DNA of 64,000 bases from Hamadaea tsunoensis DSM 44101. Lineage in GTDB: Bacteria; Actinomycetota; Actinomycetes; Mycobacteriales; Micromonosporaceae. The stretch spans positions 124,001-188,000 of the forward strand of contig NZ_AUAX01000017.1 of NCBI RefSeq assembly GCF_000428945.1. Direction: 5' to 3'. Shown piece after piece: positions 1 to 64,000 of this stretch (positions are counted from its first letter, which is position 1; every line of letters starts with the position of its first letter). Below the pieces are notes generated by a model, which ran no database searches, was not told the DNA's origin, and was given only the letters and a program-made list of their open reading frames with translations. The position numbers and the translations under genes were made by a program.

Positions 1-908
1 ACCGGGCGGCGGACACCGCCGACCCACACTTCGGCCCGGCCTGAGGCCAGCCGGGGCAGCCCGTCGGCGTACCCGACCGGGATCAGACCCAGCCGGGTCG
101 CCCGGCGGGCCGTCCAGGTGTGCCCGTAGCCGACCGGCGTACCGGCCGGGACGCGGCGGACGGTCACCAGTGGAGCGGTCAGCGTCAGCGCGGGCCGCAG
201 CCGCACGGTCCCCGACTCGTCGATGCCCACCAGGCCCGCGCCGATCCGGCTCATGGTGTGGTGCGACAGCGGATCGCTCAGCGTGGCGGCCGTCGCGGCG
301 AGATGGCGGTCGACCGGGCGCAGCCCCGCGGCTTCGGCCACCCGCAGCCCCCAGGCGAACCGGTCGCGGCCCCGCGCGTTGGCCGGATGGCCAGGCCGGT
401 CGGCGCACGGCAGGTGCCCCATGACGCCGACCACGCGGACGAGGCCCAGCTGCTCGGCCACCCGGGCGTCCCGGCAGAGCTGGTCCCATTCGGCGGGCTC
501 GGCGCCGTCGCGGCCCATGCCGGTGTCCAGTTGCAGGTGGATCCGGGCACCCGGCGCGGTCCGGGCGACGGCGTGCAGATGTTCGAGCCCCGGAACCCCC
601 AGCTCCAGGCCGAGCCCCACCGCCGCGGCGAAGTCGGCGTCGAGCGCGTTGAGCCAGCTGAGAACGGGCACGGTCAGGCCGCCGGCCCGCAGCGGCCGGG
701 CCTCGTCGATGCTCGTCACCCCCAGCCGGGTCGCGCCGCCGGCCAGGGCGGCCCGCGCGACGTCGAGCTGGCCGTGGCCGAAACCGTCGGCCTTGACCAC
801 CGCCATCACCTCGCCCCGCGTGCGGGCCCGGATGGTACGCACGTTGGCGGTGACCGCGTCCAGGTCGACCTGCAGGGTCGCCTGAGGCCGCAGCGCCAGC
901 AGGTTCAC
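1..908 (-). CDS. alr: Alanine racemase, cut by the left window edge
   Basis: Converts L-Ala to D-Ala with PLP for peptidoglycan precursors. About 302 N-terminal residues are present and the frame runs off base 1, so roughly the last 70 of a usual 370-residue Alr are missing. The PLP-lysine motif VVKADGFGHG is near residue 39 (Phe where most Alr have Tyr), and the barrel motif QLDTGMGRDG follows. The GTG start at 908 overlaps the stop of the VanX-type gene by 4 bases (GTGA), so the two are translationally coupled. A serine/alanine racemase of VanT type is possible but there is no membrane domain on the visible N-terminus. Family assignment is firm; any resistance role is inference. Confidence 0.9.
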   Translation of the reverse strand, partial: MNLLALRPQATLQVDLDAVTANVRTIRARTRGEVMAVVKADGFGHGQLDVARAALAGGATRLGVTSIDEARPLRAGGLTVPVLSWLNALDADFAAAVGLGLELGVPGLEHLHAVARTAPGARIHLQLDTGMGRDGAEPAEWDQLCRDARVAEQLGLVRVVGVMGHLPCADRPGHPANARGRDRFAWGLRVAEAAGLRPVDRHLAATAATLSDPLSHHTMSRIGAGLVGIDESGTVRLRPALTLTAPLVTVRRVPAGTPVGYGHTWTARRATRLGLIPVGYADGLPRLASGRAEVWVGGVRRP

Positions 909-1516
909 GGGACCACCGGACCGTAATGGGCGGCGCCGGCCCCGGTGGCCAGCGCCCAGTACCGGTCGCCGAACGAGTAGTGCCACCACTCGGTGGGATA
1001 GTTGACCAGCCCTTCGCCCTCCAGCACCCGCGCGAGCAGATCCCGGTTGGCCCGTGCCTCGCGGCTGATCCCGTCGGCGGCGAAGTAGCAGCGGCCGCCG
1101 GACTGCTCCGGCGTGGCGTCGATCGGAGTGCCCAGATCGAGTTCCCGGCCGGACTCCTCGACCAGGGTCACGTCGACGGCGGCCCCCGCCACGTGCGGCG
1201 CCACCGCCAGCGGAGCGACGAACCGGCTGGTGAGCACGTGCAGCTCCGCCTCGCCGACGCCGGGCCGGTCGGCACGGATCTCGGTCGCGTACCGCTCGAT
1301 GATCTCCTGCTGCCGGTACGCCGTCCGGAAGCCCTCCACCACCCGCAGGCCGACTCCCGCCGGCAGGGCGGCCTGAGCTGCCTCCAACCGACGGGCCAGC
1401 TCCGCGCGTACCAGGATCTGACCGGGTCCGATGGCGGGATCGAGGACGACCAGGGGTTCATCGACGGCACGGACGGGGACGGCGGAAACCCTCGGGTCCG
1501 ACAGCAGGATGGGCAT
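905..1516 (-). CDS. vanX: D-alanyl-D-alanine dipeptidase, VanX type (peptidase M15D)
   Basis: 203 residues, the usual size of VanX/DdpX zinc dipeptidases that cleave free D-Ala-D-Ala. The zinc and catalytic set is readable: Arg64 in EGFRTAYRQQ, His108 and Asp115 in APHVAGAAVDV, Glu176 and His179 in TEWWHYSFGD. No signal peptide, so cytoplasmic. It is first in a unit with the racemase and divergent from murF, so the locus handles D-Ala synthesis, dipeptide hydrolysis and addition of dipeptide to the precursor. In glycopeptide resistance such an enzyme removes D-Ala-D-Ala so that D-Ala-D-Lac dominates; without vanH/vanA in view a D-Ala salvage role is equally likely. Confidence 0.88.
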   Translation of the reverse strand: MPILLSDPRVSAVPVRAVDEPLVVLDPAIGPGQILVRAELARRLEAAQAALPAGVGLRVVEGFRTAYRQQEIIERYATEIRADRPGVGEAELHVLTSRFVAPLAVAPHVAGAAVDVTLVEESGRELDLGTPIDATPEQSGGRCYFAADGISREARANRDLLARVLEGEGLVNYPTEWWHYSFGDRYWALATGAGAAHYGPVVP

Positions 1517-1642
1517 CGCACCACGGTCGCCGCCACGGCCGCCCGGTACCTCCGTCTGAGGTGCCGATCATCGGTCCTCAAGGCTGAGCCGCCGGAACCA
1601 CGGGAGGAGGCCGCCGGACCCCGCCCCGCACATCATCGAACC

Positions 1643-2980
1643 ATGATCCCGCTGAGCCTCGCCGACATCGCCGCCGTCACCGGAGGCACCGTGAGCGGTG
1701 ATCCGGCGCTCGTGGTGACCGGCCCCGCGTACCTCGACAGCCGGCTCGCGCAGCCCGGCGGCCTGTTCGTCGCCGTCGCCGGCGACCGGGTCGACGGGCA
1801 TTCCTTCGCCGCGCACGCGTACGCCGTCCTCGGCTCCCGGCCCACCGGCCGCCCCACCGTCGTCGTCCCCGACCCGGTGGCCGCCCTCGGCCGGCTGGCC
1901 CGCCACGTCGTCCGGGCGGTCGCCCCGACCGTGCTGGCGGTGACCGGATCGCACGGCAAGACCACCACCAAGGACTACCTCGCGGCCCTGCTGCCCGGCG
2001 CGGTCGCCACCGAAGGCAACCGCAACAACGAACTCGGCGTACCGCTGACCGCATTGCGGCTGCGGCCCGACAGCGACCTCCTCGTCCTGGAGATGGGCGC
2101 GCGCGGCGTCGGGCACCTGTCCTACCTGTGCGACATCGCGCCACCCCGCGTCGCCGTCGTCCTCGGCGTCGGCTCGGCCCACGTCGGCGCCTTCGGGTCG
2201 CTCGACCTGACCGCCACGGCCAAGGGCGAACTGCCCGCCGCGCTGCCCGGCGACGGCGTCGCGGTCCTCAACGCCGACGATCCCCGGGTCGCGGCCATGC
2301 CGACCCCCGCCCGCGTCCTCACCTTCGGGGAGCGGGGCGACGTCACCTGGCGCGGCCTGCACCTGGACCGGCTCGCCCGGCCCACGTTCTCCCTGGGACA
2401 CGCCGGCATCTGGCATCGCGTACGCCTGCACCAGTCGGGCGCGTACCAGGTGGCCAACGCGTGCGCGGCCGCCGCCGCGGCACTCGCGGTCGGCGTACCG
2501 CTGGACACGATCGCGCAACGGCTGTCCACTGTGGAAGAGGTGTCGCCGTTGCGGATGGCGGTGTCGCACCACGCGGACGGCCTCATCGTCCTCGACGACA
2601 CCTACAACGCCAACCCCGAGGCGATGCGCGCGGCACTCAGGACGCTCGTGTCGATCGGCAGCGGACGCGCGGGCCGCACGATCGCGGTCCTCGGCCCGAT
2701 GCGAGAACTCGGCGAAGCCAGCGCCTCGGCCCACGCCGGCATCGGCTCGCACGCCCGGGCGCTCGGCGTCGATGTCGTGCTGTCGGTGGGCGCGACGGCG
2801 TACGCGAGCGGGATCGGCTTCAGCGACATCCCGTCGGCGGTGCACTGGCTGCGGGAGCACCTCGGCCCGGAGGACACGGTGCTGGTCAAGGGATCGCGTG
2901 CGGCAGGACTCGACGCGCTCAGCCGGGATTTGAGGCTCCATCTGAGCAGTCCGACGCCCGCGACAGACAAGTCAGCCTGA
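1643..2980 (+). CDS. murF: UDP-MurNAc-tripeptide--D-alanyl-D-alanine ligase (MurF)
   Basis: Adds D-Ala-D-Ala (or a D-Ala-D-X analogue) to UDP-MurNAc-tripeptide using ATP. 445 residues from ATG 1643; the frame stays open far upstream but that stretch is antisense to the dipeptidase and has no MurF homology. Motifs in order: P-loop GSHGKTTTKD, TEGNRNNELGVP, LEMGARGVGHL, the ligase motif DDTYNANPEAMRAA, VLGPMRELGE and VLVKGSRAAGLD near the C-terminus. All three MurF domains are complete. It stands apart from any division-cell-wall cluster and is divergent from a VanX-type dipeptidase, as expected of an accessory second MurF. Whether another MurF exists in the genome cannot be seen here. Confidence 0.93.
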   Translation: MIPLSLADIAAVTGGTVSGDPALVVTGPAYLDSRLAQPGGLFVAVAGDRVDGHSFAAHAYAVLGSRPTGRPTVVVPDPVAALGRLARHVVRAVAPTVLAVTGSHGKTTTKDYLAALLPGAVATEGNRNNELGVPLTALRLRPDSDLLVLEMGARGVGHLSYLCDIAPPRVAVVLGVGSAHVGAFGSLDLTATAKGELPAALPGDGVAVLNADDPRVAAMPTPARVLTFGERGDVTWRGLHLDRLARPTFSLGHAGIWHRVRLHQSGAYQVANACAAAAAALAVGVPLDTIAQRLSTVEEVSPLRMAVSHHADGLIVLDDTYNANPEAMRAALRTLVSIGSGRAGRTIAVLGPMRELGEASASAHAGIGSHARALGVDVVLSVGATAYASGIGFSDIPSAVHWLREHLGPEDTVLVKGSRAAGLDALSRDLRLHLSSPTPATDKSA

Positions 2981-3025
2981 TACAGTTATTGCAGATGATG
3001 CAGTTGGATCAGTTAGGGGCTCGAT

Positions 3026-3409
3026 GTGAGCGATCTGCTAGTACGCGACGCCGAGGCGCTTCATCGAGCCTTGGCCAGGTCTGGTCCCGAAGTGCGAGTG
3101 GCCTTGTCGCGAGAGACCGCCGAACTGATGTCAGAGCTGATCGATGCCCGAGCACGCGGCGAGGAGATCGTCGTGACTCCGCGCAGCACCGAAGTCACGC
3201 CGACCGAGGCAGCGGTCTTGCTGGGTATGTCGCGCCCCCAGGTACGCAAGTTGATGGATCAGGGGCTGCTGCAATTCCGCAAGGTCGGCACCCACCATCG
3301 GATCCGCGTCTCCTCGATCCGGGCGTTCCTCGCGTCCGAGCGTCCGCGCCGCCATGAGGCGCTGGCTGACCTTGCCGCGCTGCAGAATGAACTCGGCCTT
3401 ACCGAATGA
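3026..3409 (+). CDS. Excisionase-type HTH antitoxin
   Basis: 127 residues; probable antitoxin and autorepressor of the PIN gene that follows. The C-terminal half carries a MerR/excisionase-like winged helix: TPTEAAVLLGMSRPQVRKLM, then a wing-like stretch (QFRKVGTHHRI) and a short helical tail. The N-terminal 50 residues (AELMSELIDARARGEEI) look like the linker helix seen in this antitoxin family. GTG 3026 is chosen because an AGGGG box sits just upstream. The stop overlaps the toxin ATG (ATGA). The upstream region, richer in A/T than its surroundings, holds three CAGTT(A/G) words at 2983, 3001 and 3010 that could be an operator. Confidence 0.75.
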   Translation: MSDLLVRDAEALHRALARSGPEVRVALSRETAELMSELIDARARGEEIVVTPRSTEVTPTEAAVLLGMSRPQVRKLMDQGLLQFRKVGTHHRIRVSSIRAFLASERPRRHEALADLAALQNELGLTE

Positions 3410-4008
3410 CACACCCTGGCGATGAGGCGGATCTCATCCGTGTCGTCCTGGCTGACGCGAACGTCTTGTACTCACGTGTGTTGCGTGACTACCTGCTCTA
3501 CGCGGCCGACCAAGAGATCATCGCGGTCACGTGGAGCGCTGAAATTCTTGCCGAAGCCACCGAACACCTCCAAGAGAACATTCCTGGTTTCGACGAGGCG
3601 GCGGCCGGCCGGCTTGTACGCGCGATGAATCGTGCCTTTCCATTCGCCGAGGTCGAACCCGGTGAAGAGCATCTGCGAATGCTGGTGGGCATTGCCCTTC
3701 CCGACGAAGACGACCGGCATGTCCTGGCCGCGGCCTTGGCGGCCGAAGCGACCGTGCTGTGCACGTCGAACATCAGGGACTTTCCGACCGGCGTTGTCGC
3801 CCCCTTCGGCATCGAGGTCGTCACGCCCGACCAGTTGTTCAGCCGGCTTCTCGCCGAGTTCGAACCGCAGATGCTCCTCGCACACCAGACGGCCGTGGCG
3901 TCGCTGAAAGGGGCCACCGACCAGTCGACGATCGAGGCGCTCCGCCGATCCGGCGCACCGGAGACGGCGAACCTGGTGACCCGCTTGCTCCTGTCCGACG
4001 AGTCGTAG
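3406..4008 (+). CDS. PIN-domain protein, probable toxin nuclease
   Basis: 200 residues. PIN domains are Mg-dependent RNases with a cluster of acidic residues. Visible here are Asp17 in VVLADANVLYS, Glu46 in WSAEILAEA, the Asp102/Asp103 pair in LPDEDDRHVLAAAL and Asp125 in SNIRDF, in the order expected. The PIN fold takes about residues 12-150; the last 50 residues are a helical extension. Overlap by ATGA with the HTH gene upstream is the standard antitoxin-toxin arrangement. Base composition is somewhat less GC-extreme than its neighbours, as in mobile toxin-antitoxin cassettes. The RNA target cannot be deduced. Confidence 0.8.
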   Translation: MTHPGDEADLIRVVLADANVLYSRVLRDYLLYAADQEIIAVTWSAEILAEATEHLQENIPGFDEAAAGRLVRAMNRAFPFAEVEPGEEHLRMLVGIALPDEDDRHVLAAALAAEATVLCTSNIRDFPTGVVAPFGIEVVTPDQLFSRLLAEFEPQMLLAHQTAVASLKGATDQSTIEALRRSGAPETANLVTRLLLSDES

Positions 4009-4017
4009 CGCCGAGCG

Positions 4018-4311
4018 TCAGGAGTCTTCTCTCGGCTCCTCGTCGTCGCCGAAGAGCTCGAAGAACTCCGCCATGGTGATCTCCGAGCAGGCGCCGGTCG
4101 CCTCGTCCACCCGGATCGGCGATGTGCCGAGCAGGCTCGTGCGCGGGTCGCCGGTCCGGGCGAAGTCCGCCGAGTTGTAGCCGACCACGACGGCGCCGTC
4201 GACGCGCCGGATCCATTCGGGTTTCGTGGCGAGCGCGATGCCGGGGTCGACGAGACCCTCGCGGGCCACGTAGGCGAGCGCGGCGTCGATCGCCTCCTGA
4301 TCGGTGGGCAT
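4018..4311 (-). CDS. Small acidic protein, putative immunity protein for the Tox-PL toxin
   Basis: 97 residues starting MPTDQEAIDAALAYV, very acidic at its end (FFELFGDDEEPRED). The start is ATG 4311, which shares its A with the toxin stop codon (TGATG), so translation is coupled to the toxin. The frame is open 11 codons further upstream inside the toxin. The middle, VVVGYNSADFARTGD followed by a short strand and an acidic helix, resembles small alpha/beta YrhB/Imm35-like immunity proteins, but I cannot confirm that without a profile search. Function as toxin neutraliser is inferred from position, size and coupling. Confidence 0.6.
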   Translation of the reverse strand: MPTDQEAIDAALAYVAREGLVDPGIALATKPEWIRRVDGAVVVGYNSADFARTGDPRTSLLGTSPIRVDEATGACSEITMAEFFELFGDDEEPREDS

Positions 4312-4994
4312 CAGTTCGTCCTCAGCAATCGGTAGTAGCGCCATTTCGTCGTGTCGCTGGCGATACCGCTCTGGCCGTCCAGGAAGACGATCTTACCTTT
4401 GTCGTTGATGACGTTCCAGACGTGTGCCTTCGAGCCCAGCTGCCCGTAGACGATCCCGCGCGCGCCAGGCCCCGCCTTGGCCATCTGCTCCACGACCGCG
4501 CTCAGGCCTGACATCGGCACGAACTCGCGGCCGTAGTACTCCTCGATCGGCGTGTAGGGGCCGCCGACGATGTGGGGAAGCGCGCTCGCCGGGTTCCCGG
4601 CGAGGGTGGCGTCGACCGCGAGCGCGCAGGCCCGGCAGTTCAGCTTGCCGCGGCCGGGATTGATCAGGTTGTGCAGCGCCGGCGTACGCGGAATGTAATA
4701 GGTGCCGCCGCGCAGCGTGGTCGACGCGGGACCCCACCACTGCCGGCCGGAGACACCCGCCGGATCGACGACGACGCCCGGGTCGAGCGCGGTCCCCTTC
4801 GGTACGCCCGCCAGGTTGTTGAGCAGTTGCGGCAGCGCGGTCGCCAGCAGCGCGTGCCCGGCGACCGCGGCACCGGCGAGCGCGGTCACGAGGGCGATCC
4901 CGAGCGCGGGCAGCGAGCCGTAGCAGCCGGCCAGCCCGTCGGCGACCCCACCGCAGTCGATCGGGACCCCGTCGGCCAGGAAGCTCAGCAGCAT
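4311..4994 (-). CDS. Papain-fold (Tox-PL) toxin domain with hydrophobic N-terminus
   Basis: 227 residues. Tox-PL domains are papain-like cysteine enzymes (protease or glutamine deamidase) in polymorphic toxins. The triad is readable: Cys120 in GKLNCRACALAVDATLAG, His191 in GSKAHVWNVIN, Asp206 in IVFLDGQSG. The N-terminal 65 residues hold one long hydrophobic segment (about 28-58) with no obvious secretion domain, so this is a short anchored toxin rather than the tip of a giant protein. ATG 4994 is preferred over an upstream in-frame start because GGGGGA lies 5 bases before it. The gene is coupled to a small acidic gene that should be the antidote. Confidence 0.72.
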   Translation of the reverse strand: MLLSFLADGVPIDCGGVADGLAGCYGSLPALGIALVTALAGAAVAGHALLATALPQLLNNLAGVPKGTALDPGVVVDPAGVSGRQWWGPASTTLRGGTYYIPRTPALHNLINPGRGKLNCRACALAVDATLAGNPASALPHIVGGPYTPIEEYYGREFVPMSGLSAVVEQMAKAGPGARGIVYGQLGSKAHVWNVINDKGKIVFLDGQSGIASDTTKWRYYRLLRTN

Positions 4995-5095
4995 GGTCCC
5001 CCGTCCTCGGTGTCGACAGTGGTCAGACACACATGTGCATCATTCGCTGCAATATTGGGCTAGGGTAGCGCATCGGGATGACCGGAAGGGGTGTC

Positions 5096-5566
5096 ATGAC
5101 GGTCCGATCCGATCCGCCGCGTACGCCGATCATCGTGCTGACCGCCCTCGGCGCCGTCGCCGCCCTGATTCTCGCCGCCGCGGCCGTGGCCCTGGCGGTG
5201 ACCTGGCCGCCCGCGCACCGGGGGAGCGACCCGATCAGCCTGCGCTACTACGCCTACGACCTGGCGACCAACTCGATCGGCTCGACGCCGCGGTCGACGT
5301 TCTCCACCGGGGAGATCCCGGCGGCGGCGGTCGACCCCCTGGCGAGCGACCGGTCCGGGGCTCTGCGCGCCACCTGGTACGACGCCTTCGGCTACCGCAC
5401 CGCCCAGGCCGGGCGTACCGGGCTGGCCGACCTGGCGGCCCATCCGGTGCCGGTGAGCACCACCTCGGCCGTGCCGCCGGGCGACTACCAGTTCGTGCTG
5501 GAGGAGCTGGACGCCGGCCGGGTCGTCGCCGTGCTGGCCTGGGGGCACGTGGAGATCAGGCTATGA
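5096..5566 (+). CDS. Single-pass membrane protein of unknown function
   Basis: 156 residues: a short cytoplasmic tail, one transmembrane helix (about residues 11-38, rich in Ala/Leu/Val) and an extracytoplasmic domain of about 115 residues without cysteines. ATG 5096 is chosen over the in-frame ATG at 5078 because GGAAGGGG is placed 5 bases before it. No family recognised. It overlaps the PrsW-like gene by ATGA, so the two are co-translated and may act together, for example as substrate or adaptor of the intramembrane protease. That partnership is inference from coupling alone. Confidence 0.7.
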   Translation: MTVRSDPPRTPIIVLTALGAVAALILAAAAVALAVTWPPAHRGSDPISLRYYAYDLATNSIGSTPRSTFSTGEIPAAAVDPLASDRSGALRATWYDAFGYRTAQAGRTGLADLAAHPVPVSTTSAVPPGDYQFVLEELDAGRVVAVLAWGHVEIRL

Positions 5567-7029
5567 CGGACCCCGTCCCGGCGCCGCCGGCGTACCGGCC
5601 GGTGCCGCCGCAGTTCCGGCCGCCGGCAACGTTCGCGCGGATCACGCCGCCGGAGGACCCCGCCGCGTACCGGTTGGGGCGGCTGTTGTCGGCGTTCGCG
5701 ATCGGACTCGGTCTCGTCCTGCTCATCCTCGTCGCCGCGGCCGTCGCCATCGCCCGCGACGACGAGGAGACGCTGCGCGTCTTCGGCATTGTCAACCTCG
5801 TCATCTGCGGCGTCGTGCTCCTCGCCGCGGTCGTGGCGGCCACCGTCGGCTTCTCCGTCGGCGCGTCCACCTCCTCCGCGCGTACGCGCTGGCGGGCCTG
5901 GGCGATCGGCGGCGGCCTGGTGTTCGCCGTGCCCGGCGTCCCCCTGCTGTTCTTCGCCCTGGCCGAGATGGGCGTGGCCTGGCGTGGGGTGGGCCTGACG
6001 ATTCCGACGACCTTGTTCGCGCTGTGGGCGTTCCGCCGCATGCAGCGCAACCACCGGGCGCCCTGGCGGCTGATCCTGGCCGCGTGGGCCTGGGGCGCGG
6101 TGGTCGCGTCGTACTTCGCCCAGATGGTCGAGGGCACGCTGCACGTGATCATCCAGCGCGACCTGCTGCCCGGCACCGCGACGATCATCGCCCACGCCGC
6201 CGCGGCGGCCGGGCCCGAGGAACTCGTGAAGGCTGCCGGAGTGGTGGTCCTGGTGCTGCTCTTCCGGCGCCGGATCGACGGCATGCTGGGCGGCATCGTC
6301 CTGGGCGCCTGCGTCGGGCTCGGCTTCCAGTTCGCCGAGTCGCTGTCCTACATGACCCACGACTTCGACTCCGTCCTGTACCAGCACTGGTACCGGCAGG
6401 TGACCGGGCTGCTGGTCAGCCACGCCACGTACGCCGGGATCATCGGCGCCGGTGTCGGCCTCGCCCTGCAACTGCCGGACTGGGGCCGGCGGATCCTGAG
6501 CGTCGGCGGCGCCTTCGCCTTCGCCGTCGCCGCCCACCTGACCTGGGACGCGATGGCGATGGGGCACTTCTATCTCGAATCCGCCAACGCGACCCTGCAG
6601 CTGTTCGTCATGCAGCCGCTCAACCTCGTCCTCCTCAAAGGACCGGCGTTCGCCGCGCTGATGTTCCTGGTGCTGCTGGCGCTGCGCTACGAGACCCGCG
6701 AGGTCTACCGGCTGCTGCTCGCCGAGGCGGCCAGCGGGTCCGGCGCCATCACGGTCGACGAGCTGCCGGCGCTGATCGACCCGCCCCGCCGGTTCCGGCT
6801 GCGGCTGGCGGCCCTGCGGGAGGGCGGCCTCACGACCTACCGCCAGGTGCGGCGCCTGCAGGCGGCTCAGCTCGACCTCGTGTTCGCCCGCTGGCGACGC
6901 GAGCGCGGCGAGTTCGAGCCGGTCGGCTCCGAGGATTCGCTGCGCCGGCGGATCAGCGGTCTGCGGGTCGCAGCCCACCCCACGCCGGCCCCGGTCACGC
7001 CGGCGCCGCTGCCGCGTCCGGGTTCCTAA
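5563..7029 (+). CDS. prsW: PrsW-family intramembrane metalloprotease
   Basis: 488 residues. PrsW proteins cleave membrane substrates such as anti-sigma factors. About eight hydrophobic helices lie between residues 40 and 400, with a Pro-rich N-terminus and a charged cytoplasmic tail of about 110 residues. The family signatures are present: Glu219-Glu220-x-x-Lys223 in GPEELVKAAG, Phe255-x3-Glu259 in GFQFAES, His287 in VSHATYAG and His325 in AAHLTWDAM, as expected for a metal site in the membrane. The long Arg-rich C-terminal tail is an addition relative to the minimal family. Its stop codon overlaps the stop of the convergent SARP gene, leaving no room for a terminator between them. Confidence 0.85.
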   Translation: MTDPVPAPPAYRPVPPQFRPPATFARITPPEDPAAYRLGRLLSAFAIGLGLVLLILVAAAVAIARDDEETLRVFGIVNLVICGVVLLAAVVAATVGFSVGASTSSARTRWRAWAIGGGLVFAVPGVPLLFFALAEMGVAWRGVGLTIPTTLFALWAFRRMQRNHRAPWRLILAAWAWGAVVASYFAQMVEGTLHVIIQRDLLPGTATIIAHAAAAAGPEELVKAAGVVVLVLLFRRRIDGMLGGIVLGACVGLGFQFAESLSYMTHDFDSVLYQHWYRQVTGLLVSHATYAGIIGAGVGLALQLPDWGRRILSVGGAFAFAVAAHLTWDAMAMGHFYLESANATLQLFVMQPLNLVLLKGPAFAALMFLVLLALRYETREVYRLLLAEAASGSGAITVDELPALIDPPRRFRLRLAALREGGLTTYRQVRRLQAAQLDLVFARWRRERGEFEPVGSEDSLRRRISGLRVAAHPTPAPVTPAPLPRPGS

Positions 7030-10001
7030 TCGGACGCGACGGTGGTGAGCTCCGCCAGGGTCTTCGCCACCCGATCGCGGGTCGCGAAACCGAGCTGGTC
7101 GTAGAGCTCCAGCGCCGCGCGCAGCCGGTCCCGCGCCGCCTGCGGCCGGTCGAGGGCCAGCAGCGCCCGGCCCGCGCCTTCGTGGCCGCGGGCGCGGCCG
7201 TCCGGCGATCCGATCGCGGTGGCGATGGCCACCGCCTCGTCATGGCGCAGCAGCGCTTCCGCCGGTCGCCCCTGGGCCGTCAGAGTCTCGCCGTACGAGT
7301 TGAGCGCGTGCTGGTGATTGTGCCGGCTGCCGATCTCCTGGCTGATGACCAGGGCCTGCTCGTGGTGCGCGACGGCCTCCTCGAAGCGGCCCAGGCCGGC
7401 CAGGGCCCGGCCGATGCTCTCGGTCACACCGGCTTCGCCGGACCGGTCGCCCACCTGCCGCAGGACCGCCAGGGCCTCCTCCAGCTGGACGAGCGCCTGG
7501 GCGTGGTCGCCCAGGTCCAGATGCGACAGTCCGAGACCGAGCAGCGACATCCCGATGATCAGCTGGGCGCCCACCCCGCGGGACCGGGCGAGGGCGAGTT
7601 CCATGAGTGACAGGGCGGTCTGCGGCCGGCCGAGTTCCCGGTGCATGACGGCCAGATTGATCAGGCAGCGGGTTTCGCCGAGGACGTCGCCGTCCTCGAC
7701 GGAGATCGCCCGGCTCCGCTCGATGCTCTCGACGGCCTGCTCCCGCAGCCCGAGGCGGCCCTGGATGAGGCCGAGATTGAGCAGGACCCGACCTTCGCGT
7801 GCGCGGTCGCCGACCGTGCGCAGGATGTCCATGGCCGCCTCGAAATGCACCTTCGCCAGGGCGTAGTCGCCGCGTCGCATGGCCACGTTGCCGATCCCGT
7901 TGTGGCCCGACGCCCGCGCGTGCGGATCGGTGTCGCCGACGGCTGCCGTGTGCACCGTCATCGCCTGCTCGTGCAGGGACCGCGAGTCGAAGTAGCGGAA
8001 CAGCACGCCGGACAGGTCGCCGGGCGCGTACGGGGCCATGGCGGTGAGGTTCGCCCGCTCGGCGTCGAGCCACTCCAGCGCCGCGCTGCCGTCGGCGTAC
8101 CGGGGCAGGTCGAGTCCGGTCGGCCCGATCCGCGGGCGGTGGCGCTGCTCGGCCGGGGCGTACGTGTCCATCGCGTGGGCCGCCGCCTCGCGGTAGAAGT
8201 CGCGCAGCCGGTCCAGCCCCGCGGCCCGCTCGTCGTCGGCCGCCAACGGTGCGGCGTACTCGCGCAGCAGGTCGTGGAAGCGGTAGCGGCCGGGCGTACG
8301 CTGCAGCAGCAGATGCAGGTCGAGGAGCTCTTCGAGCTGCTGTTCGGCGTCGCCGGGGTCGGTACCCAGCAGGGCCGCGACGGCGTGCGGGGTGAAGTCG
8401 GGCCCCGGGTGCGTACCGAGCAGGCGCAGCAGGGTCCGGGCCGGCGCGCTCAGGTCCAGGTAGGACAGATCGAAGGCGGCGCGGACGTCGCGGTCGCCGC
8501 TGCGCAGTTCGGCCAGCCGCCGGCGCTCGGTACGCAGCCGGGCCGCGAGGAACCCGACCGTCCACGTCGAACGGTGGGCCAGCCGGGAACCGGCCACCCG
8601 GATCGCCAGCGGCAGATGGCCGCACAGCCTCAGCACCTCGTCGACGGCTTCGGGCTCGGCGCGTACGCGGTCACCGGCGATGCGGGCGAACAGCGTACGC
8701 GCGTCGGTCTCGTCGAGGACGTCCAGCGAGACGGTCAGGCCGCCGTCGAGCGACAGCCGGCGGCGCGAGGTGACCAGGGTGAGGGAGCCGGCGGTGCCGG
8801 GGATCAGCGGGCGGACCTGCTCGGCGGTCGCCGCGTTGTCGAGGACGACGAGGACCCGCTGGTGGGCCATGGTGTCCTGCCAGAGCGAGACGCGTTCGGA
8901 CACCTCGACCGGGATCTTCGCCGGCGGTACGCCAAGCGCGCCGAGCAGGGCCGACAGCGCCTCGCCGACGTCGAGCGGCGGGTGCCCCTCGACGAAGCCG
9001 CGCAGGTCGATGAACAGCTGGCCGTCGGGGAACCGGCCGGCCAGGCGGTGGGCGAGATGGACGGCGAGGGTCGTCTTGCCGATGCCCGCCATGCCGTCGA
9101 TGGCCGCGATGACCGTCTTCGCGGACCCGGCCTCGATGAGGGCCGTGAGCCGGGCGACCTCGCTGTCGCGGCCGGTGAAATCGCCGACGTCGTGCGGCAG
9201 CCGGCGCGGCGGCCGGGGGAGCGGGGCGGCCGCGGCGGGCGCGGGCCGGCCGGGTTCGTCGCGCAGCATCCGCGCGTGCAGTTCCTGCAGCTGCGGGGTG
9301 GGATCCAGCCCGTACTCCTCGGCGAGCACGCGACGCGCGTCGGCGTACCGCTGCAGGGCTTCGGAGCGGCGGCCGTCGGCCTGCAGCGCGGTCATGAGCT
9401 GAGCCAGGAAGCGTTCGTGCGAGGGATGCTCGTCGTGCAGGGCGGCGAGTTCGGCGATGAGCTCCCGGTGGTGACCGGCGGCCAGTTCGCGGTCGAGGCA
9501 TTCCCCGAGCGCGGTCAGGCGCTCGGTGGTCAGGGCCTGCCGGATGCGCTGGACGGTCGGGGTCGCGCGCAGGCCGGCCAGGGCCTCGCCGCGCCACAGC
9601 GCGAGGGCGGCGCGCAGTGCGGCGGCGTCGGGCTGGGCGAGGGCGGCGACGACGCGGGCGCGGAAGTCGACGACGTCCACAGTGTCCGGTCCGGCCGTCA
9701 GCGTGTATCCGGCCCCGGCGAGCTCGATGCCGACCTGGGCCGGCCGCAGCGCGGTACGCAGCCGCGAGACGTAGGTCTGGATGAGACCGTGCGGTCGGTC
9801 GGGCAGGTCCTCGCCCCACAGCGCCCGGGCGATGCGGTCGACGGAGACGGCCCGGCGGGCGTCGAGGGCGAGGACGGCGAGAACGGTGCGCTGCATGCTC
9901 GGGCCGAGCGGGACCGGCGCTCCGCCGTACCAGACGGTGACCGGCCCCAGCAGCCCGATCCGCACGGCCGTCTCCATTGACACAGTCGTCTTCATTGACA
10001 T
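7026..10001 (-). CDS. AfsR/SARP-family regulator with NB-ARC and TPR domains
   Basis: 991 residues. Domain order: OmpR-like winged helix (about 10-95, with WGEDLPDRPHGLIQTYVSRL), BTAD helical domain (about 100-250), NB-ARC ATPase with P-loop IDGMAGIGKTTLA near residue 302 and the hhGRExE-like DFTGRDSEVARL before it, then a helical region and TPR repeats (about 690-980). Such proteins activate specialised metabolism or exoprotein genes after a nucleotide-dependent switch. ATG 10001 follows a run of six G at 8 bases; an in-frame ATG at 10037 is possible. It is divergent from the Rhs gene across a 135-base gap, so the Rhs gene is the likely local target. Confidence 0.88.
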   Translation of the reverse strand: MSMKTTVSMETAVRIGLLGPVTVWYGGAPVPLGPSMQRTVLAVLALDARRAVSVDRIARALWGEDLPDRPHGLIQTYVSRLRTALRPAQVGIELAGAGYTLTAGPDTVDVVDFRARVVAALAQPDAAALRAALALWRGEALAGLRATPTVQRIRQALTTERLTALGECLDRELAAGHHRELIAELAALHDEHPSHERFLAQLMTALQADGRRSEALQRYADARRVLAEEYGLDPTPQLQELHARMLRDEPGRPAPAAAAPLPRPPRRLPHDVGDFTGRDSEVARLTALIEAGSAKTVIAAIDGMAGIGKTTLAVHLAHRLAGRFPDGQLFIDLRGFVEGHPPLDVGEALSALLGALGVPPAKIPVEVSERVSLWQDTMAHQRVLVVLDNAATAEQVRPLIPGTAGSLTLVTSRRRLSLDGGLTVSLDVLDETDARTLFARIAGDRVRAEPEAVDEVLRLCGHLPLAIRVAGSRLAHRSTWTVGFLAARLRTERRRLAELRSGDRDVRAAFDLSYLDLSAPARTLLRLLGTHPGPDFTPHAVAALLGTDPGDAEQQLEELLDLHLLLQRTPGRYRFHDLLREYAAPLAADDERAAGLDRLRDFYREAAAHAMDTYAPAEQRHRPRIGPTGLDLPRYADGSAALEWLDAERANLTAMAPYAPGDLSGVLFRYFDSRSLHEQAMTVHTAAVGDTDPHARASGHNGIGNVAMRRGDYALAKVHFEAAMDILRTVGDRAREGRVLLNLGLIQGRLGLREQAVESIERSRAISVEDGDVLGETRCLINLAVMHRELGRPQTALSLMELALARSRGVGAQLIIGMSLLGLGLSHLDLGDHAQALVQLEEALAVLRQVGDRSGEAGVTESIGRALAGLGRFEEAVAHHEQALVISQEIGSRHNHQHALNSYGETLTAQGRPAEALLRHDEAVAIATAIGSPDGRARGHEGAGRALLALDRPQAARDRLRAALELYDQLGFATRDRVAKTLAELTTVASD

Positions 10002-10057
10002 CGTGTGACCCCCCGCATTGATCATGCTCGGGGTCATCGTGTCAGAAGGTACGGCCG

Positions 10058-10073
10058 GAATACAGAGGTATTC
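10058..10073. promoter_or_regulatory. Inverted repeat between the SARP and Rhs genes
   Basis: GAATAC-AGAG-GTATTC, a perfect 6+6 dyad with a 4-base spacer, in the divergent gap about 64 bases before the Rhs start. It is one of the few A/T-rich stretches here. Candidate operator; the binding protein is unknown and SARP proteins usually prefer direct repeats. Confidence 0.35.
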
Positions 10074-10136
10074 AAGTGGCCCTGCCTAGCCTCGCGATCG
10101 GTGGTTCCCGATCATGTCCGGAGGCGTGTTCCCCCC

Positions 10137-13100
10137 ATGGCTACGTTCTCGTCCGATCACCGACGATCCCGTCGATCACCCGCATTGATCATCGCCGCGT
10201 CCGCCACGCTGCTCGCCGGCCTGCTGGTCGCGCCGCCCCCCGCCGCGGCCGCGCAGGCGCCCTACCGGCCCGCGCCGGTGCAGCGCGAGAAGCCCGTCCC
10301 CGGTACGCGCGTACGCCCCGTGGCCGCCGCGGCGACCGGCGGGAAATGGACCCCGCCCGCGCCGGTGTGGCCGGCGGCCGCCAGCGCCGACCTCGATCTG
10401 CGGGCGGCCGCGACGGATGCCGAGGAGCACCGGCTCGGCGCGCGGGCCGAGTACACCGCGCAGGCCGTCCGCGCCGGAACGGCACCGGTATGGGTGTCGG
10501 GCACCGCCGGCAAGGTGCGCGTGTCCACGTTCGACCACGCGACCGCGGTGAAGGCCGGCGCACAGGCCCTCCTGATGCGCGTCGACGGAACCAGTCCACA
10601 AGCGACCGTCGTCGCCGACTACTCCGCGTACCAGTGGGCGTACGGCGGTGGCTGGGCGCAGCGGCTGCGGTTCGTCGAACTGCCCGACTGCGCGCTGAGC
10701 ACCCCCGACCTTCCGCAGTGCCAGGGCCACGCCGTCGCGACGAGCAACAACGCCGCGACGCGTACCGCCACGGCGACCGTCACGCCGCGGGCGGGCGCGC
10801 TGATGGCGCTGTCGGCGGGCCCGTCGGGCGACTCCGGCAGCTACTCGGCGACCCCGCTCGCGTCGTCGGGCACCTGGACGGCGGGCGGGAACTCCGGCGA
10901 CTTCTCCTGGAGCTACCCGATGCGCAGCCCGCCGGCGCTCGGCGGCCCGACGCCCGGGGTGGCGCTGAGCTACTCGTCTTCCAGTGTGGACGGCCGGATG
11001 GCGGCCTCCAACAACCAGCCCAGCTGGATCGGCGAGGGCTTCGAGCTGGACGCCGGCTACATCGAGCGCAAGTACCGCAACTGCTCCGAGGACATGACCG
11101 GCGGCAACAACGCCACGAAGACCGGCGACCTGTGCTGGGCGACCGACAACGCCTCCCTGGCGATGTCCGGGCACGCCGGCGAGCTGCTGGTCGACGGATC
11201 GGGGACGTGGCACCTGCGGGCCGAGGACGGCACCCGGGTCGAACGGCGTACCGGTGCGGCCAACGGCGCGCGCAACGGCGAGTACTGGGTCGCCACCACC
11301 CCCGACGGGACGCAGTACTGGTTCGGCAACAACGCCGCCACCACGCTGAACGTCACGGTCGCGGGCAACCAGACGGGCGAACCCTGCCACGCCGCGGCGT
11401 TCGCGGACTCGTTCTGCGCGCAGGCCTGGCGCTGGAACCTCGACCACGTGGTGGACACCCACGGCAACACGATGACCTACGTCTACACCAAGGAGACCGG
11501 CAAGTACGCCCGCAACCTCAAGGACACCGACGTGGTGTCCTACGACCGGGCGGCCTACCTCAACCGGATCGACTACGGTACGCGTACCGACCGCTCCGAA
11601 GCCGCGCCGATGCAGGTGGTCTTCGACACCGCCGACCGCTGCCTCGCCGACTGCGGTACGCACGACGCGGCGCACTGGCCGGACGTCCCGTGGGACCAGG
11701 ACTGCACCGGCAGCCCGTGCCGCAACTACTCGCCGACGTTCTGGACGACCAAGCGGCTCGCGAAGGTCACCATGAAGACCGGCGGCAAGGACGTCGAGTC
11801 GTGGACGCTGACGCACTCGTTCCCGAACCCGGGCGACGGCACCCGGGCCGGCCTGTGGCTGGACCGGATCTCGCACACCGGCCTGAACGGGACCGCGACC
11901 GCCATGCCGGACGTCACCTTCACCGGCGTCCAGCTCAACAACCGCGTCGACACGACCACCGACGGCTACACCGCCATGAACTGGTGGCGGATCAAGGACG
12001 TCAACACCGAGTACGGCGGCCGGATTGAGGTCACCTACTCCGACCGTGACTGCGTCGCCGGCTCCCGGATGCCCGACGCCGGCAACCTGGCGGCCAACCA
12101 CCTGCGCTGCTATCCGGTCAAGTGGGTCCCCGACGGCAAGACCGCGCCGATCCTGGACTACTTCCACAAGTACGTCGTCAAGGTCGTCACCGAGACCGAC
12201 CTGACCAACTCCAGCCCGTCGCGCACGATCACCCAGTACGACTACGTCGGCGATCCCGCCTGGCACTACACCGACGACGACGGCATCGTCGGCGCCGACT
12301 ACAAGACCTGGTCGGTGTGGCGCGGCTACGGCGCCGTCCGGGCGACCAAGGGCGACCCCGGCGAGCAGTCCGTCAGCGAGGAGCGCTACTTCCGCGGCAT
12401 GGGCGGCACGCTGCCGGCCGCGGGCGGCGCCCCGGCGGCCACCGACGAGGAGGCGTACGCGGGCATGACCCGTGAATCGATCACCTACAACGGGACCGCC
12501 GAAGTCTCCGGGGTCGTGTCCGAGCCGTGGCAGTCCGCCGCGACCGCGACCCGCACCGTCAACGGCAGCACCGTCACCGCCCGGTACGCCGCCGTCGCCG
12601 GCACGCGCACGCGTACCGCGCTGGACGGCGGCCGGGGCAACCGCACCACGAGCTCGTTCACCACGTTCGACGGCTACGGCCTGCCGACCACCGTGGACGA
12701 CCACGGCGACGACCAGGTCACCGGCGACGAGAAGTGCACGCTGACCGACTACGCCCGCAACACCTCGCTCAACCTGCTCACCCCGGTCTCGCGGGTACGC
12801 GGATTCGCCGTCGGCTGCGCGAAGGCGAACGCGGGCGGCCTCACCGACGACGACGTCGCCGCCGACGACCGGACCTACTACGACGGCCAGGCGCTCGGCG
12901 CCGCCCCGACCAAGGGCGACGTCACGAAGCAGGAAGGGCTCAAGGCGTACAACGCGGGCAGCCCCACCTACCTCGTCAAGGCCATCTCGGAGTACGACTC
13001 CTACGGCCGCTCGGTCAAGGTGACCGACCTCAAGGGCGCCACGACCACCCAGTACACGCCGGCGGCCGGCGGCCCGGTCACCCAGACCCTGACCCGCAAC

Positions 13101-16100
13101 CCCCTCGGCTGGGCGACCACCACGACGCTCGACCCGGCCTGGGGGCTGCCACTGGTCACCGTCGACGCGAACGGCCGGCGTACCGAGCTCGCGTACGACG
13201 GGCTCGGCCGGACGACCGCGGTCTGGCTGCCGGGCCGCGACCGGTCGGGCAACCAGACGCCGAACATGACGTTCGACTATCTGGCCCGCAACAACGCGGC
13301 CACGGTCGTGACCACCCGCAAGCTCAACGCCGCGGGCGGCTACACCGTGTCCTACCAGCTCTACGACGGCCTGCTGCGGCCGCGCCAGACGCAGAGCCTC
13401 GACCCGTCCGGCGCCGGCGCCAACGCCGTGGTCACCGACGCCTACTACGACTCGGCCGGTCGCTCCTCGCGGACCAACGACCCTTACATCTCGGCGTACG
13501 CGCCGGGCACCGATCTGATCCGCTCCACCACGGTCGTGCCGAGCCAGACGGTCACCGTCTACGACGGGGCGGGCCGTGCGACGGCGAGCGTGTTCGTCCG
13601 CAGCGCGCCGCCCGGCGGAAGTCCCGGCGGCACCGAGATGTGGCGGACCACGACCGCCTACGGCGGCGACCGCACCGACGTGACCCCGCCCCAGGGCGGC
13701 ATCGTCAGCTCGACGATCGTCGACGCCGAGGGCAAGACCGTCGAGCTGCGCCAGTACCACACCGGCGTCGCGGCCGGCGGGTCCGACCCGGCGGGCTTCG
13801 ACGCCACCAGGTACGCGTACGACCGCAAGGGGCAGCTGGTCGGGATCACCGACGCGGGGGGCGCCCGCTGGACCTACGCCTACGACCTGCACGGGCGGCA
13901 GACCAAGGTGGTGGACCCCGACAAGGGCACGGTCCTGACCACCTACTCCGACGCGGGTGAGGCGCTCACCACCACCGACGGCCGCGGCCAGGTGCTCGTC
14001 AACGAGTACGACGCCCTCGGCCGCAAGACCGCGGTGCGTTCGGGCTCGGCGACCGGGCCGCTGCTGACCACGTGGGTGTACGACACCCTCGCGCTCGGCC
14101 AGCTCACCAAGTCGACCCGGTACGTCGGAGGCGACGCGTACACCAAGGAGAACCTGGGCCTGACGGTCGACTACAAGCCGACCACGGTCCGCTACACCAT
14201 CCCCGAGGCCGGTGTCGCCGGCACGTACGACTACACGACCACCTACAACCAGGACGGCTCCAAGTACACCGACCGCGAACCCGCGATCGGCGACCTCAAG
14301 ACCGAGACGCTCAAGTCCGGCTACGACGCGTTCGGCCAGGCGACCACGCTGCGCAGTGCGTACGGGGTCAGCGCGGAGACCGACCTGGTCACCGCCACCG
14401 GCTACACGCAGCTCGGCGAGCTGGGCAACTACACGCTGCGCAACAACAACGGCAACAGCGTCGGCGTCACGCGTACCTACGACCCGGTCACCCGCCGGCT
14501 CGGTCAGATCTGGGCCGCTAAGCAGACCGCGCCGACCACGCTGTCCGACGTCCGCTACACCTACGACGACTTCGGCGGCGTGACCCGGATCGCCGACCTC
14601 AACACCGCCGACGTCCAGTGCTTCCAGTCCGACCACCTGCGCCGGATGACCGAAGCCTGGGCACCCACCAGCGGCGACTGCACCCAGGCACCCACGACCG
14701 CGGCCGGCTACTGGACCTCCTACCGCTACGACGCGGCCGGCGACCGCACGAAGCTCGTCCAGCACTCGGCGCTGGGCGACACCACCACCGACTACACGCC
14801 GACGGCCGGCCGGCACACGCTCGCCAGCACGTCCACAGTGGCCGGTGGCAGCACGACGACCGCCGCCTACACCTACGACGGCGCGGGCAACCAGCTGACC
14901 AGGCCCAGCGCCGGCGGTCAGCAGACGCTCACCTGGGACGCCGAGGGCCACCTGGCCACCACCAGCGACGCGTCGGGACCGTCGTCCTTCGTGTACGACG
15001 CCGACGGCGAGCGGCTGATCCGCCGCGACCCCACCGGCACGACGCTCTACCTGCCCGGCCAGGAGCTGCGCTTCGCCTCCGGTACCGGTGCCAAGACCGG
15101 CACCCGGTACTACTCCCAGGCCGGTCAGGTGATCGGATTCCGGGTCGGCGCCGGGCTCAGCTGGATCATCGCCGACCAGCACGGCACGGCCGAGACCTCG
15201 GTCACGGCCGTCACCCAGGCCGTCGCCACGCGCAAGACCATGCCGTTCGGCGAGGCGCGCGGCGGCACCGGCACCTGGTCGGCGCAGATGGACAAGGGCT
15301 TCGTCGGCGGCACCCGGGACAACACCGGCCTGGTCCACCTCGGCGCCCGCGAGTACGACCCGTCGACCGGGCGGTTCATCTCCGCCGACCCCGTCATCGA
15401 CACCAGCGACCCGCAGCAGATGCACGGGTACGCGTACGGCAACAACAACCCGGTGACCTACCTGGACGCCGACGGCCGCTGGTCGCTGGGTGGCGCGTTG
15501 AAGAAGGTCGGCGGCGCGATCGCGAAGGCGGCCGTGACCGTCGGCAAGACGGTCGGCAACGCGGCCGTCAGCACCTTCAACGAGATCCGCAAGGATCCGC
15601 TGAAGTTCGCGACGGGCCTGGTGGTCGGGGCGCTGGTGACCCTGGCGGTCGGAGCGGTCTGCGCGACCGGCGTGGGTTGCGTGATCCTGGCGGCGGCCGC
15701 GGCCGGTGCCGCGGCGGCGGGCTCCGAGTACGGCGTCGACGTCGCGCAGGGGGAGAAGGAGTTCTCCATCGGCGAACTCGGCAAGGAGATGGCCGTCGGC
15801 GGCGCGGTCGGCGCGCTGACCGCCGGGGTCGGCACGGCCGGCGGCAAGGTCCTGCGCAACGCCCGCAACGCGCTGCGCCGGGGCGACGGCCTCGCCGACG
15901 ACGTGACCGACGAGGCGGCCGGGGTGGCCCGGCAGGCGCCGGGCTGCCACAGCTTCGACCCGGCGACGCTGGTCCTGATGGCCGACGGGACGACGAAGCC
16001 GATCGGCACGGTCGCCCTCGGCGACGCGGTCCTGGCGACCGACCCGGTCACCGGCCAGACCCGGGCCGAGAAGGTCACCACCCTGCACGAGAACCAGGAC

Positions 16101-16745
16101 TGGGACCTCACCGACCTGGACCTGGTGGCGGCGGGCCGCACCGAGACCCTGCACACGACCTGGACGCACCCGTTCTGGGACGTCACGGCCGGCGCGTGGG
16201 TGAACGCCGCCGAGCTCAAGGCCGGCCACCGGCTGCGGACCGCGGACGGCTCGACGGTCACGGTCGCGGCCGTACGCAACCGGATCGGCAGTCACGCCAT
16301 GCGTGACCTGACGGTCGACGGCGCGCACACGTACTACGTGGTCACCATGGCGGGTCCGGTACTCGTCCACAACAACCCCGCCGAGATCTGCCCGATCCAC
16401 CCCGACGGGGACGGCACCGTGCTGGTCGACAGCAACGGGATGCTGCCGGACTCGCGGTGCATCTGCCGGCCCGTCTTCCGGCTGCCGCGCAGCCGCGAGC
16501 TGGACGAAGCCGAGACGATCTCCGGCAAGCTCGACAGCGTCGAGCCGTCCAACAAGGTGGTGACGCGGCAGACCCGCTGGGATGCCACGCGCTCGGGCGT
16601 CGGCACCATCGTTCAGCACCACCCGAACGTCATCGACGCCACCGGCGGGGCGATCCTTCTCGCCGGCGTGACCGCCGCGACCATCGCGAACCTGGTCAGA
16701 CGGGCGGCGGCCAATCTCGCCCGCTGGCGCAACAGCCTCGACTGA
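10137..16745 (+). CDS. Secreted Rhs/YD-repeat protein with Hint domain and variable C-terminal module
   Basis: 2202 residues from ATG 10137. Signal peptide at 1-40 (ALIIAASATLLAGLLVA). A large shell region of YD/RHS repeats follows, ending in the Rhs core signature (RFISADPVIDTSDPQQMHGY, then GNNNPVTYLDADG near residue 1770). A Gly/Ala-rich hydrophobic linker comes next, then a pretoxin-type Hint domain (about 1937-2081) starting at CHSFDPATLVLMADG, with TWTHPFWDV, and ending in PVLVHNN. Hint domains self-cleave and release what follows. The released piece of about 120 residues (cysteines in AEICPIHPDGDG and DSRCICRP, a hydrophobic helix near the end) matches no toxin I know. No small immunity gene follows; the next gene is a large surface protein. 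Confidence 0.88.
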   Translation: MATFSSDHRRSRRSPALIIAASATLLAGLLVAPPPAAAAQAPYRPAPVQREKPVPGTRVRPVAAAATGGKWTPPAPVWPAAASADLDLRAAATDAEEHRLGARAEYTAQAVRAGTAPVWVSGTAGKVRVSTFDHATAVKAGAQALLMRVDGTSPQATVVADYSAYQWAYGGGWAQRLRFVELPDCALSTPDLPQCQGHAVATSNNAATRTATATVTPRAGALMALSAGPSGDSGSYSATPLASSGTWTAGGNSGDFSWSYPMRSPPALGGPTPGVALSYSSSSVDGRMAASNNQPSWIGEGFELDAGYIERKYRNCSEDMTGGNNATKTGDLCWATDNASLAMSGHAGELLVDGSGTWHLRAEDGTRVERRTGAANGARNGEYWVATTPDGTQYWFGNNAATTLNVTVAGNQTGEPCHAAAFADSFCAQAWRWNLDHVVDTHGNTMTYVYTKETGKYARNLKDTDVVSYDRAAYLNRIDYGTRTDRSEAAPMQVVFDTADRCLADCGTHDAAHWPDVPWDQDCTGSPCRNYSPTFWTTKRLAKVTMKTGGKDVESWTLTHSFPNPGDGTRAGLWLDRISHTGLNGTATAMPDVTFTGVQLNNRVDTTTDGYTAMNWWRIKDVNTEYGGRIEVTYSDRDCVAGSRMPDAGNLAANHLRCYPVKWVPDGKTAPILDYFHKYVVKVVTETDLTNSSPSRTITQYDYVGDPAWHYTDDDGIVGADYKTWSVWRGYGAVRATKGDPGEQSVSEERYFRGMGGTLPAAGGAPAATDEEAYAGMTRESITYNGTAEVSGVVSEPWQSAATATRTVNGSTVTARYAAVAGTRTRTALDGGRGNRTTSSFTTFDGYGLPTTVDDHGDDQVTGDEKCTLTDYARNTSLNLLTPVSRVRGFAVGCAKANAGGLTDDDVAADDRTYYDGQALGAAPTKGDVTKQEGLKAYNAGSPTYLVKAISEYDSYGRSVKVTDLKGATTTQYTPAAGGPVTQTLTRNPLGWATTTTLDPAWGLPLVTVDANGRRTELAYDGLGRTTAVWLPGRDRSGNQTPNMTFDYLARNNAATVVTTRKLNAAGGYTVSYQLYDGLLRPRQTQSLDPSGAGANAVVTDAYYDSAGRSSRTNDPYISAYAPGTDLIRSTTVVPSQTVTVYDGAGRATASVFVRSAPPGGSPGGTEMWRTTTAYGGDRTDVTPPQGGIVSSTIVDAEGKTVELRQYHTGVAAGGSDPAGFDATRYAYDRKGQLVGITDAGGARWTYAYDLHGRQTKVVDPDKGTVLTTYSDAGEALTTTDGRGQVLVNEYDALGRKTAVRSGSATGPLLTTWVYDTLALGQLTKSTRYVGGDAYTKENLGLTVDYKPTTVRYTIPEAGVAGTYDYTTTYNQDGSKYTDREPAIGDLKTETLKSGYDAFGQATTLRSAYGVSAETDLVTATGYTQLGELGNYTLRNNNGNSVGVTRTYDPVTRRLGQIWAAKQTAPTTLSDVRYTYDDFGGVTRIADLNTADVQCFQSDHLRRMTEAWAPTSGDCTQAPTTAAGYWTSYRYDAAGDRTKLVQHSALGDTTTDYTPTAGRHTLASTSTVAGGSTTTAAYTYDGAGNQLTRPSAGGQQTLTWDAEGHLATTSDASGPSSFVYDADGERLIRRDPTGTTLYLPGQELRFASGTGAKTGTRYYSQAGQVIGFRVGAGLSWIIADQHGTAETSVTAVTQAVATRKTMPFGEARGGTGTWSAQMDKGFVGGTRDNTGLVHLGAREYDPSTGRFISADPVIDTSDPQQMHGYAYGNNNPVTYLDADGRWSLGGALKKVGGAIAKAAVTVGKTVGNAAVSTFNEIRKDPLKFATGLVVGALVTLAVGAVCATGVGCVILAAAAAGAAAAGSEYGVDVAQGEKEFSIGELGKEMAVGGAVGALTAGVGTAGGKVLRNARNALRRGDGLADDVTDEAAGVARQAPGCHSFDPATLVLMADGTTKPIGTVALGDAVLATDPVTGQTRAEKVTTLHENQDWDLTDLDLVAAGRTETLHTTWTHPFWDVTAGAWVNAAELKAGHRLRTADGSTVTVAAVRNRIGSHAMRDLTVDGAHTYYVVTMAGPVLVHNNPAEICPIHPDGDGTVLVDSNGMLPDSRCICRPVFRLPRSRELDEAETISGKLDSVEPSNKVVTRQTRWDATRSGVGTIVQHHPNVIDATGGAILLAGVTAATIANLVRRAAANLARWRNSLD

Positions 16746-16785
16746 CGACCGACCGACAACCCCTCATCGAAAGGCGACCGCAACA

Positions 16786-19700
16786 GTGAGATCCATCCCC
16801 GGCGGCAGGCAGGCGGCCCGCTTCGGCGCGCTCCTGCTCGCCGCCACCCTCACCCCGTTCGGGGCGGCGGCCGGCTCGGCCGCCGCCCCGGCGGCGGGAT
16901 CGTGTGTGGACACCCGACCAGACACCGCCGCCGCCGTGAGCACCGCCGTGGCCTGCGGGCACCGCGTGGAGATTCTCGGCCTGCGTACCGAGACCAGCCA
17001 GACGTTCGCGAAGCCCGGCGGCGGGTTCACCACCGAGGAATCGGTGCTGCCCCAGTGGTCCCACCGGCCCGACGGCTCGTGGACCGCGGTCGACACCACG
17101 CTCGCGGCGCGTCCCGACGGCACCGTCGGCCCGCGCGCCGGCGCCCTGCCGGTCACGTTCTCCGGCGGCGGCACCGGCCCGCTGGCCACCGTCCGGTCCG
17201 GCGACAAGCAGCTCGCCATCACCTGGCCGGGCGGGGCCCTGCCCACGCCGGTGCTGTCCGCTGACAGCGCCACCTATCCCGAAGTCCTGCCGGGTGTCGA
17301 CCTGCGGGTGACCGCCACGGCGACCGGCTTCTCCGAGGTACTCGTCGTCAAGTCCCGGGCCGCCGCCCGGCACCCCGCCCTCGCCGAGGTGAAGTTCGGC
17401 CTGGTGACCCAGGGCGTCACGACCAGCGCCGCGGACGGCGGCCTGGAAGCCAAGGACGACGGCGGCACCACCGTGTTCACCTCGCCCGCGCCGCAGATGT
17501 GGGACTCGTCGTCCACTGTGGGTACTCAGGGCCCGGCTGCCGCCCCCGGCAGGCAGTCCAAGCGGGTCGCGATGCCGGTGAAGGCGGCCAGGGGCGTCCT
17601 TTCGGTCGTCCCGGACAAGTCCATGCTGGACGCCGCCGACACCGTCTACCCCGTCAGCATCGACCCCTCATGGTCGGGCGGCCTGCGCAACAACAACTGG
17701 GCCATCGTCATGAGCAAGTACCCGGAGTCGGCCGGGCTGTCGCTGGACAGCGCCGCCACCAAGGGCAGCGCCGGCCACGGCCAGGTCTGCGACTTCGACA
17801 GCAACGGCAACTGCCTGAGCAGCCGCTACGTCGTACGCTCCATGTTCCAGCTCGACCTGAGCGGCGTACGCGGGCACAACGTGACCAAGGCGTCGTTCCT
17901 GATCAAGCAGGTGCACTCGTGGACGTGCAGCCCGGCCAGCAATGCGAAGCTGTGGCACGTCGACAACGTCGGCAACTGGGAGAACTTCTCCAACCTCACC
18001 TGGAACTACTCCAACGACTGGAACAAGTTCCGCTGGTACGAGTCGACGACCGCGTGGGCGAGCCGGCGGGCCGACAGCGCGTACGGGTGCTCGGGACCGG
18101 GCGACGACGAGTTCGACGTGACCTCGTGGACCCACGACGCGGCGGCCGGCTGGGGCTGGTACCTGGGCCTGGCCCTGCGAGCCGACAACGAGGGCGACAT
18201 CAACCAGTGGAAGCGGTTCGACGCCTCCACCGCCCGGCTCGCGATCGACTACGACGATCCGCCGACCGTCCCCGACGGGCTGCAGGTCGACGGGCACGCC
18301 TGCGCGCAGGGCGTGAACCGGCCGGTCGTGCCGACCGCCACCCCGCAGCTGTCCGCCGTCGCCCACGACCCCGACGGTGACCAGATGCAGCTGTGGCTGG
18401 GCGCCCAGAAGTGGGGCGGCACGGCGTTCGACGGCGCGGCGGTCTCCGGCTACCAGGACTGGGTCTCCAACGGCACCCGCGGCTACTGGACCGCGCCGGC
18501 GCTCGCCGACGGCGGGATCTACGCCTTCCGCGCGCAGGCCAACGACTACGGCAAGGGCGGCGTCGGACCGGTGACGAACCTGCCGGGCAACTGCGAGTTC
18601 GAGGTCGACCTGACCGACCCGGTGGTCCCCACGGTCACCGGCGACCTCTACACCGGCGGCTGCTCGGCCTGCGGGGAGATCGGGCGCACCGGCACCTTCA
18701 CCTTCCGCAGCTCGCCCGACGTCACCCACTACCAGTGGGGCTTCGGCACCGCCAATCAGGAGGTGTGGGCGACCCGGCCCGGTGACCCGGTCACCGTCTC
18801 CTGGACCCCGCCGGAGGGCGCGACCCTGCAGCAGAACCTCGTGGTCAAGGCGATCGACCGGGCGGGCCGGATCAAGGACAACAGCTCCACGCCGTTCCAG
18901 TTCACCGTCCAGCTCCCGCGGCCCGCCAAGGCCGAATGGACCCTGGACGACCCGTACAGCGGCCTGGTCAACGCCCAGAACCCGGGCACGTTCGACGCCA
19001 CCCTCAACGGCGGCACCCTCGGCGCGGCCGGCCGGGTACCCGACGGCCAGACCGTGCTGGCGCTGACCGGAGCGAGCACGAACTTCGCGTACACGGCCGG
19101 GCCGGTCGTCGACACCAGCCGCAGCTTCTCCGTGGCGGCCTGGGTGAAGGTCGCCGACACGAACGCCGCGCACACCGCCCTCAGCCAGGACGGCACCACC
19201 TCGTCGGGCTTCCAGCTGCAGTTCGCCAAGAGCTGCACGTGCTGGCAGTTCGACCTGCCCACCGCCGACGCGACCAGTCCGGCGGCGGCCACCGCCGCCG
19301 GACCGGCCGCCCGCGCGAACACCTGGACGCACCTGGTCGGCGTCTACGACTCCGCGGCGAAGACGGCCACCCTCTACGTCAACGGCCAGAAGGCCGCCGC
19401 CGTCGCCTCGCCCGCCACACCGTGGAACGCGACCGGGAAGTTCACCGTCGGCCGCAGCCGGTGGAACGGGGCGTCCACCGACTTCTGGCCCGGCGGCATC
19501 GGCGATGTCCAGGTGTGGGACCGCGTGATCACCGCCAACGAGGCGGCGGTGGCGGCGGACGCCGGCGACGTGGGCGAGTGGCACTTCGGCGAGCCCGGCA
19601 AGGGCCCGGCGACGGACTCCTCGGCGTACGGGCGGGACCTGACCTTCGTCCCCAACGCCAACGTGCCGCCGTCGGGCTCCGGCCAGAACGGCACCGGCCT

Positions 19701-20592
19701 GCACCTGGACGGCACCGGCTACGCCGAGACCGCCGGCCCGGTCGTCAACACCGACCAGTCGTTCACCGTGTCGGCGTGGGTACGCTACACCGCCATGCCG
19801 ACGTGGAACTCGGTCATCGCGAGCCAGGACGGCAACCAGTACAGCGCCTTCCACCTGCGGTACGCCAACCAGGGCGGCGGCACGGGCAAGTGGGCGTTCA
19901 CCTGCCTCACCAGCGACGACGCGAATCTGTCCATGGTGGACGCGTTCAGCAAGAACACGGTGGGCGCGGCCGACCTCAACGTGTGGCAGCACCTCGTCGG
20001 CGTGTACGACGCGAACGCCGGCCAGATCCAGCTGTACCTCAACGACGTCCTGCAGAGCACGGCCTCGTGCCGGATGTTCGCCACGACCGGCAGGTTCGCG
20101 ATCGGCCGGTCGAAGTGGGTCGGTGCGGTCGCCGACCGGCTCACCGGCGACGTCGACGAGGTCCGGGTGTTCGCCGGCGTCGTCGTACCGGCCAAGGTGC
20201 TGACCGTCGACGGGACGCGTACGGCGACGCTGCGGATGGACGGCACGAGCACCTGCGCCGCGGACTCCAACGGTGCCGGCGGGGTCGTGACGGCGGCGTG
20301 CAGCACGACCGCGGACGCCCAGCGGTTCACCTACGATCCGGCCGGCCGGACGCTGAAGGTGAACGGCAGATGCCTGGACGTCAAGAACTCGGTGGCGGCC
20401 GCCGGGACGCTGATCCAGATGTGGGCGTGCAACGGCACGGCCGCGCAGATCTGGGACTACGACCCCGCGGCGCAGTCCTTCAGCGCCCTGGGCATGTGCC
20501 TGGACGTGCCGTGGGGCAGCACGACCCCGGGCGTCAGCCTCCAGCTCTACACCTGCAACGCGACCAGCGCCCAGCGGTGGCGCCTGGGCTGA
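16786..20592 (+). CDS. Secreted DNRLRE/LamG/ricin-B surface protein, partner of the Rhs gene
   Basis: 1268 residues from GTG 16786, 40 bases after the Rhs stop with a GAAAGG box before it. Signal peptide at 1-35. The N-terminal third is a DNRLRE-like beta region (SRYVVRSMFQLDLSG, ASFLIKQVHSWTC). Two LamG/concanavalin-like domains follow at about 760-890 and 945-1120 (each with FSVAAWVK/FTVSAWVR and LYVNGQKA/LYLNDVLQ motifs). A ricin-type beta-trefoil ends the protein (about 1145-1268, with CLDVKNS, QMWACNGTAAQIW and CLDVPWGS). It should bind glycans outside the cell. In actinomycetes this type is often paired with Rhs proteins, so a shared assembly is plausible but unproven. Confidence 0.85.
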   Translation: MRSIPGGRQAARFGALLLAATLTPFGAAAGSAAAPAAGSCVDTRPDTAAAVSTAVACGHRVEILGLRTETSQTFAKPGGGFTTEESVLPQWSHRPDGSWTAVDTTLAARPDGTVGPRAGALPVTFSGGGTGPLATVRSGDKQLAITWPGGALPTPVLSADSATYPEVLPGVDLRVTATATGFSEVLVVKSRAAARHPALAEVKFGLVTQGVTTSAADGGLEAKDDGGTTVFTSPAPQMWDSSSTVGTQGPAAAPGRQSKRVAMPVKAARGVLSVVPDKSMLDAADTVYPVSIDPSWSGGLRNNNWAIVMSKYPESAGLSLDSAATKGSAGHGQVCDFDSNGNCLSSRYVVRSMFQLDLSGVRGHNVTKASFLIKQVHSWTCSPASNAKLWHVDNVGNWENFSNLTWNYSNDWNKFRWYESTTAWASRRADSAYGCSGPGDDEFDVTSWTHDAAAGWGWYLGLALRADNEGDINQWKRFDASTARLAIDYDDPPTVPDGLQVDGHACAQGVNRPVVPTATPQLSAVAHDPDGDQMQLWLGAQKWGGTAFDGAAVSGYQDWVSNGTRGYWTAPALADGGIYAFRAQANDYGKGGVGPVTNLPGNCEFEVDLTDPVVPTVTGDLYTGGCSACGEIGRTGTFTFRSSPDVTHYQWGFGTANQEVWATRPGDPVTVSWTPPEGATLQQNLVVKAIDRAGRIKDNSSTPFQFTVQLPRPAKAEWTLDDPYSGLVNAQNPGTFDATLNGGTLGAAGRVPDGQTVLALTGASTNFAYTAGPVVDTSRSFSVAAWVKVADTNAAHTALSQDGTTSSGFQLQFAKSCTCWQFDLPTADATSPAAATAAGPAARANTWTHLVGVYDSAAKTATLYVNGQKAAAVASPATPWNATGKFTVGRSRWNGASTDFWPGGIGDVQVWDRVITANEAAVAADAGDVGEWHFGEPGKGPATDSSAYGRDLTFVPNANVPPSGSGQNGTGLHLDGTGYAETAGPVVNTDQSFTVSAWVRYTAMPTWNSVIASQDGNQYSAFHLRYANQGGGTGKWAFTCLTSDDANLSMVDAFSKNTVGAADLNVWQHLVGVYDANAGQIQLYLNDVLQSTASCRMFATTGRFAIGRSKWVGAVADRLTGDVDEVRVFAGVVVPAKVLTVDGTRTATLRMDGTSTCAADSNGAGGVVTAACSTTADAQRFTYDPAGRTLKVNGRCLDVKNSVAAAGTLIQMWACNGTAAQIWDYDPAAQSFSALGMCLDVPWGSTTPGVSLQLYTCNATSAQRWRLG

Positions 20593-20613
20593 CGCCGCGG
20601 GTGTGACCGCAAC

Positions 20614-20649
20614 GGCGAAGGGCGGCTCCGCACGGGACCGCCCTTCGCC
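20614..20649. terminator. Terminator hairpin between convergent genes
   Basis: Perfect 12-bp stem (GGCGAAGGGCGG and CCGCCCTTCGCC) with a 12-base loop, 22 bases after the LamG/ricin stop and 27 bases before the stop of the opposite HTH gene. No T run, as usual in this GC range. Confidence 0.65.
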
Positions 20650-20675
20650 CTCGGTCCACCCCTGCCACTCACGGC

Positions 20676-20906
20676 TCAGCCCGGCGGGTCCTCCCTCGGC
20701 GGCTCCGGCGCGAGCCGCCGGGCGCCGAGCGCCACACCGAGCTGGAAGCGGTTGTCCACACCGAGCCGGTCCATCATCGAGCGCACGATGGTGGAGACCG
20801 ACCGCTCGCTGATGTGCAGCTGCCGCGCCGCGCTCGCGTCGGTGTGCCCGTCGGCGAGCAGCTCGACGAGGCGCCGCTCGCGGGGTGACAGGTCGAAATC
20901 GGTCAC
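20676..20906 (-). CDS. Stand-alone LuxR-type HTH protein
   Basis: 76 residues that are little more than a GerE/LuxR DNA-binding domain: LSPRERRLVELLADGHTDAS, ARQLHISERSVSTIVRSMMD, then RLGVDNRFQLGVALGARR. GTG 20906 is chosen for GGAGGGG 3 bases before it. The domain is a close paralogue of the C-terminal HTH of the larger regulator at 24435-25412 (same RLGVDNRFQLG core) but has no sensor part. It lies downstream of the PLD-like gene on the same strand. It may bind the same sites as the larger protein and compete with or modulate it. Confidence 0.72.
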   Translation of the reverse strand: MTDFDLSPRERRLVELLADGHTDASAARQLHISERSVSTIVRSMMDRLGVDNRFQLGVALGARRLAPEPPREDPPG

Positions 20907-20992
20907 TGACCCCTCCTGGGTCGGCCCTCGCGGGCCGGTCTGATGATCGGCCGAGACCGGCCGGGCCGCCACGGCGACCCGGCCGGCGCGGG

Positions 20993-23710
20993 TCAGTCGG
21001 GGAAACCGCTGCGCAGACGCAACTGCGTGCTGCCGTTGCCGTCCCAGTCATCGGCGTACGCGACGGCGAACAGGCCGTCCGCGCCGACCGCGACGGCCGG
21101 CTGGTCCTCGTCGTTGGCGGTCCACACGCTCAGCCGGTTCTCGGCGAACCGGCCCGGGACGAAGCCCGTGGCGAATTTCGCGTCCGGATCGATGCCCCGC
21201 GCCCACACGTCGAGCCCGTCGGCGTACCCGGCGATACCGGTGCTGCCGGGCGCCTCCGTCCACGCGACCACCGCGTCGCCGGCCGCGTCCACCGCGATCG
21301 CGGGATCGCTCTGCGGGCCGGCCATCGCGCTCACGTCGGCACTCACGACAGCCGGCCCGGCGGCACCCGCGGCGAGCTCGTAGAAGGGGCCGCTGACCGG
21401 GGTCGGCGCGAAGCGCGCCACGTTGCCCGGATCGTAGGCGCGTACGCAGACCAGCTGCCGGTACGCCGCTCCCGCCGCCAGCGCCGCGTCGGAGACACAG
21501 CCGTGGTCGTCCTGCCAGGCGGCGTACCAGAGGCCGGACGGGGCGATCGCCACCGCGGGGGCGGTCTGCTGTCCGGTGGTGTAGCCGGCGTTGGGCGCGA
21601 TCGCGGCGGCGGTGAAGGAACCGGCCAGCCCGTCGGTCTTGGCGCGGATGTTGTAGCTGCCGTTGCCGTCGGCGTCGTCGGCCCAGGCGATCACGGCCTG
21701 CCCGCTGTCGTTGACCGACAGTGCCGGGCTCGCGTACGCCCCCGCCGTTCCGCCGGCCACGAGCACGTCGTAGCCGTCGGCGCCGGTCGGCGTGAGCTTC
21801 GCGTCCGTGGCGCTGAACGCCGCGTACCGGATGGTGTGGGTCTGCGGGGTGAGGTTGTCGGAGGTGTCGGCCCAGGCGACCGCGAACCGGCCGTCGCCGG
21901 TGACCGCGAGGACGGGGCTGGTCTGCTGGCCGTCGTGCTGCCCGTTGAGGGTGTAGGCGGCCTTCTTCAGCGTTCCGGTCCCGGTGATCCGGCAGGCCGT
22001 CAGGTCGTAGTAGCCGTTGCCGTCGTTGTCGTCCTGCCAGGCGACGACGGCGTTGCCGGCGGCGTCGACGCCGACCGACGGATTGCGGAAGTCCCATGTG
22101 GATCCGCTGCCGCTCGTGCGGCACAACGACGTCGTGGTCTGCCCCGGCGGATTCGTGTACGGCCCGCGGACGGGAAGGTCGAAGCTCTGTACGCCGTCCA
22201 CGTACCTCGCGAGCCACACCTCGTCCCGCCCGGCCGAGTACGCGTCGGAGTCGTACGCGACGTACACCACGTGATGTCCGGCGGCGTCGACGTACGCGGC
22301 CGAGGCAGGCTCCTGCTGGTTGCCGGCGGCGACCGTGTTGACCGTGCCGAACCGCGCCGCCGGGTACGCCGACGGCGAGATCTTCACCGCCGCGGTCACG
22401 ATGCGGTCGAAGGCGGCGCTGTAGCCGTTGTAGACGGCGGCGTCGGACAGCCGCATCATCGCCTCGTCGTTCTTGCGCAGCGCCCCGTCGGTGTAGTTCT
22501 CCGACCCGGTGTACACATAGGAATGAGCGGCGCCGTCCTTCCGGGAGACGCCGTTGACGAGCAGGAACTTGGAGTGGATCGCACCGTCCTCGCAGTCCCG
22601 GTCGCCGCCGGAATGGGCGAACCACGAATCGCGGCAGCCGCCCGGGGACATCGCGTACGCCGAGACGCCCCGGTCGCCCAGCGCGGCCAGTCCGTCCTGG
22701 TGCTCGCCGGTGGCCACCTGCACCGTGCAGCCGGCGTCGGCCTTCTTCGCCAGCGCGTCGATGATGTCCGAACGGGCGTCGTCGAAGTCCCACATCGCGA
22801 CCTTGACGGTGCCGCCGGGGCAGGTGACGTCGTCGATCGCGGCCGCCACCAGATCCTTGTACGCCGTCGTGCCCCACACCGCGGCGATCTCGCTGTTCTC
22901 CGCGGCCGAGCCGACGTTGCGGGGGAAGAACCAGACGCGCTGCGCCCCGGCGTTCAGGTCGCCCGTCTCGTACTGGGTCGCGCCGGCCGCCAGCCGGTTC
23001 CAGTAGGCCCGGTAGCCGGCCGCCAGCGCGGTGTTGCCGGTGACCTCGACGAGGTTGTTGAACATCTGCTTCTGCGGCGAGGTCGGGTTGTACGACGTCT
23101 GCACCACCAGATCGGTACGCCCGTCGGTCAGCGCGCCGAACACCCAGAACTTGTTGTGGTCGATGCCGTCGGCGCCGAAACACGAGTGCCGGCACTGCGT
23201 CACGTGCAGCCCGGGATGCGTCGCCGCTGCGGTGATCAGGCTCTGCACTCCGCTGGACGGCGTACAGGCGCTGCCGACACCGTCCGGGCACGCTTCGACC
23301 ACGAGGTTCACCGTCGCGTACGCCGAGGCGTTCACCAGCGAGGTGACCAGCGACGTGCTCGTGTCGGTGTAGACCGAGCCGTAGATCGTCGAACCGGACG
23401 CGGCCGCCCCGACCAGTGCGTTGAGCTCGTCGAGCAAGCCGTTGTCCTCGTACGTCCCCTTGTTCGACGCCGGGTCGAGGTAGTCGGAGACGCCGGGCGT
23501 ACCGGTGTCGGTGACCGGGTCGAGGTCCGGGTCGAGGAAGAGCACTTTGACCGTGCCGCTGCTGACGCTGGTGGTGTTCGCGGTGGCGGCCGCCGGCGCG
23601 AGGCTCGCGGCCGATGCCGTCGCCAGCGCCAGGAGGACGCCGGCCCAGACGACCGGGATCGGGCGCGCGGCCCTCACCCGGCCGCGGCGGCGCGGGAATG
23701 GTGATCTCAT
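20993..23710 (-). CDS. Secreted phospholipase D-like protein with repeat C-terminus
   Basis: 905 residues from ATG 23710 (GGAAGGAAA box 5 bases before). Signal peptide at 1-45. Two PLD-type half-sites occur: His185-x-Lys187 in GIDHNKFWVFG and His379-x-Lys381 in AIHSKFLLVNG, followed by TGSENYTDGAL. The Asp that normally follows HxK by four residues is Gly at the first site and Asn at the second, so activity may be altered. After residue 440 come about six blade-like repeats, each with a core like VAWQDDNDGNGYYDL, which look like a beta-propeller or a bacterial Ca-binding repeat. Export to the medium or wall is likely; substrate unknown. Confidence 0.75.
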   Translation of the reverse strand: MRSPFPRRRGRVRAARPIPVVWAGVLLALATASAASLAPAAATANTTSVSSGTVKVLFLDPDLDPVTDTGTPGVSDYLDPASNKGTYEDNGLLDELNALVGAAASGSTIYGSVYTDTSTSLVTSLVNASAYATVNLVVEACPDGVGSACTPSSGVQSLITAAATHPGLHVTQCRHSCFGADGIDHNKFWVFGALTDGRTDLVVQTSYNPTSPQKQMFNNLVEVTGNTALAAGYRAYWNRLAAGATQYETGDLNAGAQRVWFFPRNVGSAAENSEIAAVWGTTAYKDLVAAAIDDVTCPGGTVKVAMWDFDDARSDIIDALAKKADAGCTVQVATGEHQDGLAALGDRGVSAYAMSPGGCRDSWFAHSGGDRDCEDGAIHSKFLLVNGVSRKDGAAHSYVYTGSENYTDGALRKNDEAMMRLSDAAVYNGYSAAFDRIVTAAVKISPSAYPAARFGTVNTVAAGNQQEPASAAYVDAAGHHVVYVAYDSDAYSAGRDEVWLARYVDGVQSFDLPVRGPYTNPPGQTTTSLCRTSGSGSTWDFRNPSVGVDAAGNAVVAWQDDNDGNGYYDLTACRITGTGTLKKAAYTLNGQHDGQQTSPVLAVTGDGRFAVAWADTSDNLTPQTHTIRYAAFSATDAKLTPTGADGYDVLVAGGTAGAYASPALSVNDSGQAVIAWADDADGNGSYNIRAKTDGLAGSFTAAAIAPNAGYTTGQQTAPAVAIAPSGLWYAAWQDDHGCVSDAALAAGAAYRQLVCVRAYDPGNVARFAPTPVSGPFYELAAGAAGPAVVSADVSAMAGPQSDPAIAVDAAGDAVVAWTEAPGSTGIAGYADGLDVWARGIDPDAKFATGFVPGRFAENRLSVWTANDEDQPAVAVGADGLFAVAYADDWDGNGSTQLRLRSGFPD

Positions 23711-23849
23711 GGGGTTTCCTTCCGGGTCCGGCCGGGCCGCCCACGCGGTACGGCATGGTCGGGGGCAGGACACCAGGCCGCGCCGCGACGAGGGACCGGC
23801 CGCGGCGAGGTTGCGGGAACCCGCACACCTCCGGCAGCGCCCGCCCGAA

Positions 23850-24368
23850 CTACACGCAGGTGAAGCAGCTCGGGTTCGGCCCGCGCGACGGCGTGGCCAC
23901 GTACGGCACGAGAACCCGCGGATCGTCCACCGGTATCCGGGCCACGCTCTCGCCGCCGCCCGGCAGCGGCGTCAGCGAGACGCAGGCCAGTCGCGTACCC
24001 GGGGCGGCGGCCAGGCAGACCGCGGTGAACGGGCTGAAGTTCCCGAAGAGCACGTAGGCGAACGACTTCGTGTCCAGCCCGCTGTAGTAGCCGAGGCGCC
24101 CCTCGGTCGCGCGGCTGCTCGTGTAGCGGACGAGCCCCCAGGCCGCGTCGCCGGCCGGGGCGGCCGGGCCGCACGGCGTGACCCGGCCGGACAGCGACAG
24201 CGCCGACAGTTCGTCGTCGTAGGAGAAGGCGGTGTAGTCGCCGGCGGCGCAGACGGTGGGCTGGCCACGGTCCCACGTGGACGGATCGGCGGCCGCCGGC
24301 GCGGCGCCGAGTCCCACGGCGGCCGCGAGCGCCAGGACGGCGACCCCGTGTACGGCTGTTCGTCTCAT
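23850..24368 (-). CDS. Small secreted protein of unknown function
   Basis: 172 residues. Signal peptide at 1-27 ending APAAADP. The mature protein of about 145 residues has five Cys (one in PTVCAAGDYT, one in TPCGPAAP, two around AVCLAAAPGTRLACVSL, and the terminal PSCFTCV pair making the count six if both are included), consistent with disulfides. An AAGGGGAAC box precedes ATG 24368. It sits between the PLD-like gene and a LuxR regulator on the same strand and may form one exoprotein unit with the former. No family recognised. Confidence 0.68.
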   Translation of the reverse strand: MRRTAVHGVAVLALAAAVGLGAAPAAADPSTWDRGQPTVCAAGDYTAFSYDDELSALSLSGRVTPCGPAAPAGDAAWGLVRYTSSRATEGRLGYYSGLDTKSFAYVLFGNFSPFTAVCLAAAPGTRLACVSLTPLPGGGESVARIPVDDPRVLVPYVATPSRGPNPSCFTCV

Positions 24369-24434
24369 GGTGTTCCCCTTGAACGGATCGGATGCGCGGC
24401 GGTACCGCCAGGCGCCGGTGCGGGGCGGTGCGGG

Positions 24435-25412
24435 TCAGCGGCCGGGTGCCGGCGGAATGTAGGTGGCGCCGCGGGCGCCGAGAACGAGGCCGAGCTGGAA
24501 GCGGTTGTCCACGCCGAGCCGGTCCATCAGCTGCCGCAGGATCGACGACACCGTACGCTCGCTGACCCGCAGCTGCCGAGCGGCTCCGGCGTCGGTGTGG
24601 CCGGCGGAGAGCAGGTCGACGAGGCGCTGCTCGCGATGCGACAGCGACAGCGGCGGCCCGGCCGGCACCGCGATCGGCCGGGCCTGCCCCCAGTGCTGCT
24701 CGAACAGCAGGCACAGCGAGGCGACGACCGCGTCCTCGGTGGCCTCCAGGTAGCCGCGGTCGTAGTCGTGGGCGTCGACGGGGAAGAGCGCCACCCGCCG
24801 GTCGATGATGATCAATTTCATCGGTACGCGTTCGGCCTCGCGCTGCTGTACGCAGGGCCCGGTTCCGGCGCTCTCCGGAGCGATGTTGCCGACGGCCGTC
24901 AGCTCCCGCACCGCGATGCCCCGATCGAGAAGGCTGCGGTCGAGCGGGGCGGCCGCCTGCGTGGAGGCGACCTCGAAGACCACCTCCGGATTCACGACCA
25001 GATGTTCGTGGCGCTCCATCTCCACCAGCGACGCCAGCCGGTGCCGGGTCGCCGCCCGGCTGAGATGCCGCAGCCCCGGCCCCAGTTCGCGGATCACCTC
25101 CGGCGCCGGGATCAGCTCGGTCTTGTGCGGCCGCCGCGGCCGGACCAGGCCGGCGATCACCTCGTCGGGCGGACTCGCGTACCACTCACCGGTGCGGGTC
25201 AGCGCGACCGCCTGCAGGCTGCGCAGTTCGGCGAGCGCGTCGTCGACCCGCCGCGCGGGGATGCCCAGGCTCCGCCCGAGCATCGACGGCGACTGCCGGC
25301 CGAGCGTACGCAGCGTACGGAAGATCAGGTCGGCGTCCGCGGACACGCCCCACCGGACCAACGACGGTATCGAGGCGCCGAGGACCACCGAATCCCTGCT
25401 GACACCCTGCAT
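24435..25412 (-). CDS. LuxR-family regulator with TrmB-like N-terminus
   Basis: 325 residues. The N-terminus has a TrmB-like winged helix (ADLIFRTLRTLGRQSPSMLG, then GIPARRVDDALAELRSL). A central region of about 150 residues resembles the phosphodiesterase-like fold common in such actinomycete regulators. The C-terminus is a LuxR HTH (LSHREQRLVDLLSAGHTDAG, SERTVSSILRQLMD). ATG 25412 has GGGGAGG 4 bases upstream; an in-frame ATG at 25463 lacks one. It is first of a same-strand group with the small exoprotein, the PLD-like protein and the HTH-only paralogue, which it probably controls. Confidence 0.8.
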   Translation of the reverse strand: MQGVSRDSVVLGASIPSLVRWGVSADADLIFRTLRTLGRQSPSMLGRSLGIPARRVDDALAELRSLQAVALTRTGEWYASPPDEVIAGLVRPRRPHKTELIPAPEVIRELGPGLRHLSRAATRHRLASLVEMERHEHLVVNPEVVFEVASTQAAAPLDRSLLDRGIAVRELTAVGNIAPESAGTGPCVQQREAERVPMKLIIIDRRVALFPVDAHDYDRGYLEATEDAVVASLCLLFEQHWGQARPIAVPAGPPLSLSHREQRLVDLLSAGHTDAGAARQLRVSERTVSSILRQLMDRLGVDNRFQLGLVLGARGATYIPPAPGR

Positions 25413-25541
25413 GCGACCTCCCCGCTCGGCCCCATGAGACCACGGTGATCGAGGCATCGACAAGAAACCTGTCCAAACCGTTGCCGAGGACTGCGGGATC
25501 CCGCAAAGAAGCTGCGTACGTGGCTTTTCCGGGCCGCCGGG

Positions 25542-25718
25542 TCAGTCGTCGTCCTCGGACTCCCGGTGGATGCTCTCCGCGATCGCGGCCACGTCCCAGC
25601 CGCCGTCCGCGCCGCTGTCGCGCCACGCGGCCACGGCCTCGTCGGCCTCCTCGTCATCCCAGTCGTACTCGTCGACCAGGGTCCGCGCGACCAGCCGGTC
25701 CAACGTCAGATCGTCCAT
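25542..25718 (-). CDS. Small acidic protein
   Basis: 58 residues, ATG 25718 to TGA 25542, ending in a Glu-Asp run (RESEDDD) with WDDEEADEAV and GGWDVAAIAESI inside. About a quarter of the residues are acidic. An AAGGTG box lies 9 bases upstream. No function recognised; the pattern of conserved-looking Trp and acidic residues suggests a real small protein rather than a chance frame. Confidence 0.5.
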   Translation of the reverse strand: MDDLTLDRLVARTLVDEYDWDDEEADEAVAAWRDSGADGGWDVAAIAESIHRESEDDD

Positions 25719-25721
25719 GAC

Positions 25722-26026
25722 ATGGCACCTTACCGGCGCGCACTCCGCCCCTGCGGGCTTCGGCGACTCCGTGTCGTCGCCCTGGCCCTGATCGTGGCCG
25801 CCCCCACGGTCGCCGCCCCCGCGGCGCTCGCCGACGACGCCAAGACCCCGGTCGTCAGCTGCCGGACGAGGTACGCGGGATCATCGCCTCGACGAGCGTG
25901 CCGGTCTACCCGCACGCCGCCGCGTACGCCGACGCCGACCTGACCGCCCTCGCGCAGCGGGCCGCCGCGCTGACCGGTGTGACCCAGGCCGGCCCGCGTC
26001 CGGACGCTGGTCGGACGACCACCCCG
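25722..26026 (+). pseudogene. Remnant of a secreted-protein gene with frameshift
   Basis: Opens with ATG 25722 and a convincing signal peptide (LRVVALALIVAAPTVAAPAA, then ALADDAKTPV). Around 25850-25860 sensible coding moves to another frame, where LPDEVRGIIASTSVPVYPHA continues through a helical stretch (ADLTALAQRAAALTG). This second frame runs into the 68-bp hairpin at 26027 and ends soon after. I read this as a broken exported protein, frameshifted and truncated. A programmed shift is possible but no slippery site is evident. Confidence 0.5.
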
Positions 26027-26094
26027 CGATCTTGCGCGAATGTACCGGCATTCCGGGCATTCGCCGCGAAATTTGGGACATTCGCGCAAGATCG
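26027..26094. repeat. 68-bp hairpin element with perfect 17-bp arms
   Basis: Left arm 26027-26043 (CGATCTTGCGCGAATGT) and right arm 26078-26094 are exact reverse complements around a 34-base loop that includes the only GAAATTTG in the area. It lies between the decayed gene and the stop of the ABC permease, so it could serve as a bidirectional terminator. Exact long arms with a moderately A/T-rich loop also fit a REP or MITE-like dispersed element. No target-site duplication is visible. Confidence 0.7.
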
Positions 26095-26114
26095 TCGAGA
26101 AGGGGAGGTGGTGA

Positions 26115-28385
26115 TTATTCGAATCGGGCGGTGTCGGTGCGGATGAGCATCCGCAGCAGCGGCAGCGTCGAGCAGATCACCGCGAGCGACAGCACCAGCC
26201 CGCCCCCCGTCGCCAGGAAGTACGCGCCGCCCGGCAGCGGAATCCCGGACTTCTTGCCGAGCGTGTCCACCACGACGGCGGCGAGCACGTAGCCGGTCGC
26301 GGCCGCCAGTATCGCGGCGGACACCAAGGGCAGCAACGATTCCAGGAGCACCACCCGGGTCAGGCCGGACATCGGCGTACCGGTGAGGCGCAGGAGGGTG
26401 AAGGGGCGCCGCCGTTCCACCATGCCGGCCCCCGAGCTGACCGCCAGGCTGCACGCGGCGATGAGCAGGGTCAGGCCGACCGCCCCGTACGCGATCCGTT
26501 CGAGTGCGTCGTACGCGCCGGCCCGCAGGTCGGAGATCTCACCGAAGGTCGCGGGCAACCACGCGTTGCCGACCATCTGCGCCGGGGTCATGCCGAGGGG
26601 GGTGGACCAGGGGGCGTGCACGGTCAGGAAGGTGCGGACCCGTTCCAGGGTGGCCGCATCCGGGGCGGCGACCAGCAGAGTGCCCAGCCGCAGCGTTCGC
26701 ACGTCGCCGGTGAAGCCCGGATTCGTCGCGTCGACCGCGGGCAGCCGGACGGCGGACGGGTTGTCGACGAACAGGCCGCCCGACATCACCTTCACCTGCT
26801 GCTGACCAGCCGCGCAGCGGCCCAGGACGGGAAGCCTCGCCAGCGCCGTGCAGTCCACGACCGAGTCGTAGATCTTTCGCGGGTCCGGTGGTTCCTTGCC
26901 CGGCCCCATCTCGGGCAGCTGGTCGTCGGGCAGCCGGTACATCGGGATGACCGTCGTCCCGGCGTACCCGCTGATGGTGTCGACGACGGTGGCACCGTCC
27001 TGTGCGGACAGACCTGGGCCGGCGAGGCCGTAGCCCACCCGCAGGACGTCGCGCAGCGCCGGGTCGCCGCCGGTGTTCGGCTGGGTGAGCAGGCTCGGCA
27101 TGAGCACCGCGATGGCGGTGCCGAGGAAGACGGTGAGGACCAGGCCGCTGACGGTGCGGAAGGCGCCCTTCGGGTCCCCGCCCAGCCGGCGGGCGGCCAG
27201 CAGCGCCGAGGCGCTGCCGGAGACGGCGGCGAGCAGGCGTGCGGCGACCATGGTCAGCCACGGGCCGGCGATGACCAGCCCGAGCATGATGACGATGAGG
27301 CTCGGATAGATCAGGGCCTCGGACGGATTGTCGCCGCCGGCGGCGAGGCCGCCGATGAACAGCGCGGCACCGACGGGCAGGGGCAGGATCCGCCAGGCCC
27401 GCGGGGGCCGCGGGGTGACCTTGCGGGTGACGCCGAGCGGCGAGACCCGGACGCGGCGCAACGACCACAGCGCGGCGACGACCGACGCCACCGGTACGCC
27501 GATCACCACGGCCAGGTATCCCCAGCCGGTCGGGGTCACGTAGCGGGGCAGGAACGGCGCTCCCGTGATCGACACGGTGGCCAGCCAGGGTTCGACGAGC
27601 AGGAACAGCCCGACCCCGACGGCGGTGCCGAGGACCGCCCCGAGGGCGGCGTCGATCGACGCGATGACGCTGATCTGGCGGTTGGTCGTACCGACCAGGC
27701 GCATCGCGGCGAAGCGCTCCTCGCGACGGGCGGCGGCGAGCCGGGTCGCGGTCGCGACCAGAACCATGATCGGCAGAGTGAGCGCGATCGCGGCCAGCCC
27801 GAACCCGAACTGGTACATGGTGGTCGTGCCGAACGTGTCGGCCTGCGTACGCACGGCGGTGACCCGCTGGACTCCGGTCATCGCGGCCAGTTCCCGGGGT
27901 GTGTGCCCGATGACGATCACCAGTTCGTCCGGTGCGGACAGCGCGTCGTCACCGAGTACGCCGGTCTGCCGGCCCGGGAACCGGTCGCCGAGCTGGTCGT
28001 GTGCCGTGTGCGCCAGGAGATCGGACAGCGCGGGCGAGACGGTGAACTCGCCGGCCGCCGGCAGCTGCGACAACCCGGGGATGAGGGGCGGATGGGAGCC
28101 GAGCGCCGCCACGTCGAGCCGTTCGACCTGCCGGTCGGCGAAGTAGTCCGTCGACAGCCGCCACAGCTCCGCGCCGTCGCCGGACTCGACCGTGCCGGGT
28201 GTGACCTCGGTACCCAGCGTGCATTCCCAGCACGGGCGCTGCACGGTCGTCTGGAACGCGTGGAAGTCCGCCACGACCGCCAGCAGCACGGTCACGCCGA
28301 TCGCGACCCCGGCCGCCGTCGCCAGCAGGCGCATCAGGGACTCGCCGCCGCTGCGCAGCGACAGGCGTACGCCCAGGCGGATCAT
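26115..28385 (-). CDS. FtsX-type ABC transporter permease
   Basis: 756 residues. Architecture of macrolide/lipoprotein-type permeases: one N-terminal helix (about 19-40), an extracytoplasmic domain with a Cys-x-x-Cys pair (RPCWECTLG near residue 52), a first FtsX domain with three helices (about 200-330), further helices at about 370-480, a second extracytoplasmic domain and a C-terminal FtsX domain (about 640-750). The region after RYVTPTGWGYLAVVIG repeats the FtsX topology. ATG 28385 overlaps the ATPase stop (ATGA); longer frames upstream are antisense noise. It should form a complex with the adjacent ATPase, exporting or extracting a substrate not evident from sequence. Confidence 0.85.
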   Translation of the reverse strand: MIRLGVRLSLRSGGESLMRLLATAAGVAIGVTVLLAVVADFHAFQTTVQRPCWECTLGTEVTPGTVESGDGAELWRLSTDYFADRQVERLDVAALGSHPPLIPGLSQLPAAGEFTVSPALSDLLAHTAHDQLGDRFPGRQTGVLGDDALSAPDELVIVIGHTPRELAAMTGVQRVTAVRTQADTFGTTTMYQFGFGLAAIALTLPIMVLVATATRLAAARREERFAAMRLVGTTNRQISVIASIDAALGAVLGTAVGVGLFLLVEPWLATVSITGAPFLPRYVTPTGWGYLAVVIGVPVASVVAALWSLRRVRVSPLGVTRKVTPRPPRAWRILPLPVGAALFIGGLAAGGDNPSEALIYPSLIVIMLGLVIAGPWLTMVAARLLAAVSGSASALLAARRLGGDPKGAFRTVSGLVLTVFLGTAIAVLMPSLLTQPNTGGDPALRDVLRVGYGLAGPGLSAQDGATVVDTISGYAGTTVIPMYRLPDDQLPEMGPGKEPPDPRKIYDSVVDCTALARLPVLGRCAAGQQQVKVMSGGLFVDNPSAVRLPAVDATNPGFTGDVRTLRLGTLLVAAPDAATLERVRTFLTVHAPWSTPLGMTPAQMVGNAWLPATFGEISDLRAGAYDALERIAYGAVGLTLLIAACSLAVSSGAGMVERRRPFTLLRLTGTPMSGLTRVVLLESLLPLVSAAILAAATGYVLAAVVVDTLGKKSGIPLPGGAYFLATGGGLVLSLAVICSTLPLLRMLIRTDTARFE

Positions 28386-29068
28386 CGTCCCACCGCCCCG
28401 ACCGTCAGGGCCTTGCCGTCGCGCACCATGATCTCGCGGTCGGCGTACGAGGCCACCCGCGCGTCGTGGGTCACCAGCACCACGGCGGTGCCCTCGGCGC
28501 GCACGACGTTCATCAGCTCGTCCATCACCTGCTCGCCGGTCAGCGAGTCCAGCGAGCCGGTCGGCTCGTCGGCGAACAGCACCCGCGGCCTGGTCACCAG
28601 GGCCCGCGCGATCGCCACCCGCTGCGCCTGCCCGCCGGACAGTTCGCCGGTACGCCGCCCGCCGAGCCCGGAAAGGCCCAGCCGGTCGAGCCACTCCTCG
28701 GCCCGCGCGTACGCCTCCTTGCGCCGGACCTTGCCCAGCAGCAGCGGGAGGGCGACGTTGTCGGCGACGGTCAGTTCGGGGACCAGCTGGCCGAACTGGA
28801 ACACGAACCCGAACGCCGTACGCCGCAGCCGGGTGCGCGCGGTGTCGTTCAGACCGTCCACCCGGGACCCGTCGAACCGGACCTCACCGCTGTCGGGCAG
28901 GTAGATGCCGGCCAGGCAGTGCAGCAGGGTGGATTTGCCCGAGCCGCTCGGGCCCATCACGGCGACGACCTCGCCGGCCGCGACGGCGACGCTGGCCCCG
29001 GTCAGGGCGGGCGTCGTGCCAAAGGACCGGTGCACGTCCACCGCTTCGATCAACATGTTCGTGCTCAT
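28382..29068 (-). CDS. ABC transporter ATP-binding protein, MacB/LolD type
   Basis: 228 residues. Walker A GPSGSGKST at 39-47, signature LSGGQAQRVAIARAL, Walker B VLFADEPTGSLD and switch VTHDARVAS are all intact. The size and the EPTGSLD form fit the LolD/MacB subfamily that works with FtsX-type permeases. ATG 29068 overlaps the PadR stop by ATGA, and its own stop overlaps the permease start the same way, so PadR, ATPase and permease form one tightly coupled operon. Active at the membrane as a dimer. Confidence 0.92.
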   Translation of the reverse strand: MSTNMLIEAVDVHRSFGTTPALTGASVAVAAGEVVAVMGPSGSGKSTLLHCLAGIYLPDSGEVRFDGSRVDGLNDTARTRLRRTAFGFVFQFGQLVPELTVADNVALPLLLGKVRRKEAYARAEEWLDRLGLSGLGGRRTGELSGGQAQRVAIARALVTRPRVLFADEPTGSLDSLTGEQVMDELMNVVRAEGTAVVLVTHDARVASYADREIMVRDGKALTVGAVGR

Positions 29069-29607
29069 GCGTTCTTCCCCGTTTCCGCGATTCTCACGGT
29101 CTCCGCGAGCGTGCCCAGCCGGGCGGTGGTCAGATCGATCCATCGGAGGTCGGCCTCCAGGTGGAAGAGGCCGTAGTCGGCCAGGAGCAGTTCGGCCGGC
29201 CCGCCGGTGCGCTTGATCTCGGTCAGTTCGCGCATCCGGGCCAGGTGCGTGCGGCGCTGCAGGTCGAGGTAGCCGGCCGCGTCGCGATCGAGCAGCAGGG
29301 CCAGCACGACCTTGACGAACAGGACCGTCTGCAGGTGCGGCGCCGGTTCGACCGGCTCGCCCAGCCACTCGGCCACCTGGCCGTGGCCGGCGTCGGTGAT
29401 CGCGTAGCTCTTGCGGTCCGGCCCGTCGCCCGGCTCGGCCCGGGACTCGATGAGCCCGTCGCGGGTCAGCCGGCCGAGGGACGCGTAGACCTGGCCGAAC
29501 GACAGCGGCTTGTCGTTGCCGAACAGCGTGTCGTAGTGGCGTTTGAGGTCGTAACCGTGACTCGGCGCGCGGTCCAGCAGCCCGAGCAGCGTCAGTGGAA
29601 CGCTCAT
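29065..29607 (-). CDS. PadR-family transcriptional regulator of the ABC operon
   Basis: 180 residues: PadR winged helix in the first 90 (LTLLGLLDRAPSHGYDLKRH, FGQVYASLGRLTRDGLIESR, then the wing KSYAITDAG) and a C-terminal helical dimerisation domain of PadR_2 type. First gene of the operon and coupled to the ATPase by ATGA. A 28-bp perfect nested dyad lies 10 bases upstream of its start, so autorepression relieved by a transporter substrate is the expected mode, as for LmrR-type proteins. ATG 29607 is the only start compatible with the winged helix. Confidence 0.9.
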   Translation of the reverse strand: MSVPLTLLGLLDRAPSHGYDLKRHYDTLFGNDKPLSFGQVYASLGRLTRDGLIESRAEPGDGPDRKSYAITDAGHGQVAEWLGEPVEPAPHLQTVLFVKVVLALLLDRDAAGYLDLQRRTHLARMRELTEIKRTGGPAELLLADYGLFHLEADLRWIDLTTARLGTLAETVRIAETGKNA

Positions 29608-29616
29608 GTCATCACC

Positions 29617-29644
29617 ATGCGCTGAGCGTATACGCGGAGCGCAT
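29617..29644. promoter_or_regulatory. Candidate PadR operator
   Basis: Nested dyad ATGCGCT-N2-GCGTATACGC-N2-AGCGCAT with every defined position symmetric: a 10-bp central palindrome flanked by matching 7-bp arms. It ends 10 bases before the PadR start, where the promoter must lie. PadR proteins typically bind such ATGT/ACAT-like spaced dyads; the exact protein-site match is inferred. Confidence 0.6.
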
Positions 29645-29702
29645 ACCCAGGTAGCAGGGTTGCCCCCGACATGACCCTGAGTCGACCCCGAGATTTCGCC
29701 CC

Positions 29703-29825
29703 GCGCGGGCGTACTACCGGCTGACCGCCGACGGCCTGGCCGCCGCCCGGCAGGCCCTCGCGGAACTGCACGAGAGCACCCGGCGCGGCGTCGCCGCCGT
29801 GAACTCGAAGGAGGTGACGGCATGA
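29703..29825 (+). pseudogene. C-terminal remnant of a second PadR regulator
   Basis: The frame reads ARAYYRLTADGLAAARQALA followed by ELHESTRRGVAAVN and stops at 29825. YYRLTADG is the wing of PadR winged helices, and it is followed by the start of the usual C-terminal helix. The recognition helix and everything before it are missing. The stop overlaps the ATG of the membrane-protein gene (ATGA), preserving the junction of a PadR plus membrane-protein operon. The upstream part of the gap shows no PadR homology. Confidence 0.6.
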
Positions 29826-30592
29826 TCGGCTGGCTGTGCGACGGAATGCTCGACACCACCGCCCGCCGCTGGCCGGCGGAGACCCGCGCGGAGATGCGCG
29901 CGGAGTGGCGGGCGGAACTCGCCGCCGTGCCGAGCGCCTGGCGGAAGATGCGGTTCGCGGCCAGCCTCGCGGCCGCCGGCCCCGACGGCCCACGCCCCTT
30001 CTCCGCGGTACGCGTCATCCCGGCGGTCCTCGGTTCGCTGCTGGTCGTCGGAGCGCTGCCGCAGGCGTACTTCGTGATCGCCGTCCGGTGGGTCTCGTTC
30101 CTGGCGGACGACACCATCGGCCGGCACGCCTGGGTGGGGGTGGCCAGCTTGGTGCTGGCGATCGGGCTCGGATATCTGGCGGCCCGGCTGACCGCGCCGC
30201 TCACGCGGCTGGTGACGCCGTGGCTCGTGGCGCCGTGGACCTTCGGTGCTGCGCTGGTGATCTGGCTGGGCGACTACGCGTACCACGGCTGGCTGGTCCA
30301 CGCCGACGTGATCGACCTGTCGCTGTGGGCGCTCGGTGGGACCCTGTTCGTCGGCGCGAGCGTCGTGCTGGCCCGGCGCGGCAGCCGGGTCCTGTCCTGG
30401 CTCGCCGGACTGCTGGCCGTGCCGGCGGCGTTGTTCGGCGGGTTCACGCACGGCGGGCTTGGTGTCGACGACCAGTTCATGTTCCACCAATGGCTGCCCG
30501 CGTTCGCGTTCGCGGTCACCACCTCGATGTTCGTGCACGCGACCGTCTTCCTCATCGTCTACGGTCGCACCCTCGGCGTACGCCGGGCCTGA
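29822..30592 (+). CDS. Polytopic membrane protein of a decayed PadR locus
   Basis: 256 residues with six predicted helices (starting near 58, 100, 132, 156, 190 and 225). The N-terminal cytoplasmic 50 residues (RRWPAETRAEMRAEWRAELA, then AVPSAWRKMRFAASLA) are like the conserved head of membrane proteins that follow PadR genes in actinomycetes. The ATG is preceded by GAAGGAGGTGACGGC, an excellent ribosome site, and overlaps the stop of the PadR remnant. Function unknown. Its regulator is now broken, so expression may be constitutive. A strong hairpin begins directly after the stop. Confidence 0.78.
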   Translation: MIGWLCDGMLDTTARRWPAETRAEMRAEWRAELAAVPSAWRKMRFAASLAAAGPDGPRPFSAVRVIPAVLGSLLVVGALPQAYFVIAVRWVSFLADDTIGRHAWVGVASLVLAIGLGYLAARLTAPLTRLVTPWLVAPWTFGAALVIWLGDYAYHGWLVHADVIDLSLWALGGTLFVGASVVLARRGSRVLSWLAGLLAVPAALFGGFTHGGLGVDDQFMFHQWLPAFAFAVTTSMFVHATVFLIVYGRTLGVRRA

Positions 30593-31368
30593 ACGAACGG
30601 GGCGCCCTCCGGCTCGGGGGAGGAGGGCGCCGCGTTCGTCCGCAGCGACGGCACCACCGCCGGTACGCGCGCCGCGTACCGCTCGTATTCGGCGCCCAGA
30701 TCGGCCCGCAGGTCCCGTTCCTCGAACCGGATGCCGACCGCGATGTACGCCGTCGACGCGACCGCGAAGAACAGGTGCCCGACGGTCATCCGGGGCGCCG
30801 CCCAGAACGCAACGACCAGCCCGAGCATCATCGGGTGGCGGATCCACCGGTACAGCCACCGCTCGGAGAATCCCGGCGGCTCGTAGTGGGCCCGGCGCAG
30901 GTGCCGGTACGCCTGCTTCAGGCCGAGGAAGTCGGCGTGGTCCACCATGAACGTCGACCAGACGACCAGGGCCCAGCCGGCCGCGTACAGCAGCCAGATC
31001 ATGATCGACCAGGGCGGCGCGACCTGCCACAGGACGGTGGGGACCGGCTGCCACCAGACGAACGTCGCCAGTAGTAACAGGCTCGCGACCAGGACGAACG
31101 TGCTGCGCTCGGCGGCCCGCGGGACGACCCGGGTCAGCCACCGCTTGAATCCGGCCCGGGCCATGATCGTGTGCTGGACGGCGAACGCCAGCAGCAGCGC
31201 CGCGTCGACGGCCAGCGCCGCCCAGGCCGGCCGGGTCGCCGGCCCGTCCACGGACGTCGGCGCGCCCCGGTCGGCCAGGAAACCGGCCGCCCAGACGGCG
31301 CTCAGCACGAAGGCCCCGTACGCGACGACCGCGTACCCGGCGATGGCGAGGCGGGAGAAAGTACGCAT
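30559..31368 (-). CDS. mddA: Methanethiol S-methyltransferase-like membrane protein (MddA/NnrU type)
   Basis: 269 residues, six predicted helices. MddA proteins methylate methanethiol to dimethylsulfide and belong to the NnrU/isoprenylcysteine methyltransferase group. Family marks include LLLAFAVQHTIMARAGFKRW, the SAM-binding WIRHPMMLGLVVAFWA, and GIRFEERDLRADLGAEYERY near the end. The final 30 residues (PSSPEPEGAPFVQARRTPRV) are a tail coded by a terminator hairpin of the convergent gene, which overlaps this gene by 34 bases. The enzyme name is by resemblance; a related small-molecule methyltransferase is possible. Confidence 0.75.
   Translation of the reverse strand: MRTFSRLAIAGYAVVAYGAFVLSAVWAAGFLADRGAPTSVDGPATRPAWAALAVDAALLLAFAVQHTIMARAGFKRWLTRVVPRAAERSTFVLVASLLLLATFVWWQPVPTVLWQVAPPWSIMIWLLYAAGWALVVWSTFMVDHADFLGLKQAYRHLRRAHYEPPGFSERWLYRWIRHPMMLGLVVAFWAAPRMTVGHLFFAVASTAYIAVGIRFEERDLRADLGAEYERYAARVPAVVPSLRTNAAPSSPEPEGAPFVQARRTPRVRP
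30593..30639 (+). terminator. Terminator hairpin inside the convergent methyltransferase gene
   Basis: 18-bp arms at 30593-30610 and 30622-30639 with 17 of 18 pairs matching and an 11-base loop, starting at the first base after the stop of the membrane-protein gene. It lies in the coding region for the last residues of the opposite-strand methyltransferase. Confidence 0.6.
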
Positions 31369-31417
31369 GCCCCCATCGTCGCGAGGCCGGGTGCCGGGGG
31401 CAGGCGGGAAAATACCT

Positions 31418-31471
31418 CAGTTTCCGCCGGCGGCTCAGTTCCCGCCGGCGGCTCAGTTCCCGCCGGCGGTC
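31418..31471. repeat. Three 18-bp tandem units across a stop codon
   Basis: Units at 31418-31435, 31436-31453 and 31454-31471, consensus CAGTTCCCGCCGGCGGCT (one base differs in the first, the last ends TC). 18 is a multiple of 3, so the neighbouring gene's stop codon and its preceding Ala-Gly-Gly-Asn codons are repeated in frame three times. Confidence 0.85.
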
Positions 31472-32478
31472 GCGACGTACCAGGCGGCGATCTGGGCCCG
31501 CGACCGGAAGTCCATCCGGTAGCGGATCCGCTCGACGTGCGCCTCGGCCGACCGCTCCGCGATGCCGAGCCGCTCGCCGATCTCCCGGTTCGTGCACCCC
31601 TGCGCGATCAATGCCGCGACCTCGCGCTGCCGGGAGGTCAGCGTCGGCGCCCCGCCGCGGTGGCGCCCCGGCAGCCCGAGGAACCGGCGCACCGCGCTCG
31701 TCAGCGGCGCCACGTCACCGATGTAGGGCAGATGCGACCGTCCCGGCACCGTCTCGAACCGCGCACCGGCGATGCCGTCGGCCAGCCGCCGGCCCTCGGC
31801 GACCGGCGCCGCCCGGTCACCGTCGCGATGCACCACCAGCGTCGGCGCCCCGATGCGGGCCAGCAGCTCGCCCACATCCACCTGGTAAGCCAGCGCCAGC
31901 ATCGCGCACGCGGTCCCGGCACTGGCCGACTCCCGCTGATAGCGCGTGAACGCGGTCCGCGTACCGGCGTCGGCGTCCGGCGCGAACAGGTCCGCCAGCA
32001 GGTCCGAGGCGAGCCCCCAGTGCTGGCGTACCAGGCCGATCACGTGCCGCTGCAACTCCGGCGCGGCGACGTCCCGGCCGCGGGCCCAACCGCCGTACAA
32101 CACCAGCCGCGACACCGACTCCGGCTGGTCCGCCGCCCACGCCGCGGCGACCGCCGCGCCCAGCGACACCCCCATCAGATCGAAGCGGTCCAACCGGTTC
32201 GCCGCGACCACCGCCCGCAGCGCGGCCAGCTCCTCCACCATCGTGTACGCCGAGTCAGCCGCTCGGTCCGACAGCCCGCAGCCGGGCTTGTCGTACCGGA
32301 TGAGCGTCCGGCCGTCGGCGAGCGCCTCGTAGAAGGCCCGCTCGGCCGGCAGCGCCCAGCTGAGTTCGAGGTGGCTCAGCCAGCCGGACACGTAGACGAG
32401 CGGCGGCCCCGATCCGGTGACCGCGTACGCGATCCGCGTACCGGCCGAGGATCTGGTCATGGCGACGCGCTGCCCCAC
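31453..32478 (-). CDS. Alpha/beta hydrolase fused to a LuxR-type HTH
   Basis: 341 residues. The hydrolase part (about 10-265) has the nucleophile elbow LMGVSLGAAVAAA, an acid in VVHRDGDRAAP and a histidine in VPGRSHLPYIG. The C-terminal 60 residues are a LuxR HTH (LTSRQREVAALIAQGCTNRE, IAERSAEAHVERIRYRM). This fusion is a known actinomycete regulator type in which the hydrolase may act as ligand sensor. GTG 32478 sits 6 bases after a TAAGCT -10-like hexamer and could be leaderless; ATG 32460 is the alternative. Its 3' end consists of a tandem repeat. Confidence 0.82.
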   Translation of the reverse strand: MGQRVAMTRSSAGTRIAYAVTGSGPPLVYVSGWLSHLELSWALPAERAFYEALADGRTLIRYDKPGCGLSDRAADSAYTMVEELAALRAVVAANRLDRFDLMGVSLGAAVAAAWAADQPESVSRLVLYGGWARGRDVAAPELQRHVIGLVRQHWGLASDLLADLFAPDADAGTRTAFTRYQRESASAGTACAMLALAYQVDVGELLARIGAPTLVVHRDGDRAAPVAEGRRLADGIAGARFETVPGRSHLPYIGDVAPLTSAVRRFLGLPGRHRGGAPTLTSRQREVAALIAQGCTNREIGERLGIAERSAEAHVERIRYRMDFRSRAQIAAWYVATAGGN

Positions 32479-32487
32479 AACATCAGC

Positions 32488-35247
32488 TTAGGGCTGGTGC
32501 GCGTGTCGGATCGCGAAGCCGGGGGCCGCCGCTCGCGTCGCCGTGGACGTCCCGCCGGCGACCGCCGGGTTCCGGAACGTGCCGACGACGTCCACCAGCA
32601 CGTCCGTACGACCGGCCCGGTTGTAGACGTTGAAGCCGTCGGCCGGCCCGATGAGGGTGTACACGGCGTTCGGGATGATCTGGCCCTGGGCCGGGTTGAG
32701 GTTGCTGACGTCGGGCCGGCCGACGCCCGCGATGCCGCTCGGCCACACCGACAGGAAGGTCGACGCCGTCGGGGCGACCGCCGTCACGTTCAGCGCCAGG
32801 CCTTCGGTCCCGGCCGTCGCGACCGAGCCGGGCGCGGTCACGGTGGCGGTGGTGTCGGGCCCCAATGCCGGGACCGGATCCCCCTGGCGGGTGTCGGCGA
32901 TGCGTACCGGGGTCAGGGCCTTGAACCGCAGGCCGCCCAGGGTGCTGTCGTCGAAGAAGCCCATGACGTCCACGATGACGTGCGAGGCGGCCAGGGTGTA
33001 GACGGCGATCGAGGGGTAGCCGCCGCAGCACGTTCCCACCGGCACGATGGCCATGTTGGGGACGGCGACGTCACCGGCCTTGTAGTTCAAGGTCGACGTG
33101 CCGGGCCGGACGCCGGTGTCGTTCCAGGTCGTCAGGAAGCCGTCCGCCGAGGGGCTGACGGCCGTCACGTTGACCACCAGCGCGCGGATGTGCGGATTGG
33201 TGTCCGCGCCGAAGTCGACGCCGACCGAGACCGCCTCGCCGGCGGCCAGCCTGGTGCCGGGACCGGTACGGCTGTCGAAGATCCGGCCCGGGATGACGGG
33301 CTGGTACTCGCCGCCGGTCCCCCGGGTGGCGGCGACGGTGCTGTCGGCGGCGTAATAGCCGACGACGTCGGCGATCACGTGCGTACTGCCCGCGTGGTTG
33401 TAGATGTTCACCTTGCCGCCGGACCCCAGGGCGACCGTGACGGAGTTGGCGCCCGTCCACCCGGGGACCAGGTTGAGCGACGAGGTGGTGGGCTGGGGGA
33501 GGCCGGCGGGGTACACGGTGAGGAAGCTCGACGCGGTCGCGCCGGTCGCGGTCACGTTGAGGACCACGGCCGACACGCCGGAGGCCGCGACGCCGCCCCG
33601 GCCGGTGACCTGGAGGCTGATCGTCGACTGCGGTCCCATGGGGGCTGCCGGGGAGGTCCCCAGGCCGCTGCGGGTGTCGAGGATCCGCGCCGGGGTGACC
33701 GGGTAGTAGGTGCCCTTGTTGTCGCTCACGACCAGGGTCTCGCTCAGGGCGTGCGTGACCGTTCCGGTCGCGATGATCGTGATCGCGTAGCGGCCCGCGA
33801 CCACGCTGCCGGCGGCGGTGAACGTGGCGGTGGACGAGCCGCCGGTGGGCAGGGTGGCGGGGCTGAAGGCGGCGGTCACGCCGGTGGGCTGGCCGGCCGC
33901 GGACAGCATCACGGTACGCGCCGCGCCCGCCGTGATCGGCAGCCGGACCGCTGTCGTCCCCGTCCCGCCCGGCGAGGTGACCACCAGGCCGGCCTGGATG
34001 TCGAAGTCGTCGGCCGCGGGCGGCGGCGTGGGCGTGGTTCCCGTGTAGAGCAGGACATCGGGCGAGCCGCTGCCGCGGCCGACCACCAGGCTCGGCGTGG
34101 CGTTGCCGAGCACCTTCGCCGACACCTGGGCGGGGGTGAACGCGGGGTTGTCCGCCAGCACCAGCGCCGCGGCCCCGGCCACATGCGGCGACGCCATCGA
34201 CGTACCACTGAGGACGGTGGACGCGGACGTGCCGGCGATCGACGCCGAGGTGATGGCGACGCCGGGCGCGAACAGGTCGACGCAGGAACCGAAGTTGGAG
34301 AAGCTCGCCCGGTTGTCGTTGCGGTCGGTGGCGCCGACGGTGATCGCGGCCGGCAGGCGGCCGGGTGAGTCGCCGCAGGCGTCGACGTCGCTGTTGCCCG
34401 CCGCGACCACGTAGGTGATGCCGGACGCGATCGAGTTGCCGACGGCCGCGTCCAGCACCGAGTCGCCGGAGCTTCCCAGGCTCATGTTCGCCACCGCCGG
34501 CTTGACGGCGTGCGCGGTCACCCAGTCGACGCCGGCGACCACGCTCGCCGTCGAACCCGTGCCGGTGCAGCCGAGGACCCGGACCGCCACCAGCGACACG
34601 CCCTTGGCGACGCCGAACGTCGTGCCGCCGATCGTGCCGGCGACGTGCGTACCGTGGCCGTTGCAGTCGTCCGCGCTGCCGCCGGGGGTGATCTCGTCGA
34701 CCCCCTTGACGGCCCGGCCGCCGAAATCGGTGTGGTTCAACCGGATACCGGTATCGATCACGTAGGCGTGCACGTTGGCCGCGGTCGTCGCATAGCTGTA
34801 CGCGCCGTCCAGCGGAAGCCGCCGCTGATCGATGCGATCCAGGCCCCACGACGGCGGAGCGGCCTGGGTCGCGTCGACGCGGATCTCCTGGTTCTGCTGG
34901 ATGTACGCCACATCCGGCGCGCCGGTCATCGCCAGCGCGTGCTCGGCGCTCATCGTGGCCGCGAACCCTCGGACGGCCGCGGTGAAGATCCGGTCGACAT
35001 GGGCGTCGTACTGCCGGGCCAGTGATCGCGCCACCTCCTCGACGGTGTCGCCGTAGCCGGAGGGCTTCAGGACGACGATGTAACTGCCAGGGATGGCGTG
35101 GGGACTGCCGGCCCCGATGATGGTGCCGTGGGTCGCCGGTGCGCCGGCGGCGACCGGCCCACCGGCCGCCGCCAGGCCCACGGCCGCCACGAGGAGCAGG
35201 CCGGCTCCCCACCAGGGGCGACGCCGTACGGTTCGGGAAATCTTCAT
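32488..35247 (-). CDS. Secreted subtilisin-family (S8) serine protease
   Basis: 919 residues. Signal peptide at 1-36, inhibitor I9-type propeptide (about 52-125, IPGSYIVVLKPSGYGDTVEE), then a proteinase-K-like catalytic domain with Asp165 (AYVIDTGIR), His198 (CNGHGTHVAGT), oxyanion Asn285 (VVAAGNSD) and Ser350 (SGTSMASPHVAG). A beta-sandwich of about 100 residues and three homologous domains of about 130 residues follow, each starting like YYPVTPARILDTRSG with ADVVGYY/VDVMGFF/VDVVGTF near its end, a surface module common in actinomycetes. Exported and self-activated; probably bound to the wall or to polymers by the C-terminal modules. ATG 35247 is preceded by GGAAGAGGG. Confidence 0.93.
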   Translation of the reverse strand: MKISRTVRRRPWWGAGLLLVAAVGLAAAGGPVAAGAPATHGTIIGAGSPHAIPGSYIVVLKPSGYGDTVEEVARSLARQYDAHVDRIFTAAVRGFAATMSAEHALAMTGAPDVAYIQQNQEIRVDATQAAPPSWGLDRIDQRRLPLDGAYSYATTAANVHAYVIDTGIRLNHTDFGGRAVKGVDEITPGGSADDCNGHGTHVAGTIGGTTFGVAKGVSLVAVRVLGCTGTGSTASVVAGVDWVTAHAVKPAVANMSLGSSGDSVLDAAVGNSIASGITYVVAAGNSDVDACGDSPGRLPAAITVGATDRNDNRASFSNFGSCVDLFAPGVAITSASIAGTSASTVLSGTSMASPHVAGAAALVLADNPAFTPAQVSAKVLGNATPSLVVGRGSGSPDVLLYTGTTPTPPPAADDFDIQAGLVVTSPGGTGTTAVRLPITAGAARTVMLSAAGQPTGVTAAFSPATLPTGGSSTATFTAAGSVVAGRYAITIIATGTVTHALSETLVVSDNKGTYYPVTPARILDTRSGLGTSPAAPMGPQSTISLQVTGRGGVAASGVSAVVLNVTATGATASSFLTVYPAGLPQPTTSSLNLVPGWTGANSVTVALGSGGKVNIYNHAGSTHVIADVVGYYAADSTVAATRGTGGEYQPVIPGRIFDSRTGPGTRLAAGEAVSVGVDFGADTNPHIRALVVNVTAVSPSADGFLTTWNDTGVRPGTSTLNYKAGDVAVPNMAIVPVGTCCGGYPSIAVYTLAASHVIVDVMGFFDDSTLGGLRFKALTPVRIADTRQGDPVPALGPDTTATVTAPGSVATAGTEGLALNVTAVAPTASTFLSVWPSGIAGVGRPDVSNLNPAQGQIIPNAVYTLIGPADGFNVYNRAGRTDVLVDVVGTFRNPAVAGGTSTATRAAAPGFAIRHAHQP

Positions 35248-35354
35248 CGGGCCCTCTTCCGGTCGCGTCCACGGGAGTGGCGTTGGAAGACGGTCGCCGT
35301 GGAGATCTCGGCTGATGGTACGGCCAGATGACCGGATTGTCGGGTATGCCGGTC

Positions 35355-36068
35355 TCAGGGTTGGGTTGTCAGCACGTTGAAGACGGCCTCCGCCCGATCG
35401 CGCCGGGCGTACAGGTCCCAGGCGGCGTCGGCCAGCGCATCGGGGTCCAGCACCGGCAGGCCCGCGGTCGGCCGGGCGCTCATGAACCGGTGGATGTCGC
35501 CGCGCTCGATCAGGCCGCCGATGGTCAGCGTGCCCGCGTACACGCCACGGTCGGCGAGCGCGGCGTGCAGCGTCACGGCGTAGTTGCGCAGGGCGGCAGA
35601 GGAGAGGGCCAGGCTGCCGAGGGCCGGCATCGGCAGCACGGAACTGAGCCCGCCCGCGAACAGCAGCCCGCCGTCACCCCGTTCGAGCATGCCCGGCAGC
35701 ACCGCGCCGACGAGGTCGACCGCCGCGTACACCCAGCTCATCGCCGCCCGCACGGACTCGCTGTCGGACTTCTCGATGCCGGCCGGCATCCGGTCGGGTT
35801 CGAGCGCGGCCGGGCCGTAGTACACGATCTCCGGCTGGTCGAACCGCTCGGTGATCGCGTCGACCGCGGCGGCCAGCCGGCCCGGGTCGCGGACGTCGGC
35901 GACGAACGAGGCGGCCTCGATGCCTTGTGCGGCAAGCGACGCGAGATATCCCTCGTGCCGCTCCGCCGTACGCGACACCAGCGCGACCCGGTGCCCCTCC
36001 CGGCCGAAGCGGTGTGCGATGGACAGGCCGAGCCCGGGTCCGGCACCGAAGACAGCCAGCGTTCCCAC
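35355..36068 (-). CDS. SDR-fold protein lacking the catalytic Tyr-Lys pair
   Basis: 237 residues with a Rossmann N-terminus (GAGPGLGLSIAHRFGREGH) and the usual SDR helix order. At the active site, where SDR enzymes have YxxxK, this protein reads LGSLALSSAALRNYA, so Tyr and Lys are replaced by Leu and Ser. A Ser remains in GGLSSVLP. It may be a non-catalytic NAD(P) binder or use other chemistry. GTG 36068 has an ideal AGGAGG 5 bases upstream. Divergent from a TetR gene with two operator-like dyads in the shared gap, so it is very likely the repressor's target. Confidence 0.8.
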   Translation of the reverse strand: MGTLAVFGAGPGLGLSIAHRFGREGHRVALVSRTAERHEGYLASLAAQGIEAASFVADVRDPGRLAAAVDAITERFDQPEIVYYGPAALEPDRMPAGIEKSDSESVRAAMSWVYAAVDLVGAVLPGMLERGDGGLLFAGGLSSVLPMPALGSLALSSAALRNYAVTLHAALADRGVYAGTLTIGGLIERGDIHRFMSARPTAGLPVLDPDALADAAWDLYARRDRAEAVFNVLTTQP

Positions 36069-36078
36069 GGTTCCTCCT

Positions 36079-36139
36079 AAGTTGAGGGGGTCCTCAGATT
36101 AAGCCGACCGTAGCATGAACCTGAGGGAGCCCTCAACTT
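36079..36139. promoter_or_regulatory. Two TetR-type operator dyads in a divergent promoter
   Basis: Site 1 at 36079-36097 and site 2 at 36121-36139. Each has its own symmetry (TGAGG-N5-CCTCA and TGAGGG-AG-CCCTCA), and the outer AAGTTGAGG/CCTCAACTT ends make the whole region an imperfect mirror. The sites flank the start-proximal promoters of the SDR and TetR genes. Confidence 0.55.
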
Positions 36140-36145
36140 TGTAGG

Positions 36146-36796
36146 ATGGTGGGCGTGACCACCGGAACCAGGCCGCTGCGCGCGGACGCCGCCCGCAACC
36201 GCGACCGGCTGCTCGCCGCCGCCGGCGAGGTGTTCGCCGAGCGCGGCCTGGACGCCCCGCTCGAAGAGATCGCCCGCCGCGCCGGCGTCAGCATCGGCAC
36301 CCTCTACAACCACTTCCCAGCCCGCGATGACCTGTTCGACGCGATCTTCCCGCCCCGGATGGCCGTCCTCGACGCCGCCGCGCAGGAGGCGCTTGCCGAC
36401 CCGGACCCGTGGTCGGGATTCGCCGCCTTCACCGAGGCGCTGTTCGCGCTGCACGCCGAGGACCGCGGCCTCAACGACGCGCTGGCGCAACGCGTACCGC
36501 TGTCACCGGAGGTCGTGGAAGCCTGCCACCGCTGCTTCGCGTACATCGAAAGGCTGGTGGCGAGGGCGAAGGAGAGCGGGCAGCTGCGGGCGGACTTCGA
36601 GGCGGCCGACTACGCCGCGCTGATCTGGTCGATGTCGCAGGTGATCCGCGAGACGGCGGGCGTGGCGCCGCAGGTGTGGCGGCGGTGCCTCGGGTTCTTC
36701 CTCGACGGCCTGCGGGCGGGGGCGGCGCATCCGGTGGGCGTTCCCGGGCTCACCCCGGAACAGCTCGCCCGCATCATGGCCGCGCCCCCGGCGTAA
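36146..36796 (+). CDS. TetR-family regulator
   Basis: 216 residues. N-terminal HTH: RDRLLAAAGEVFAERGLDAP, LEEIARRAGVSIGTLYNHF, PARDDLFDAI. The ligand-binding half (about 80-215) is helical and typical for the family. Start candidates are ATG 36146 and GTG 36155; neither has a clearly better ribosome site. It is divergent from the SDR-like gene and its start is 7 bases from the right-hand operator dyad, so it probably represses both genes. The gene ends 28 bases from the convergent MDR stop. Confidence 0.88.
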   Translation: MVGVTTGTRPLRADAARNRDRLLAAAGEVFAERGLDAPLEEIARRAGVSIGTLYNHFPARDDLFDAIFPPRMAVLDAAAQEALADPDPWSGFAAFTEALFALHAEDRGLNDALAQRVPLSPEVVEACHRCFAYIERLVARAKESGQLRADFEAADYAALIWSMSQVIRETAGVAPQVWRRCLGFFLDGLRAGAAHPVGVPGLTPEQLARIMAAPPA

Positions 36797-36823
36797 GGGC
36801 CCGGAACAAGCCGGCCGGCCCGG

Positions 36824-37816
36824 TCAGGCGGCGACGGTGACGACGACCTTGCCGGAGGCGTGGCCCGCCTCGACGTAGCGCATCGCCGCCGGCAGTTCCG
36901 CGAACGCGTACGCGCGGTCGATCACCGGTGTCACTTCGCCGCTGTCGGTGAGCCCGGCCAGTTCGGTGAGGTTCCGGGCGCTGGACGGTCCGATGTGCGT
37001 GTCGGTGATGACGACGCGCCGCGTACCGAACCTGCCGATCAGGGTCGCCCCGATCATGTGGTCCATCGGCCGTACCCAGCGTCCGGCCTTGCCGCCGATC
37101 ACCACGTACGTCCCTTGTGGACGAAGTGTGCGCCGGGCGGCCGTCACCCTTGGACTTCCGGCGATGTCCAGCAGGGCGTCGAAATCGCGGGCGACCTTCG
37201 TGAAGTCCTCGGTCCGGTAGTCGATGACGGTGGCCGCGCCGAGGCCCCGGACGAGGTCGGCGTTGCGGCCGCCGCAGACGCCCGTGACCTCGGCGCCCGC
37301 GGCCCGGGCCAGCTGGACGGCGAAGGTGCCGATCCCGCTGGACGCGCCGTTGACCAGCAGCCGCCGGCCGCCGGTCAGCCGGGCATCGTCGCGCACGGCC
37401 TGCAGCGCGGTCACCGCGGCCATCGGGTACGCCGCCGCCTCCTCGAAACTCAGCCGCCTCGGCTTCGCCGCCAGCAGGTCCTCGCGTACGCAGGCGAATT
37501 CCGCGTACGCGCCGTGCTTGACGAGCGCGTACACCTCGTCGCCGGGCTGGAAGAGCGTGACGCCGGGGCCGGTGGCGGCGACGACGCCGGCCAGGTCGCA
37601 GCCGATGATCGGCTGGAGCGGCCGGCGCTTGCCGAAGCCGCCGGGGGTGAAGCGGGCGGCGAGCGGCTCGCCGCGCATGTGGTGCCAGTCGTAGGGATTG
37701 ATGGACGTCGCCCGGACCCGCACGAGGACCTCGCCGGCCGCGGGTGTCGGGGTGGGAACGTCGCTGAGCAGCAGATTCTCCGGCGGTCCGTACGTGCGGA
37801 GCAGGTACGCCTTCAT
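36824..37816 (-). CDS. NAD(P)-dependent oxidoreductase, quinone-reductase (MDR) type
   Basis: 330 residues of the zinc-free medium-chain dehydrogenase group. N-terminal GroES-like domain (GEVLVRVRATSINPYDWHHM, IGCDLAGVVAATGPGV), Rossmann part with LLVNGASSGIGTFAVQLARA, no zinc-binding cysteines. Such enzymes reduce enones or quinones. Three copies of CTTAC-N3-GTAAG lie just upstream of ATG 37816, the same dyad that stands before the adjacent TetR gene, which makes this gene the repressor's target. Induction by an electrophilic or quinone compound is plausible. Confidence 0.88.
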   Translation of the reverse strand: MKAYLLRTYGPPENLLLSDVPTPTPAAGEVLVRVRATSINPYDWHHMRGEPLAARFTPGGFGKRRPLQPIIGCDLAGVVAATGPGVTLFQPGDEVYALVKHGAYAEFACVREDLLAAKPRRLSFEEAAAYPMAAVTALQAVRDDARLTGGRRLLVNGASSGIGTFAVQLARAAGAEVTGVCGGRNADLVRGLGAATVIDYRTEDFTKVARDFDALLDIAGSPRVTAARRTLRPQGTYVVIGGKAGRWVRPMDHMIGATLIGRFGTRRVVITDTHIGPSSARNLTELAGLTDSGEVTPVIDRAYAFAELPAAMRYVEAGHASGKVVVTVAA

Positions 37817-37830
37817 CGAGCACTCCTGAC

Positions 37831-37875
37831 CTTACGTTGTAAGTCTTACGTTGTAAGGTAGCCTTACGCCGTAAG
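37831..37875. promoter_or_regulatory. Triple operator before the oxidoreductase gene
   Basis: CTTACGTTGTAAG at 37831-37843 and again at 37845-37857, then CTTACGCCGTAAG at 37863-37875: three CTTAC-N3-GTAAG dyads with starts 14 and 18 bases apart. The first lies 14 bases before the start codon. The same dyad occurs once before the TetR gene at 38646. Confidence 0.75.
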
Positions 37876-37920
37876 AACGGTCAAGGGGTCGGCGGAAAAT
37901 CGGCGCAGCCTTGACTCGGC

Positions 37921-37987
37921 GCGCGGTCAGATCGGCGCGGTCAGATCAGCGCAGCCGGTCGGCGCAGTCGGTCAGCGCAGCCGATCG
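37921..37987. repeat. Degenerate 13-14-bp tandem array at the 3' end of a TetR gene
   Basis: Five units beginning GCGC(A/G)G at 37921, 37935, 37949, 37962 and 37975. The TetR stop codon (37972-37974) lies at the joint between units four and five, so the gene's last codons are part of the array. Confidence 0.7.
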
Positions 37988-38637
37988 AGGCCGTCGAGGA
38001 CGATGTCCAGCCCGAACTCGAATTCGGTCTGGTCGTCACACCAGCCTATGGTCGATTCGGGGTCGTCGTGCGCCACCTCGGACAACATGCCGACAAGATG
38101 GGGCAGGCGCGCGGCCATGGCCACCATGACCGGATCGGGCTCACCGGTCGTCGGGCCGCCGCCGGGATCGAACAGCTCCTGGCTGAAGCCCAGTGCCCGG
38201 CTGCCCAGCGCGTGCATGGCGTGATGGCACAGGTCGTTCGAGAAGCCGCCGTCGCGCATGATCCCCACGAGGGCGTCCATGTGCAGCAGGACCGCCGGAC
38301 TGGCGTTCTTCCGGGACTCGATCACCCCCGGTGCCCACGGGTGGCGCAGCAGCACCTCACGCGCGGCGAGGATGTGCACGCGGGCCGCCTTCTTCCAGTC
38401 GTCGCCCCGGCTCGGCAGCGTCACGCGCGCGGCGGCCTCGTTGATCTCCGCGCCGATCACGTCGACGACGCCGTCGAGGACCTGCTCCTTGTTGGCCACG
38501 TGGTGGTAGAGCGACATCGCCTCCGCGCCCAGCTCCTCCGCGAGGCGGCGCATCGTGACGGCGGAGATGCCGCCGGAGTCGGCGAGCTGGACCGCGGCCC
38601 GCAGCACCCGGTCCCGGCTCAGGGCAGGCCTCGACAC
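37972..38637 (-). CDS. TetR-family regulator of the oxidoreductase
   Basis: 221 residues. HTH in the first 50 (RDRVLRAAVQLADSGGISAV, MRRLAEELGAEAMSLYHHV, ANKEQVLDGV). The C-terminal part has the TetR_C fold typical of repressors with the YHHVANK signature. GTG 38637; a CTTAC-N3-GTAAG dyad begins 9 bases upstream. Three more copies stand before the MDR gene about 100 bases downstream of its stop on the same strand, so it should repress itself and that enzyme. The distance between the two genes (155 bases) and separate operators point to separate transcripts. Confidence 0.88.
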   Translation of the reverse strand: MSRPALSRDRVLRAAVQLADSGGISAVTMRRLAEELGAEAMSLYHHVANKEQVLDGVVDVIGAEINEAAARVTLPSRGDDWKKAARVHILAAREVLLRHPWAPGVIESRKNASPAVLLHMDALVGIMRDGGFSNDLCHHAMHALGSRALGFSQELFDPGGGPTTGEPDPVMVAMAARLPHLVGMLSEVAHDDPESTIGWCDDQTEFEFGLDIVLDGLDRLR

Positions 38638-38645
38638 GCAGCCAG

Positions 38646-38658
38646 CTTACAAGGTAAG
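38646..38658. promoter_or_regulatory. Autoregulatory operator of the TetR gene
   Basis: CTTACAAGGTAAG, matching the CTTAC-N3-GTAAG dyads at 37831-37875, placed 9 bases upstream of the TetR GTG. Confidence 0.72.
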
Positions 38659-38659
38659 A

Positions 38660-38693
38660 CGGGTGCCCCGCCGCGTCCGCGACGGGGCACCCG
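38660..38693 (-). terminator. Terminator of the GH16 gene
   Basis: Perfect 11-bp stem (CGGGTGCCCCG and its complement) around a 12-base loop, 9 bases after the GH16 stop and directly upstream of the TetR operator. Confidence 0.65.
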
Positions 38694-38701
38694 TGGCGCG
38701 T

Positions 38702-41407
38702 TCAGCCCGCGTACACGCCGAACTCGAGCAGCGAGTAGCCGTACTGGGTGGCGCGGGTGGTGCCGTACATCCGGACGTACCGGCCGCTGCCCGTGATGTT
38801 CAGGGTCTGGGTACCACCGGCCGCGGTCGTGGTGCTGTAGATGCTCGTCCAGGTCGTCCCGTCGGGCGACGTCTGGATCTGGTACGCCTTGCCGTAGGCG
38901 GCCTCCCACTGCAGCACGACCTTGCAGATCGACTGCGTCGAACCGAGGTCGACCTGCAGCCACTGCGGGTCGGCGAAGGCGCTGGACCACCGCGTACCGG
39001 CGTTGCCGTCGACCGCGTTGGCCGCGGGGAAGGCCGCGTTCTCCTGGGACGACGCGGTCGCCGGCCGGCCCTGCGCGATGTTCGTCGTGCCGCAGGTGCC
39101 GGCCGGGCTCACCGTCCACGTGAACGAGGTCGAGCCGGACGCGCCGGTGGTGTCCTGGGCGGTCACCGTGACGGTGGACGTCCCGGCGGCCGTCGGCGTA
39201 CCCGAGACGAGGCCCGTCGAGGTGTTGATCGACAGTCCGGCCGGCAGGCCCGTCGCGCCGTAGGTCAGCGTCTGCCCGCCGGCCGAGTCGGTGGCGGCGA
39301 TCTGCAGGCTGGTCGCCGTCCCCACGGTGGCGGTCCGGTTGCCCGGGTTGGTGACCGTGACCGTGTTGCCGCTACCGGAGGACTGGGCGTACGCCTCGAA
39401 CTCCCACAGCGAGTAGCCGTACTGGGTCGCCCGCTGGGTTCCGTTCATCCGCAGATAGCGGCCGGTACCCGTGACGGTGAGCGCCTGCACCCCGCCGGTT
39501 CCCGTCGTGGTCGAGAAGATCGTCGTCCACGTGGCGTTGTCGGCGGACACCTGCACGGAGTACGCCGTCGCGTATGCCGCCTCCCAGTTCAGCACCACCT
39601 TGCACAACTGGTACGCCTGTCCGAGGTCGACGGTCAGCGTCTGCGGGTCGGAGAAGGCGCTGGACCATCGCGTACCCGTGTCGCCGTCGACCGCGTTGCC
39701 CGGTGCGGTTCCGGCGTTCTCCTGCGTACCGGTCACCGGCTTGCGCAGCGCGACATCGGTCGTGCCACACGTCCCGCCCGTGCCGCCGGTGACGGTCCAC
39801 GTGAACGTCGCCGCTCCGCTCGCCCCGGTGGTGTCGTGCGCCGAGATGGTGACGCTCGACGTTCCGGCGGCCGTCGGCGTACCGGAGATGAGGCCCGTCG
39901 TGGGGTTGACCGACAGCCCGGCGGGCAGGCCGGTCGCCCCGTAGGTCAGGGTCTGGCCGCTCGCCGAGTCGGTGGCGGCGATCTGCAGGCTGGTGGCGGT
40001 GCCGACCGCGGCGGTCCGGCTGCCGGGGTTGGTGACGGTGACCGTGTTGCCGGTGCCGCCGCCGGGCAGGGTCCAGATCTGCTGCGCGGAGCCGGTGCAC
40101 GTCTCGATGTCGAGCCGCGAACCGGTGTTGGCGCCCGGGACCGTGAGGCAGAGCCCCGAGTTCGGGTTGACCAGCGTGCCGTTGGCCTGCTTGGTCCAGC
40201 CCTGGGCCGCGGACGCGTTGCACGGATACCAGTCGACCTGCGTGCCGCTGGTCTTGCCGGCCGCCACGACGTCCAGGCAGCCGCCCTGCGTCCGCAGCGT
40301 GCCGTCGGTGTACGGCGACCACGCCTGGCCGGCCGTGCCGTTGCAGGCGACGACGTTGATCGGGTTGCTCGCGACGTTCAGCGAGTTCTGGTTGGCCAGG
40401 CACAGGCCGTTGAGGCCCTTGACCTGTCCGGTCGCCGTCGGCGTGCCGGTCGGCGTGGAGTTGCCGCCCTGCTCGTAGACCGCCACCCAGGCCGCGCTCA
40501 GCGTCCCGCCCGAGGTCGTGGCGGCCGTCGGCGTGGCCGACCCCTGGATGCCGTCGGGGTAGTTGCCGCCCATCGCCAGGTCCCAGATGATGAAGAAGCC
40601 GTGGTCGATGGCCGCCTGCCAGGCCGCGACGCCCACCGACGCCTCGGTGATCGTGCTCTCCACGACACCGTCCATGAGGAACTGCAGGATCTCGGCGTTC
40701 GTGTCGGTGCGATCGATGATCACCGCGTACGTGTGGTAGCCGGTCTGGCAGCTCGAACCCGCGCCGGGGCACGGGATGAGCGCGTGGCCGGGGCTGGGAC
40801 CGCTGGTGTGCAACGTCTGCGACGCCTCGTTGAGCGCGTTGACGTCCTCCATCATGTCGATCTCACCCGACTGCGGCCACCCCCCGCCGGTACGCATCGG
40901 GGCGCCCAATGCCCAGAACGCCGGCCAGTAGCCCAGGCCGCCGGCCGGGTTGGGCTGCTGGACCGAGGCGATCATCTCCATCTTGCCGCCGGGCGGGGCC
41001 TGGAAGTCGCTGCGGGTGCTCTCGATCCGGCCCGAGGTCCAGGTGCCGCCGCTGTTGACGGCCTTGAGCACCAGATGGCCGTTGCCGTCCAGGTAGACGT
41101 TGTCGGTGGAGTTGGTCGTGTGCTCCTTCTCGCCGGTACCGAAGCCGGTGCCGATGTCGTAGAACCAGTTCGCCGCGGCCGGCGCGGATCCGGCCGGACC
41201 GGCGAAGTCGTCGCTGAAAACGGTCGTCCAGCCGGCCGGCGGCGGGGGTGCCGGGTCGGCGTACGCCGCCGGGCTTTCGACGACCGAGGCGGTCAGGGCG
41301 ACGAGGACGCCGGCGGCGAGCAGGGTCAGCGCGGCCAGGGCGGAGCGTGCCCTGCTCGCTGTCTGCCGTGGGGCGGGGGGCCGGACGAGGCCCGGAATGA
41401 AAGACAC
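38702..41407 (-). CDS. Secreted GH16-type endoglucanase with ricin, Ig-like and discoidin modules
   Basis: 901 residues. Signal peptide at 1-50; GH16 domain (about 58-300) with the catalytic ExDxxE at Glu182-Asp184-Glu187 in QSGEIDMMEDVN, as in beta-1,3-glucanases; ricin-type trefoil (about 315-450, GLCLANQNSLNV and CLDVVAAGKTSG); then two tandem pairs, each of a He_PIG domain (YGATGLPAGLS) and an F5/8 discoidin-like domain (NAVDGDTGTRWSSAF and NAVDGNAGTRWSSAF). It should bind and cleave beta-glucan outside the cell. A GAGAGCGCTCTC palindrome 117 bases upstream of the start fits sugar-responsive LacI-type control. The tandem pairs are internal duplications. Confidence 0.88.
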   Translation of the reverse strand: MSFIPGLVRPPAPRQTASRARSALAALTLLAAGVLVALTASVVESPAAYADPAPPPPAGWTTVFSDDFAGPAGSAPAAANWFYDIGTGFGTGEKEHTTNSTDNVYLDGNGHLVLKAVNSGGTWTSGRIESTRSDFQAPPGGKMEMIASVQQPNPAGGLGYWPAFWALGAPMRTGGGWPQSGEIDMMEDVNALNEASQTLHTSGPSPGHALIPCPGAGSSCQTGYHTYAVIIDRTDTNAEILQFLMDGVVESTITEASVGVAAWQAAIDHGFFIIWDLAMGGNYPDGIQGSATPTAATTSGGTLSAAWVAVYEQGGNSTPTGTPTATGQVKGLNGLCLANQNSLNVASNPINVVACNGTAGQAWSPYTDGTLRTQGGCLDVVAAGKTSGTQVDWYPCNASAAQGWTKQANGTLVNPNSGLCLTVPGANTGSRLDIETCTGSAQQIWTLPGGGTGNTVTVTNPGSRTAAVGTATSLQIAATDSASGQTLTYGATGLPAGLSVNPTTGLISGTPTAAGTSSVTISAHDTTGASGAATFTWTVTGGTGGTCGTTDVALRKPVTGTQENAGTAPGNAVDGDTGTRWSSAFSDPQTLTVDLGQAYQLCKVVLNWEAAYATAYSVQVSADNATWTTIFSTTTGTGGVQALTVTGTGRYLRMNGTQRATQYGYSLWEFEAYAQSSGSGNTVTVTNPGNRTATVGTATSLQIAATDSAGGQTLTYGATGLPAGLSINTSTGLVSGTPTAAGTSTVTVTAQDTTGASGSTSFTWTVSPAGTCGTTNIAQGRPATASSQENAAFPAANAVDGNAGTRWSSAFADPQWLQVDLGSTQSICKVVLQWEAAYGKAYQIQTSPDGTTWTSIYSTTTAAGGTQTLNITGSGRYVRMYGTTRATQYGYSLLEFGVYAG

Positions 41408-41523
41408 GGTGCCTTCCCTTCAGCGCGCGGGCGCGCGCTTACGGCTCCGGGGCGGACGCACCCGGTGACCGCGGGACGGCGGCGGTCGGTGCATCGGCCC
41501 GGACGCCAGTGTGGGCGATGAGA

Positions 41524-41535
41524 GAGAGCGCTCTC
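41524..41535. promoter_or_regulatory. LacI/CebR-like palindrome upstream of GH16
   Basis: Perfect 12-bp palindrome GAGAGCGCTCTC within the 308-base gap between the GH16 gene and the sigma-factor gene. It resembles the GAGCGCTC core of CebR-type operators for glycoside hydrolase genes in actinomycetes. Nothing else is evident in this gap. No LacI gene is in the window. Confidence 0.55.
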
Positions 41536-41715
41536 CCATTCATCGATGTCTACGGCTGTCCCGCGGGAGTGTCAAGGCTTTGCCATCTCGTGCCATGCCG
41601 GACCAAGACCTCAAGATCGGCGTACGCGAAATTGGGTTGCAACCGGGGGGCCGGGTCGCACGTGGTGTGTTCGCGAGCGGGACATGCCCGACGCGACCAG
41701 GGGAGGAAGGACAGT

Positions 41716-42246
41716 GTGGACACAGTGATGGCCGACGGGGTCCGGGCGCGGACAGGCGTCGGCGCGGTGGGCGCGGTGCACGACTTCGACGACCTGTACG
41801 CCGCGAGTTTTCAAGGATTGACCCTCCAGCTCTACGCCTACCTCGGCGACCTCGCGGAGGCGCAGGACGTCGTGCAGGAGGCCTTCTGCCGGGCGTACGC
41901 CCGCTGGAAAAGCATCCGCGACTACGAAGACCCGGTCCTGTGGGTACGCCGCGTCGCCTGGAACCTCGCGACGAGCCGGTTCCGCCGGCAGCGGACGGCG
42001 GTGAACTTCCTGCGCCGCCAGCGGGAGGAGAAGGTGGCGGAGCCGAGCCCCGACCGGGTGGCCCTCGTCCGGGCTCTGGCGAAACTGCCGGCGCAGCAGC
42101 GTCGGGCGGTCGTTCTGCACTACATGGCGCAGCTGTCGGTCGCGGAGATCGCACAGCAGGAGGGCGCCCCCGAGGGAACCGTGAAGTCGTGGCTGAGTCG
42201 CGGCCGGGCCGCGCTGGCCGGGCAGCTGACCGAGAAGGGGATCTGA
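41716..42246 (+). CDS. ECF sigma factor
   Basis: 176 residues, sigma-70 family with region 2 (FQGLTLQLYAYLGDLAEAQD, VVQEAFCRAYARW) and region 4 (LAKLPAQQRRAVVLHYMAQL, EGAPEGTVKSWLSRGRAAL) and no region 3, as in the SigE/SigM-like ECF group. GTG 41716 is chosen for GGAGGAAGG 5 bases upstream; longer frames have no ribosome site. The stop shares its last base with the next ATG (TGATG), so the membrane protein downstream is co-translated and may restrain or respond to this sigma factor. Confidence 0.9.
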   Translation: MDTVMADGVRARTGVGAVGAVHDFDDLYAASFQGLTLQLYAYLGDLAEAQDVVQEAFCRAYARWKSIRDYEDPVLWVRRVAWNLATSRFRRQRTAVNFLRRQREEKVAEPSPDRVALVRALAKLPAQQRRAVVLHYMAQLSVAEIAQQEGAPEGTVKSWLSRGRAALAGQLTEKGI

Positions 42247-43370
42247 TGATGGACGAGTTCGAGCAGGACGCGCTGGTGTCGGGTGCCTTCGCGGAGTTCG
42301 GCGCGGCCGTCGCGCCCTCCGTTCGCCCCGCGGGCACACTCGCCGTACGCGGTGAGGTGCAGCACCGCCGCAAAGTACGCGCGACGGCGCTGGGCGTGGT
42401 GATCGCGTTGGCGATCGCCGTTCCGGTGGCGGCCTACGCGGCGCTCGGCCGGGGGTCGCAAGCCCCGCCGATCCCGGCCGCGACCGGTTCGCCGAGCCCG
42501 GTGGCGTCGCCGGCCGCGTCGGCCCCGGCATCCTCCACGGATCCAGGAGCGGCGGCGCCGGACGGTCAGCTGACGATCGCGCAGCTGACCGCGGGGAAGG
42601 TGGACATCCCCCGGTGGACGCAGCGGGCGAGCTGCCCGTCGGGCCAGCAGCGGATGACCAGGCAGGCGGGCGTGCCCGTACGCGCCGGCGCCAAGTCGAT
42701 CGGCATCTACGCGGTCGCGTACGCCAATCTCGACAGTGACCCGGCCCTGGAGACGGCAGCCCTGGTGAACTGCTCGATCGGCGAGGTCTCCACCACCCGG
42801 GTCCTGGTCTTCGACCGCGACGCCCACGGCGGGATCGTGACCGAGGGCGAACTGGCGAACGGTTACATCTGGAGCATTTCGGCCGCCGCCGGCGGTGTGG
42901 CCGTCGACATCTCCGACACCGTCGCCTGCTGTGACGCGCCGAAGGCCACCGAGATACACCAGACCCGCACCTACGGCTGGAACGGCACCGCGTACGCCCA
43001 GATCAGCGGACCGAAGGCGTTCAGCATCCACACGAAGCCGACCGACCTGGAACTCCGCGTCGTCAGCGCGCAGTGGCAGGCGCCCCGGAACGGCATGCGG
43101 ACCGGGACCTTGAAGTTCAAGGTCGTCAACAACGGGCCGTACGCCTCCAACATGTACCTCGTCACGGACTCCAGCCGGCTGTCGACCGCCAGTTACCCGC
43201 AGCACGCGGGACTGGCCGCCGGAAGCTCGGCGACGGTGACCATCACCGTCCACATTCCGGAAGGTTGGCCCGCGACCAACCTCTACATCACCGTGACGGA
43301 ACTGGGCGTGGGCGGCGCGACGGGCGACCGGGCGCCGCAGAACAACTGGAAGAACCCGCCGGGCTGGTGA
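42246..43370 (+). CDS. Membrane-anchored protein coupled to the ECF sigma factor
   Basis: 374 residues. A short cytoplasmic part (1-42) without a zinc anti-sigma HxxxCxxC motif, one transmembrane helix (about 45-65, ALGVVIALAIAVPVAAYAAL), a Pro/Ala/Ser linker (about 70-105) and an extracytoplasmic domain of about 265 residues with two Cys pairs (RASCPSGQ with VNCSIG; TVACCDAPK). The last 100 residues look like an Ig-like beta-sandwich (GTLKFKVVNNGPYASNMYLV). Position and topology suggest an anti-sigma or sigma-linked sensor, but no recognised anti-sigma domain is present. The second ATG at 42249 is an alternative start. Confidence 0.75.
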   Translation: MMDEFEQDALVSGAFAEFGAAVAPSVRPAGTLAVRGEVQHRRKVRATALGVVIALAIAVPVAAYAALGRGSQAPPIPAATGSPSPVASPAASAPASSTDPGAAAPDGQLTIAQLTAGKVDIPRWTQRASCPSGQQRMTRQAGVPVRAGAKSIGIYAVAYANLDSDPALETAALVNCSIGEVSTTRVLVFDRDAHGGIVTEGELANGYIWSISAAAGGVAVDISDTVACCDAPKATEIHQTRTYGWNGTAYAQISGPKAFSIHTKPTDLELRVVSAQWQAPRNGMRTGTLKFKVVNNGPYASNMYLVTDSSRLSTASYPQHAGLAAGSSATVTITVHIPEGWPATNLYITVTELGVGGATGDRAPQNNWKNPPGW

Positions 43371-43383
43371 CCGGCGAACGCTG

Positions 43384-43419
43384 AAGCGCCCCCCGCGACC
43401 AGGTCGTGGGGGGCGCTTT
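43384..43419 (+). terminator. Rho-independent terminator of the sigma operon
   Basis: Stem AAGCGCCCCCC against GGGGGGCGCTT extended inward by one G-T pair and CGAC/GTCG, closed by a 3-base loop, 14 bases after the stop. Ends in TTTC. One of the clearest terminators in the window. Confidence 0.8.
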
Positions 43420-43442
43420 CTGGTCCAGGCCCGTCGTCGTTG

Positions 43443-43468
43443 TTGACAGTCGCGGTTGACAGTCGCGA
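43443..43468. repeat. Two 13-bp tandem units at the ArsR promoter
   Basis: TTGACAGTCGCG(G/A) at 43443-43455 and 43456-43468. The duplication doubles the TTGACA -35 element; only the second copy has a correctly spaced -10. Confidence 0.75.
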
Positions 43469-43484
43469 GGTCAGCCCCAATACT
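43456..43484 (+). promoter_or_regulatory. Promoter of the ArsR operon, predicted leaderless
   Basis: Consensus -35 TTGACA at 43456-43461, a 17-base spacer, and -10 AATACT at 43479-43484. Transcription would begin about 7 bases later, at or next to the GTG start codon at 43492. Confidence 0.65.
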
Positions 43485-43502
43485 TAGGCGTGTGCCTAAG
43501 TA
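43481..43502. promoter_or_regulatory. ArsR operator over the start codon
   Basis: TACTTAGGC-GTGT-GCCTAAGTA: perfect 9-bp arms around 4 bases. It covers the end of the -10 element and the GTG start itself, so a bound repressor would block initiation directly. Confidence 0.75.
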
Positions 43503-43941
43503 TCAGGACGGTCTCGACCGGATGTTCCACGCCCTCGGCGACGCCAGCCGCCGGGCGATGGTCGAGCGCCTGGCGCGCGGCCCGGCGTCGGTGAGCGAGC
43601 TCGCGAGCCCGTTCGACATGGCCCTGCCGAGCGTCGTTCAGCACCTCGGCGTACTGGAGGCCGCCGGGATCGTGTCGTCGACCAAGGTCGGCCGGGTGCG
43701 CACCTACCAGCTCGTGCCCGACGCGCTGACGCCGGCCGGCGAATGGATCAGGCGGCAGCGACTGCCCGCCGAGCGCCGCCTCGACCGGCTCGGCGCGTTC
43801 CTCGAACCGGGCAGATCCGAACCGGCCAATTCCGAACCGGGCGAATCCGAAGCACGCAATTCAGAACCGGGCGAATCCGAAACAAGCAAATCCGAAACAA
43901 GCGAATCCGAACCGGCAAAATCCGAAGGGGACAAGTCATGA
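43492..43941 (+). CDS. ArsR-family repressor with a repetitive C-terminal tail
   Basis: 149 residues. The first 100 are a standard ArsR winged helix (FHALGDASRRAMVERLARGP, SVSELASPFDMALPSVVQHL, VLEAAGIVSSTKVGRVRTY), without metal-binding cysteines, as in repressors coupled to SRPBCC genes. Residues 105-149 are a low-complexity tail of Ser-Glu-Pro repeats (SEPANSEPGESEARNSEPGE) coded by a 15-bp-type tandem repeat with lower GC. GTG 43492 is chosen because an operator dyad and promoter are centred on it. The stop overlaps the next ATG (ATGA). Confidence 0.87.
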   Translation: MPKYQDGLDRMFHALGDASRRAMVERLARGPASVSELASPFDMALPSVVQHLGVLEAAGIVSSTKVGRVRTYQLVPDALTPAGEWIRRQRLPAERRLDRLGAFLEPGRSEPANSEPGESEARNSEPGESETSKSETSESEPAKSEGDKS

Positions 43942-44411
43942 ACGACACCGTCAACCGCAGCCAGACCCACGCCACCTTCGTCATCGAGCGCGCTTTCGCC
44001 GTGCCGCTCGCCGAGGTGTGGCATGCCTTGTCCGACAACGACGCCCGCGATCAGTGGTTCGGCGGCGGCCCGGCGTTCGCCATCGAGAACAAGAAGCACG
44101 AATTCCGCGTCGGCGCGGGCGGGCTGGAGGAGGGCCAGTGGCACGGCGGGCCGCGTTCGCGGTTCGCGTCGACCTACACCGACATCGTCGACCAGCGTCG
44201 CATCGTGTTCACCTACGACCTGTGGGTCGACGACCAGCACCTGTCGACCTCGCTGACCACCATCGCGGTCGAGCCCGAGGGCGACGGCACCCTGCTGACC
44301 TACACCGAGCAGGCCGTGCACTTCGACGGCCTGGACAGCGTCGAGGGCCGCGAAGAGGGCACCCGGGGCATCCTCGACGGCCTCGCCGCCTTCCTGGCGC
44401 GCGGGCGTTGA
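43938..44411 (+). CDS. SRPBCC/AHSA1-domain protein
   Basis: 157 residues covering one START/SRPBCC ligand-binding fold of the Aha1-like type (FVIERAFAVPLAEVWHALSD, RDQWFGGGPAF, GTLLTYTEQAVHFDG). Such proteins bind small hydrophobic molecules and are usually the partner of an ArsR repressor, with which this gene overlaps by ATGA. Substrate and reaction, if any, cannot be read from sequence. It is followed after 2 bases by a membrane-protein gene of the same operon. Confidence 0.87.
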   Translation: MNDTVNRSQTHATFVIERAFAVPLAEVWHALSDNDARDQWFGGGPAFAIENKKHEFRVGAGGLEEGQWHGGPRSRFASTYTDIVDQRRIVFTYDLWVDDQHLSTSLTTIAVEPEGDGTLLTYTEQAVHFDGLDSVEGREEGTRGILDGLAAFLARGR

Positions 44412-44413
44412 TC

Positions 44414-44881
44414 ATGACCGGCCTCGATACCGGTCGAGTCACCGGGCGAGTCGCGGCGCCGGTCCGTGCCTGGGCGCCCGGCCGCCGGCTCGCCGTGATC
44501 GCCGCCGCGCTCGCCGGGCTCCTCACCGTGAACCTGGTGATCTACGCCATCGGCCGCGCCCTCGGCGGGACGTTCCGCTATACGCAGAACGGCGGCAGCG
44601 TACCGGTCGAGCCGGTCGCGATCACGTTCCTGTCGCTCGGGCCGCTGGTGAGCGCATTGGTCGTCACGGCGGCACTGGCCCGCACGTGGCCGGTGTTCCT
44701 CCGGATCGCGCGGATCGCCGGCCCCGTGTTCGCCGTGGTCACCATCGGTGTGATGACCCTTCCGGCGGACTTCGACATGACCAGCACCGTATGCCTCGCG
44801 GCAATGCATCTGGTCACCATTCCGGCCATGTTGGTCGCGTTTGACGCCCTTGCGCGTCGCCGTCCCCGAACCGCCGGGTAG
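44414..44881 (+). CDS. Four-helix membrane protein (DUF6069-like)
   Basis: 155 residues with four predicted helices (about 27-47, 73-95, 102-118, 128-145) and a conserved-looking loop after helix 1 (GRALGGTFRYTQNGGSVPVE). This layout is that of the DUF6069 family, which often accompanies ArsR-SRPBCC pairs. ATG 44414 lies 2 bases after the previous stop, so it belongs to the same operon. Function unknown. Confidence 0.75.
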   Translation: MTGLDTGRVTGRVAAPVRAWAPGRRLAVIAAALAGLLTVNLVIYAIGRALGGTFRYTQNGGSVPVEPVAITFLSLGPLVSALVVTAALARTWPVFLRIARIAGPVFAVVTIGVMTLPADFDMTSTVCLAAMHLVTIPAMLVAFDALARRRPRTAG

Positions 44882-45012
44882 CCGCCTGCCGGTACCGCCG
44901 GGGGCAGGCGCATCGGGTGTCCGCCCCCGGCTTCGCCTGCGTGGCGCCTCCGTGCGCGTAAGCGTGGCCGCGCATCTGCCACCGGGGAGTCGCCCACCAG
45001 GCGGTGAGGATC

Positions 45013-45140
45013 TACAATCAGCACCGTAAAGGCAGTCAACCCGGCAGCGTTGACGGACACGCCACTAGAGTGGGCGCGCGGGATGTTAACGGGCGCGGCT
45101 TGCGGCCGGGTTTTCCCGCGCCACGAAATGGAGTATGAGT
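45013..45140 (+). promoter_or_regulatory. Promoter and structured leader of the cold-shock gene
   Basis: A TACAAT -10 element at 45013-45018 with no good -35 would give a leader of about 115 bases. An 8-bp stem (GCGCGGGA at 45076-45083 with 45114-45121) encloses a GC-rich segment just before the ribosome site. Long structured leaders are typical of temperature-responsive csp mRNAs. The rest of the gap back to 44882 shows nothing clear. Confidence 0.45.
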
Positions 45141-45344
45141 ATGGCCACCGGAACCGTCAAATGGTTCAATTCCGAAAAGGGCTTCGGCTTCATCACGCAG
45201 GACGACGGGGGCCCGGACGTATTCGTTCACTACTCCGCGATCGCCACGAGCGGCTTCCGTGAGCTCGGCGAAGGCCAGCGCGTGCAGTACGAGGTGAAGC
45301 AGGGCCAGAAGGGTCCGCAGGCGGACAACGTCTCCGGGATCTGA
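45141..45344 (+). CDS. cspA: Cold-shock domain protein
   Basis: 67 residues, a complete CspA-type OB fold binding single-stranded nucleic acid. RNP1 is KGFGFITQ and RNP2 is VFVHYSAI; the N-terminus [13 protein letters not shown] is nearly invariant in the family. ATG 45141 is preferred over the in-frame ATG 6 bases earlier because GGAG lies 7 bases before it. Acts as an RNA chaperone in the cytoplasm. The last four codons plus stop (Val-Ser-Gly-Ile-stop) are repeated twice more downstream as a 15-bp tandem repeat. Confidence 0.95.
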
Positions 45345-45374
45345 GTCTTCGGAATCTGAGTCTCCGGGATCTGA
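45330..45374. repeat. Three 15-bp tandem units across the csp stop codon
   Basis: GTCTCCGGGATCTGA at 45330-45344 and 45360-45374, with a variant (GTCTTCGGAATCTGA) between. Each unit reads V-(S/F)-G-I-stop in the gene's frame, giving three in-frame stop codons in series. Confidence 0.9.
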
Positions 45375-45391
45375 GCTGGATACAGCTCTAC

Positions 45392-45434
45392 ACCGCCGGG
45401 CCGGCTGATCGCGGGTCCCGGCGGTTTCTTCTTC
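45392..45434 (+). terminator. Terminator of the cold-shock gene
   Basis: Perfect 9-bp stem ACCGCCGGG/CCCGGCGGT with a 16-base loop and a T-rich tail (TTTCTTCTTC), a good intrinsic terminator. Confidence 0.75.
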
Positions 45435-45494
45435 ACCTCACCACCGCGCCCGATGTGTACGCCGCATCCCGCCGCGCCGACCATCGGAGGCACC

Positions 45495-46154
45495 ATGACC
45501 CCCGCTCGTCCACGGACCGGTGCTTCAACCCCCTACACCGGCACGCCCGCTCCCGACCACCGGCTCGCCAGCGCCTTCACGCGCCGGCCCCGTGGCGAGG
45601 GCGACACCGGACTTCGCATCGGACTGGCCGGCCCGTACGCCCCGTCCGGCGGCCCGGCGTCCCGTCATGCGCGGCTGCTGTTCGAGGGCTTGAACTCCGC
45701 GCAGCTGTCCGTTCAGGTCGTCCGGGTCGGGCAGCCTGAGGGCAGCCCGGTAGACCATGAGGAGATCGTCTTCGACCTCACCGCGGGCCTGGACGCGGGG
45801 GAGAAGAAGGCCGCGGAGATCCTCAACCGCACCGACATAGTGATCATGGAACACGAGGTCACCGGTGCCGACGCCCGGGATCCGGAGCAGAACATCCGGC
45901 TGCTGGAATGGCTGTGCGTACCCGTCGTGGTCGTGATCGGTCCGCTGGCCAGCACGTTGTCGGCCACGCACCGGACCGTGCTGACCGAACTGATCCGGTC
46001 CGCGGACGTCCTGGTGACCGTCTCCGAGTCCGACCGCGGCCGGCTGCACTCGCAGTTCGGTGCCAGCCTGCGCCAGGTGCTCGTCATCGATCAGGACGCC
46101 ACGGTCGCCCGGTTCCAGGAGCTGATCAACGCACTCCTGCGGCGCCGTCCCTGA
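45495..46154 (+). CDS. Isolated GT4-type N-terminal domain protein
   Basis: 219 residues. After a 45-residue Pro/Thr-rich head comes a Rossmann-like half similar to the N-terminal domain of GT4 glycosyltransferases: LRIGLAGPYAPSGGPASRHA, ADVLVTVSESDRGRLHSQFG and the VPVVVVIGPLASTLSATHRT strand-loop in between. The C-terminal nucleotide-sugar domain of GT4 enzymes is absent, and nothing like it follows. GGAGG lies 5 bases before ATG 45495. It cannot be a complete GT-B enzyme alone; it may be a binding protein or an adaptor. I am unsure of function. Confidence 0.6.
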   Translation: MTPARPRTGASTPYTGTPAPDHRLASAFTRRPRGEGDTGLRIGLAGPYAPSGGPASRHARLLFEGLNSAQLSVQVVRVGQPEGSPVDHEEIVFDLTAGLDAGEKKAAEILNRTDIVIMEHEVTGADARDPEQNIRLLEWLCVPVVVVIGPLASTLSATHRTVLTELIRSADVLVTVSESDRGRLHSQFGASLRQVLVIDQDATVARFQELINALLRRRP

Positions 46155-46180
46155 CGCAGCGCCGATGACCTCGCGGGCCG

Positions 46181-46693
46181 CTACTCGGGACGGCCGTCGG
46201 CGAGCCACTGGGCGAGGCCGCGCAGCCCCACCGCCCACCGCCCGAGGTCGGTGACCTCCGCGTGCCCCGTGACGACCGTCAGCAACTCGGCCACCGCCTC
46301 GTCCGACCGCTTCGCCTCGTTGAGGGTCAGCGCGCGGAAGACGCGTACCGAGTCGGATTCGGGGAACTCCGCGCGGGCCCGCTCCAGCACCGCAAGCGAC
46401 GCGTCCAGATCGCCCAGCCAGCGCAGCGTGCTCGCGTACTGGCACAGGCAGCGGCGCAGGACGTCGCCGTCCAGGCCGAGGGCGAGGGCCCGCTCGTAGT
46501 AGCCGCGGGCGGTCGCCTCCTCACCCGCGCTGTCGTAGGCGCCGCCCACCTCGTAGACGAGGACGGGGTGGTCGGGGTGCTCGGCCAGCAGCGCCTGGAA
46601 GTAGGCGATCGTGGGCGCCATGTTCGCCCGGTCGCGCTCGTCGTAGCCGCGCTGGATCGCCGCGGCCAGTTCAGGCGTCAGGTCGGTCGTCAT
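46181..46693 (-). CDS. TPR protein
   Basis: 170 residues with about three tetratricopeptide repeats (VYEVGGAYDSAGEEATARGY, CQYASTLRWLGDLDASLAVL, FRALTLNEAKRSDEAVAELL). No signal peptide; cytoplasmic protein-protein interaction module. This short form is widespread in Firmicutes and actinomycetes as an uncharacterised TPR family. It is divergent from a SARP regulator across 112 bases, which may or may not be meaningful. Confidence 0.82.
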   Translation of the reverse strand: MTTDLTPELAAAIQRGYDERDRANMAPTIAYFQALLAEHPDHPVLVYEVGGAYDSAGEEATARGYYERALALGLDGDVLRRCLCQYASTLRWLGDLDASLAVLERARAEFPESDSVRVFRALTLNEAKRSDEAVAELLTVVTGHAEVTDLGRWAVGLRGLAQWLADGRPE

Positions 46694-46805
46694 GTGTCGC
46701 TGCCCCCAGGTCGCTGCGTTTGAAGATCAACCCACCCTATCCTGTACGCGGATCAGCGCGGCCGGGTGTTACCTTCCAGCAAGATCACAGGTGGGGAGGT
46801 GGGGC

Positions 46806-49613
46806 GTGCTGCACTTCGGCGTACTGGGGCCGTTCGTGGCGCGGCGCGGGGACGAGCCGATCGCGTTCCCGACCGCGATGCTGGCCCGCCTCGCCGCGAT
46901 CCTGCTGTGCTCGCCGCACGCCGCCCTGCCGGCCGACACGCTCGCCGACGCGCTGTGGAACGGGGCGCCGCCGCCCAGCGGGCGCCGGACCCTGCTGGTC
47001 TACGTGAGCCGCCTGCGCCGGCTGCTCGGCGACGACCTGGTCGTCCGCGAGGTCGGCGGCTACCGCATCAACCTGGACGGCGCCGGCCTCGACTCGGCGG
47101 ACTTCCTGGCCCGCCTCGCCCGGGCCGACTGCTCGCCCCGCGATCTCGACGAGGCCCTCGCCCTGTGGCGCGGCGACGCGTTCGCCGGCTTCGAGGACTG
47201 CGATTTCGTCGTACGCCACGCGGCCGACCTGACCGGCGAACGCGTACGCGCGCTGCGGTTGCGGGCCGACAGCAGGGTACGCGCCGGCGCGTACGACGAG
47301 GGGGTCGAGGATCTGCTGCAGATCGTGGCGCTGCGGCCGTACGACGAGTCGGCGCACGCGGCTCTGATGCGGGCGCTGGCCGGCGGCGGGCGGCAGGCGG
47401 AGGCCCTCGACGTCTTCCGGCGGCTGCGCGAGCGGCTGGTGGACGAGTTCGGCGCCGAGCCCGGCGAGGAGCCGGCCCGGCTGCACGGCGAGATGCTGCG
47501 CGGCGAGGCGCCGCGGGGCTCGGGACCGTCGTTCCTGCCGCACGACATCGGAGATTTCGTCGGCCGGCGCGACACGCTGGAGGAGCTGGACGCTCTCCTG
47601 CCGGCCGGGGGCGCGCGGCCGATGGTGGTCCTCGGCGCGGTCGACGGGATGGGCGGCGTGGGCAAGACCGCGACCGCCGTGCGGTGGGCCCATCGCTGCA
47701 GCGACCGCTTCCCCGACGGGCAGCTGTTCGTGGACCTGCGGGGCTACGCCGCCGAGCGGCCGGTGACGAGCGCGCAGGCGCTGGCCTCGCTGCTGCGCTG
47801 CCTGGACGTGCCCGCCGAGCGCATCCCGCTCGACGTCGACGCGGCGGCGGCGCTGTTCCGGGCGAGGGTCGCGCACCGCCGGATGCTCCTGCTGATCGAC
47901 AACGCGCGGGGCGCTGACGACGTGCGCCCGCTGCTGCCCGGTACGCCGACGGTGACGACCATCGTGACCAGCCGGGACCGGCTGTCGGGACTGGTCTCGC
48001 GCAACGGCGCCCGGCGGATCACGGTCGGGCTGCTGGGCGAGGACGAATCGCGCGACCTCCTGACCGCGATCGCCGGGCCAGAGCGGATCGCGTCGCAGCC
48101 GTCCGCGACCGCCCGGCTCATCGCGCTCTGCGGCGGCCTGCCGCTCGCGGTGCGCATCGCCGCCGCGTATCTCGTGGACCATCCACAGACGACCGTCGAC
48201 GCGTACGTCGGGCGGCTCGCGGACACCGATCTGTCCGGCTGGGCGGTCGAGGGCGATGCCGCGTACGGCGTGGCGGCGGTGCTGCGCCAGTCCTACGAAG
48301 CCTTGGACGGCCGGGTCCGGCGGATGTTCCGCCTGCTGGGCCTGCTGCCCGGGCCGCATTTCGGGGTACGCGCCGCGGCGGCCCTCGCGGGCGTCACGCC
48401 GACGGAGGCCGGCCCGGTGCTCGACTTGATCCATAGTGGACATCTGCTGGACCGGATCGCGCCCGACCGGTTCGCTCTGCACGACATCGTCCGGCGGCTC
48501 GCCCGGGAGATCGCGTACGCCGATCCGCGGGAGGTCGCCGCCGCCCGCGACCGGATGCGCCACTTCCACCTGGCCGCCGTCCGCCAGGCGGCGTTCCTGC
48601 TGCGCCCCGGGCCGAACGCCACCGAGATCGAGAACGTGCTCGATCTGACCTCCGGCGAGCAGGCCGCCCAGTGGCTCGACGCCCACCTGCCCGTCGTCCT
48701 GGCCCTGGCCCGCGAGGCCGGACCGGACGACCAGCTGCCGGTCGAGCTGCTGCGCGACGCCAGCGTCTACCTGGCCCCGCGCGGGCACTGGCAGGAGACC
48801 GCCGAACTCGCCGGGCTGGCCGAAGCCGCGGCCGTCCGCGTCGGCGCCCACGGCGACCAGGCGATGGCCCTGACCGCCGGCGGCATCGCCGAACACCGCG
48901 CCGGCAACCCCGAACGCGCGCTGCGCATGGTCGGCGACTCGTGGGAGATCCGGCGTACGCGGCTGGGCCCGTCCGCCGAAGCGGCCAGCCTCGACATGCT
49001 GGGCGTCATGCACCCCGAACTCGGCAACCCGCTCGCGGCCGTCGCCTGCCTGCTGCGGGCGTACCAGATCCACCGCGACCACGGCCGGACGGCGTCGGCG
49101 GGCATCGCCCTGCACAACATGGCGCACGCGTACGAGCACCTCGACCGGCCCCGGCAGGCGCAGCGGTGGTACCGGCGCAGCCTCGCGTACCGGCTGGCGG
49201 CCGGCGACCGGCACGGCGAAGCGCGTACGCGGGTGGAGATCGCCCGGCTCGCGGCGACCGCGTCCGACCTCGACCGGGCCGCCGACGAACTGCACCGCGC
49301 GCGGACGATGGCGGCGCAGACCGGCAACCTCGAAGTCGAGATCCAGTCCGTCGTCTTCCTCGCCGAACTGTCCCGGCGGCGCAACCGGCCGGCCGAGGCG
49401 TACGACCTGCTGCGGGAGGCCCTGCTGCGGGCCGAGCGGCTGGACCAGGCGTTCGAGCTCACCGTCGTCCACGAGCAACTGGCCGTGGTCTGCGCGCAGT
49501 CCGGCCGGCTGGCCCGCGCGGCCGAACACTGGCAGGCCGCGCAGCGCACCCGCGACGCCGGCCACGACCTGCGGATCTACCCGATGCGAGGCTTCCTGCC
49601 CACGTATCGATAG
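46806..49613 (+). CDS. AfsR/SARP-family regulator with NB-ARC and TPR domains
   Basis: 935 residues. Winged helix (1-90, NGAPPPSGRRTLLVYVSRLR), BTAD (about 95-235, LALWRGDAFAGFEDCDFV), NB-ARC with DFVGRRDTLEEL and P-loop GAVDGMGGVGKTATA near 276-290, LLLIDNARGADDVRPLLPG as Walker B region, and C-terminal TPRs (about 680-930). The P-loop Lys-Thr-Ala replaces the more usual Lys-Thr-Thr. GTG 46806 is chosen for GGGGAGG 6 bases upstream. It is followed by a secreted S1 protease in the same direction, a possible target. Second of three such regulators in the window. Confidence 0.9.
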   Translation: MLHFGVLGPFVARRGDEPIAFPTAMLARLAAILLCSPHAALPADTLADALWNGAPPPSGRRTLLVYVSRLRRLLGDDLVVREVGGYRINLDGAGLDSADFLARLARADCSPRDLDEALALWRGDAFAGFEDCDFVVRHAADLTGERVRALRLRADSRVRAGAYDEGVEDLLQIVALRPYDESAHAALMRALAGGGRQAEALDVFRRLRERLVDEFGAEPGEEPARLHGEMLRGEAPRGSGPSFLPHDIGDFVGRRDTLEELDALLPAGGARPMVVLGAVDGMGGVGKTATAVRWAHRCSDRFPDGQLFVDLRGYAAERPVTSAQALASLLRCLDVPAERIPLDVDAAAALFRARVAHRRMLLLIDNARGADDVRPLLPGTPTVTTIVTSRDRLSGLVSRNGARRITVGLLGEDESRDLLTAIAGPERIASQPSATARLIALCGGLPLAVRIAAAYLVDHPQTTVDAYVGRLADTDLSGWAVEGDAAYGVAAVLRQSYEALDGRVRRMFRLLGLLPGPHFGVRAAAALAGVTPTEAGPVLDLIHSGHLLDRIAPDRFALHDIVRRLAREIAYADPREVAAARDRMRHFHLAAVRQAAFLLRPGPNATEIENVLDLTSGEQAAQWLDAHLPVVLALAREAGPDDQLPVELLRDASVYLAPRGHWQETAELAGLAEAAAVRVGAHGDQAMALTAGGIAEHRAGNPERALRMVGDSWEIRRTRLGPSAEAASLDMLGVMHPELGNPLAAVACLLRAYQIHRDHGRTASAGIALHNMAHAYEHLDRPRQAQRWYRRSLAYRLAAGDRHGEARTRVEIARLAATASDLDRAADELHRARTMAAQTGNLEVEIQSVVFLAELSRRRNRPAEAYDLLREALLRAERLDQAFELTVVHEQLAVVCAQSGRLARAAEHWQAAQRTRDAGHDLRIYPMRGFLPTYR

Positions 49614-49752
49614 CGCTCGTGCAATTCCCGTGCAATCGGCCGTACGCCAGGCTGCGCGTACCGATCACCGCAGCGGTGGGGCGGGGCCGTGAAGCCATCG
49701 GGGGTGGCCCGGTTCCGCCGCTGCGGAAGATCCTTGCCGGGCAGGAGGAGCC

Positions 49753-50883
49753 TTGCGGTCCATCAGACGAACACTCATCACCCTCGCCGCGATGCTCGCC
49801 CTCGTCGCGGTCCTGCCGGGTACGCCCGCACAGGCCATTCTCGGCGGCCACGACGCGACGCAGACCTACGCGGCGATGACGTCCCTGCAATACCGAGACG
49901 GTCCTGGCGACACCTGGCAGCACAGCTGCGGAGCGACGCTGGTGAAGCCGCGTTGGGTGCTCACCGCCGCCCATTGCGTTCAGGGCAAACTCGCCAACGT
50001 CCTCCGCGTCGTCGTCGGGTCCACCAGCGCGTACAACGGCGAGATCAGATACGTCTCGGCCATCGTCGTGCATCCCTCACATCCATCGAGCGGTCCGTAC
50101 GACTTCGCGATGCTGCAACTGGCCGGCGCGTCGACGAAGACCCCGATGCCCATCAGCACGGCCGCCTTCGGGCCGGGCTCACCGGTACGCCTTCTGGGCT
50201 GGGGCAAGACCTGCAACGTCGAGGAACTGCGGTGCGAACCGCCGATCCTGCAGGAGCTCGACACCTGGACGGTCGCGGACGCCGATTGCTCGGTCGCCGT
50301 CCGGTACAACCCCACGGTCGAGTGGTGTACCCAGCATTCGTTGACGACCGGTGCGAACGGCGGCGATTCGGGCGGCCCGCTGCTGGTCCAGAGCGGCGAC
50401 TCCTGGCAGCTCGCCGGCGTCACCAGCCGGGACACCGCGACCGGCGTCGTGTATGGCAAGGTCGACTCGGTGCAGTCGTGGATCGACAGCACCGCATCGG
50501 GGTTCACGCTGCCGACATGTCACGACTTCATGCCGATCGGACTCACCACCGGGGCCGACGGCCTCTACGTGCCGGTGGCCAACAAGGTGAACGATCCGCA
50601 GGTCGCCTGCACCCTCCGTCAGACGACGTCGTCGACCAAGAACTGGGCCGTCGTCGGGCTGCAACGCAACCTCAACAACTGCTACGCGAGCCTGCTGGGT
50701 TTCGCCCGGCTGGACGAGGACGGCCTGTTCGGCTCCCTGACCGACGGCGCGCTCCGGAAGCTACAGACCTACCTGCGCGGTTACGGCTACCCGACAACCG
50801 TCGACGGAATCTACGACGGTGACGAGTACGCGTACATGACGTTCTTCAGCGGCAGCGGATGCGACCCGCTCTATTTCGGCTGA
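49753..50883 (+). CDS. Secreted chymotrypsin-fold (S1) protease with C-terminal binding domain
   Basis: 376 residues. Start is TTG 49753 with AGGAGGAG just before it; the signal peptide follows (1-28). ILGGHDATQ is the mature N-terminus after activation. Triad: His74 (LTAAHC), Asp117 (PYDFAML), Ser206 (GGDSGGP). At the position of Asp189 that gives trypsin its specificity there is Gly200, and the usual Cys before GDSGG is Asn, so cleavage after Arg/Lys is unlikely. Residues 255-376 hold a Cys-containing domain with a peptidoglycan-binding-like end (DEDGLFGSLTDGALRKLQTY). Exported; substrate unknown. Confidence 0.9.
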   Translation: MRSIRRTLITLAAMLALVAVLPGTPAQAILGGHDATQTYAAMTSLQYRDGPGDTWQHSCGATLVKPRWVLTAAHCVQGKLANVLRVVVGSTSAYNGEIRYVSAIVVHPSHPSSGPYDFAMLQLAGASTKTPMPISTAAFGPGSPVRLLGWGKTCNVEELRCEPPILQELDTWTVADADCSVAVRYNPTVEWCTQHSLTTGANGGDSGGPLLVQSGDSWQLAGVTSRDTATGVVYGKVDSVQSWIDSTASGFTLPTCHDFMPIGLTTGADGLYVPVANKVNDPQVACTLRQTTSSTKNWAVVGLQRNLNNCYASLLGFARLDEDGLFGSLTDGALRKLQTYLRGYGYPTTVDGIYDGDEYAYMTFFSGSGCDPLYFG

Positions 50884-50905
50884 ACCGAACGGGAACCTCG
50901 GAGCC

Positions 50906-50945
50906 CCACGGGCATCGTCAGGCCGGCCCCTGGCGGTGCCCGTGG
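50906..50945 (+). terminator. Terminator of the S1 protease gene
   Basis: 9-bp stem CCACGGGCA/TGCCCGTGG around a loop with further internal pairing, 22 bases after the stop. Confidence 0.5.
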
Positions 50946-51041
50946 CGTGCTGGTCGAGGATTGGGTCTCCTCCGGCTGTCGATGTCGCGCGTACGCCCGC
51001 GTCGTCCTATCGGAAGCGTCAGCGAACCGAGGAGCGAAATC

Positions 51042-51779
51042 ATGAGTCTGACGGGGAAGACGGCCCTGGTCACCGGGGGTAGTCGGGGTATCGGTGCGGC
51101 GACGGCCCGCCGGCTGGCCGACAGCGGTGCGAACGTGGTCCTGACCTACGTGAACGGCAAGGAGAAGGCCGAGGGGGTCGTCCGCGACATCGAGGAGAAG
51201 GGCGGGCGGGCGGTCGCGCTGCGCGCGGACGCCGGCGATCCGGCGGCCGTGACGGCGGCGGTCGACGAGGCCGCCGCGGCCTTCGACGGGCTGGACATCC
51301 TGGTCAACAACGCCGGGATCCTCGTCGCCGGCGCGTTCGCCGAGACCGCGGTGGACGACCTCGACCGGCTGTACGCGGTCAACATCCGCGGGGTGTTCGT
51401 CGCCACCCAGGCTGCGGTCCGGCATCTGCCCGAGGGAGGACGCGTCATCACGGTGGGCAGCGCCCTGGCCGAGCGGGTGCCGTCGGCCGGACTGACCGCC
51501 TACACGACGGCGAAGGCGGCGCTCGCCGGGCTCACCCGGGGACTGGCGCGTGACCTGGCCCCGCAGGGGATCAACGCGGTGCTCGTGCACGCCGGTCTGA
51601 TCGACACCGACATGAACCCGGCGGACGGGCCGGGTGCGCAGTTCTTCGCGAGCATCCCGGCGCTGGGCCGCTACGGTACGCCGGAGGAGATCGCGGAGAC
51701 GGTCGTGTTCCTCGCGGGGCCGGGCGGCCGCTACATCACCGGTACGGCGATCACGGTCGACGGCGGGTTCGCGGCCTGA
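51042..51779 (+). CDS. SDR-family oxidoreductase
   Basis: 245 residues, classical SDR close to 3-oxoacyl-ACP reductase/FabG-like enzymes: cofactor motif TGGSRGIGAATARRL, NNAGILVAGAF, catalytic Ser in GSALAERVP, YTTAK with Tyr and Lys intact, and C-terminal GTAITVDGGFAA. NADPH preference is suggested by Arg in the glycine loop. GAGGAGCG precedes ATG 51042. Single gene, ended by a hairpin shared with the convergent YncE-like gene. Confidence 0.92.
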   Translation: MSLTGKTALVTGGSRGIGAATARRLADSGANVVLTYVNGKEKAEGVVRDIEEKGGRAVALRADAGDPAAVTAAVDEAAAAFDGLDILVNNAGILVAGAFAETAVDDLDRLYAVNIRGVFVATQAAVRHLPEGGRVITVGSALAERVPSAGLTAYTTAKAALAGLTRGLARDLAPQGINAVLVHAGLIDTDMNPADGPGAQFFASIPALGRYGTPEEIAETVVFLAGPGGRYITGTAITVDGGFAA

Positions 51780-51815
51780 GTCACGGGGCCGCCTGAATCC
51801 CGGGGCGGCCCGGTT

Positions 51816-51849
51816 CGTGGGGACGGTCGCGACCACGGCCGTCCCCACG
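51816..51849. terminator. Bidirectional terminator hairpin
   Basis: Perfect 11-bp stem CGTGGGGACGG/CCGTCCCCACG with a 12-base loop, between the stops of the SDR gene and the convergent YncE-like gene. Confidence 0.7.
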
Positions 51850-51855
51850 ATCCTG

Positions 51856-53040
51856 TCAGCGCAGGATTCCCGTGTGTCCCAGCGAATAGCGGCCCGGCTG
51901 CGGCCAGATGCAGAGGCCGTGCGGATTCGCGCCGACCGGGATCTTCGCCAGCAGCCGTCCATCCACAGTGGAGATGGCGTACACGACGTCGTCGTAGCGG
52001 CCCGACAGCCAGAGCACCTTGCCGTCGCTGGACAGGCCGCCCATGTCCGGGCTGCCGCCGCCGGGGATGCGCCACTTGGCCACCAGCCGCTGGGTCGCGA
52101 AGTCGAGCAGGGAGATCGACCCCTCGCCCCGGTTGGTGATGTACAGGTGACGGGAGTCGCGGCTGACGTACAGCCCGTGCGCGCCGGTGCCGGTCGGCAG
52201 GAAACGCGGCCGGGTGAACGCGTCGCCGTCGAGGATCCACACCCCGTTGCTGTGCATGTCGGCGATGTACCAGGTACGCCCGTCCGGCGAGATCTTGACG
52301 TCCTGCGGCATCGGATGGGTGGCGGGCAGGTGCTGCTGCCCGAGCAGTCTCATCGCGGCGGTGTCGACCTTCAGCAGGTCGCCGGAGAATTCGCAGCTGG
52401 CGATGAAGTAGCGGCCGTCGGGGGAGAAGTCGGCATGGTTGACGCCGTCGCAGGACACCGGCAGCGTACGCACGACCCGCAGGGTGTGCGCGTCGCGGAA
52501 GACGATCTGGTGCGCGGCCTCCGACATCACCATCGCGTACCTGCCGTCGGGCGTGAAGTAGAGGTTGTACGGGTCGCCGACGGGGATCGGCTTGCCGAAC
52601 CGGCCGGTCGCCGGGTCGATCGGGGTGAGCGCATTGCCCTGGTCACTGTTGACATACAGCGTACGCAGATCCCAGGACGGCACGACGTGCTCGGGACTGT
52701 GCGGCACCCGGACGGTGGCCAGCACCTTGTACGTCGCCGGATCGATGACGGTCACCGAGTCGCCGCCCTGGTCAGGCACGTAGACGCGGACCGGATCGTG
52801 CGCGACCGCCGGCGACAGCTGGCCGGGCCGGTCCGCCGCGTACAGGTCGTGCGGGTCGAGCAGCGCCGGCATGCCCGGCAGCGCGGCGCCGGGGGCGGTG
52901 ACGGCATCGGGCGCCGGGGACATGTGGGACAGGGGCATCGGCATCCCGCTCATCGGATCCGACGCGGCCGGCGGGGTCGCGGCCGACGGGCTGCCGCAGG
53001 CCGACAGCAGTACCAGCGCCGCCAGGCCGAGCCGCCTCAT
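51856..53040 (-). CDS. YncE-like beta-propeller lipoprotein
   Basis: 394 residues. Lipobox LLSAC with Cys15, so anchored outside the membrane. A Met/His-rich linker (PMSGMPMPLSHMSP) follows, which could bind copper. The rest is a seven-bladed YVTN/YncE-type propeller (DSVTVIDPATYKVLATVRVP, TLYVNSDQGN, HLYITNRGEGSISLLD, GGLSSDGKVLWLSGRYDD). ATG 53040 overlaps the stop of the deacetylase-like gene (ATGA), so both are made from the promoter at 53851. Propeller function is open: scaffold, sensor or wall-binding protein. Confidence 0.87.
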   Translation of the reverse strand: MRRLGLAALVLLSACGSPSAATPPAASDPMSGMPMPLSHMSPAPDAVTAPGAALPGMPALLDPHDLYAADRPGQLSPAVAHDPVRVYVPDQGGDSVTVIDPATYKVLATVRVPHSPEHVVPSWDLRTLYVNSDQGNALTPIDPATGRFGKPIPVGDPYNLYFTPDGRYAMVMSEAAHQIVFRDAHTLRVVRTLPVSCDGVNHADFSPDGRYFIASCEFSGDLLKVDTAAMRLLGQQHLPATHPMPQDVKISPDGRTWYIADMHSNGVWILDGDAFTRPRFLPTGTGAHGLYVSRDSRHLYITNRGEGSISLLDFATQRLVAKWRIPGGGSPDMGGLSSDGKVLWLSGRYDDVVYAISTVDGRLLAKIPVGANPHGLCIWPQPGRYSLGHTGILR

Positions 53041-53813
53041 GCCAGCAGCTCCGTCACCGTCACGGCGCGCAGTCCGCGTACCCGCAATCCGGTGAGGACC
53101 TCGGGCAGGGCGTGAATGGTTCCGTCATGGCCGCAGTGCATGCTCACGATCGATCCTTTCTGGACGGACTTCAGCGTGGTGCGTACGACGGCGGCGGGCC
53201 CGGGATCGGTGTAGTCCAGGGAGTCCACGTCGTAGCTCAAGCAGGTGCCGTACCCCGCCCGCGCGGCCTGAACCCGGATGAGCGCCGTCGAGTGTCGGGT
53301 CTGCGACGGGCGGAACCAGCGGCCGGGCGAGCCGGTCAGGTCGCGCAGCACCGTGGCGCAGTCGTTGATCTCCGCGTAGGTGGCGGCGGCATCGCGGTGG
53401 GCGATGTCGATGTGATGTTGCGTGTGGTTGCCGAGTTCGTGGCCGTGGGCGGTGATCCGCGCCGCGAGGTCGGGTGCCTGGGCCAGCCAGGCGCCGACGG
53501 CGAGGACGGTGCCCCGGGCGCCGCCCGTCTCCAGCGCGGCCAGCAGCGCCACGACCTGCGCGGTGGTGCCCTGGCCGTGGAAGGTGAGGGCGACCGCCGG
53601 CCGGTCGCGAGGTCCGTGGACGATCTCGATCGCGGGCCGGTCGGGCGTTGCCGGCGCCGACGCCGGCGGTGAGCCGTCACCGGATGCCGGCAGGCCGCCG
53701 GATGCGGGGGTGGGGATGTTGCCGGGTGGGGGTGCGGTGGTGGAGCAGCCGGCCGCGGCGGCGGCGGTGAGACCGGCCGCGGTGAGCAGGTGCCGGCGGT
53801 TGACGGGTGACAC
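53037..53813 (-). CDS. Polysaccharide-deacetylase-like lipoprotein with altered motif 1
   Basis: 258 residues from GTG 53813 (GGAGG 7 bases upstream). A twin-Arg-like/lipoprotein leader ends with Cys23 (AAAAAGCST). NodB domain from about 70: motif 2 is intact (HELGNHTQHHIDIAH, metal His130 and His134), Arg in GRWFRPSQTR, and LSYDVDSLDYTD and IVSMHCGHDG follow. Motif 1, normally TFDDG with the catalytic and metal Asp, reads LTFHGQG, so both Asp are missing. This variant recurs in actinomycetes in my recollection; it may bind glycan without classical deacetylation. Upstream start candidates lie beyond the predicted promoter and are rejected. Confidence 0.82.
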   Translation of the reverse strand: MSPVNRRHLLTAAGLTAAAAAGCSTTAPPPGNIPTPASGGLPASGDGSPPASAPATPDRPAIEIVHGPRDRPAVALTFHGQGTTAQVVALLAALETGGARGTVLAVGAWLAQAPDLAARITAHGHELGNHTQHHIDIAHRDAAATYAEINDCATVLRDLTGSPGRWFRPSQTRHSTALIRVQAARAGYGTCLSYDVDSLDYTDPGPAAVVRTTLKSVQKGSIVSMHCGHDGTIHALPEVLTGLRVRGLRAVTVTELLA

Positions 53814-53850
53814 GGCGAGACCTCCGTCCGGAACGGCGTCGTTCGCCGGT

Positions 53851-53884
53851 AGCGTCGTCGCCGTCACCTGAGTCGCGGCTGAAC
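53851..53884 (-). promoter_or_regulatory. Envelope-regulon promoter, deacetylase/YncE operon
   Basis: In the direction of transcription: GTTCAG, 7 bases, TCAG, 11 bases, -10 GACGCT (forward-strand 53851-53856). Half-sites occupy 53868-53884. The -10 keeps the key A2 and T6. Predicted leader about 30 bases. Confidence 0.6.
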
Positions 53885-53957
53885 CGCATGAGTCGCCCAC
53901 CAGTCTGTGCAACGGTAGCGTGCGGCCCACCGTGACGATGAGGTTCGAAGGCCCTGG

Positions 53958-53977
53958 CCGGCCGCGGTCGCGGCCGG
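53958..53977 (-). terminator. Possible terminator of the DedA/FetB operon
   Basis: CCGGCCGCG-GT-CGCGGCCGG, a very GC-rich stem about 27 bases after the FetB stop. Confidence 0.35.
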
Positions 53978-54003
53978 GGACGACGCGGTTCGGGCCGCCC
54001 TGG

Positions 54004-54759
54004 TCAGCCTCGTTCGTGTCGCGGCTGGATGACGCCCTGGGCGAACAGCTCGAGCACGATCCAGGCCGCGATTCCCTCGGCCGCCAGCAGCCCGATCAGG
54101 ACGAGCAGCTGGGTCGCGCCGGCCTGCAGGGGGCTGCCGCCGCCGAGCAGTACGCCGACGAACGCGCCGGGCAGCGTGACCAGGCCGACGGTCCGGGTCT
54201 GGTCGAGTGCCGGATGCAGCGCCCGCCCGGCCGGGATGCGGCACAGCTCGCGTACGGCCATGGATTCGACGAAGCCCAGCGAGAGCAGCGCTTCGAACTC
54301 CCCGCGCCGGCCGACCAGCGTGTCCATCACGTGCCGGCCGGACAGCGACGTCGCGGTCATCGCGCCGCCGACGAGGATCCCGGCGATCGGCACGACCGCG
54401 ATCGGTTTCGCCGGCACCGTTCCGGTCGCCACGATCAGGGCGAGGACCGGGCCGGCTCCGGCGACGATCGCCGTACCGGCCCACCACGCGCGTCGCTGCC
54501 GGCCGATCCGCCGGGCGCTGGTGGCGGTGGCGACCAGGACCATCAGGGCGATGAACCCGGCGGTCGCGCCCCAGCGGGTCAGCACCCAGGCGAGGATCGC
54601 CGACACGAGGGCCAGCTGTGCGACCGCCCGCAGGGTCGCGGTGACGACCGCCCGCCAGACGTGCAGGCCGGCGAGGGCGGTGACCGCCGCGGCCGCGAGG
54701 GTGAGGAGGACCAGCACGACGCCGAAGGTCACGCCGAAATGGACGCCGGTCGTGCTCAC
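54004..54759 (-). CDS. fetB: FetB/UPF0014-type membrane permease
   Basis: 251 residues with seven predicted helices. The UPF0014 signatures are visible: RAVAQLALVSAILAWVL, IAVVPIAGILVGGAMTATSL, RGEFEALLSLGFVESMA, and LVTLPGAFVGVLLGGGSPLQ near the end. FetB is the membrane part of an iron-export ABC system with the ATPase FetA. No FetA is adjacent. Instead GTG 54759 overlaps the DedA stop by GTGA, so it is made with DedA. The Gly/Pro-rich LPGAFVG segment is the most conserved region. Iron export is a family inference; role here may be different. Confidence 0.85.
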   Translation of the reverse strand: MSTTGVHFGVTFGVVLVLLTLAAAAVTALAGLHVWRAVVTATLRAVAQLALVSAILAWVLTRWGATAGFIALMVLVATATSARRIGRQRRAWWAGTAIVAGAGPVLALIVATGTVPAKPIAVVPIAGILVGGAMTATSLSGRHVMDTLVGRRGEFEALLSLGFVESMAVRELCRIPAGRALHPALDQTRTVGLVTLPGAFVGVLLGGGSPLQAGATQLLVLIGLLAAEGIAAWIVLELFAQGVIQPRHERG

Positions 54760-55430
54760 CGCTGGATCGTATCCACCTGCTCCGCGGCCGCCGCACGCGC
54801 GCGGGCCCGGCGCCGGCCCCGCACGATCTCGATCGCGACCGGGATGAACGACACCGCGACGATCGCCACCAGGATGATTTCGATGTTGTCGGCGACGACG
54901 GGCAGCCGCCCGAGGAAGTAGCCCGCGACCGTGACCGCGGTTCCCCAGGCCACGCCGCCGATGATGTTGTAGGTCACGAACGTGCGGTAGCGCATCCCGG
55001 CGGTGCCGGCCACGATCGGGGCGAACGTACGCACCAGCGGCACGAACCGGGCGAGAACGATCGACCGGGCTCCGTGCCGGTCGAAGAAGTCGCGGGCCTG
55101 CCGCACGTAGTCCTGCTTGAACAGCCGGGCGTCCGGTCTGCGGAACAACGCCGGCCCGACCTTGCGCCCGAACAGGTAGCCCACCTGGTCGCCGAGGACC
55201 GCCGCGACGCAGATCACCAGGATCACCACCCACAGCGGGTAGTGCAGGTAGCGGTCGGAGGCAACGAGGAGACCGGCGGTGAACAGCAGCGAGTCGCCCG
55301 GCAGGAAGAAGCCGATCGCCAGGCCGGATTCGGCGAAGACCATGGCCGCGATGCCGATCAGGCCGAACGCCGAGATCAGCTGCGTCGGGTCGAGCACCCC
55401 CGACGAGGTCGAGGCCAGCTGGCTCACCAT
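54756..55430 (-). CDS. DedA/SNARE-associated-family membrane protein
   Basis: 224 residues. DedA proteins recycle polyprenyl or phospholipid carriers across the membrane and affect envelope stress. Signature regions: FGLIGIAAMVFAESGLAIGF, FLPGDSLLFTAGLL, the basic FFDRHGARSIVLARFVPLVR and TFAPIVAGTAGMRYRTFVTY with the conserved Arg and Pro. GGGAGGA precedes ATG 55430. First gene of the operon with FetB, expressed from the shared-type promoter at 55465-55498. A role in undecaprenyl-phosphate recycling fits the PAP2 phosphatase of the same regulon. Confidence 0.92.
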   Translation of the reverse strand: MVSQLASTSSGVLDPTQLISAFGLIGIAAMVFAESGLAIGFFLPGDSLLFTAGLLVASDRYLHYPLWVVILVICVAAVLGDQVGYLFGRKVGPALFRRPDARLFKQDYVRQARDFFDRHGARSIVLARFVPLVRTFAPIVAGTAGMRYRTFVTYNIIGGVAWGTAVTVAGYFLGRLPVVADNIEIILVAIVAVSFIPVAIEIVRGRRRARARAAAAEQVDTIQR

Positions 55431-55464
55431 GTGCGTTCCTCCCACGGGCTCTCTTACGGGCCGT

Positions 55465-55498
55465 AGGCTACGCAGCCGCGGCTGAGAATCCGATGAAC
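55465..55498 (-). promoter_or_regulatory. Envelope-regulon promoter, DedA/FetB operon
   Basis: In the direction of transcription: GTTCAT, 7 bases, TCAG, 11 bases, -10 TAGCCT (forward 55465-55470). Half-sites at 55482-55498. The predicted start gives a leader of about 28 bases including GGGAGGA. Confidence 0.7.
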
Positions 55499-55558
55499 CG
55501 CGGGCGCCGTGACCTGGCCCACCCGATCCGCGGGCGGCGGCGGTTCCAGGGCAGCGGC

Positions 55559-56137
55559 TCACGTGAAGGACAGCGAGTCGGTGACGACGCGCCACGCGTC
55601 GGCGTTGTCGGCACCGTGCGGGCTCGCCAGCGTGACGGAGATCAGGAGCCCCTGGTGGAAGTACCGGTAGCACGCGACGTCGTCGTTGATGATCTTTCCG
55701 GTGACGGGATCGGCCGGCGCGTCGCCGCGATAGGTCGTCACGACCACCGGGCCGGCCGGCCGCGCCACCGTCGACACCGTTCCGTCCGCGTACCCGGGAG
55801 TGTGCGTCCGGAGGTCGGCCAGGTCCGCGCGGGCGCCGTCCTCGGTCGGAGCGGCGGCCGTACGCGTCTCCTGCAGCCGGATCGTGTTGAGCCGGTCGGT
55901 CAGCACCGTCGAACCGTCGGGCCGGGTGGTCGCGGTCCAGCCCGCGGGCACCTTGATCGTGAATCCGGGCTGACCGGAGTAGACGACGAAGGCCTGGTTG
56001 TCGGGAATGTCGCCGATCCGGGTCGTCTCCGCCGCCGGGGGCGCGGACACCGACGGCGGTCCGCCGCATCCGGCCAGACCCACCGCCAGCGCGACCGCCG
56101 CCACGGCGACCGCCCGCCGAAGACGCATCGTGGTCAT
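55559..56137 (-). CDS. Small lipoprotein of unknown function
   Basis: 192 residues. Lipobox LAGC with Cys24 after a clean signal helix (RRAVAVAAVALAVGLAGC). The mature part of about 165 residues is one alpha/beta domain (QPGFTIKVPAGWTATTRPDG, TVLTDRLNTIRLQETRTA, ACYRYFHQGLLISVTLAS), like the LpqN/Mog1-type folds found in actinobacterial lipoproteins. ATG 56137 is placed exactly 7 bases after the predicted -10, so the mRNA would be leaderless; a TTG at 56155 is not compatible with that. A possible accessory sensor for the divergent kinase. Confidence 0.7.
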   Translation of the reverse strand: MTTMRLRRAVAVAAVALAVGLAGCGGPPSVSAPPAAETTRIGDIPDNQAFVVYSGQPGFTIKVPAGWTATTRPDGSTVLTDRLNTIRLQETRTAAAPTEDGARADLADLRTHTPGYADGTVSTVARPAGPVVVTTYRGDAPADPVTGKIINDDVACYRYFHQGLLISVTLASPHGADNADAWRVVTDSLSFT

Positions 56138-56144
56138 GCGGGCG

Positions 56145-56178
56145 ACGCTAGACAACCCGGCCTGAGGGCCGCCTGAAC
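56145..56178 (-). promoter_or_regulatory. Envelope-regulon promoter, lipoprotein gene
   Basis: In the direction of transcription: GTTCAG, 7 bases, TCAG, 11 bases, -10 TAGCGT (forward 56145-56150), then 7 bases to the ATG. Half-sites at 56162-56178. Confidence 0.7.
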
Positions 56179-56203
56179 CCGTGGCGCCGCCGCCCGCGGT
56201 GCG

Positions 56204-56237
56204 CTTCAGCGGACACTAAGGCGCCGGTCCGTACCCT
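56204..56237 (+). promoter_or_regulatory. Envelope-regulon promoter, first kinase operon
   Basis: CTTCAG at 56204-56209, 7 bases, TAAG (one change from TCAG), 11 bases, -10 TACCCT at 56232-56237, then 6 bases to the GTG, so leaderless. Same spacing as the promoters of the target genes; points to autoregulation. Confidence 0.6.
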
Positions 56238-56243
56238 TCAGAG

Positions 56244-57644
56244 GTGACCGCTACCTGGAGGAAGGCGGCGGGTGTCGTCCGCGCCCGCCTCAACAGCGTC
56301 CGGGTACGCACTTCGCTGGCCGCCGCGATCGTCGTCCTCGCCGCGGTCGGCCTGGCCGGCGTCGGGCTGGTCATCCTGGCCCGGCACACCCTCACCGGCA
56401 ACATCGACGACGCGGCCAGCCAGCGCGCGGGGCAGGTCGTCGCGGCGATCAGGTCCGGCGATCCCGCCCTGCTCGACCAGACCCTGCGCCCCGCCGCCGG
56501 TGACCAGACCCTCGTCCAGATCGTCAACCCCGACGGCAAGGTCGTCGCCGCCTCCCCGGTCCTGTCCGGCCGCGTACCGATCCTCGCCGGGCGTCCGGCC
56601 GCCGGCGCGACCAGGTGGGGCACGGCGTACCTGCAGCCGGACAGCGACGACCCCTTCCGCATCGTCGCCACCACCGTTCCCACCGACGACGGCAGCCGTA
56701 CCGTCCTGGTCGCCCAGTCGCTGCGGCCGGTCAACGAGGCGATCGAGCTGATCTCCCGGGCCACCGTCCTGGGCATGCCGATCCTCGCCCTCATCGTCGG
56801 CGGCGTCACGTTCCTGTTCGTCGGGCGTACCCTGCGCCCGGTCGAGGACATCCGCCGCCGGGTCGCCACCATCACCGCCCGCGACCTGCAGGCCCGCGTC
56901 CCCGTCCCGAGCACCCGCGACGAGATCGCCGCCCTCGCCGAGACGATGAACGACATGCTCGACCGGCTGTACACCTCCGCCGACGCCCAGCGCCGGTTCG
57001 TCGCCGACGCCAGCCACGAACTGCGCAGCCCGCTCGCCGCGCTGCAGGTCGGCCTGGAACTCCTCACGCCCGCCACGGCCACCGGCGAGGACGTCGCCCG
57101 GCTGCGTACCGAGACCGACCGCATCTCCCGCCTCGTCGCCGACCTGCTGCTGCTCGCCCGGGCCGACGAGCACGGCCTGCACCCGCGCCTGAACGACCTG
57201 GACCTCGACGACCTCGCGTACCGCTGCCGGCTGCGCCTCATCGGCACCCGCCCCGACGTGATCGTCGACGGCCGGTTCCAGCCCGTCCGGATCACCGGCG
57301 ACGAGCACGAGCTCGAACGGGCCATCGCCAATCTCTGCGACAACGCCGGCCGGCACGCCAAAACCAAGATCACTCTCACCGTACGCGCGGCCGGCACCAC
57401 CGCTCAGGTGCTCGTCGACGACGACGGTCCCGGCGTACCGGCGGCGGAACGGGAACGGATCTTCGAACGGTTCGTACGCCTGGACGCCGGCCGTGCCCGC
57501 GACGACGGCGGCACCGGGCTCGGCCTGGCCATCACCCGGGAGATCGCCCACCGCCACGGCGGAACGGTCACCGTCACCGGCTCACCGCTCGGCGGGGCGC
57601 GATTCGAGCTGCGCCTGCCCGTCGACCACACCACGATGGCATGA
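56244..57644 (+). CDS. Sensor histidine kinase 1
   Basis: 466 residues. Two transmembrane helices (about 24-48 and 173-195) enclose an extracytoplasmic sensor of about 125 residues without cysteines. Then HAMP (about 196-248, RTLRPVEDIRRRVATITARD), HisKA with phospho-acceptor His258 in ADASHELRSPLAALQ, and HATPase_c with N box NLCDNAGRHAK, G1 VDDDGPGVP, F box ERFVRLD and G2 DDGGTGLGLAI. All motifs for kinase activity are present. A close paralogue of the kinase at 60232, identical over long stretches of HAMP and HisKA. Followed after 23 bases by its response regulator, with a 16-bp duplication between them. Confidence 0.93.
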   Translation: MTATWRKAAGVVRARLNSVRVRTSLAAAIVVLAAVGLAGVGLVILARHTLTGNIDDAASQRAGQVVAAIRSGDPALLDQTLRPAAGDQTLVQIVNPDGKVVAASPVLSGRVPILAGRPAAGATRWGTAYLQPDSDDPFRIVATTVPTDDGSRTVLVAQSLRPVNEAIELISRATVLGMPILALIVGGVTFLFVGRTLRPVEDIRRRVATITARDLQARVPVPSTRDEIAALAETMNDMLDRLYTSADAQRRFVADASHELRSPLAALQVGLELLTPATATGEDVARLRTETDRISRLVADLLLLARADEHGLHPRLNDLDLDDLAYRCRLRLIGTRPDVIVDGRFQPVRITGDEHELERAIANLCDNAGRHAKTKITLTVRAAGTTAQVLVDDDGPGVPAAERERIFERFVRLDAGRARDDGGTGLGLAITREIAHRHGGTVTVTGSPLGGARFELRLPVDHTTMA

Positions 57645-57665
57645 GGACACGACGGCATGAGGACA
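57634..57665. repeat. Two 16-bp tandem units at the kinase/regulator junction
   Basis: CGA(T/C)GGCATGAGGACA at 57634-57649 and 57650-57665. The first copy holds the kinase stop (57642-57644); the repeat separates the two genes by 23 bases, whereas the paralogous pair overlaps by 1 base. Confidence 0.8.
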
Positions 57666-57667
57666 CG

Positions 57668-58348
57668 ATGCGCGTACTGATCGTCGAGGACGAAGCGAAC
57701 CTGGCGAGCGTCGTCAAGGCGGGACTGACCGCGGAGGGCTACGCGGTCGACATCATGGCCAACGGCGTCGACGGGCTGTGGGCGGCGACCGAGCACTCCT
57801 ACGACGCGATCATCCTCGACATCATGCTGCCGGGCCTCAACGGCTACGAGGTCTGCCGCACCCTGCGCGGGCGGCGGATCTGGACGCCGATCATCATGCT
57901 CACCGCGAAGGACGGCGAATACGATCTCGCCGACGCCCTCGACCTCGGCGCCGACGACTACCTCACCAAGCCGTTCTCGTTCGTGGTCCTGCTGGCCCGC
58001 CTGCGCGCGGTGACCCGGCGCGGGCATAACGAACGCCCGACGGTCCTCGCCGTCGACGACCTCGTCCTCGATCCCGCCACCCGCACCGTCACCCGGGCCG
58101 GCGACCAGATCACCCTCACCACCCGCGAGTTCGCCCTGCTGGAATTCCTCATGCGCAACAAGGGCGACGTCATGTCCAAACGCGCCATCATCGAGAACGT
58201 CTGGGACATGAGTTTCGACGGCGACGACAACATCGTCGAGGTCTACGTCATGTACCTGCGCAAGAAGATCGACCAGCCCTACGGCCGGGCGACGATCGAG
58301 ACCGTACGCGGCGCGGGCTACCGCGTCGCCACCGACGGCGCGGGCTGA
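57668..58348 (+). CDS. OmpR-family response regulator 1
   Basis: 226 residues: receiver (1-118) with acidic pocket Glu7-Asp8, phospho-acceptor Asp51 (IILDIMLPGLNG), switch Thr in LTAKDGEYD and Lys in DDYLTKPFSF; winged helix (about 130-220) with TTREFALLEFLMRNKGDVMS and VEVYVMYLRKKID. Partner of kinase 1. Predicted to bind the 11-base-spaced TTCAG/TCAG half-sites found at seven promoters in this block, since OmpR-type dimers bind tandem direct repeats. The last codons are part of a 13-bp tandem repeat. Confidence 0.94.
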   Translation: MRVLIVEDEANLASVVKAGLTAEGYAVDIMANGVDGLWAATEHSYDAIILDIMLPGLNGYEVCRTLRGRRIWTPIIMLTAKDGEYDLADALDLGADDYLTKPFSFVVLLARLRAVTRRGHNERPTVLAVDDLVLDPATRTVTRAGDQITLTTREFALLEFLMRNKGDVMSKRAIIENVWDMSFDGDDNIVEVYVMYLRKKIDQPYGRATIETVRGAGYRVATDGAG

Positions 58349-58379
58349 CGGGGCGGACTGACGGGGCGGGCTGACGGGC
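58341..58379. repeat. Three 13-bp tandem units across a stop codon
   Basis: CGG(G/A)CTGACGGG(G/C) at 58341-58353, 58354-58366 and 58367-58379. The first unit contains the stop codon of response regulator 1. Confidence 0.85.
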
Positions 58380-58383
58380 CGGG

Positions 58384-59478
58384 TCAGGCCGGGGAGAGGC
58401 TGAGCCCGGCGAGGCCGCGGACCTGTTCGACGATGTCGTGGTTCCCCGGTCGCGGCGACGGCACCGCCGGATGGCGCAGGAACACGGCGAGCTCCTGCAC
58501 CGTACGGGCCCAGGGCGCCCAACCGGCCTGGTGCAGGGCCTCCGCGCTCATCCGTCCGTGCCCCGCCAGGCTGCGGTACGTGATCACGGGCACGCCGGTG
58601 GCCAGCGCCTCCAGGCTCGTCATCCCGCCGCCGGACTGCACCACGACGTCCGCGGCCCGCAGCAGCCGGGGCATGTCGTCGACCCAGTCCAGGGCGATGT
58701 GCCCGGCCCCCTGCAACCGCCGCCGCGCCGCCCCGTTCTGCCCGCACGCCACGACCGGTACGGCCAGCCCGGTCGCGGCGATGTCGTCGGCGGTCCGGGC
58801 GAACTGGCCCACTCCCCAGGAGCCGGTGACCACCAGCGCGAGCCGCTCGTCGAGGGGCAGGCCGAAATGCCGGCGGGCCGCGAGGCGCTGCGCCGGGGTC
58901 GGCGGCGAGAAGCGCGCGTCGACCAGCGGCCCCGTGACCGCCACGTCCTCGGCGCCCAGGCCGGCGGCCTGCTGCCCGGCGACGCGGTGGATCGCGAAGT
59001 GCCGGTCGATGCCCGTGGCGATCCACAGTGGATGCACGGACATGTCCGTCAGGAACGTCACGGCCGGTACGCGCAGATCCCCCGACCGGCGCAGTTGACC
59101 CAGCAGCTGGCTGGCCAGGGGGTACGTGGAGATGACGGCGACCGTCGACGGCGTCACCAGGTCCAGCAGCCGACCGGCGGCACCGAGCACGGAACGGCGG
59201 GCCAGCCGCAGCCCGGCCGGCCGGGAGCACGCCGCCAGCAGCCAGTCCCAGGTGACCGGCAGCCGATCGATCTGCAGCCGGTACGCCCTTCGCATCACCG
59301 CACCGGACCGCACCAGGTCCACCAGGTCCACGATGGGCGCCTCGAAACCGTCGGCCGCCAACCGGTACGCGATCTGCTGTGCCGCCCGGTCGTGCCCGGC
59401 GCCGAAGCTGCCCGACACGATCAGCACCCGCGGCGGGCCGGTGACGGGGTTCCCGGTGAACGACTTGTCCTGCCTCAC
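58384..59478 (-). CDS. Diacylglycerol-glycosyltransferase-like protein (MGDG synthase/GT28 type)
   Basis: 364 residues, GT-B fold. N-terminal MGDG-synthase signature VLIVSGSFGAGHDRAAQQIA, C-terminal GT28 part with LALVVTGSWGVGQ, VVACGQNGAARRRL and the nucleotide-sugar site VVQSGGGMTSLEALATGVPV. Family members transfer sugar to diacylglycerol or to lipid carriers at the inner membrane face. GTG 59478 is preferred: GGAGG lies 5 bases before it and the predicted transcript starts near 59500; ATG 59490 is possible. Single gene convergent with response regulator 1, from the regulon promoter at 59507-59540. Exact acceptor unknown. Confidence 0.85.
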   Translation of the reverse strand: MRQDKSFTGNPVTGPPRVLIVSGSFGAGHDRAAQQIAYRLAADGFEAPIVDLVDLVRSGAVMRRAYRLQIDRLPVTWDWLLAACSRPAGLRLARRSVLGAAGRLLDLVTPSTVAVISTYPLASQLLGQLRRSGDLRVPAVTFLTDMSVHPLWIATGIDRHFAIHRVAGQQAAGLGAEDVAVTGPLVDARFSPPTPAQRLAARRHFGLPLDERLALVVTGSWGVGQFARTADDIAATGLAVPVVACGQNGAARRRLQGAGHIALDWVDDMPRLLRAADVVVQSGGGMTSLEALATGVPVITYRSLAGHGRMSAEALHQAGWAPWARTVQELAVFLRHPAVPSPRPGNHDIVEQVRGLAGLSLSPA

Positions 59479-59506
59479 GTGCGCCTCCATGGCTCGACAG
59501 CGAGGC

Positions 59507-59540
59507 AACCTAGAGACCGGACGCTGAACACCCGCTGAAG
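59507..59540 (-). promoter_or_regulatory. Envelope-regulon promoter, glycosyltransferase gene
   Basis: In the direction of transcription: CTTCAG, 7 bases, TCAG, 11 bases, -10 TAGGTT (forward 59507-59512). Half-sites at 59524-59540; the proximal one is GTTCAGC in full, the best direct repeat of the set. Confidence 0.72.
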
Positions 59541-59568
59541 ATCGCCGCCCGGGTGCCGTCGCGGTCGA

Positions 59569-60123
59569 TCAGGGGGCGGTCGGGGCCGTCGGAGCCGACG
59601 GCGCGAGCCGGCGGCGGCGAACGACGCGGTCGCCGAGGGCCACGATGCCCACCGCGAGCACGGCGATCACGAGCCCGGCCAGGATGTCGCCCGGATAGTG
59701 CACGCCCACCCACACCCGGGCGAAACCGATCGCCAGCGCCCCGGCACCCAGCAGGATCGACCACCCCCGGTGCAGGAACGCCGCGATCGCGACGGCGATC
59801 GTGAAGGCGGCCGTCGCGTGATCGCTGGGCAGCGAGACACCCGGTTCATGGGCGATCAGCTGATGGACGTGATGGGTCTGAAAGGGCCGGACCTGGTCGT
59901 TGAGGCGCGACAGCACCATGGCGACGGCGAAGGCCACCGCCAGACTCGCCCCGACCAGCACCAGCGCCCGGATCCGCCGCCGCACCAGGGCCTGGGCGCC
60001 GAGGACGAAGGCGCCCGCGAACACGACGTAGATCAACGTCGTGGCGAGGAACTCCATCACGTCGTCGAGGCCGTCGCTGCGCCCGGCCCATCCGTTGATC
60101 AGGGAGAACAGGTGGTAGTTCAT
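59569..60123 (-). CDS. PAP2-family phosphatase, probable undecaprenyl-diphosphatase
   Basis: 184 residues, five or six helices. PAP2 motifs: KxxxxxxRP-like RLNDQVRPF, PSDHATAAF (for PSGH) and RVWVGVHYPGDILAG (for SRxxxxxHxxxD). BcrC-type members convert undecaprenyl diphosphate to the monophosphate and can protect against bacitracin. ATG 60123 gives the natural N-terminus NYHLFSLINGWAGRSDGLDD. The tail ends in a repetitive Ala-Pro-Thr stretch (APSAPTAPTAP) coded by 9-bp repeats up to the stop. Divergent from kinase 2 with both regulon promoters in the 108-base gap. Confidence 0.88.
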   Translation of the reverse strand: MNYHLFSLINGWAGRSDGLDDVMEFLATTLIYVVFAGAFVLGAQALVRRRIRALVLVGASLAVAFAVAMVLSRLNDQVRPFQTHHVHQLIAHEPGVSLPSDHATAAFTIAVAIAAFLHRGWSILLGAGALAIGFARVWVGVHYPGDILAGLVIAVLAVGIVALGDRVVRRRRLAPSAPTAPTAP

Positions 60124-60154
60124 GGTCGTGACCAGCTCCTTCGTTCGGAGTGGC

Positions 60155-60188
60155 ACGTTAGTGACGGATACCTGAAAATCTGATGAAC
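60155..60188 (-). promoter_or_regulatory. Envelope-regulon promoter, PAP2 gene
   Basis: In the direction of transcription: GTTCAT, 7 bases, TCAG, 11 bases, -10 TAACGT (forward 60155-60160). Half-sites at 60172-60188; 15 of 17 bases match the DedA site. Confidence 0.7.
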
Positions 60189-60191
60189 AGC

Positions 60192-60225
60192 CTTCAGCGT
60201 CTCCACAGCCGCACCCGCGTAACCT
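60192..60225 (+). promoter_or_regulatory. Envelope-regulon promoter, second kinase operon
   Basis: CTTCAG at 60192-60197, 7 bases, ACAG (two changes from TCAG), 11 bases, -10 TAACCT at 60220-60225, 6 bases to ATG 60232, so leaderless. Mirrors the promoter of kinase 1. Confidence 0.6.
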
Positions 60226-60231
60226 GCGCGG

Positions 60232-61659
60232 ATGCTCTCGGTCATGGCCCGGATCCTGCGCATCACCCGCGCCCGGCTCGGCGGCGTACGCGTCCGGTCC
60301 GCGCTCGCCGCGGCCGCCGTCGTCTTCGGGGCGGTGACGATCGCCGGCCTCGGCCTGATCTACAGCGCCCAGTCCGGCCTCGCCGGCAACGCCGACGCCG
60401 CCGCCCGCCAGCGCAGCGGGCAGGTGATCACCGCGCTCAATTCGGCCGACCCCGGCGTCCTCGACGAGACGCTGCAGCCGGTCGCCGGAGAGCAGGCCCT
60501 CGTCCAGATCGTCGACGCGCGCGGCGTCGTCCTCGCCGGAACACCGGGCATGCTCCACCGCCCGGCGATGTCCGGCCTGCGCCCGTCGCCGGGGCGCAGC
60601 GCCTCGGAGCAGCGCCACCTGCGTCCCGGCACCGAGGAACCGTTCCGCATCGTCGCCGCCACCGTCACGACCGCCGCCGGCGACCGTACCGTGCTGGTCG
60701 CGCAGTCGCTGCGGCCGGTCAGCGAAGCCGTCGAGGTCCTCACCCAGTCCGCCGTCGTCGCCGTGCCGCTGCTCGCCGCCGTCGTCGGCGCCGCCACGTT
60801 CCTGTTCGTCGGGCGGTCGCTGCGCCCGGTCGAGGACATCCGCCGCCGGGTCGCCACCATCACCGCCCGCGATCTGGACGCCCGCGTCCCCATACCCGGC
60901 ACCCAGGACGAGGTCGCCGCCCTCGCCACGACCATGAACGGGATGTTGGACCGGCTCCAGGCGGCCGCGGAGACCCAGCGCCGCTTCGTCGCCGACGCCA
61001 GCCACGAACTGCGCAGCCCGCTGGCCGGCCTCCAGCTCGGACTGGAGGTCCTCACCCCGGCGACGATCACCGCGGAACACCTCGCGGGCCTGCACGCCGA
61101 AGCGCGACGTGTCGCCCGCCTCGTCGACGACCTGCTGCTGCTCGCCCGCGCCGACGAGAACGGCCTGCGACCACGGCTCGACGACGTCGACCTCGACGAC
61201 CTCGGATACCAGCACGCCCAGCGGCTGCGCCGGCAACATCCCCACCTGACCGTCGTCCTGCGGTTGCGGCCCGCGCGCGTACACGCCGACGCGCACCAGC
61301 TCGATCGCGTGATCACCAACCTGTGCGACAACGCCGCCCGCCACGCGCGCAGCACGGTCGTCCTCACGACCAGCACCACCGACGCCACCGCCACCGTCAT
61401 CGTCGACGACGACGGCCCCGGCATCGGTCCGGCCGACCGGGCCCGGATCTTCGGCCGGTTCGTACGCCTCGACGACAGCCGTACCCGTCACGACGGCGGC
61501 ACGGGGCTGGGCCTGTCGATCTGCCGCGAGATCCTCCACGGCCACGACGGGGCCCTGCGGGTCGGCGAATCGCCGTCGGCCGGCGCCCGATTCGAGGTCA
61601 CCCTGCCGCTGTCGCGCCGTGCTCTCGTCACGACCTCGGCCATGACCGGAGACGCCTGA
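60232..61659 (+). CDS. Sensor histidine kinase 2
   Basis: 475 residues, same plan as kinase 1: helices at about 24-46 and 172-195, extracytoplasmic sensor of about 125 residues, HAMP (SLRPVEDIRRRVATITARDL), phospho-acceptor His258 in ADASHELRSPLAGLQ, ATPase motifs NLCDNAARHAR, VDDDGPGIG, GRFVRLD and DGGTGLGLSI. The sensor domain diverges more than the cytoplasmic part (its middle, RPAMSGLRPSPGRSASEQ, is unlike kinase 1), so the two may detect different signals. ATG 60232 is supported by the -10 placed 6 bases before it. Overlaps its regulator by 1 base. Confidence 0.93.
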   Translation: MLSVMARILRITRARLGGVRVRSALAAAAVVFGAVTIAGLGLIYSAQSGLAGNADAAARQRSGQVITALNSADPGVLDETLQPVAGEQALVQIVDARGVVLAGTPGMLHRPAMSGLRPSPGRSASEQRHLRPGTEEPFRIVAATVTTAAGDRTVLVAQSLRPVSEAVEVLTQSAVVAVPLLAAVVGAATFLFVGRSLRPVEDIRRRVATITARDLDARVPIPGTQDEVAALATTMNGMLDRLQAAAETQRRFVADASHELRSPLAGLQLGLEVLTPATITAEHLAGLHAEARRVARLVDDLLLLARADENGLRPRLDDVDLDDLGYQHAQRLRRQHPHLTVVLRLRPARVHADAHQLDRVITNLCDNAARHARSTVVLTTSTTDATATVIVDDDGPGIGPADRARIFGRFVRLDDSRTRHDGGTGLGLSICREILHGHDGALRVGESPSAGARFEVTLPLSRRALVTTSAMTGDA

Positions 61660-62336
61660 TGCGCATCCTGATCGTCGAGGACGAGGTCATGCTCGCCGAA
61701 GCCGTACGCGTCGGGCTGACCACCGAGGGGTTCGCCGTCGACGTGATGCACGACGGGGTGGAGGGGCTGTGGGCCGCGACCGAGAACCGCTATGACGTGA
61801 TCATCCTCGACATCATGCTGCCCGGCCTGTCCGGCTACGAGATCTGCCGGACGCTGCGGCAGCGCGACGTGTGGGCGCCGATCCTCATGCTCACCGCGAA
61901 GGACGGCGAATACGACCAGGCCGACGCGCTCGACCTCGGCGCCGACGACTACCTGGTCAAACCGTTCTCGTTCGTCGTCCTCCACGCCCGCATCCGGGCG
62001 CTGTCCCGCCGGGCGGTCGGGCAGCGTCCGACGGTCCTGAGCGCCGGCGATCTCCTCCTCGACCCGGCCACCCACGTCCTCACCCGGGCCGGCGACGTCA
62101 TCCCCGTCACGCCGCGCGAGTTCGCGCTGCTGGAGTTCCTGTTGCGGCACAAGGGAACCGTGATGTCCAAACGGGAGATCATCGACAACGTCTGGGACAT
62201 GCACTTCGACGGCGACGACAACATCGTCGAGGTCTACGTGATGTACCTGCGCCGCAAGATCGATCAACCGTACGGCCGGGCCACGATCCAGACGGTTCGC
62301 CGGGCGGGCTACTTCATCGATCCCGACGGCGCGTGA
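61659..62336 (+). CDS. OmpR-family response regulator 2
   Basis: 225 residues. Receiver with Asp51 (IILDIMLPGLSG), LTAKDGEYDQADALDLGADD and Lys in YLVKPFSF; winged helix with TPREFALLEFLLRHKGTVMS and DNIVEVYVMYLRRKIDQPYG. The recognition region is nearly identical to that of response regulator 1, so both should bind the same half-sites. The ATG shares one base with the kinase stop. Phosphorylated by kinase 2, perhaps also cross-fed by kinase 1. Ends 4 bases before a hairpin shared with the convergent exoprotein gene. Confidence 0.94.
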   Translation: MRILIVEDEVMLAEAVRVGLTTEGFAVDVMHDGVEGLWAATENRYDVIILDIMLPGLSGYEICRTLRQRDVWAPILMLTAKDGEYDQADALDLGADDYLVKPFSFVVLHARIRALSRRAVGQRPTVLSAGDLLLDPATHVLTRAGDVIPVTPREFALLEFLLRHKGTVMSKREIIDNVWDMHFDGDDNIVEVYVMYLRRKIDQPYGRATIQTVRRAGYFIDPDGA

Positions 62337-62339
62337 GGA

Positions 62340-62369
62340 CCTGGGCGGGACGGTGCGGTCCTGCCCAGG
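62340..62369. terminator. Bidirectional terminator hairpin
   Basis: 12-bp arms (CCTGGGCGGGAC with GTCCTGCCCAGG, one G-T pair) and a 6-base loop between the stops of response regulator 2 and the convergent exoprotein gene. Confidence 0.65.
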
Positions 62370-62383
62370 GGAGCCGGCGAAGG

Positions 62384-62761
62384 TCAGCAGGAGGTCCGGA
62401 ACTGGCTCGTCTCAAGAACTTCATTGTCGCCGTTGTAGAGCACGGAGAAGTAGCTCTGCGTTCCGGTACCCGTGCAGTGGTACATGGCGGCCGTTCCCCA
62501 CCCGTTGCTGAAGTAGTTGGAGGCCTGCAGCCACTGGTCGCCGCTCCAGTGCGTCCGGTAGAGCACCACCCGGTAGTAGGAGCTGGCGGGGCAGCCGGTG
62601 CCGACGTTGGCGGCGAAGCTGATGTCGGTGCTGGTGCTCTTCCACGGGGTGCTCACGTTGTAGGTACACGAGGCGGCGGTGGCGGGCTCGGCCGAGACGG
62701 CCACCGCCACCGGTACCGAGATCAGTGCCAGTGCGGCCGCCGCGATGTGACGAATTCTCAT
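62384..62761 (-). CDS. Small secreted four-cysteine protein
   Basis: 125 residues. ATG 62761 with AAAGGA before it, signal peptide at 1-32 ending AEPATAAS. Mature protein of about 93 residues, rich in Ser/Thr/Tyr/Trp, with four cysteines (ASCTYNV, TGCPAS, YHCTG and the terminal SC), so two disulfides. The pattern resembles small beta-rich inhibitor or binding proteins of actinomycetes, but I recognise no family. A pair of 11-base-spaced GCAAAGCC repeats upstream suggests control by the divergent SARP regulator. Confidence 0.75.
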   Translation of the reverse strand: MRIRHIAAAALALISVPVAVAVSAEPATAASCTYNVSTPWKSTSTDISFAANVGTGCPASSYYRVVLYRTHWSGDQWLQASNYFSNGWGTAAMYHCTGTGTQSYFSVLYNGDNEVLETSQFRTSC

Positions 62762-62806
62762 GGCGAATCCTTTCGTTCTCCGGTTGCGGACCATGCTGCC
62801 GGGGAG

Positions 62807-62825
62807 GGCTTTGCCGCGGCTTTGC
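62807..62825. promoter_or_regulatory. SARP-type direct repeat
   Basis: GGCTTTGC at 62807-62814 and again at 62818-62825, an 11-base period as in known SARP binding sites; a weak third copy starts at 62829. In the direction of the exoprotein gene the repeats are followed after 11 bases by CATGGT, a weak -10. Confidence 0.5.
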
Positions 62826-62948
62826 TCGCACTTGGTCGACATGCGTCTATGGTGAAGTCGGCGGCGACCGGCCAAGCCGGACGCCGTCGCTCATGGGGTG
62901 CGATAGGCTCGCGATTCTTCTTCTCTGCGACCTCGGGGGAGCCCCAGA

Positions 62949-64000
62949 GTGGAGCTGCGTGTCCTGGGCGCGGTCGAAATGGTGGTGGGCGGCGCGCTGG
63001 TGCCGCTGCGCAACACCAGCGTCCGCACGGTGCTGTCCGGGCTTCTCATGGAGCCGGACACGCTCATCACCGTCCACGACCTCATTGATCTTGTCTGGGG
63101 TGCGGCCGCTCCGGCCAGCGCAGTCAACCAGATCCAGGTCGCCGTCTCCCGGCTGCGGGGAATGTTCGGTCAGGCCGGCCTGGACGGGCCAGCCGTGCTG
63201 GAGACGCGCCCATCCGGATACCTGCTGCGCCTTTCCGGCTTCGGCGGCGCGCTCAGGTTCGATCTGGCCGAGTTCCGCAGCCATGTCGTCGCTGCGGACA
63301 AGGCCGCCGCCGCTGAGGATTGGGCGCCGGCGAACGCCCGCCTCCACCAGGCTCTGCGGTTGTGGCGAGGACCAGCCTTCCAGGATGTCGGCTCGCCGAG
63401 GGCGGGTGCGTACGCCCAACGCCTGGAACGAGAACGGCAGGGCACGCTCGAACGCCTGCGAGCCACCGAGCTGCTCCTGGGCCGCTATATGGATGCCGCG
63501 ACCGGCCTGTCCGATCTCGATGGATTCCAGCACGAACGGATGTGGTATCTCAGAATCCTGGCGTACGCGCTCGCGGGCCGGCCCCAGCAGGCACTGGCCG
63601 ACTACCTGGACGCTCGCCGGCACCTCGTCGAGAATCTCGGCCTGGAGCCCGGCCCCGAGCTGCAGAACCTGCATCAGCTGGTTCTGGCCGGCCGGCCGGC
63701 CGAAGCGTTGACGGTCGTGCGCTCGTGGCTCGCGCCGGTACCGGCCGAACCGGTGATTCCCCGGCAGCTGCCGCCTGATCTGGCCCGTCTTGTCGGGCGC
63801 CGGGCCGAACTGGCCGAGTTGGACCGGGTCCTCGTCAGCTCACCGAGGCGGCCGACGGTCGTCGGAATCTCCGGCATCGGCGGCATGGGCAAGTCGACCC
63901 TGGCCGTACGCGCGGCGCACCTGGCAGCGGAGCGGTTCCCCGACGGGTGCATGTTCGCCGATCTGCGAGCCGGCCAGGCCGGTCCACCCGATACGCGCAA
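62949..64000 (+). CDS. AfsR/SARP-family regulator, cut by the right window edge
   Basis: First 350 residues present. GTG 62949 with GGGGGAG 7 bases before it. Winged helix (1-90: VEMVVGGALVPLRNTSVRTV, NQIQVAVSRLRGMF), BTAD (about 95-245, LRLWRGPAFQDVGSPRAGAY, ARRHLVENLGLEPGPELQNL), then NB-ARC start with VGRRAELAELD and P-loop ISGIGGMGKSTLA at about 307-319. The C-terminal part lies beyond the window. It is divergent from the small exoprotein gene with SARP-like repeats between. Third regulator of this type here, each next to a gene for an exported protein. Confidence 0.88.
   Translation, partial: MELRVLGAVEMVVGGALVPLRNTSVRTVLSGLLMEPDTLITVHDLIDLVWGAAAPASAVNQIQVAVSRLRGMFGQAGLDGPAVLETRPSGYLLRLSGFGGALRFDLAEFRSHVVAADKAAAAEDWAPANARLHQALRLWRGPAFQDVGSPRAGAYAQRLERERQGTLERLRATELLLGRYMDAATGLSDLDGFQHERMWYLRILAYALAGRPQQALADYLDARRHLVENLGLEPGPELQNLHQLVLAGRPAEALTVVRSWLAPVPAEPVIPRQLPPDLARLVGRRAELAELDRVLVSSPRRPTVVGISGIGGMGKSTLAVRAAHLAAERFPDGCMFADLRAGQAGPPDTR

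Follow-up and report, generated by a model that had tools for sequence, protein, structure and literature searches.

RapA1/RapA2 (SCO5403/SCO5404) of Streptomyces coelicolor is a described two-component system to which the locus analysed here is related, and appears, in the openly accessible part of the published record, as a positive regulator of actinorhodin and coelimycin that is also listed with 'copper homeostasis?'. PmrA/BasR of the enterobacterial PmrAB system belongs to the OmpR family too, with BasR a more distant match among PDB structures, and combines a repeat box of CTTAA half-sites with autoregulation and surface-modifying targets; the bacteria considered here are not known to have lipid A. 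A PmrA-type regulon was set aside, as the half-sites at the present locus read TTCAG/YTCAG and not CTTAA. The top match among solved structures, nearly tied with another regulator, 1kgs, is PhoP of Mycobacterium tuberculosis, for which the available portions of the literature describe an 11-bp direct repeat with a strict spacer and binding as a tandem dimer, as is proposed here, although its motif is TCACAGC-N4-TCACAGC rather than a TTCAG repeat.

A similar promoter layout is known from a different protein family, the SARP regulator AfsR. In the accessible text of PMC10936776, the S. coelicolor afsS promoter has a -35 element TTCAGC and a -10 element CACTGT, and its afs box, made up of a pair of 11-bp repeats, covers -40 to -19; the 3' repeat of SARP targets lies 8 bp from the -10 element; direct repeats of 11 bp over the -35 region, a TTCAGC core and a relaxed -10 are thus common to the afs box and to the sites described below. 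A scan of nine genomes with an afsS-like pattern gave no match. Two further systems were considered as matches and rejected: CutR (of CutRS), a two-component regulator of extracytoplasmic stress in Streptomyces, whose motif TAWATAAA and protease targets differ, as far as the available part of PMC12802291 describes them, and CrsR of Actinosynnema, for which the accessible sections of its authors' account report no conserved motif.

The window, a 64 kb stretch of DNA from Hamadaea tsunoensis, carries two kinase–regulator operons among genes for predicted envelope proteins (Table 1). Five matches to TTCAK-N7-TCAG were found in the window against 0.14 expected, a number reached in none of 100 shuffles, and all five are followed by N11-NANNNT. 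The sequence-only reading had proposed seven promoters of one layout, with weaker second half-sites at both kinase operons, and this was borne out: a scan allowing at most one mismatch over the nine box bases, plus the A and T of the -10 element, returned exactly those seven sites, the sole mismatches being in the TAAG of kinase 1 and the ACAG of kinase 2. The 11-base period of the half-sites was likewise confirmed and agrees with OmpR/PhoB-family membership of the regulators, which combine a receiver with a winged-helix Trans_reg_C domain and share their operons with HisKA/HATPase_c kinases. Asp51 and Lys101, the phospho-acceptor and the conserved lysine of the receiver, are invariant across 15 aligned regulators. 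The kinase 2 and PAP2 boxes stand back to back, 5 bp apart. Some start codons needed a choice: the longest deacetylase ORF (start 53930) opens upstream of its own box, and a GTG 37 bases after the -10 element was picked, while the DedA start was assigned by eye and the start-picking scan prefers a GTG 15 bases upstream.

Table 1. Genes and elements (box with -10) of the locus (window coordinates; G061 is a relative of the same genus).
Feature	Position	Strand	Basis
YncE-like beta-propeller, overlapping deacetylase stop codon	51856..53040	-	PF21783, E 1.6e-21
Polysaccharide deacetylase, start GTG 53813	53037..53813	-	PF01522, E 8.6e-18
Box and -10, deacetylase/YncE operon, TTCAG-N7-TCAG-N11-GACGCT	53851..53883	-	Pattern scan
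FetB-like UPF0014 membrane protein, start overlapping DedA stop	54004..54759	-	PF03649, E 2.9e-44
DedA-family (VTT domain) membrane protein, start ATG 55430	54756..55430	-	PF09335, E 4.9e-22
Box and -10, DedA/FetB operon, TTCAT-N7-TCAG-N11-TAGCCT	55465..55497	-	Scan; kept in G061
Lipoprotein-like protein, leaderless geometry	55559..56137	-	Without Pfam match; 'lipoprotein' by eye
Box and -10, lipoprotein, TTCAG-N7-TCAG-N11-TAGCGT; ATG 7 bases past -10	56145..56177	-	Scan; kept in G061
Box and -10, kinase 1 operon, TTCAG-N7-TAAG-N11-TACCCT; GTG 6 bases past -10	56205..56237	+	Scan; TAAG kept in G061
Sensor histidine kinase 1 (HAMP, HisKA, HATPase_c)	56244..57644	+	Pfam
OmpR-family response regulator RR1	57668..58348	+	PF00072 and PF00486
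MGDG-synthase-like glycosyltransferase, start ATG 59490 (longest ORF from 59508)	58384..59490	-	PF06925, E 4.6e-08
Box and -10, glycosyltransferase, TTCAG-N7-TCAG-N11-TAGGTT	59507..59539	-	Scan; degraded in G061
PAP2 phosphatase	59569..60123	-	PF01569, E 3.2e-13
Box and -10, PAP2, TTCAT-N7-TCAG-N11-TAACGT	60155..60187	-	Scan; kept in G061
Box and -10, kinase 2 operon, TTCAG-N7-ACAG-N11-TAACCT; ATG 6 bases past -10	60193..60225	+	Scan
Sensor histidine kinase 2	60232..61659	+	Pfam
OmpR-family response regulator RR2, 75% identical to RR1	61659..62336	+	Sequence comparison

Across the 9.48 Mb host genome the box pattern occurs 38 times, compared with 15 for a reversed-pattern control, and nine of the 38 lie inside 25 kb, all nine with N11-NANNNT. 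The cluster extends beyond the window end, with four further perfect sites and one of the TAAG type some 11-15 kb past it (C15:198925-202495), and in this genome the regulon is local. Only one of the 29 boxes outside the cluster carries the -10 element, and it lies inside an ORF according to a simple ORF caller; equal density of the pattern in coding DNA would have spoken against the initial proposal and was not seen. A TTCAG repeat without a -10 element at N11 precedes a PhoP-like regulator gene of the host, so similar DNA may serve other regulators.

The spacing was also examined in 74 relatives' loci, picked by regulator similarity and in some cases placed to include known strict sites, so that per-locus counts are inflated. 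When 90 spacings were tried, 59 of 67 strict sites had the reported one and eight fell at any of the 89 others, six of these being one base longer, and the reversed pattern gave no match. With one mismatch allowed, which admits both ACAG and TAAG, the reported spacing gave 63 sites, and 40 of these have a start codon 6-8 bases further along; each of eight wrong spacings gave 0-8 (0-2 with such a start codon). The claim that spacing is invariant therefore holds at all seven window sites but is too strict for the relatives, where 15 perfect boxes from these 74 loci match with N12 instead of N11. The box was absent from seven of the 74 loci and the full module from nine. At four promoters shared with G061, 36/36 half-site bases are identical compared with 27/44 in N11; apart from the degraded glycosyltransferase site there and the nine loci lacking the module, relatives that share the genes have kept the sites, so that the lack of conservation which would have counted against the initial proposal was not seen either. 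At 90 of the relatives' 150 sites the -10 element is followed by a start codon after 6-8 bases, which implies leaderless mRNAs. For 159 sites (nine own and 150 from relatives), the gene that follows encodes a regulator in 29 cases and a kinase in 18, and other sites precede PAP2, DUF347, PepSY, DedA, UppP and similar envelope genes.

At a larger scale, the strict pattern gave 229 matches in 300 genomes and its reversed form 17. Among the 52 listed of 84 strict sites outside genus g12, 34 are no more than 12 kb away from an RR1-like gene, surroundings that make up about 0.3% of those genomes. In genus g4, 11 genomes encode a regulator sharing 68% or more identity with RR1; they hold 18 consensus boxes, present in 9/11 and missing from the other two, compared with four boxes in 4/32 of the other genomes (Fisher p 5.6e-5). 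A class-wide scan found a strict match in only 39/394 genomes, so the code is mainly a trait of the family, with DedA promoters of genus g70 in addition.

In a tree of 64 regulators, all 30 with a full module within 1.6 kb (box-adjacent) fall into one clade of 41 (support 100/92), which includes the Streptomyces RapA1-type regulator; no full module lies within 1.6 kb of the 20 own-genome regulators outside this clade. Eleven clade members also have none within that distance, some having a one-mismatch or more distant site, and among the members without one is L306, a third regulator of the host genome (58% identical). Scanning genome contigs with kinase 1 brought up few named close relatives. 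Seven g70 genomes, a genus taken as Streptomyces from its gene neighbours, have an RR1-like regulator (54-59%) next to a MarR-family gene, as RapA1/RapA2 adjoins AbsC/SCO5405 in the available portion of the literature; Pfam confirmed MarR and PepSY in L273 and MarR also in L276. A box lies between this regulator and the divergent gene, perfect in six of the seven loci and with one mismatch in the seventh. The window pair belongs, however, to another subclade, and its operons run kinase–regulator where RapA1/RapA2 runs regulator–kinase; a MeaB gene, PepSY, the regulator–kinase order and the MarR neighbour are present in L273 and not at the window. The window system is thus a relative of RapA1/RapA2 and not its ortholog. 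The initial statement that no system of this composition is described stands in so far as neither a TTCAG-type motif for RapA1 nor an envelope regulon of this make-up was found in the accessible open-access literature, an absence that is unproven, but it has to be amended for the published, related RapA1/RapA2.

The recurrence of one box at seven window promoters, and next to the genes of related two-component regulators in many relatives, makes it very probable that an undescribed system controlling the cell envelope binds there. We put at roughly 80% the probability that the clade's OmpR-family members occupy the direct repeat where a -35 element would otherwise stand and switch on an envelope regulon to which their own operons belong. 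The sequence-only reading, which had proposed OmpR-type activator sites, autoregulation and an envelope regulon, is thereby largely supported. Each 33-bp element would be a promoter module. A RapA1-like-clade regulator (here RR1 and/or RR2), binding as a tandem dimer, would cover the 11-bp direct repeat TTCAK-N6-YTCAG between roughly -40 and -25 and so substitute for the -35 element. It would recruit RNA polymerase carrying the main sigma factor to a -10 of relaxed sequence (NANNNT) 11 bp downstream, and many mRNAs would start at or beside the start codon. Modules ahead of the kinase–regulator operons would provide positive feedback, the sensor kinase may respond to envelope stress, and the predicted targets would comprise PAP2 and DedA, for turnover of the lipid carrier, along with a glycosyltransferase of the glycolipid type, polysaccharide deacetylases, lipoproteins and membrane proteins of the DUF347 family.

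The main rival, which we consider unlikely, is that the boxes are read by AfsR/SARP-type activators. The geometry resembles that of the afsS promoter and SARP targets, with 11-bp direct repeats close to the -10 element, as laid out in the accessible text of PMC10936776; the window itself has an AfsR-like gene with a BTAD domain (46692-49613) and another SARP-like ORF (start 62949), and about half of the host genome's 67 Trans_reg_C genes are in long SARP-like ORFs. Most SARP-like genes of the host sit away from the cluster, however, where only one full module occurs, and a SARP-like gene is found in only 5/86 relatives' loci (tblastn, at least 120 aa, E 1e-10), although a SARP encoded at a distant locus could still act on the sites. 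Regulator or kinase genes, by comparison, follow 47 of the 159 sites, and in genus g4 the boxes track the RR1-like gene.

Slightly less likely again is a reading in which an OmpR paralogue, for example the PhoP-like regulator encoded on contig C28 (45% identical to RR1), is the real or a shared binder, with the RR1 and RR2 operons as targets only. In its favour, TTCAGAATTCTTTCAG stands 60 bp ahead of the start of the C28 gene, and M. tuberculosis PhoP, in the accessible accounts, recognises TCACAGC repeats with a period of 11 bp. The Streptomyces PHO box is similar. Against it, the C28 box has no -10 element at N11, and box presence follows the RR1-like clade. Chance, or an artefact of base composition in GC-rich intergenic sequence, conceivable for short half-sites first picked out by eye, is very hard to reconcile with the window and 300-genome counts and with a single sharp peak across the tested spacings.

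The box with its -10 element also recurs in the related genus g12, in tandem intergenic arrays of 2-4 copies, mostly 85-180 bp apart. These arrays often lie between convergent genes, most copies have no gene to drive, and nearly every copy is followed by a GAAACCGGGGGCCC-like stretch. Six array loci had no match in Rfam at the gathering threshold, and among folds of eight array transcripts one had a z below -3. The element may tentatively be seen as a portable, self-contained module of one clade, with the g12 arrays driving short noncoding transcripts or titrating the regulator, a proposal that we hold to be doubtful.

The finding offers a sharply defined candidate binding code for a broad actinobacterial two-component clade that includes the Streptomyces RapA1-type regulator, known to date as an antibiotic regulator. 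The fixed coupling of box, -10 element and start codon provides a simple finder of regulon members and leaderless starts in many genomes. It is predicted that such systems govern the turnover of the lipid carrier and the modification of the surface (PAP2, DedA, UppP, LysX and deacetylases), which, if true, would tie the physiology of antibiotic producers to envelope stress.

Within the window the box TTCAK-N7-TCAG occurs in perfect form five times against 0.14 expected, in all five cases followed by N11-NANNNT, and a scan allowing one mismatch adds only two sites, ahead of kinase 1 (second half-site TAAG) and kinase 2 (ACAG), both with the start codon 6 bases past the -10 hexamer. The seven promoters of fixed spacing described in the sequence-only reading are thus recovered exactly, with no others. 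Pfam confirmed the YNCE propeller, polysaccharide deacetylase, UPF0014/FetB, VTT/DedA, MGDG-synthase-like glycosyltransferase and PAP2 genes, together with two HAMP-HisKA-HATPase kinases and their OmpR-type partners, RR1 and RR2; the lipoprotein-like protein gave no Pfam match. The PAP2 and kinase 2 boxes stand back to back with a gap of 5 bp, and 17 divergent pairs with 6-10 bp between their TTCAK ends were found in 72 loci. The small ORF beyond RR2 (see table) has no upstream box of this kind in the one-mismatch window scan.

Across the 9.48 Mb genome the box has 38 matches, compared to 15 for the reversed control. Nine fall in a single 25 kb cluster and all nine carry N11-NANNNT, against one of the 29 boxes elsewhere, which is located within an ORF; a looser pattern, TTCA-N8-TCA-N12-TANNNT, has nine genome matches (control 0), seven of them in the cluster. 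The genome-wide scan suggested by the earlier reading therefore concentrates full modules at this locus, and the regulon is local in the H. tsunoensis genome. Past the window end lie sites ahead of genes for an ABC-type ATPase, for another deacetylase and for a DUF347 protein, and ahead of a 40-residue microprotein ORF; a one-mismatch TAAG site precedes a second DUF347 gene.

Coordinates of the cluster and of neighbouring or related features (C, contigs of the H. tsunoensis genome, C15 being that of the window; L, fetched loci)
Feature	Position	Strand	Context
Cluster of nine full modules	C15:177868-202510		
Box ahead of possible leaderless 40-residue membrane microprotein	L031:13634 (C15:200634)	minus	just before deacetylase gene
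Leaderless start of second DUF347 gene	C15:201108		
AfsR-like gene (BTAD, NB-ARC, TPR)	window 46692-49613		one side of cluster
Small secreted-looking ORF	window 62384-62764	minus	3' of RR2
Second SARP-like ORF	window 62949-64000		other side of cluster; runs on into L031
PhoP-like regulator and kinase, then protease-like gene	C28 (L034:3206-3266)		TTCAGAATTCTTTCAG repeat 60 bp upstream of regulator start, without N11 -10
TTCAC-N7-TCAA-N11-TAGCGT (two mismatches)	L047:1501 (C18:161238)		start codon 8 bases past -10; ahead of lipoprotein-like gene lacking a Pfam match; a further OmpR-type regulator gene lies divergently

A scan of 300 genomes from the family with the strict pattern gave 229 matches, spread over 68 genomes, versus 17 for the control; once genus g12 (22 genomes) is set aside, the figures are 84 versus 17. 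Eighty loci were fetched, most centred on the best RR1 homologues and some on sites, and six from g12 were analysed separately; in the remaining 74, strict matches number 59 at the reported spacing, six at N12 and two over the other 88 combinations. The box occurs 170 times there, 150 with N11-NANNNT, with at least one box in 67 loci and a full module in 65. Read given the bases already fixed by the search pattern, the relatives' consensus has TTCAG in 93% of sites and otherwise TTCAT, C/G after the first half-site, C/T before and C/G after TCAG, and C (45%), T (33%) or G (16%) as first base of the -10. At 90 of these 150 sites (94/159 with the nine from H. tsunoensis added) a start codon follows the -10 at a distance of 6-8 bases, against about 6/159 at each other offset; in M. 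tuberculosis both -10 elements of the form TANNNT and leaderless mRNAs are frequent (PMC3898074).

Conservation of the sites was borne out in part by G061, a relative of the same genus: in the PAP2, lipoprotein, DedA and kinase 1 promoters common to both, 36/36 half-site bases are identical (N7 24/28, N11 27/44, -10 21/24), including the TAAG of kinase 1, but the glycosyltransferase box is degraded. No second copy of an RR1-like regulator was found in G061 at the cut-off used.

The 17 g12 loci L183-L186 and L280-L292 carry tandem repeats of the box and -10 module, 48 units altogether, 45 of which have a GGGG run immediately past the -10. Of 25 groups with called genes on both sides (one L281 group dropped), 17 have at least two copies and 15 lie between convergent genes. 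Rfam gave no match in six array loci, and the array folds are weak.

If the start codon is taken as +1, the box would span about -40 to -25, replacing the -35 element. The afs box of AfsR, placed at -40 to -19 (PMC10936776), lies close to this, so that a similar sigma-factor contact is plausible and SARP-type activators become the main rival readers of the box. SARP-like genes are, however, rare in the relatives' loci (5/86), and boxes track the RR1-like gene. Where places were listed, 34 of 52 strict sites lie within 12 kb of such a gene and 18 do not, the 12-kb zones making up about 0.3% of the genomes concerned. In genus g4, genomes whose regulator is at least 68% identical to RR1 hold 18 consensus boxes (9/11 genomes), against four (4/32) in 32 genomes chosen among those whose best match to RR1 is weaker; raw counts of 34 and 24 include repeated sequences, which the relatives' consensus excludes. 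A repeated sequence of g4 genomes, TTCATAAGCSGGTCAGAGCCACTCG...GATGAT, present in as many as 8 copies in a genome, matches the loose pattern and is possibly a multicopy element.

In a tree of 64 regulators, every one of the 30 that have a full module no more than 1.6 kb away falls in one clade of 41 (support 100/92); RR1 and RR2, whose closest perfect sites lie at about 1.5 kb, were tagged by hand. None of the 20 other H. tsunoensis regulators outside the clade has a full module within 1.6 kb, the tree covering part of that genome's 67 Trans_reg_C genes. RR1 and RR2 are sisters, and their duplication is older than the split from G061. In the presumed recognition helix N188, E191, V192, Y193 and R198 are invariant in 15 aligned regulators and correspond by alignment to residues of PhoP, N212 and E215 among them, that contact DNA. 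We infer that regulators of this clade bind the box.

Genus g70, probably Streptomyces, has ten genomes with a strict site, of which nine were looked at. The site precedes a DedA gene in seven loci (L225 and L226 being the others), whose start codon follows the -10 at 6-7 bases; the VTT domain was confirmed in three. These seven genomes have an RR1-like regulator (54-59% identity) at a separate place, and a box faces the gene divergent from it in all seven (six perfect, one with one mismatch); six divergent products were read, PepSY-like by appearance, with one confirmed by domain test. In locus L273 the regulator adjoins MeaB, PepSY and MarR genes, a neighbourhood matching that of RapA1 (SCO5403), which is near AbsC (SCO5405).

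OmpR-type regulons are already known as a kind; no description of this one or its box code was found in the open-access papers searched. First genes were tallied for 159 sites (a script assigned 158 of them, and Pfam was run on one representative of most clusters): regulators 29, DUF347 20, kinases 18, PAP2 17 (and two more of another kind), PepSY 14, glycosyltransferase 8, DedA 7, lipoprotein-like 6, membrane protein without Pfam match, LPG-synthase-TM/YbhN and deacetylase 5 each (plus one further deacetylase), BacA/UppP, HAD, proline-rich protein and ABC ATPase 3 each, GtrA, FAD-binding oxidase-like and ORFs apparently antisense to a regulator 2 each, and a single phosphoesterase, LysX-type lysyl-phosphatidylglycerol synthase and unplaced protein. 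The earlier guess at an envelope regulon agrees with this tally: the targets of the box promoters are an envelope-lipid and surface gene set.
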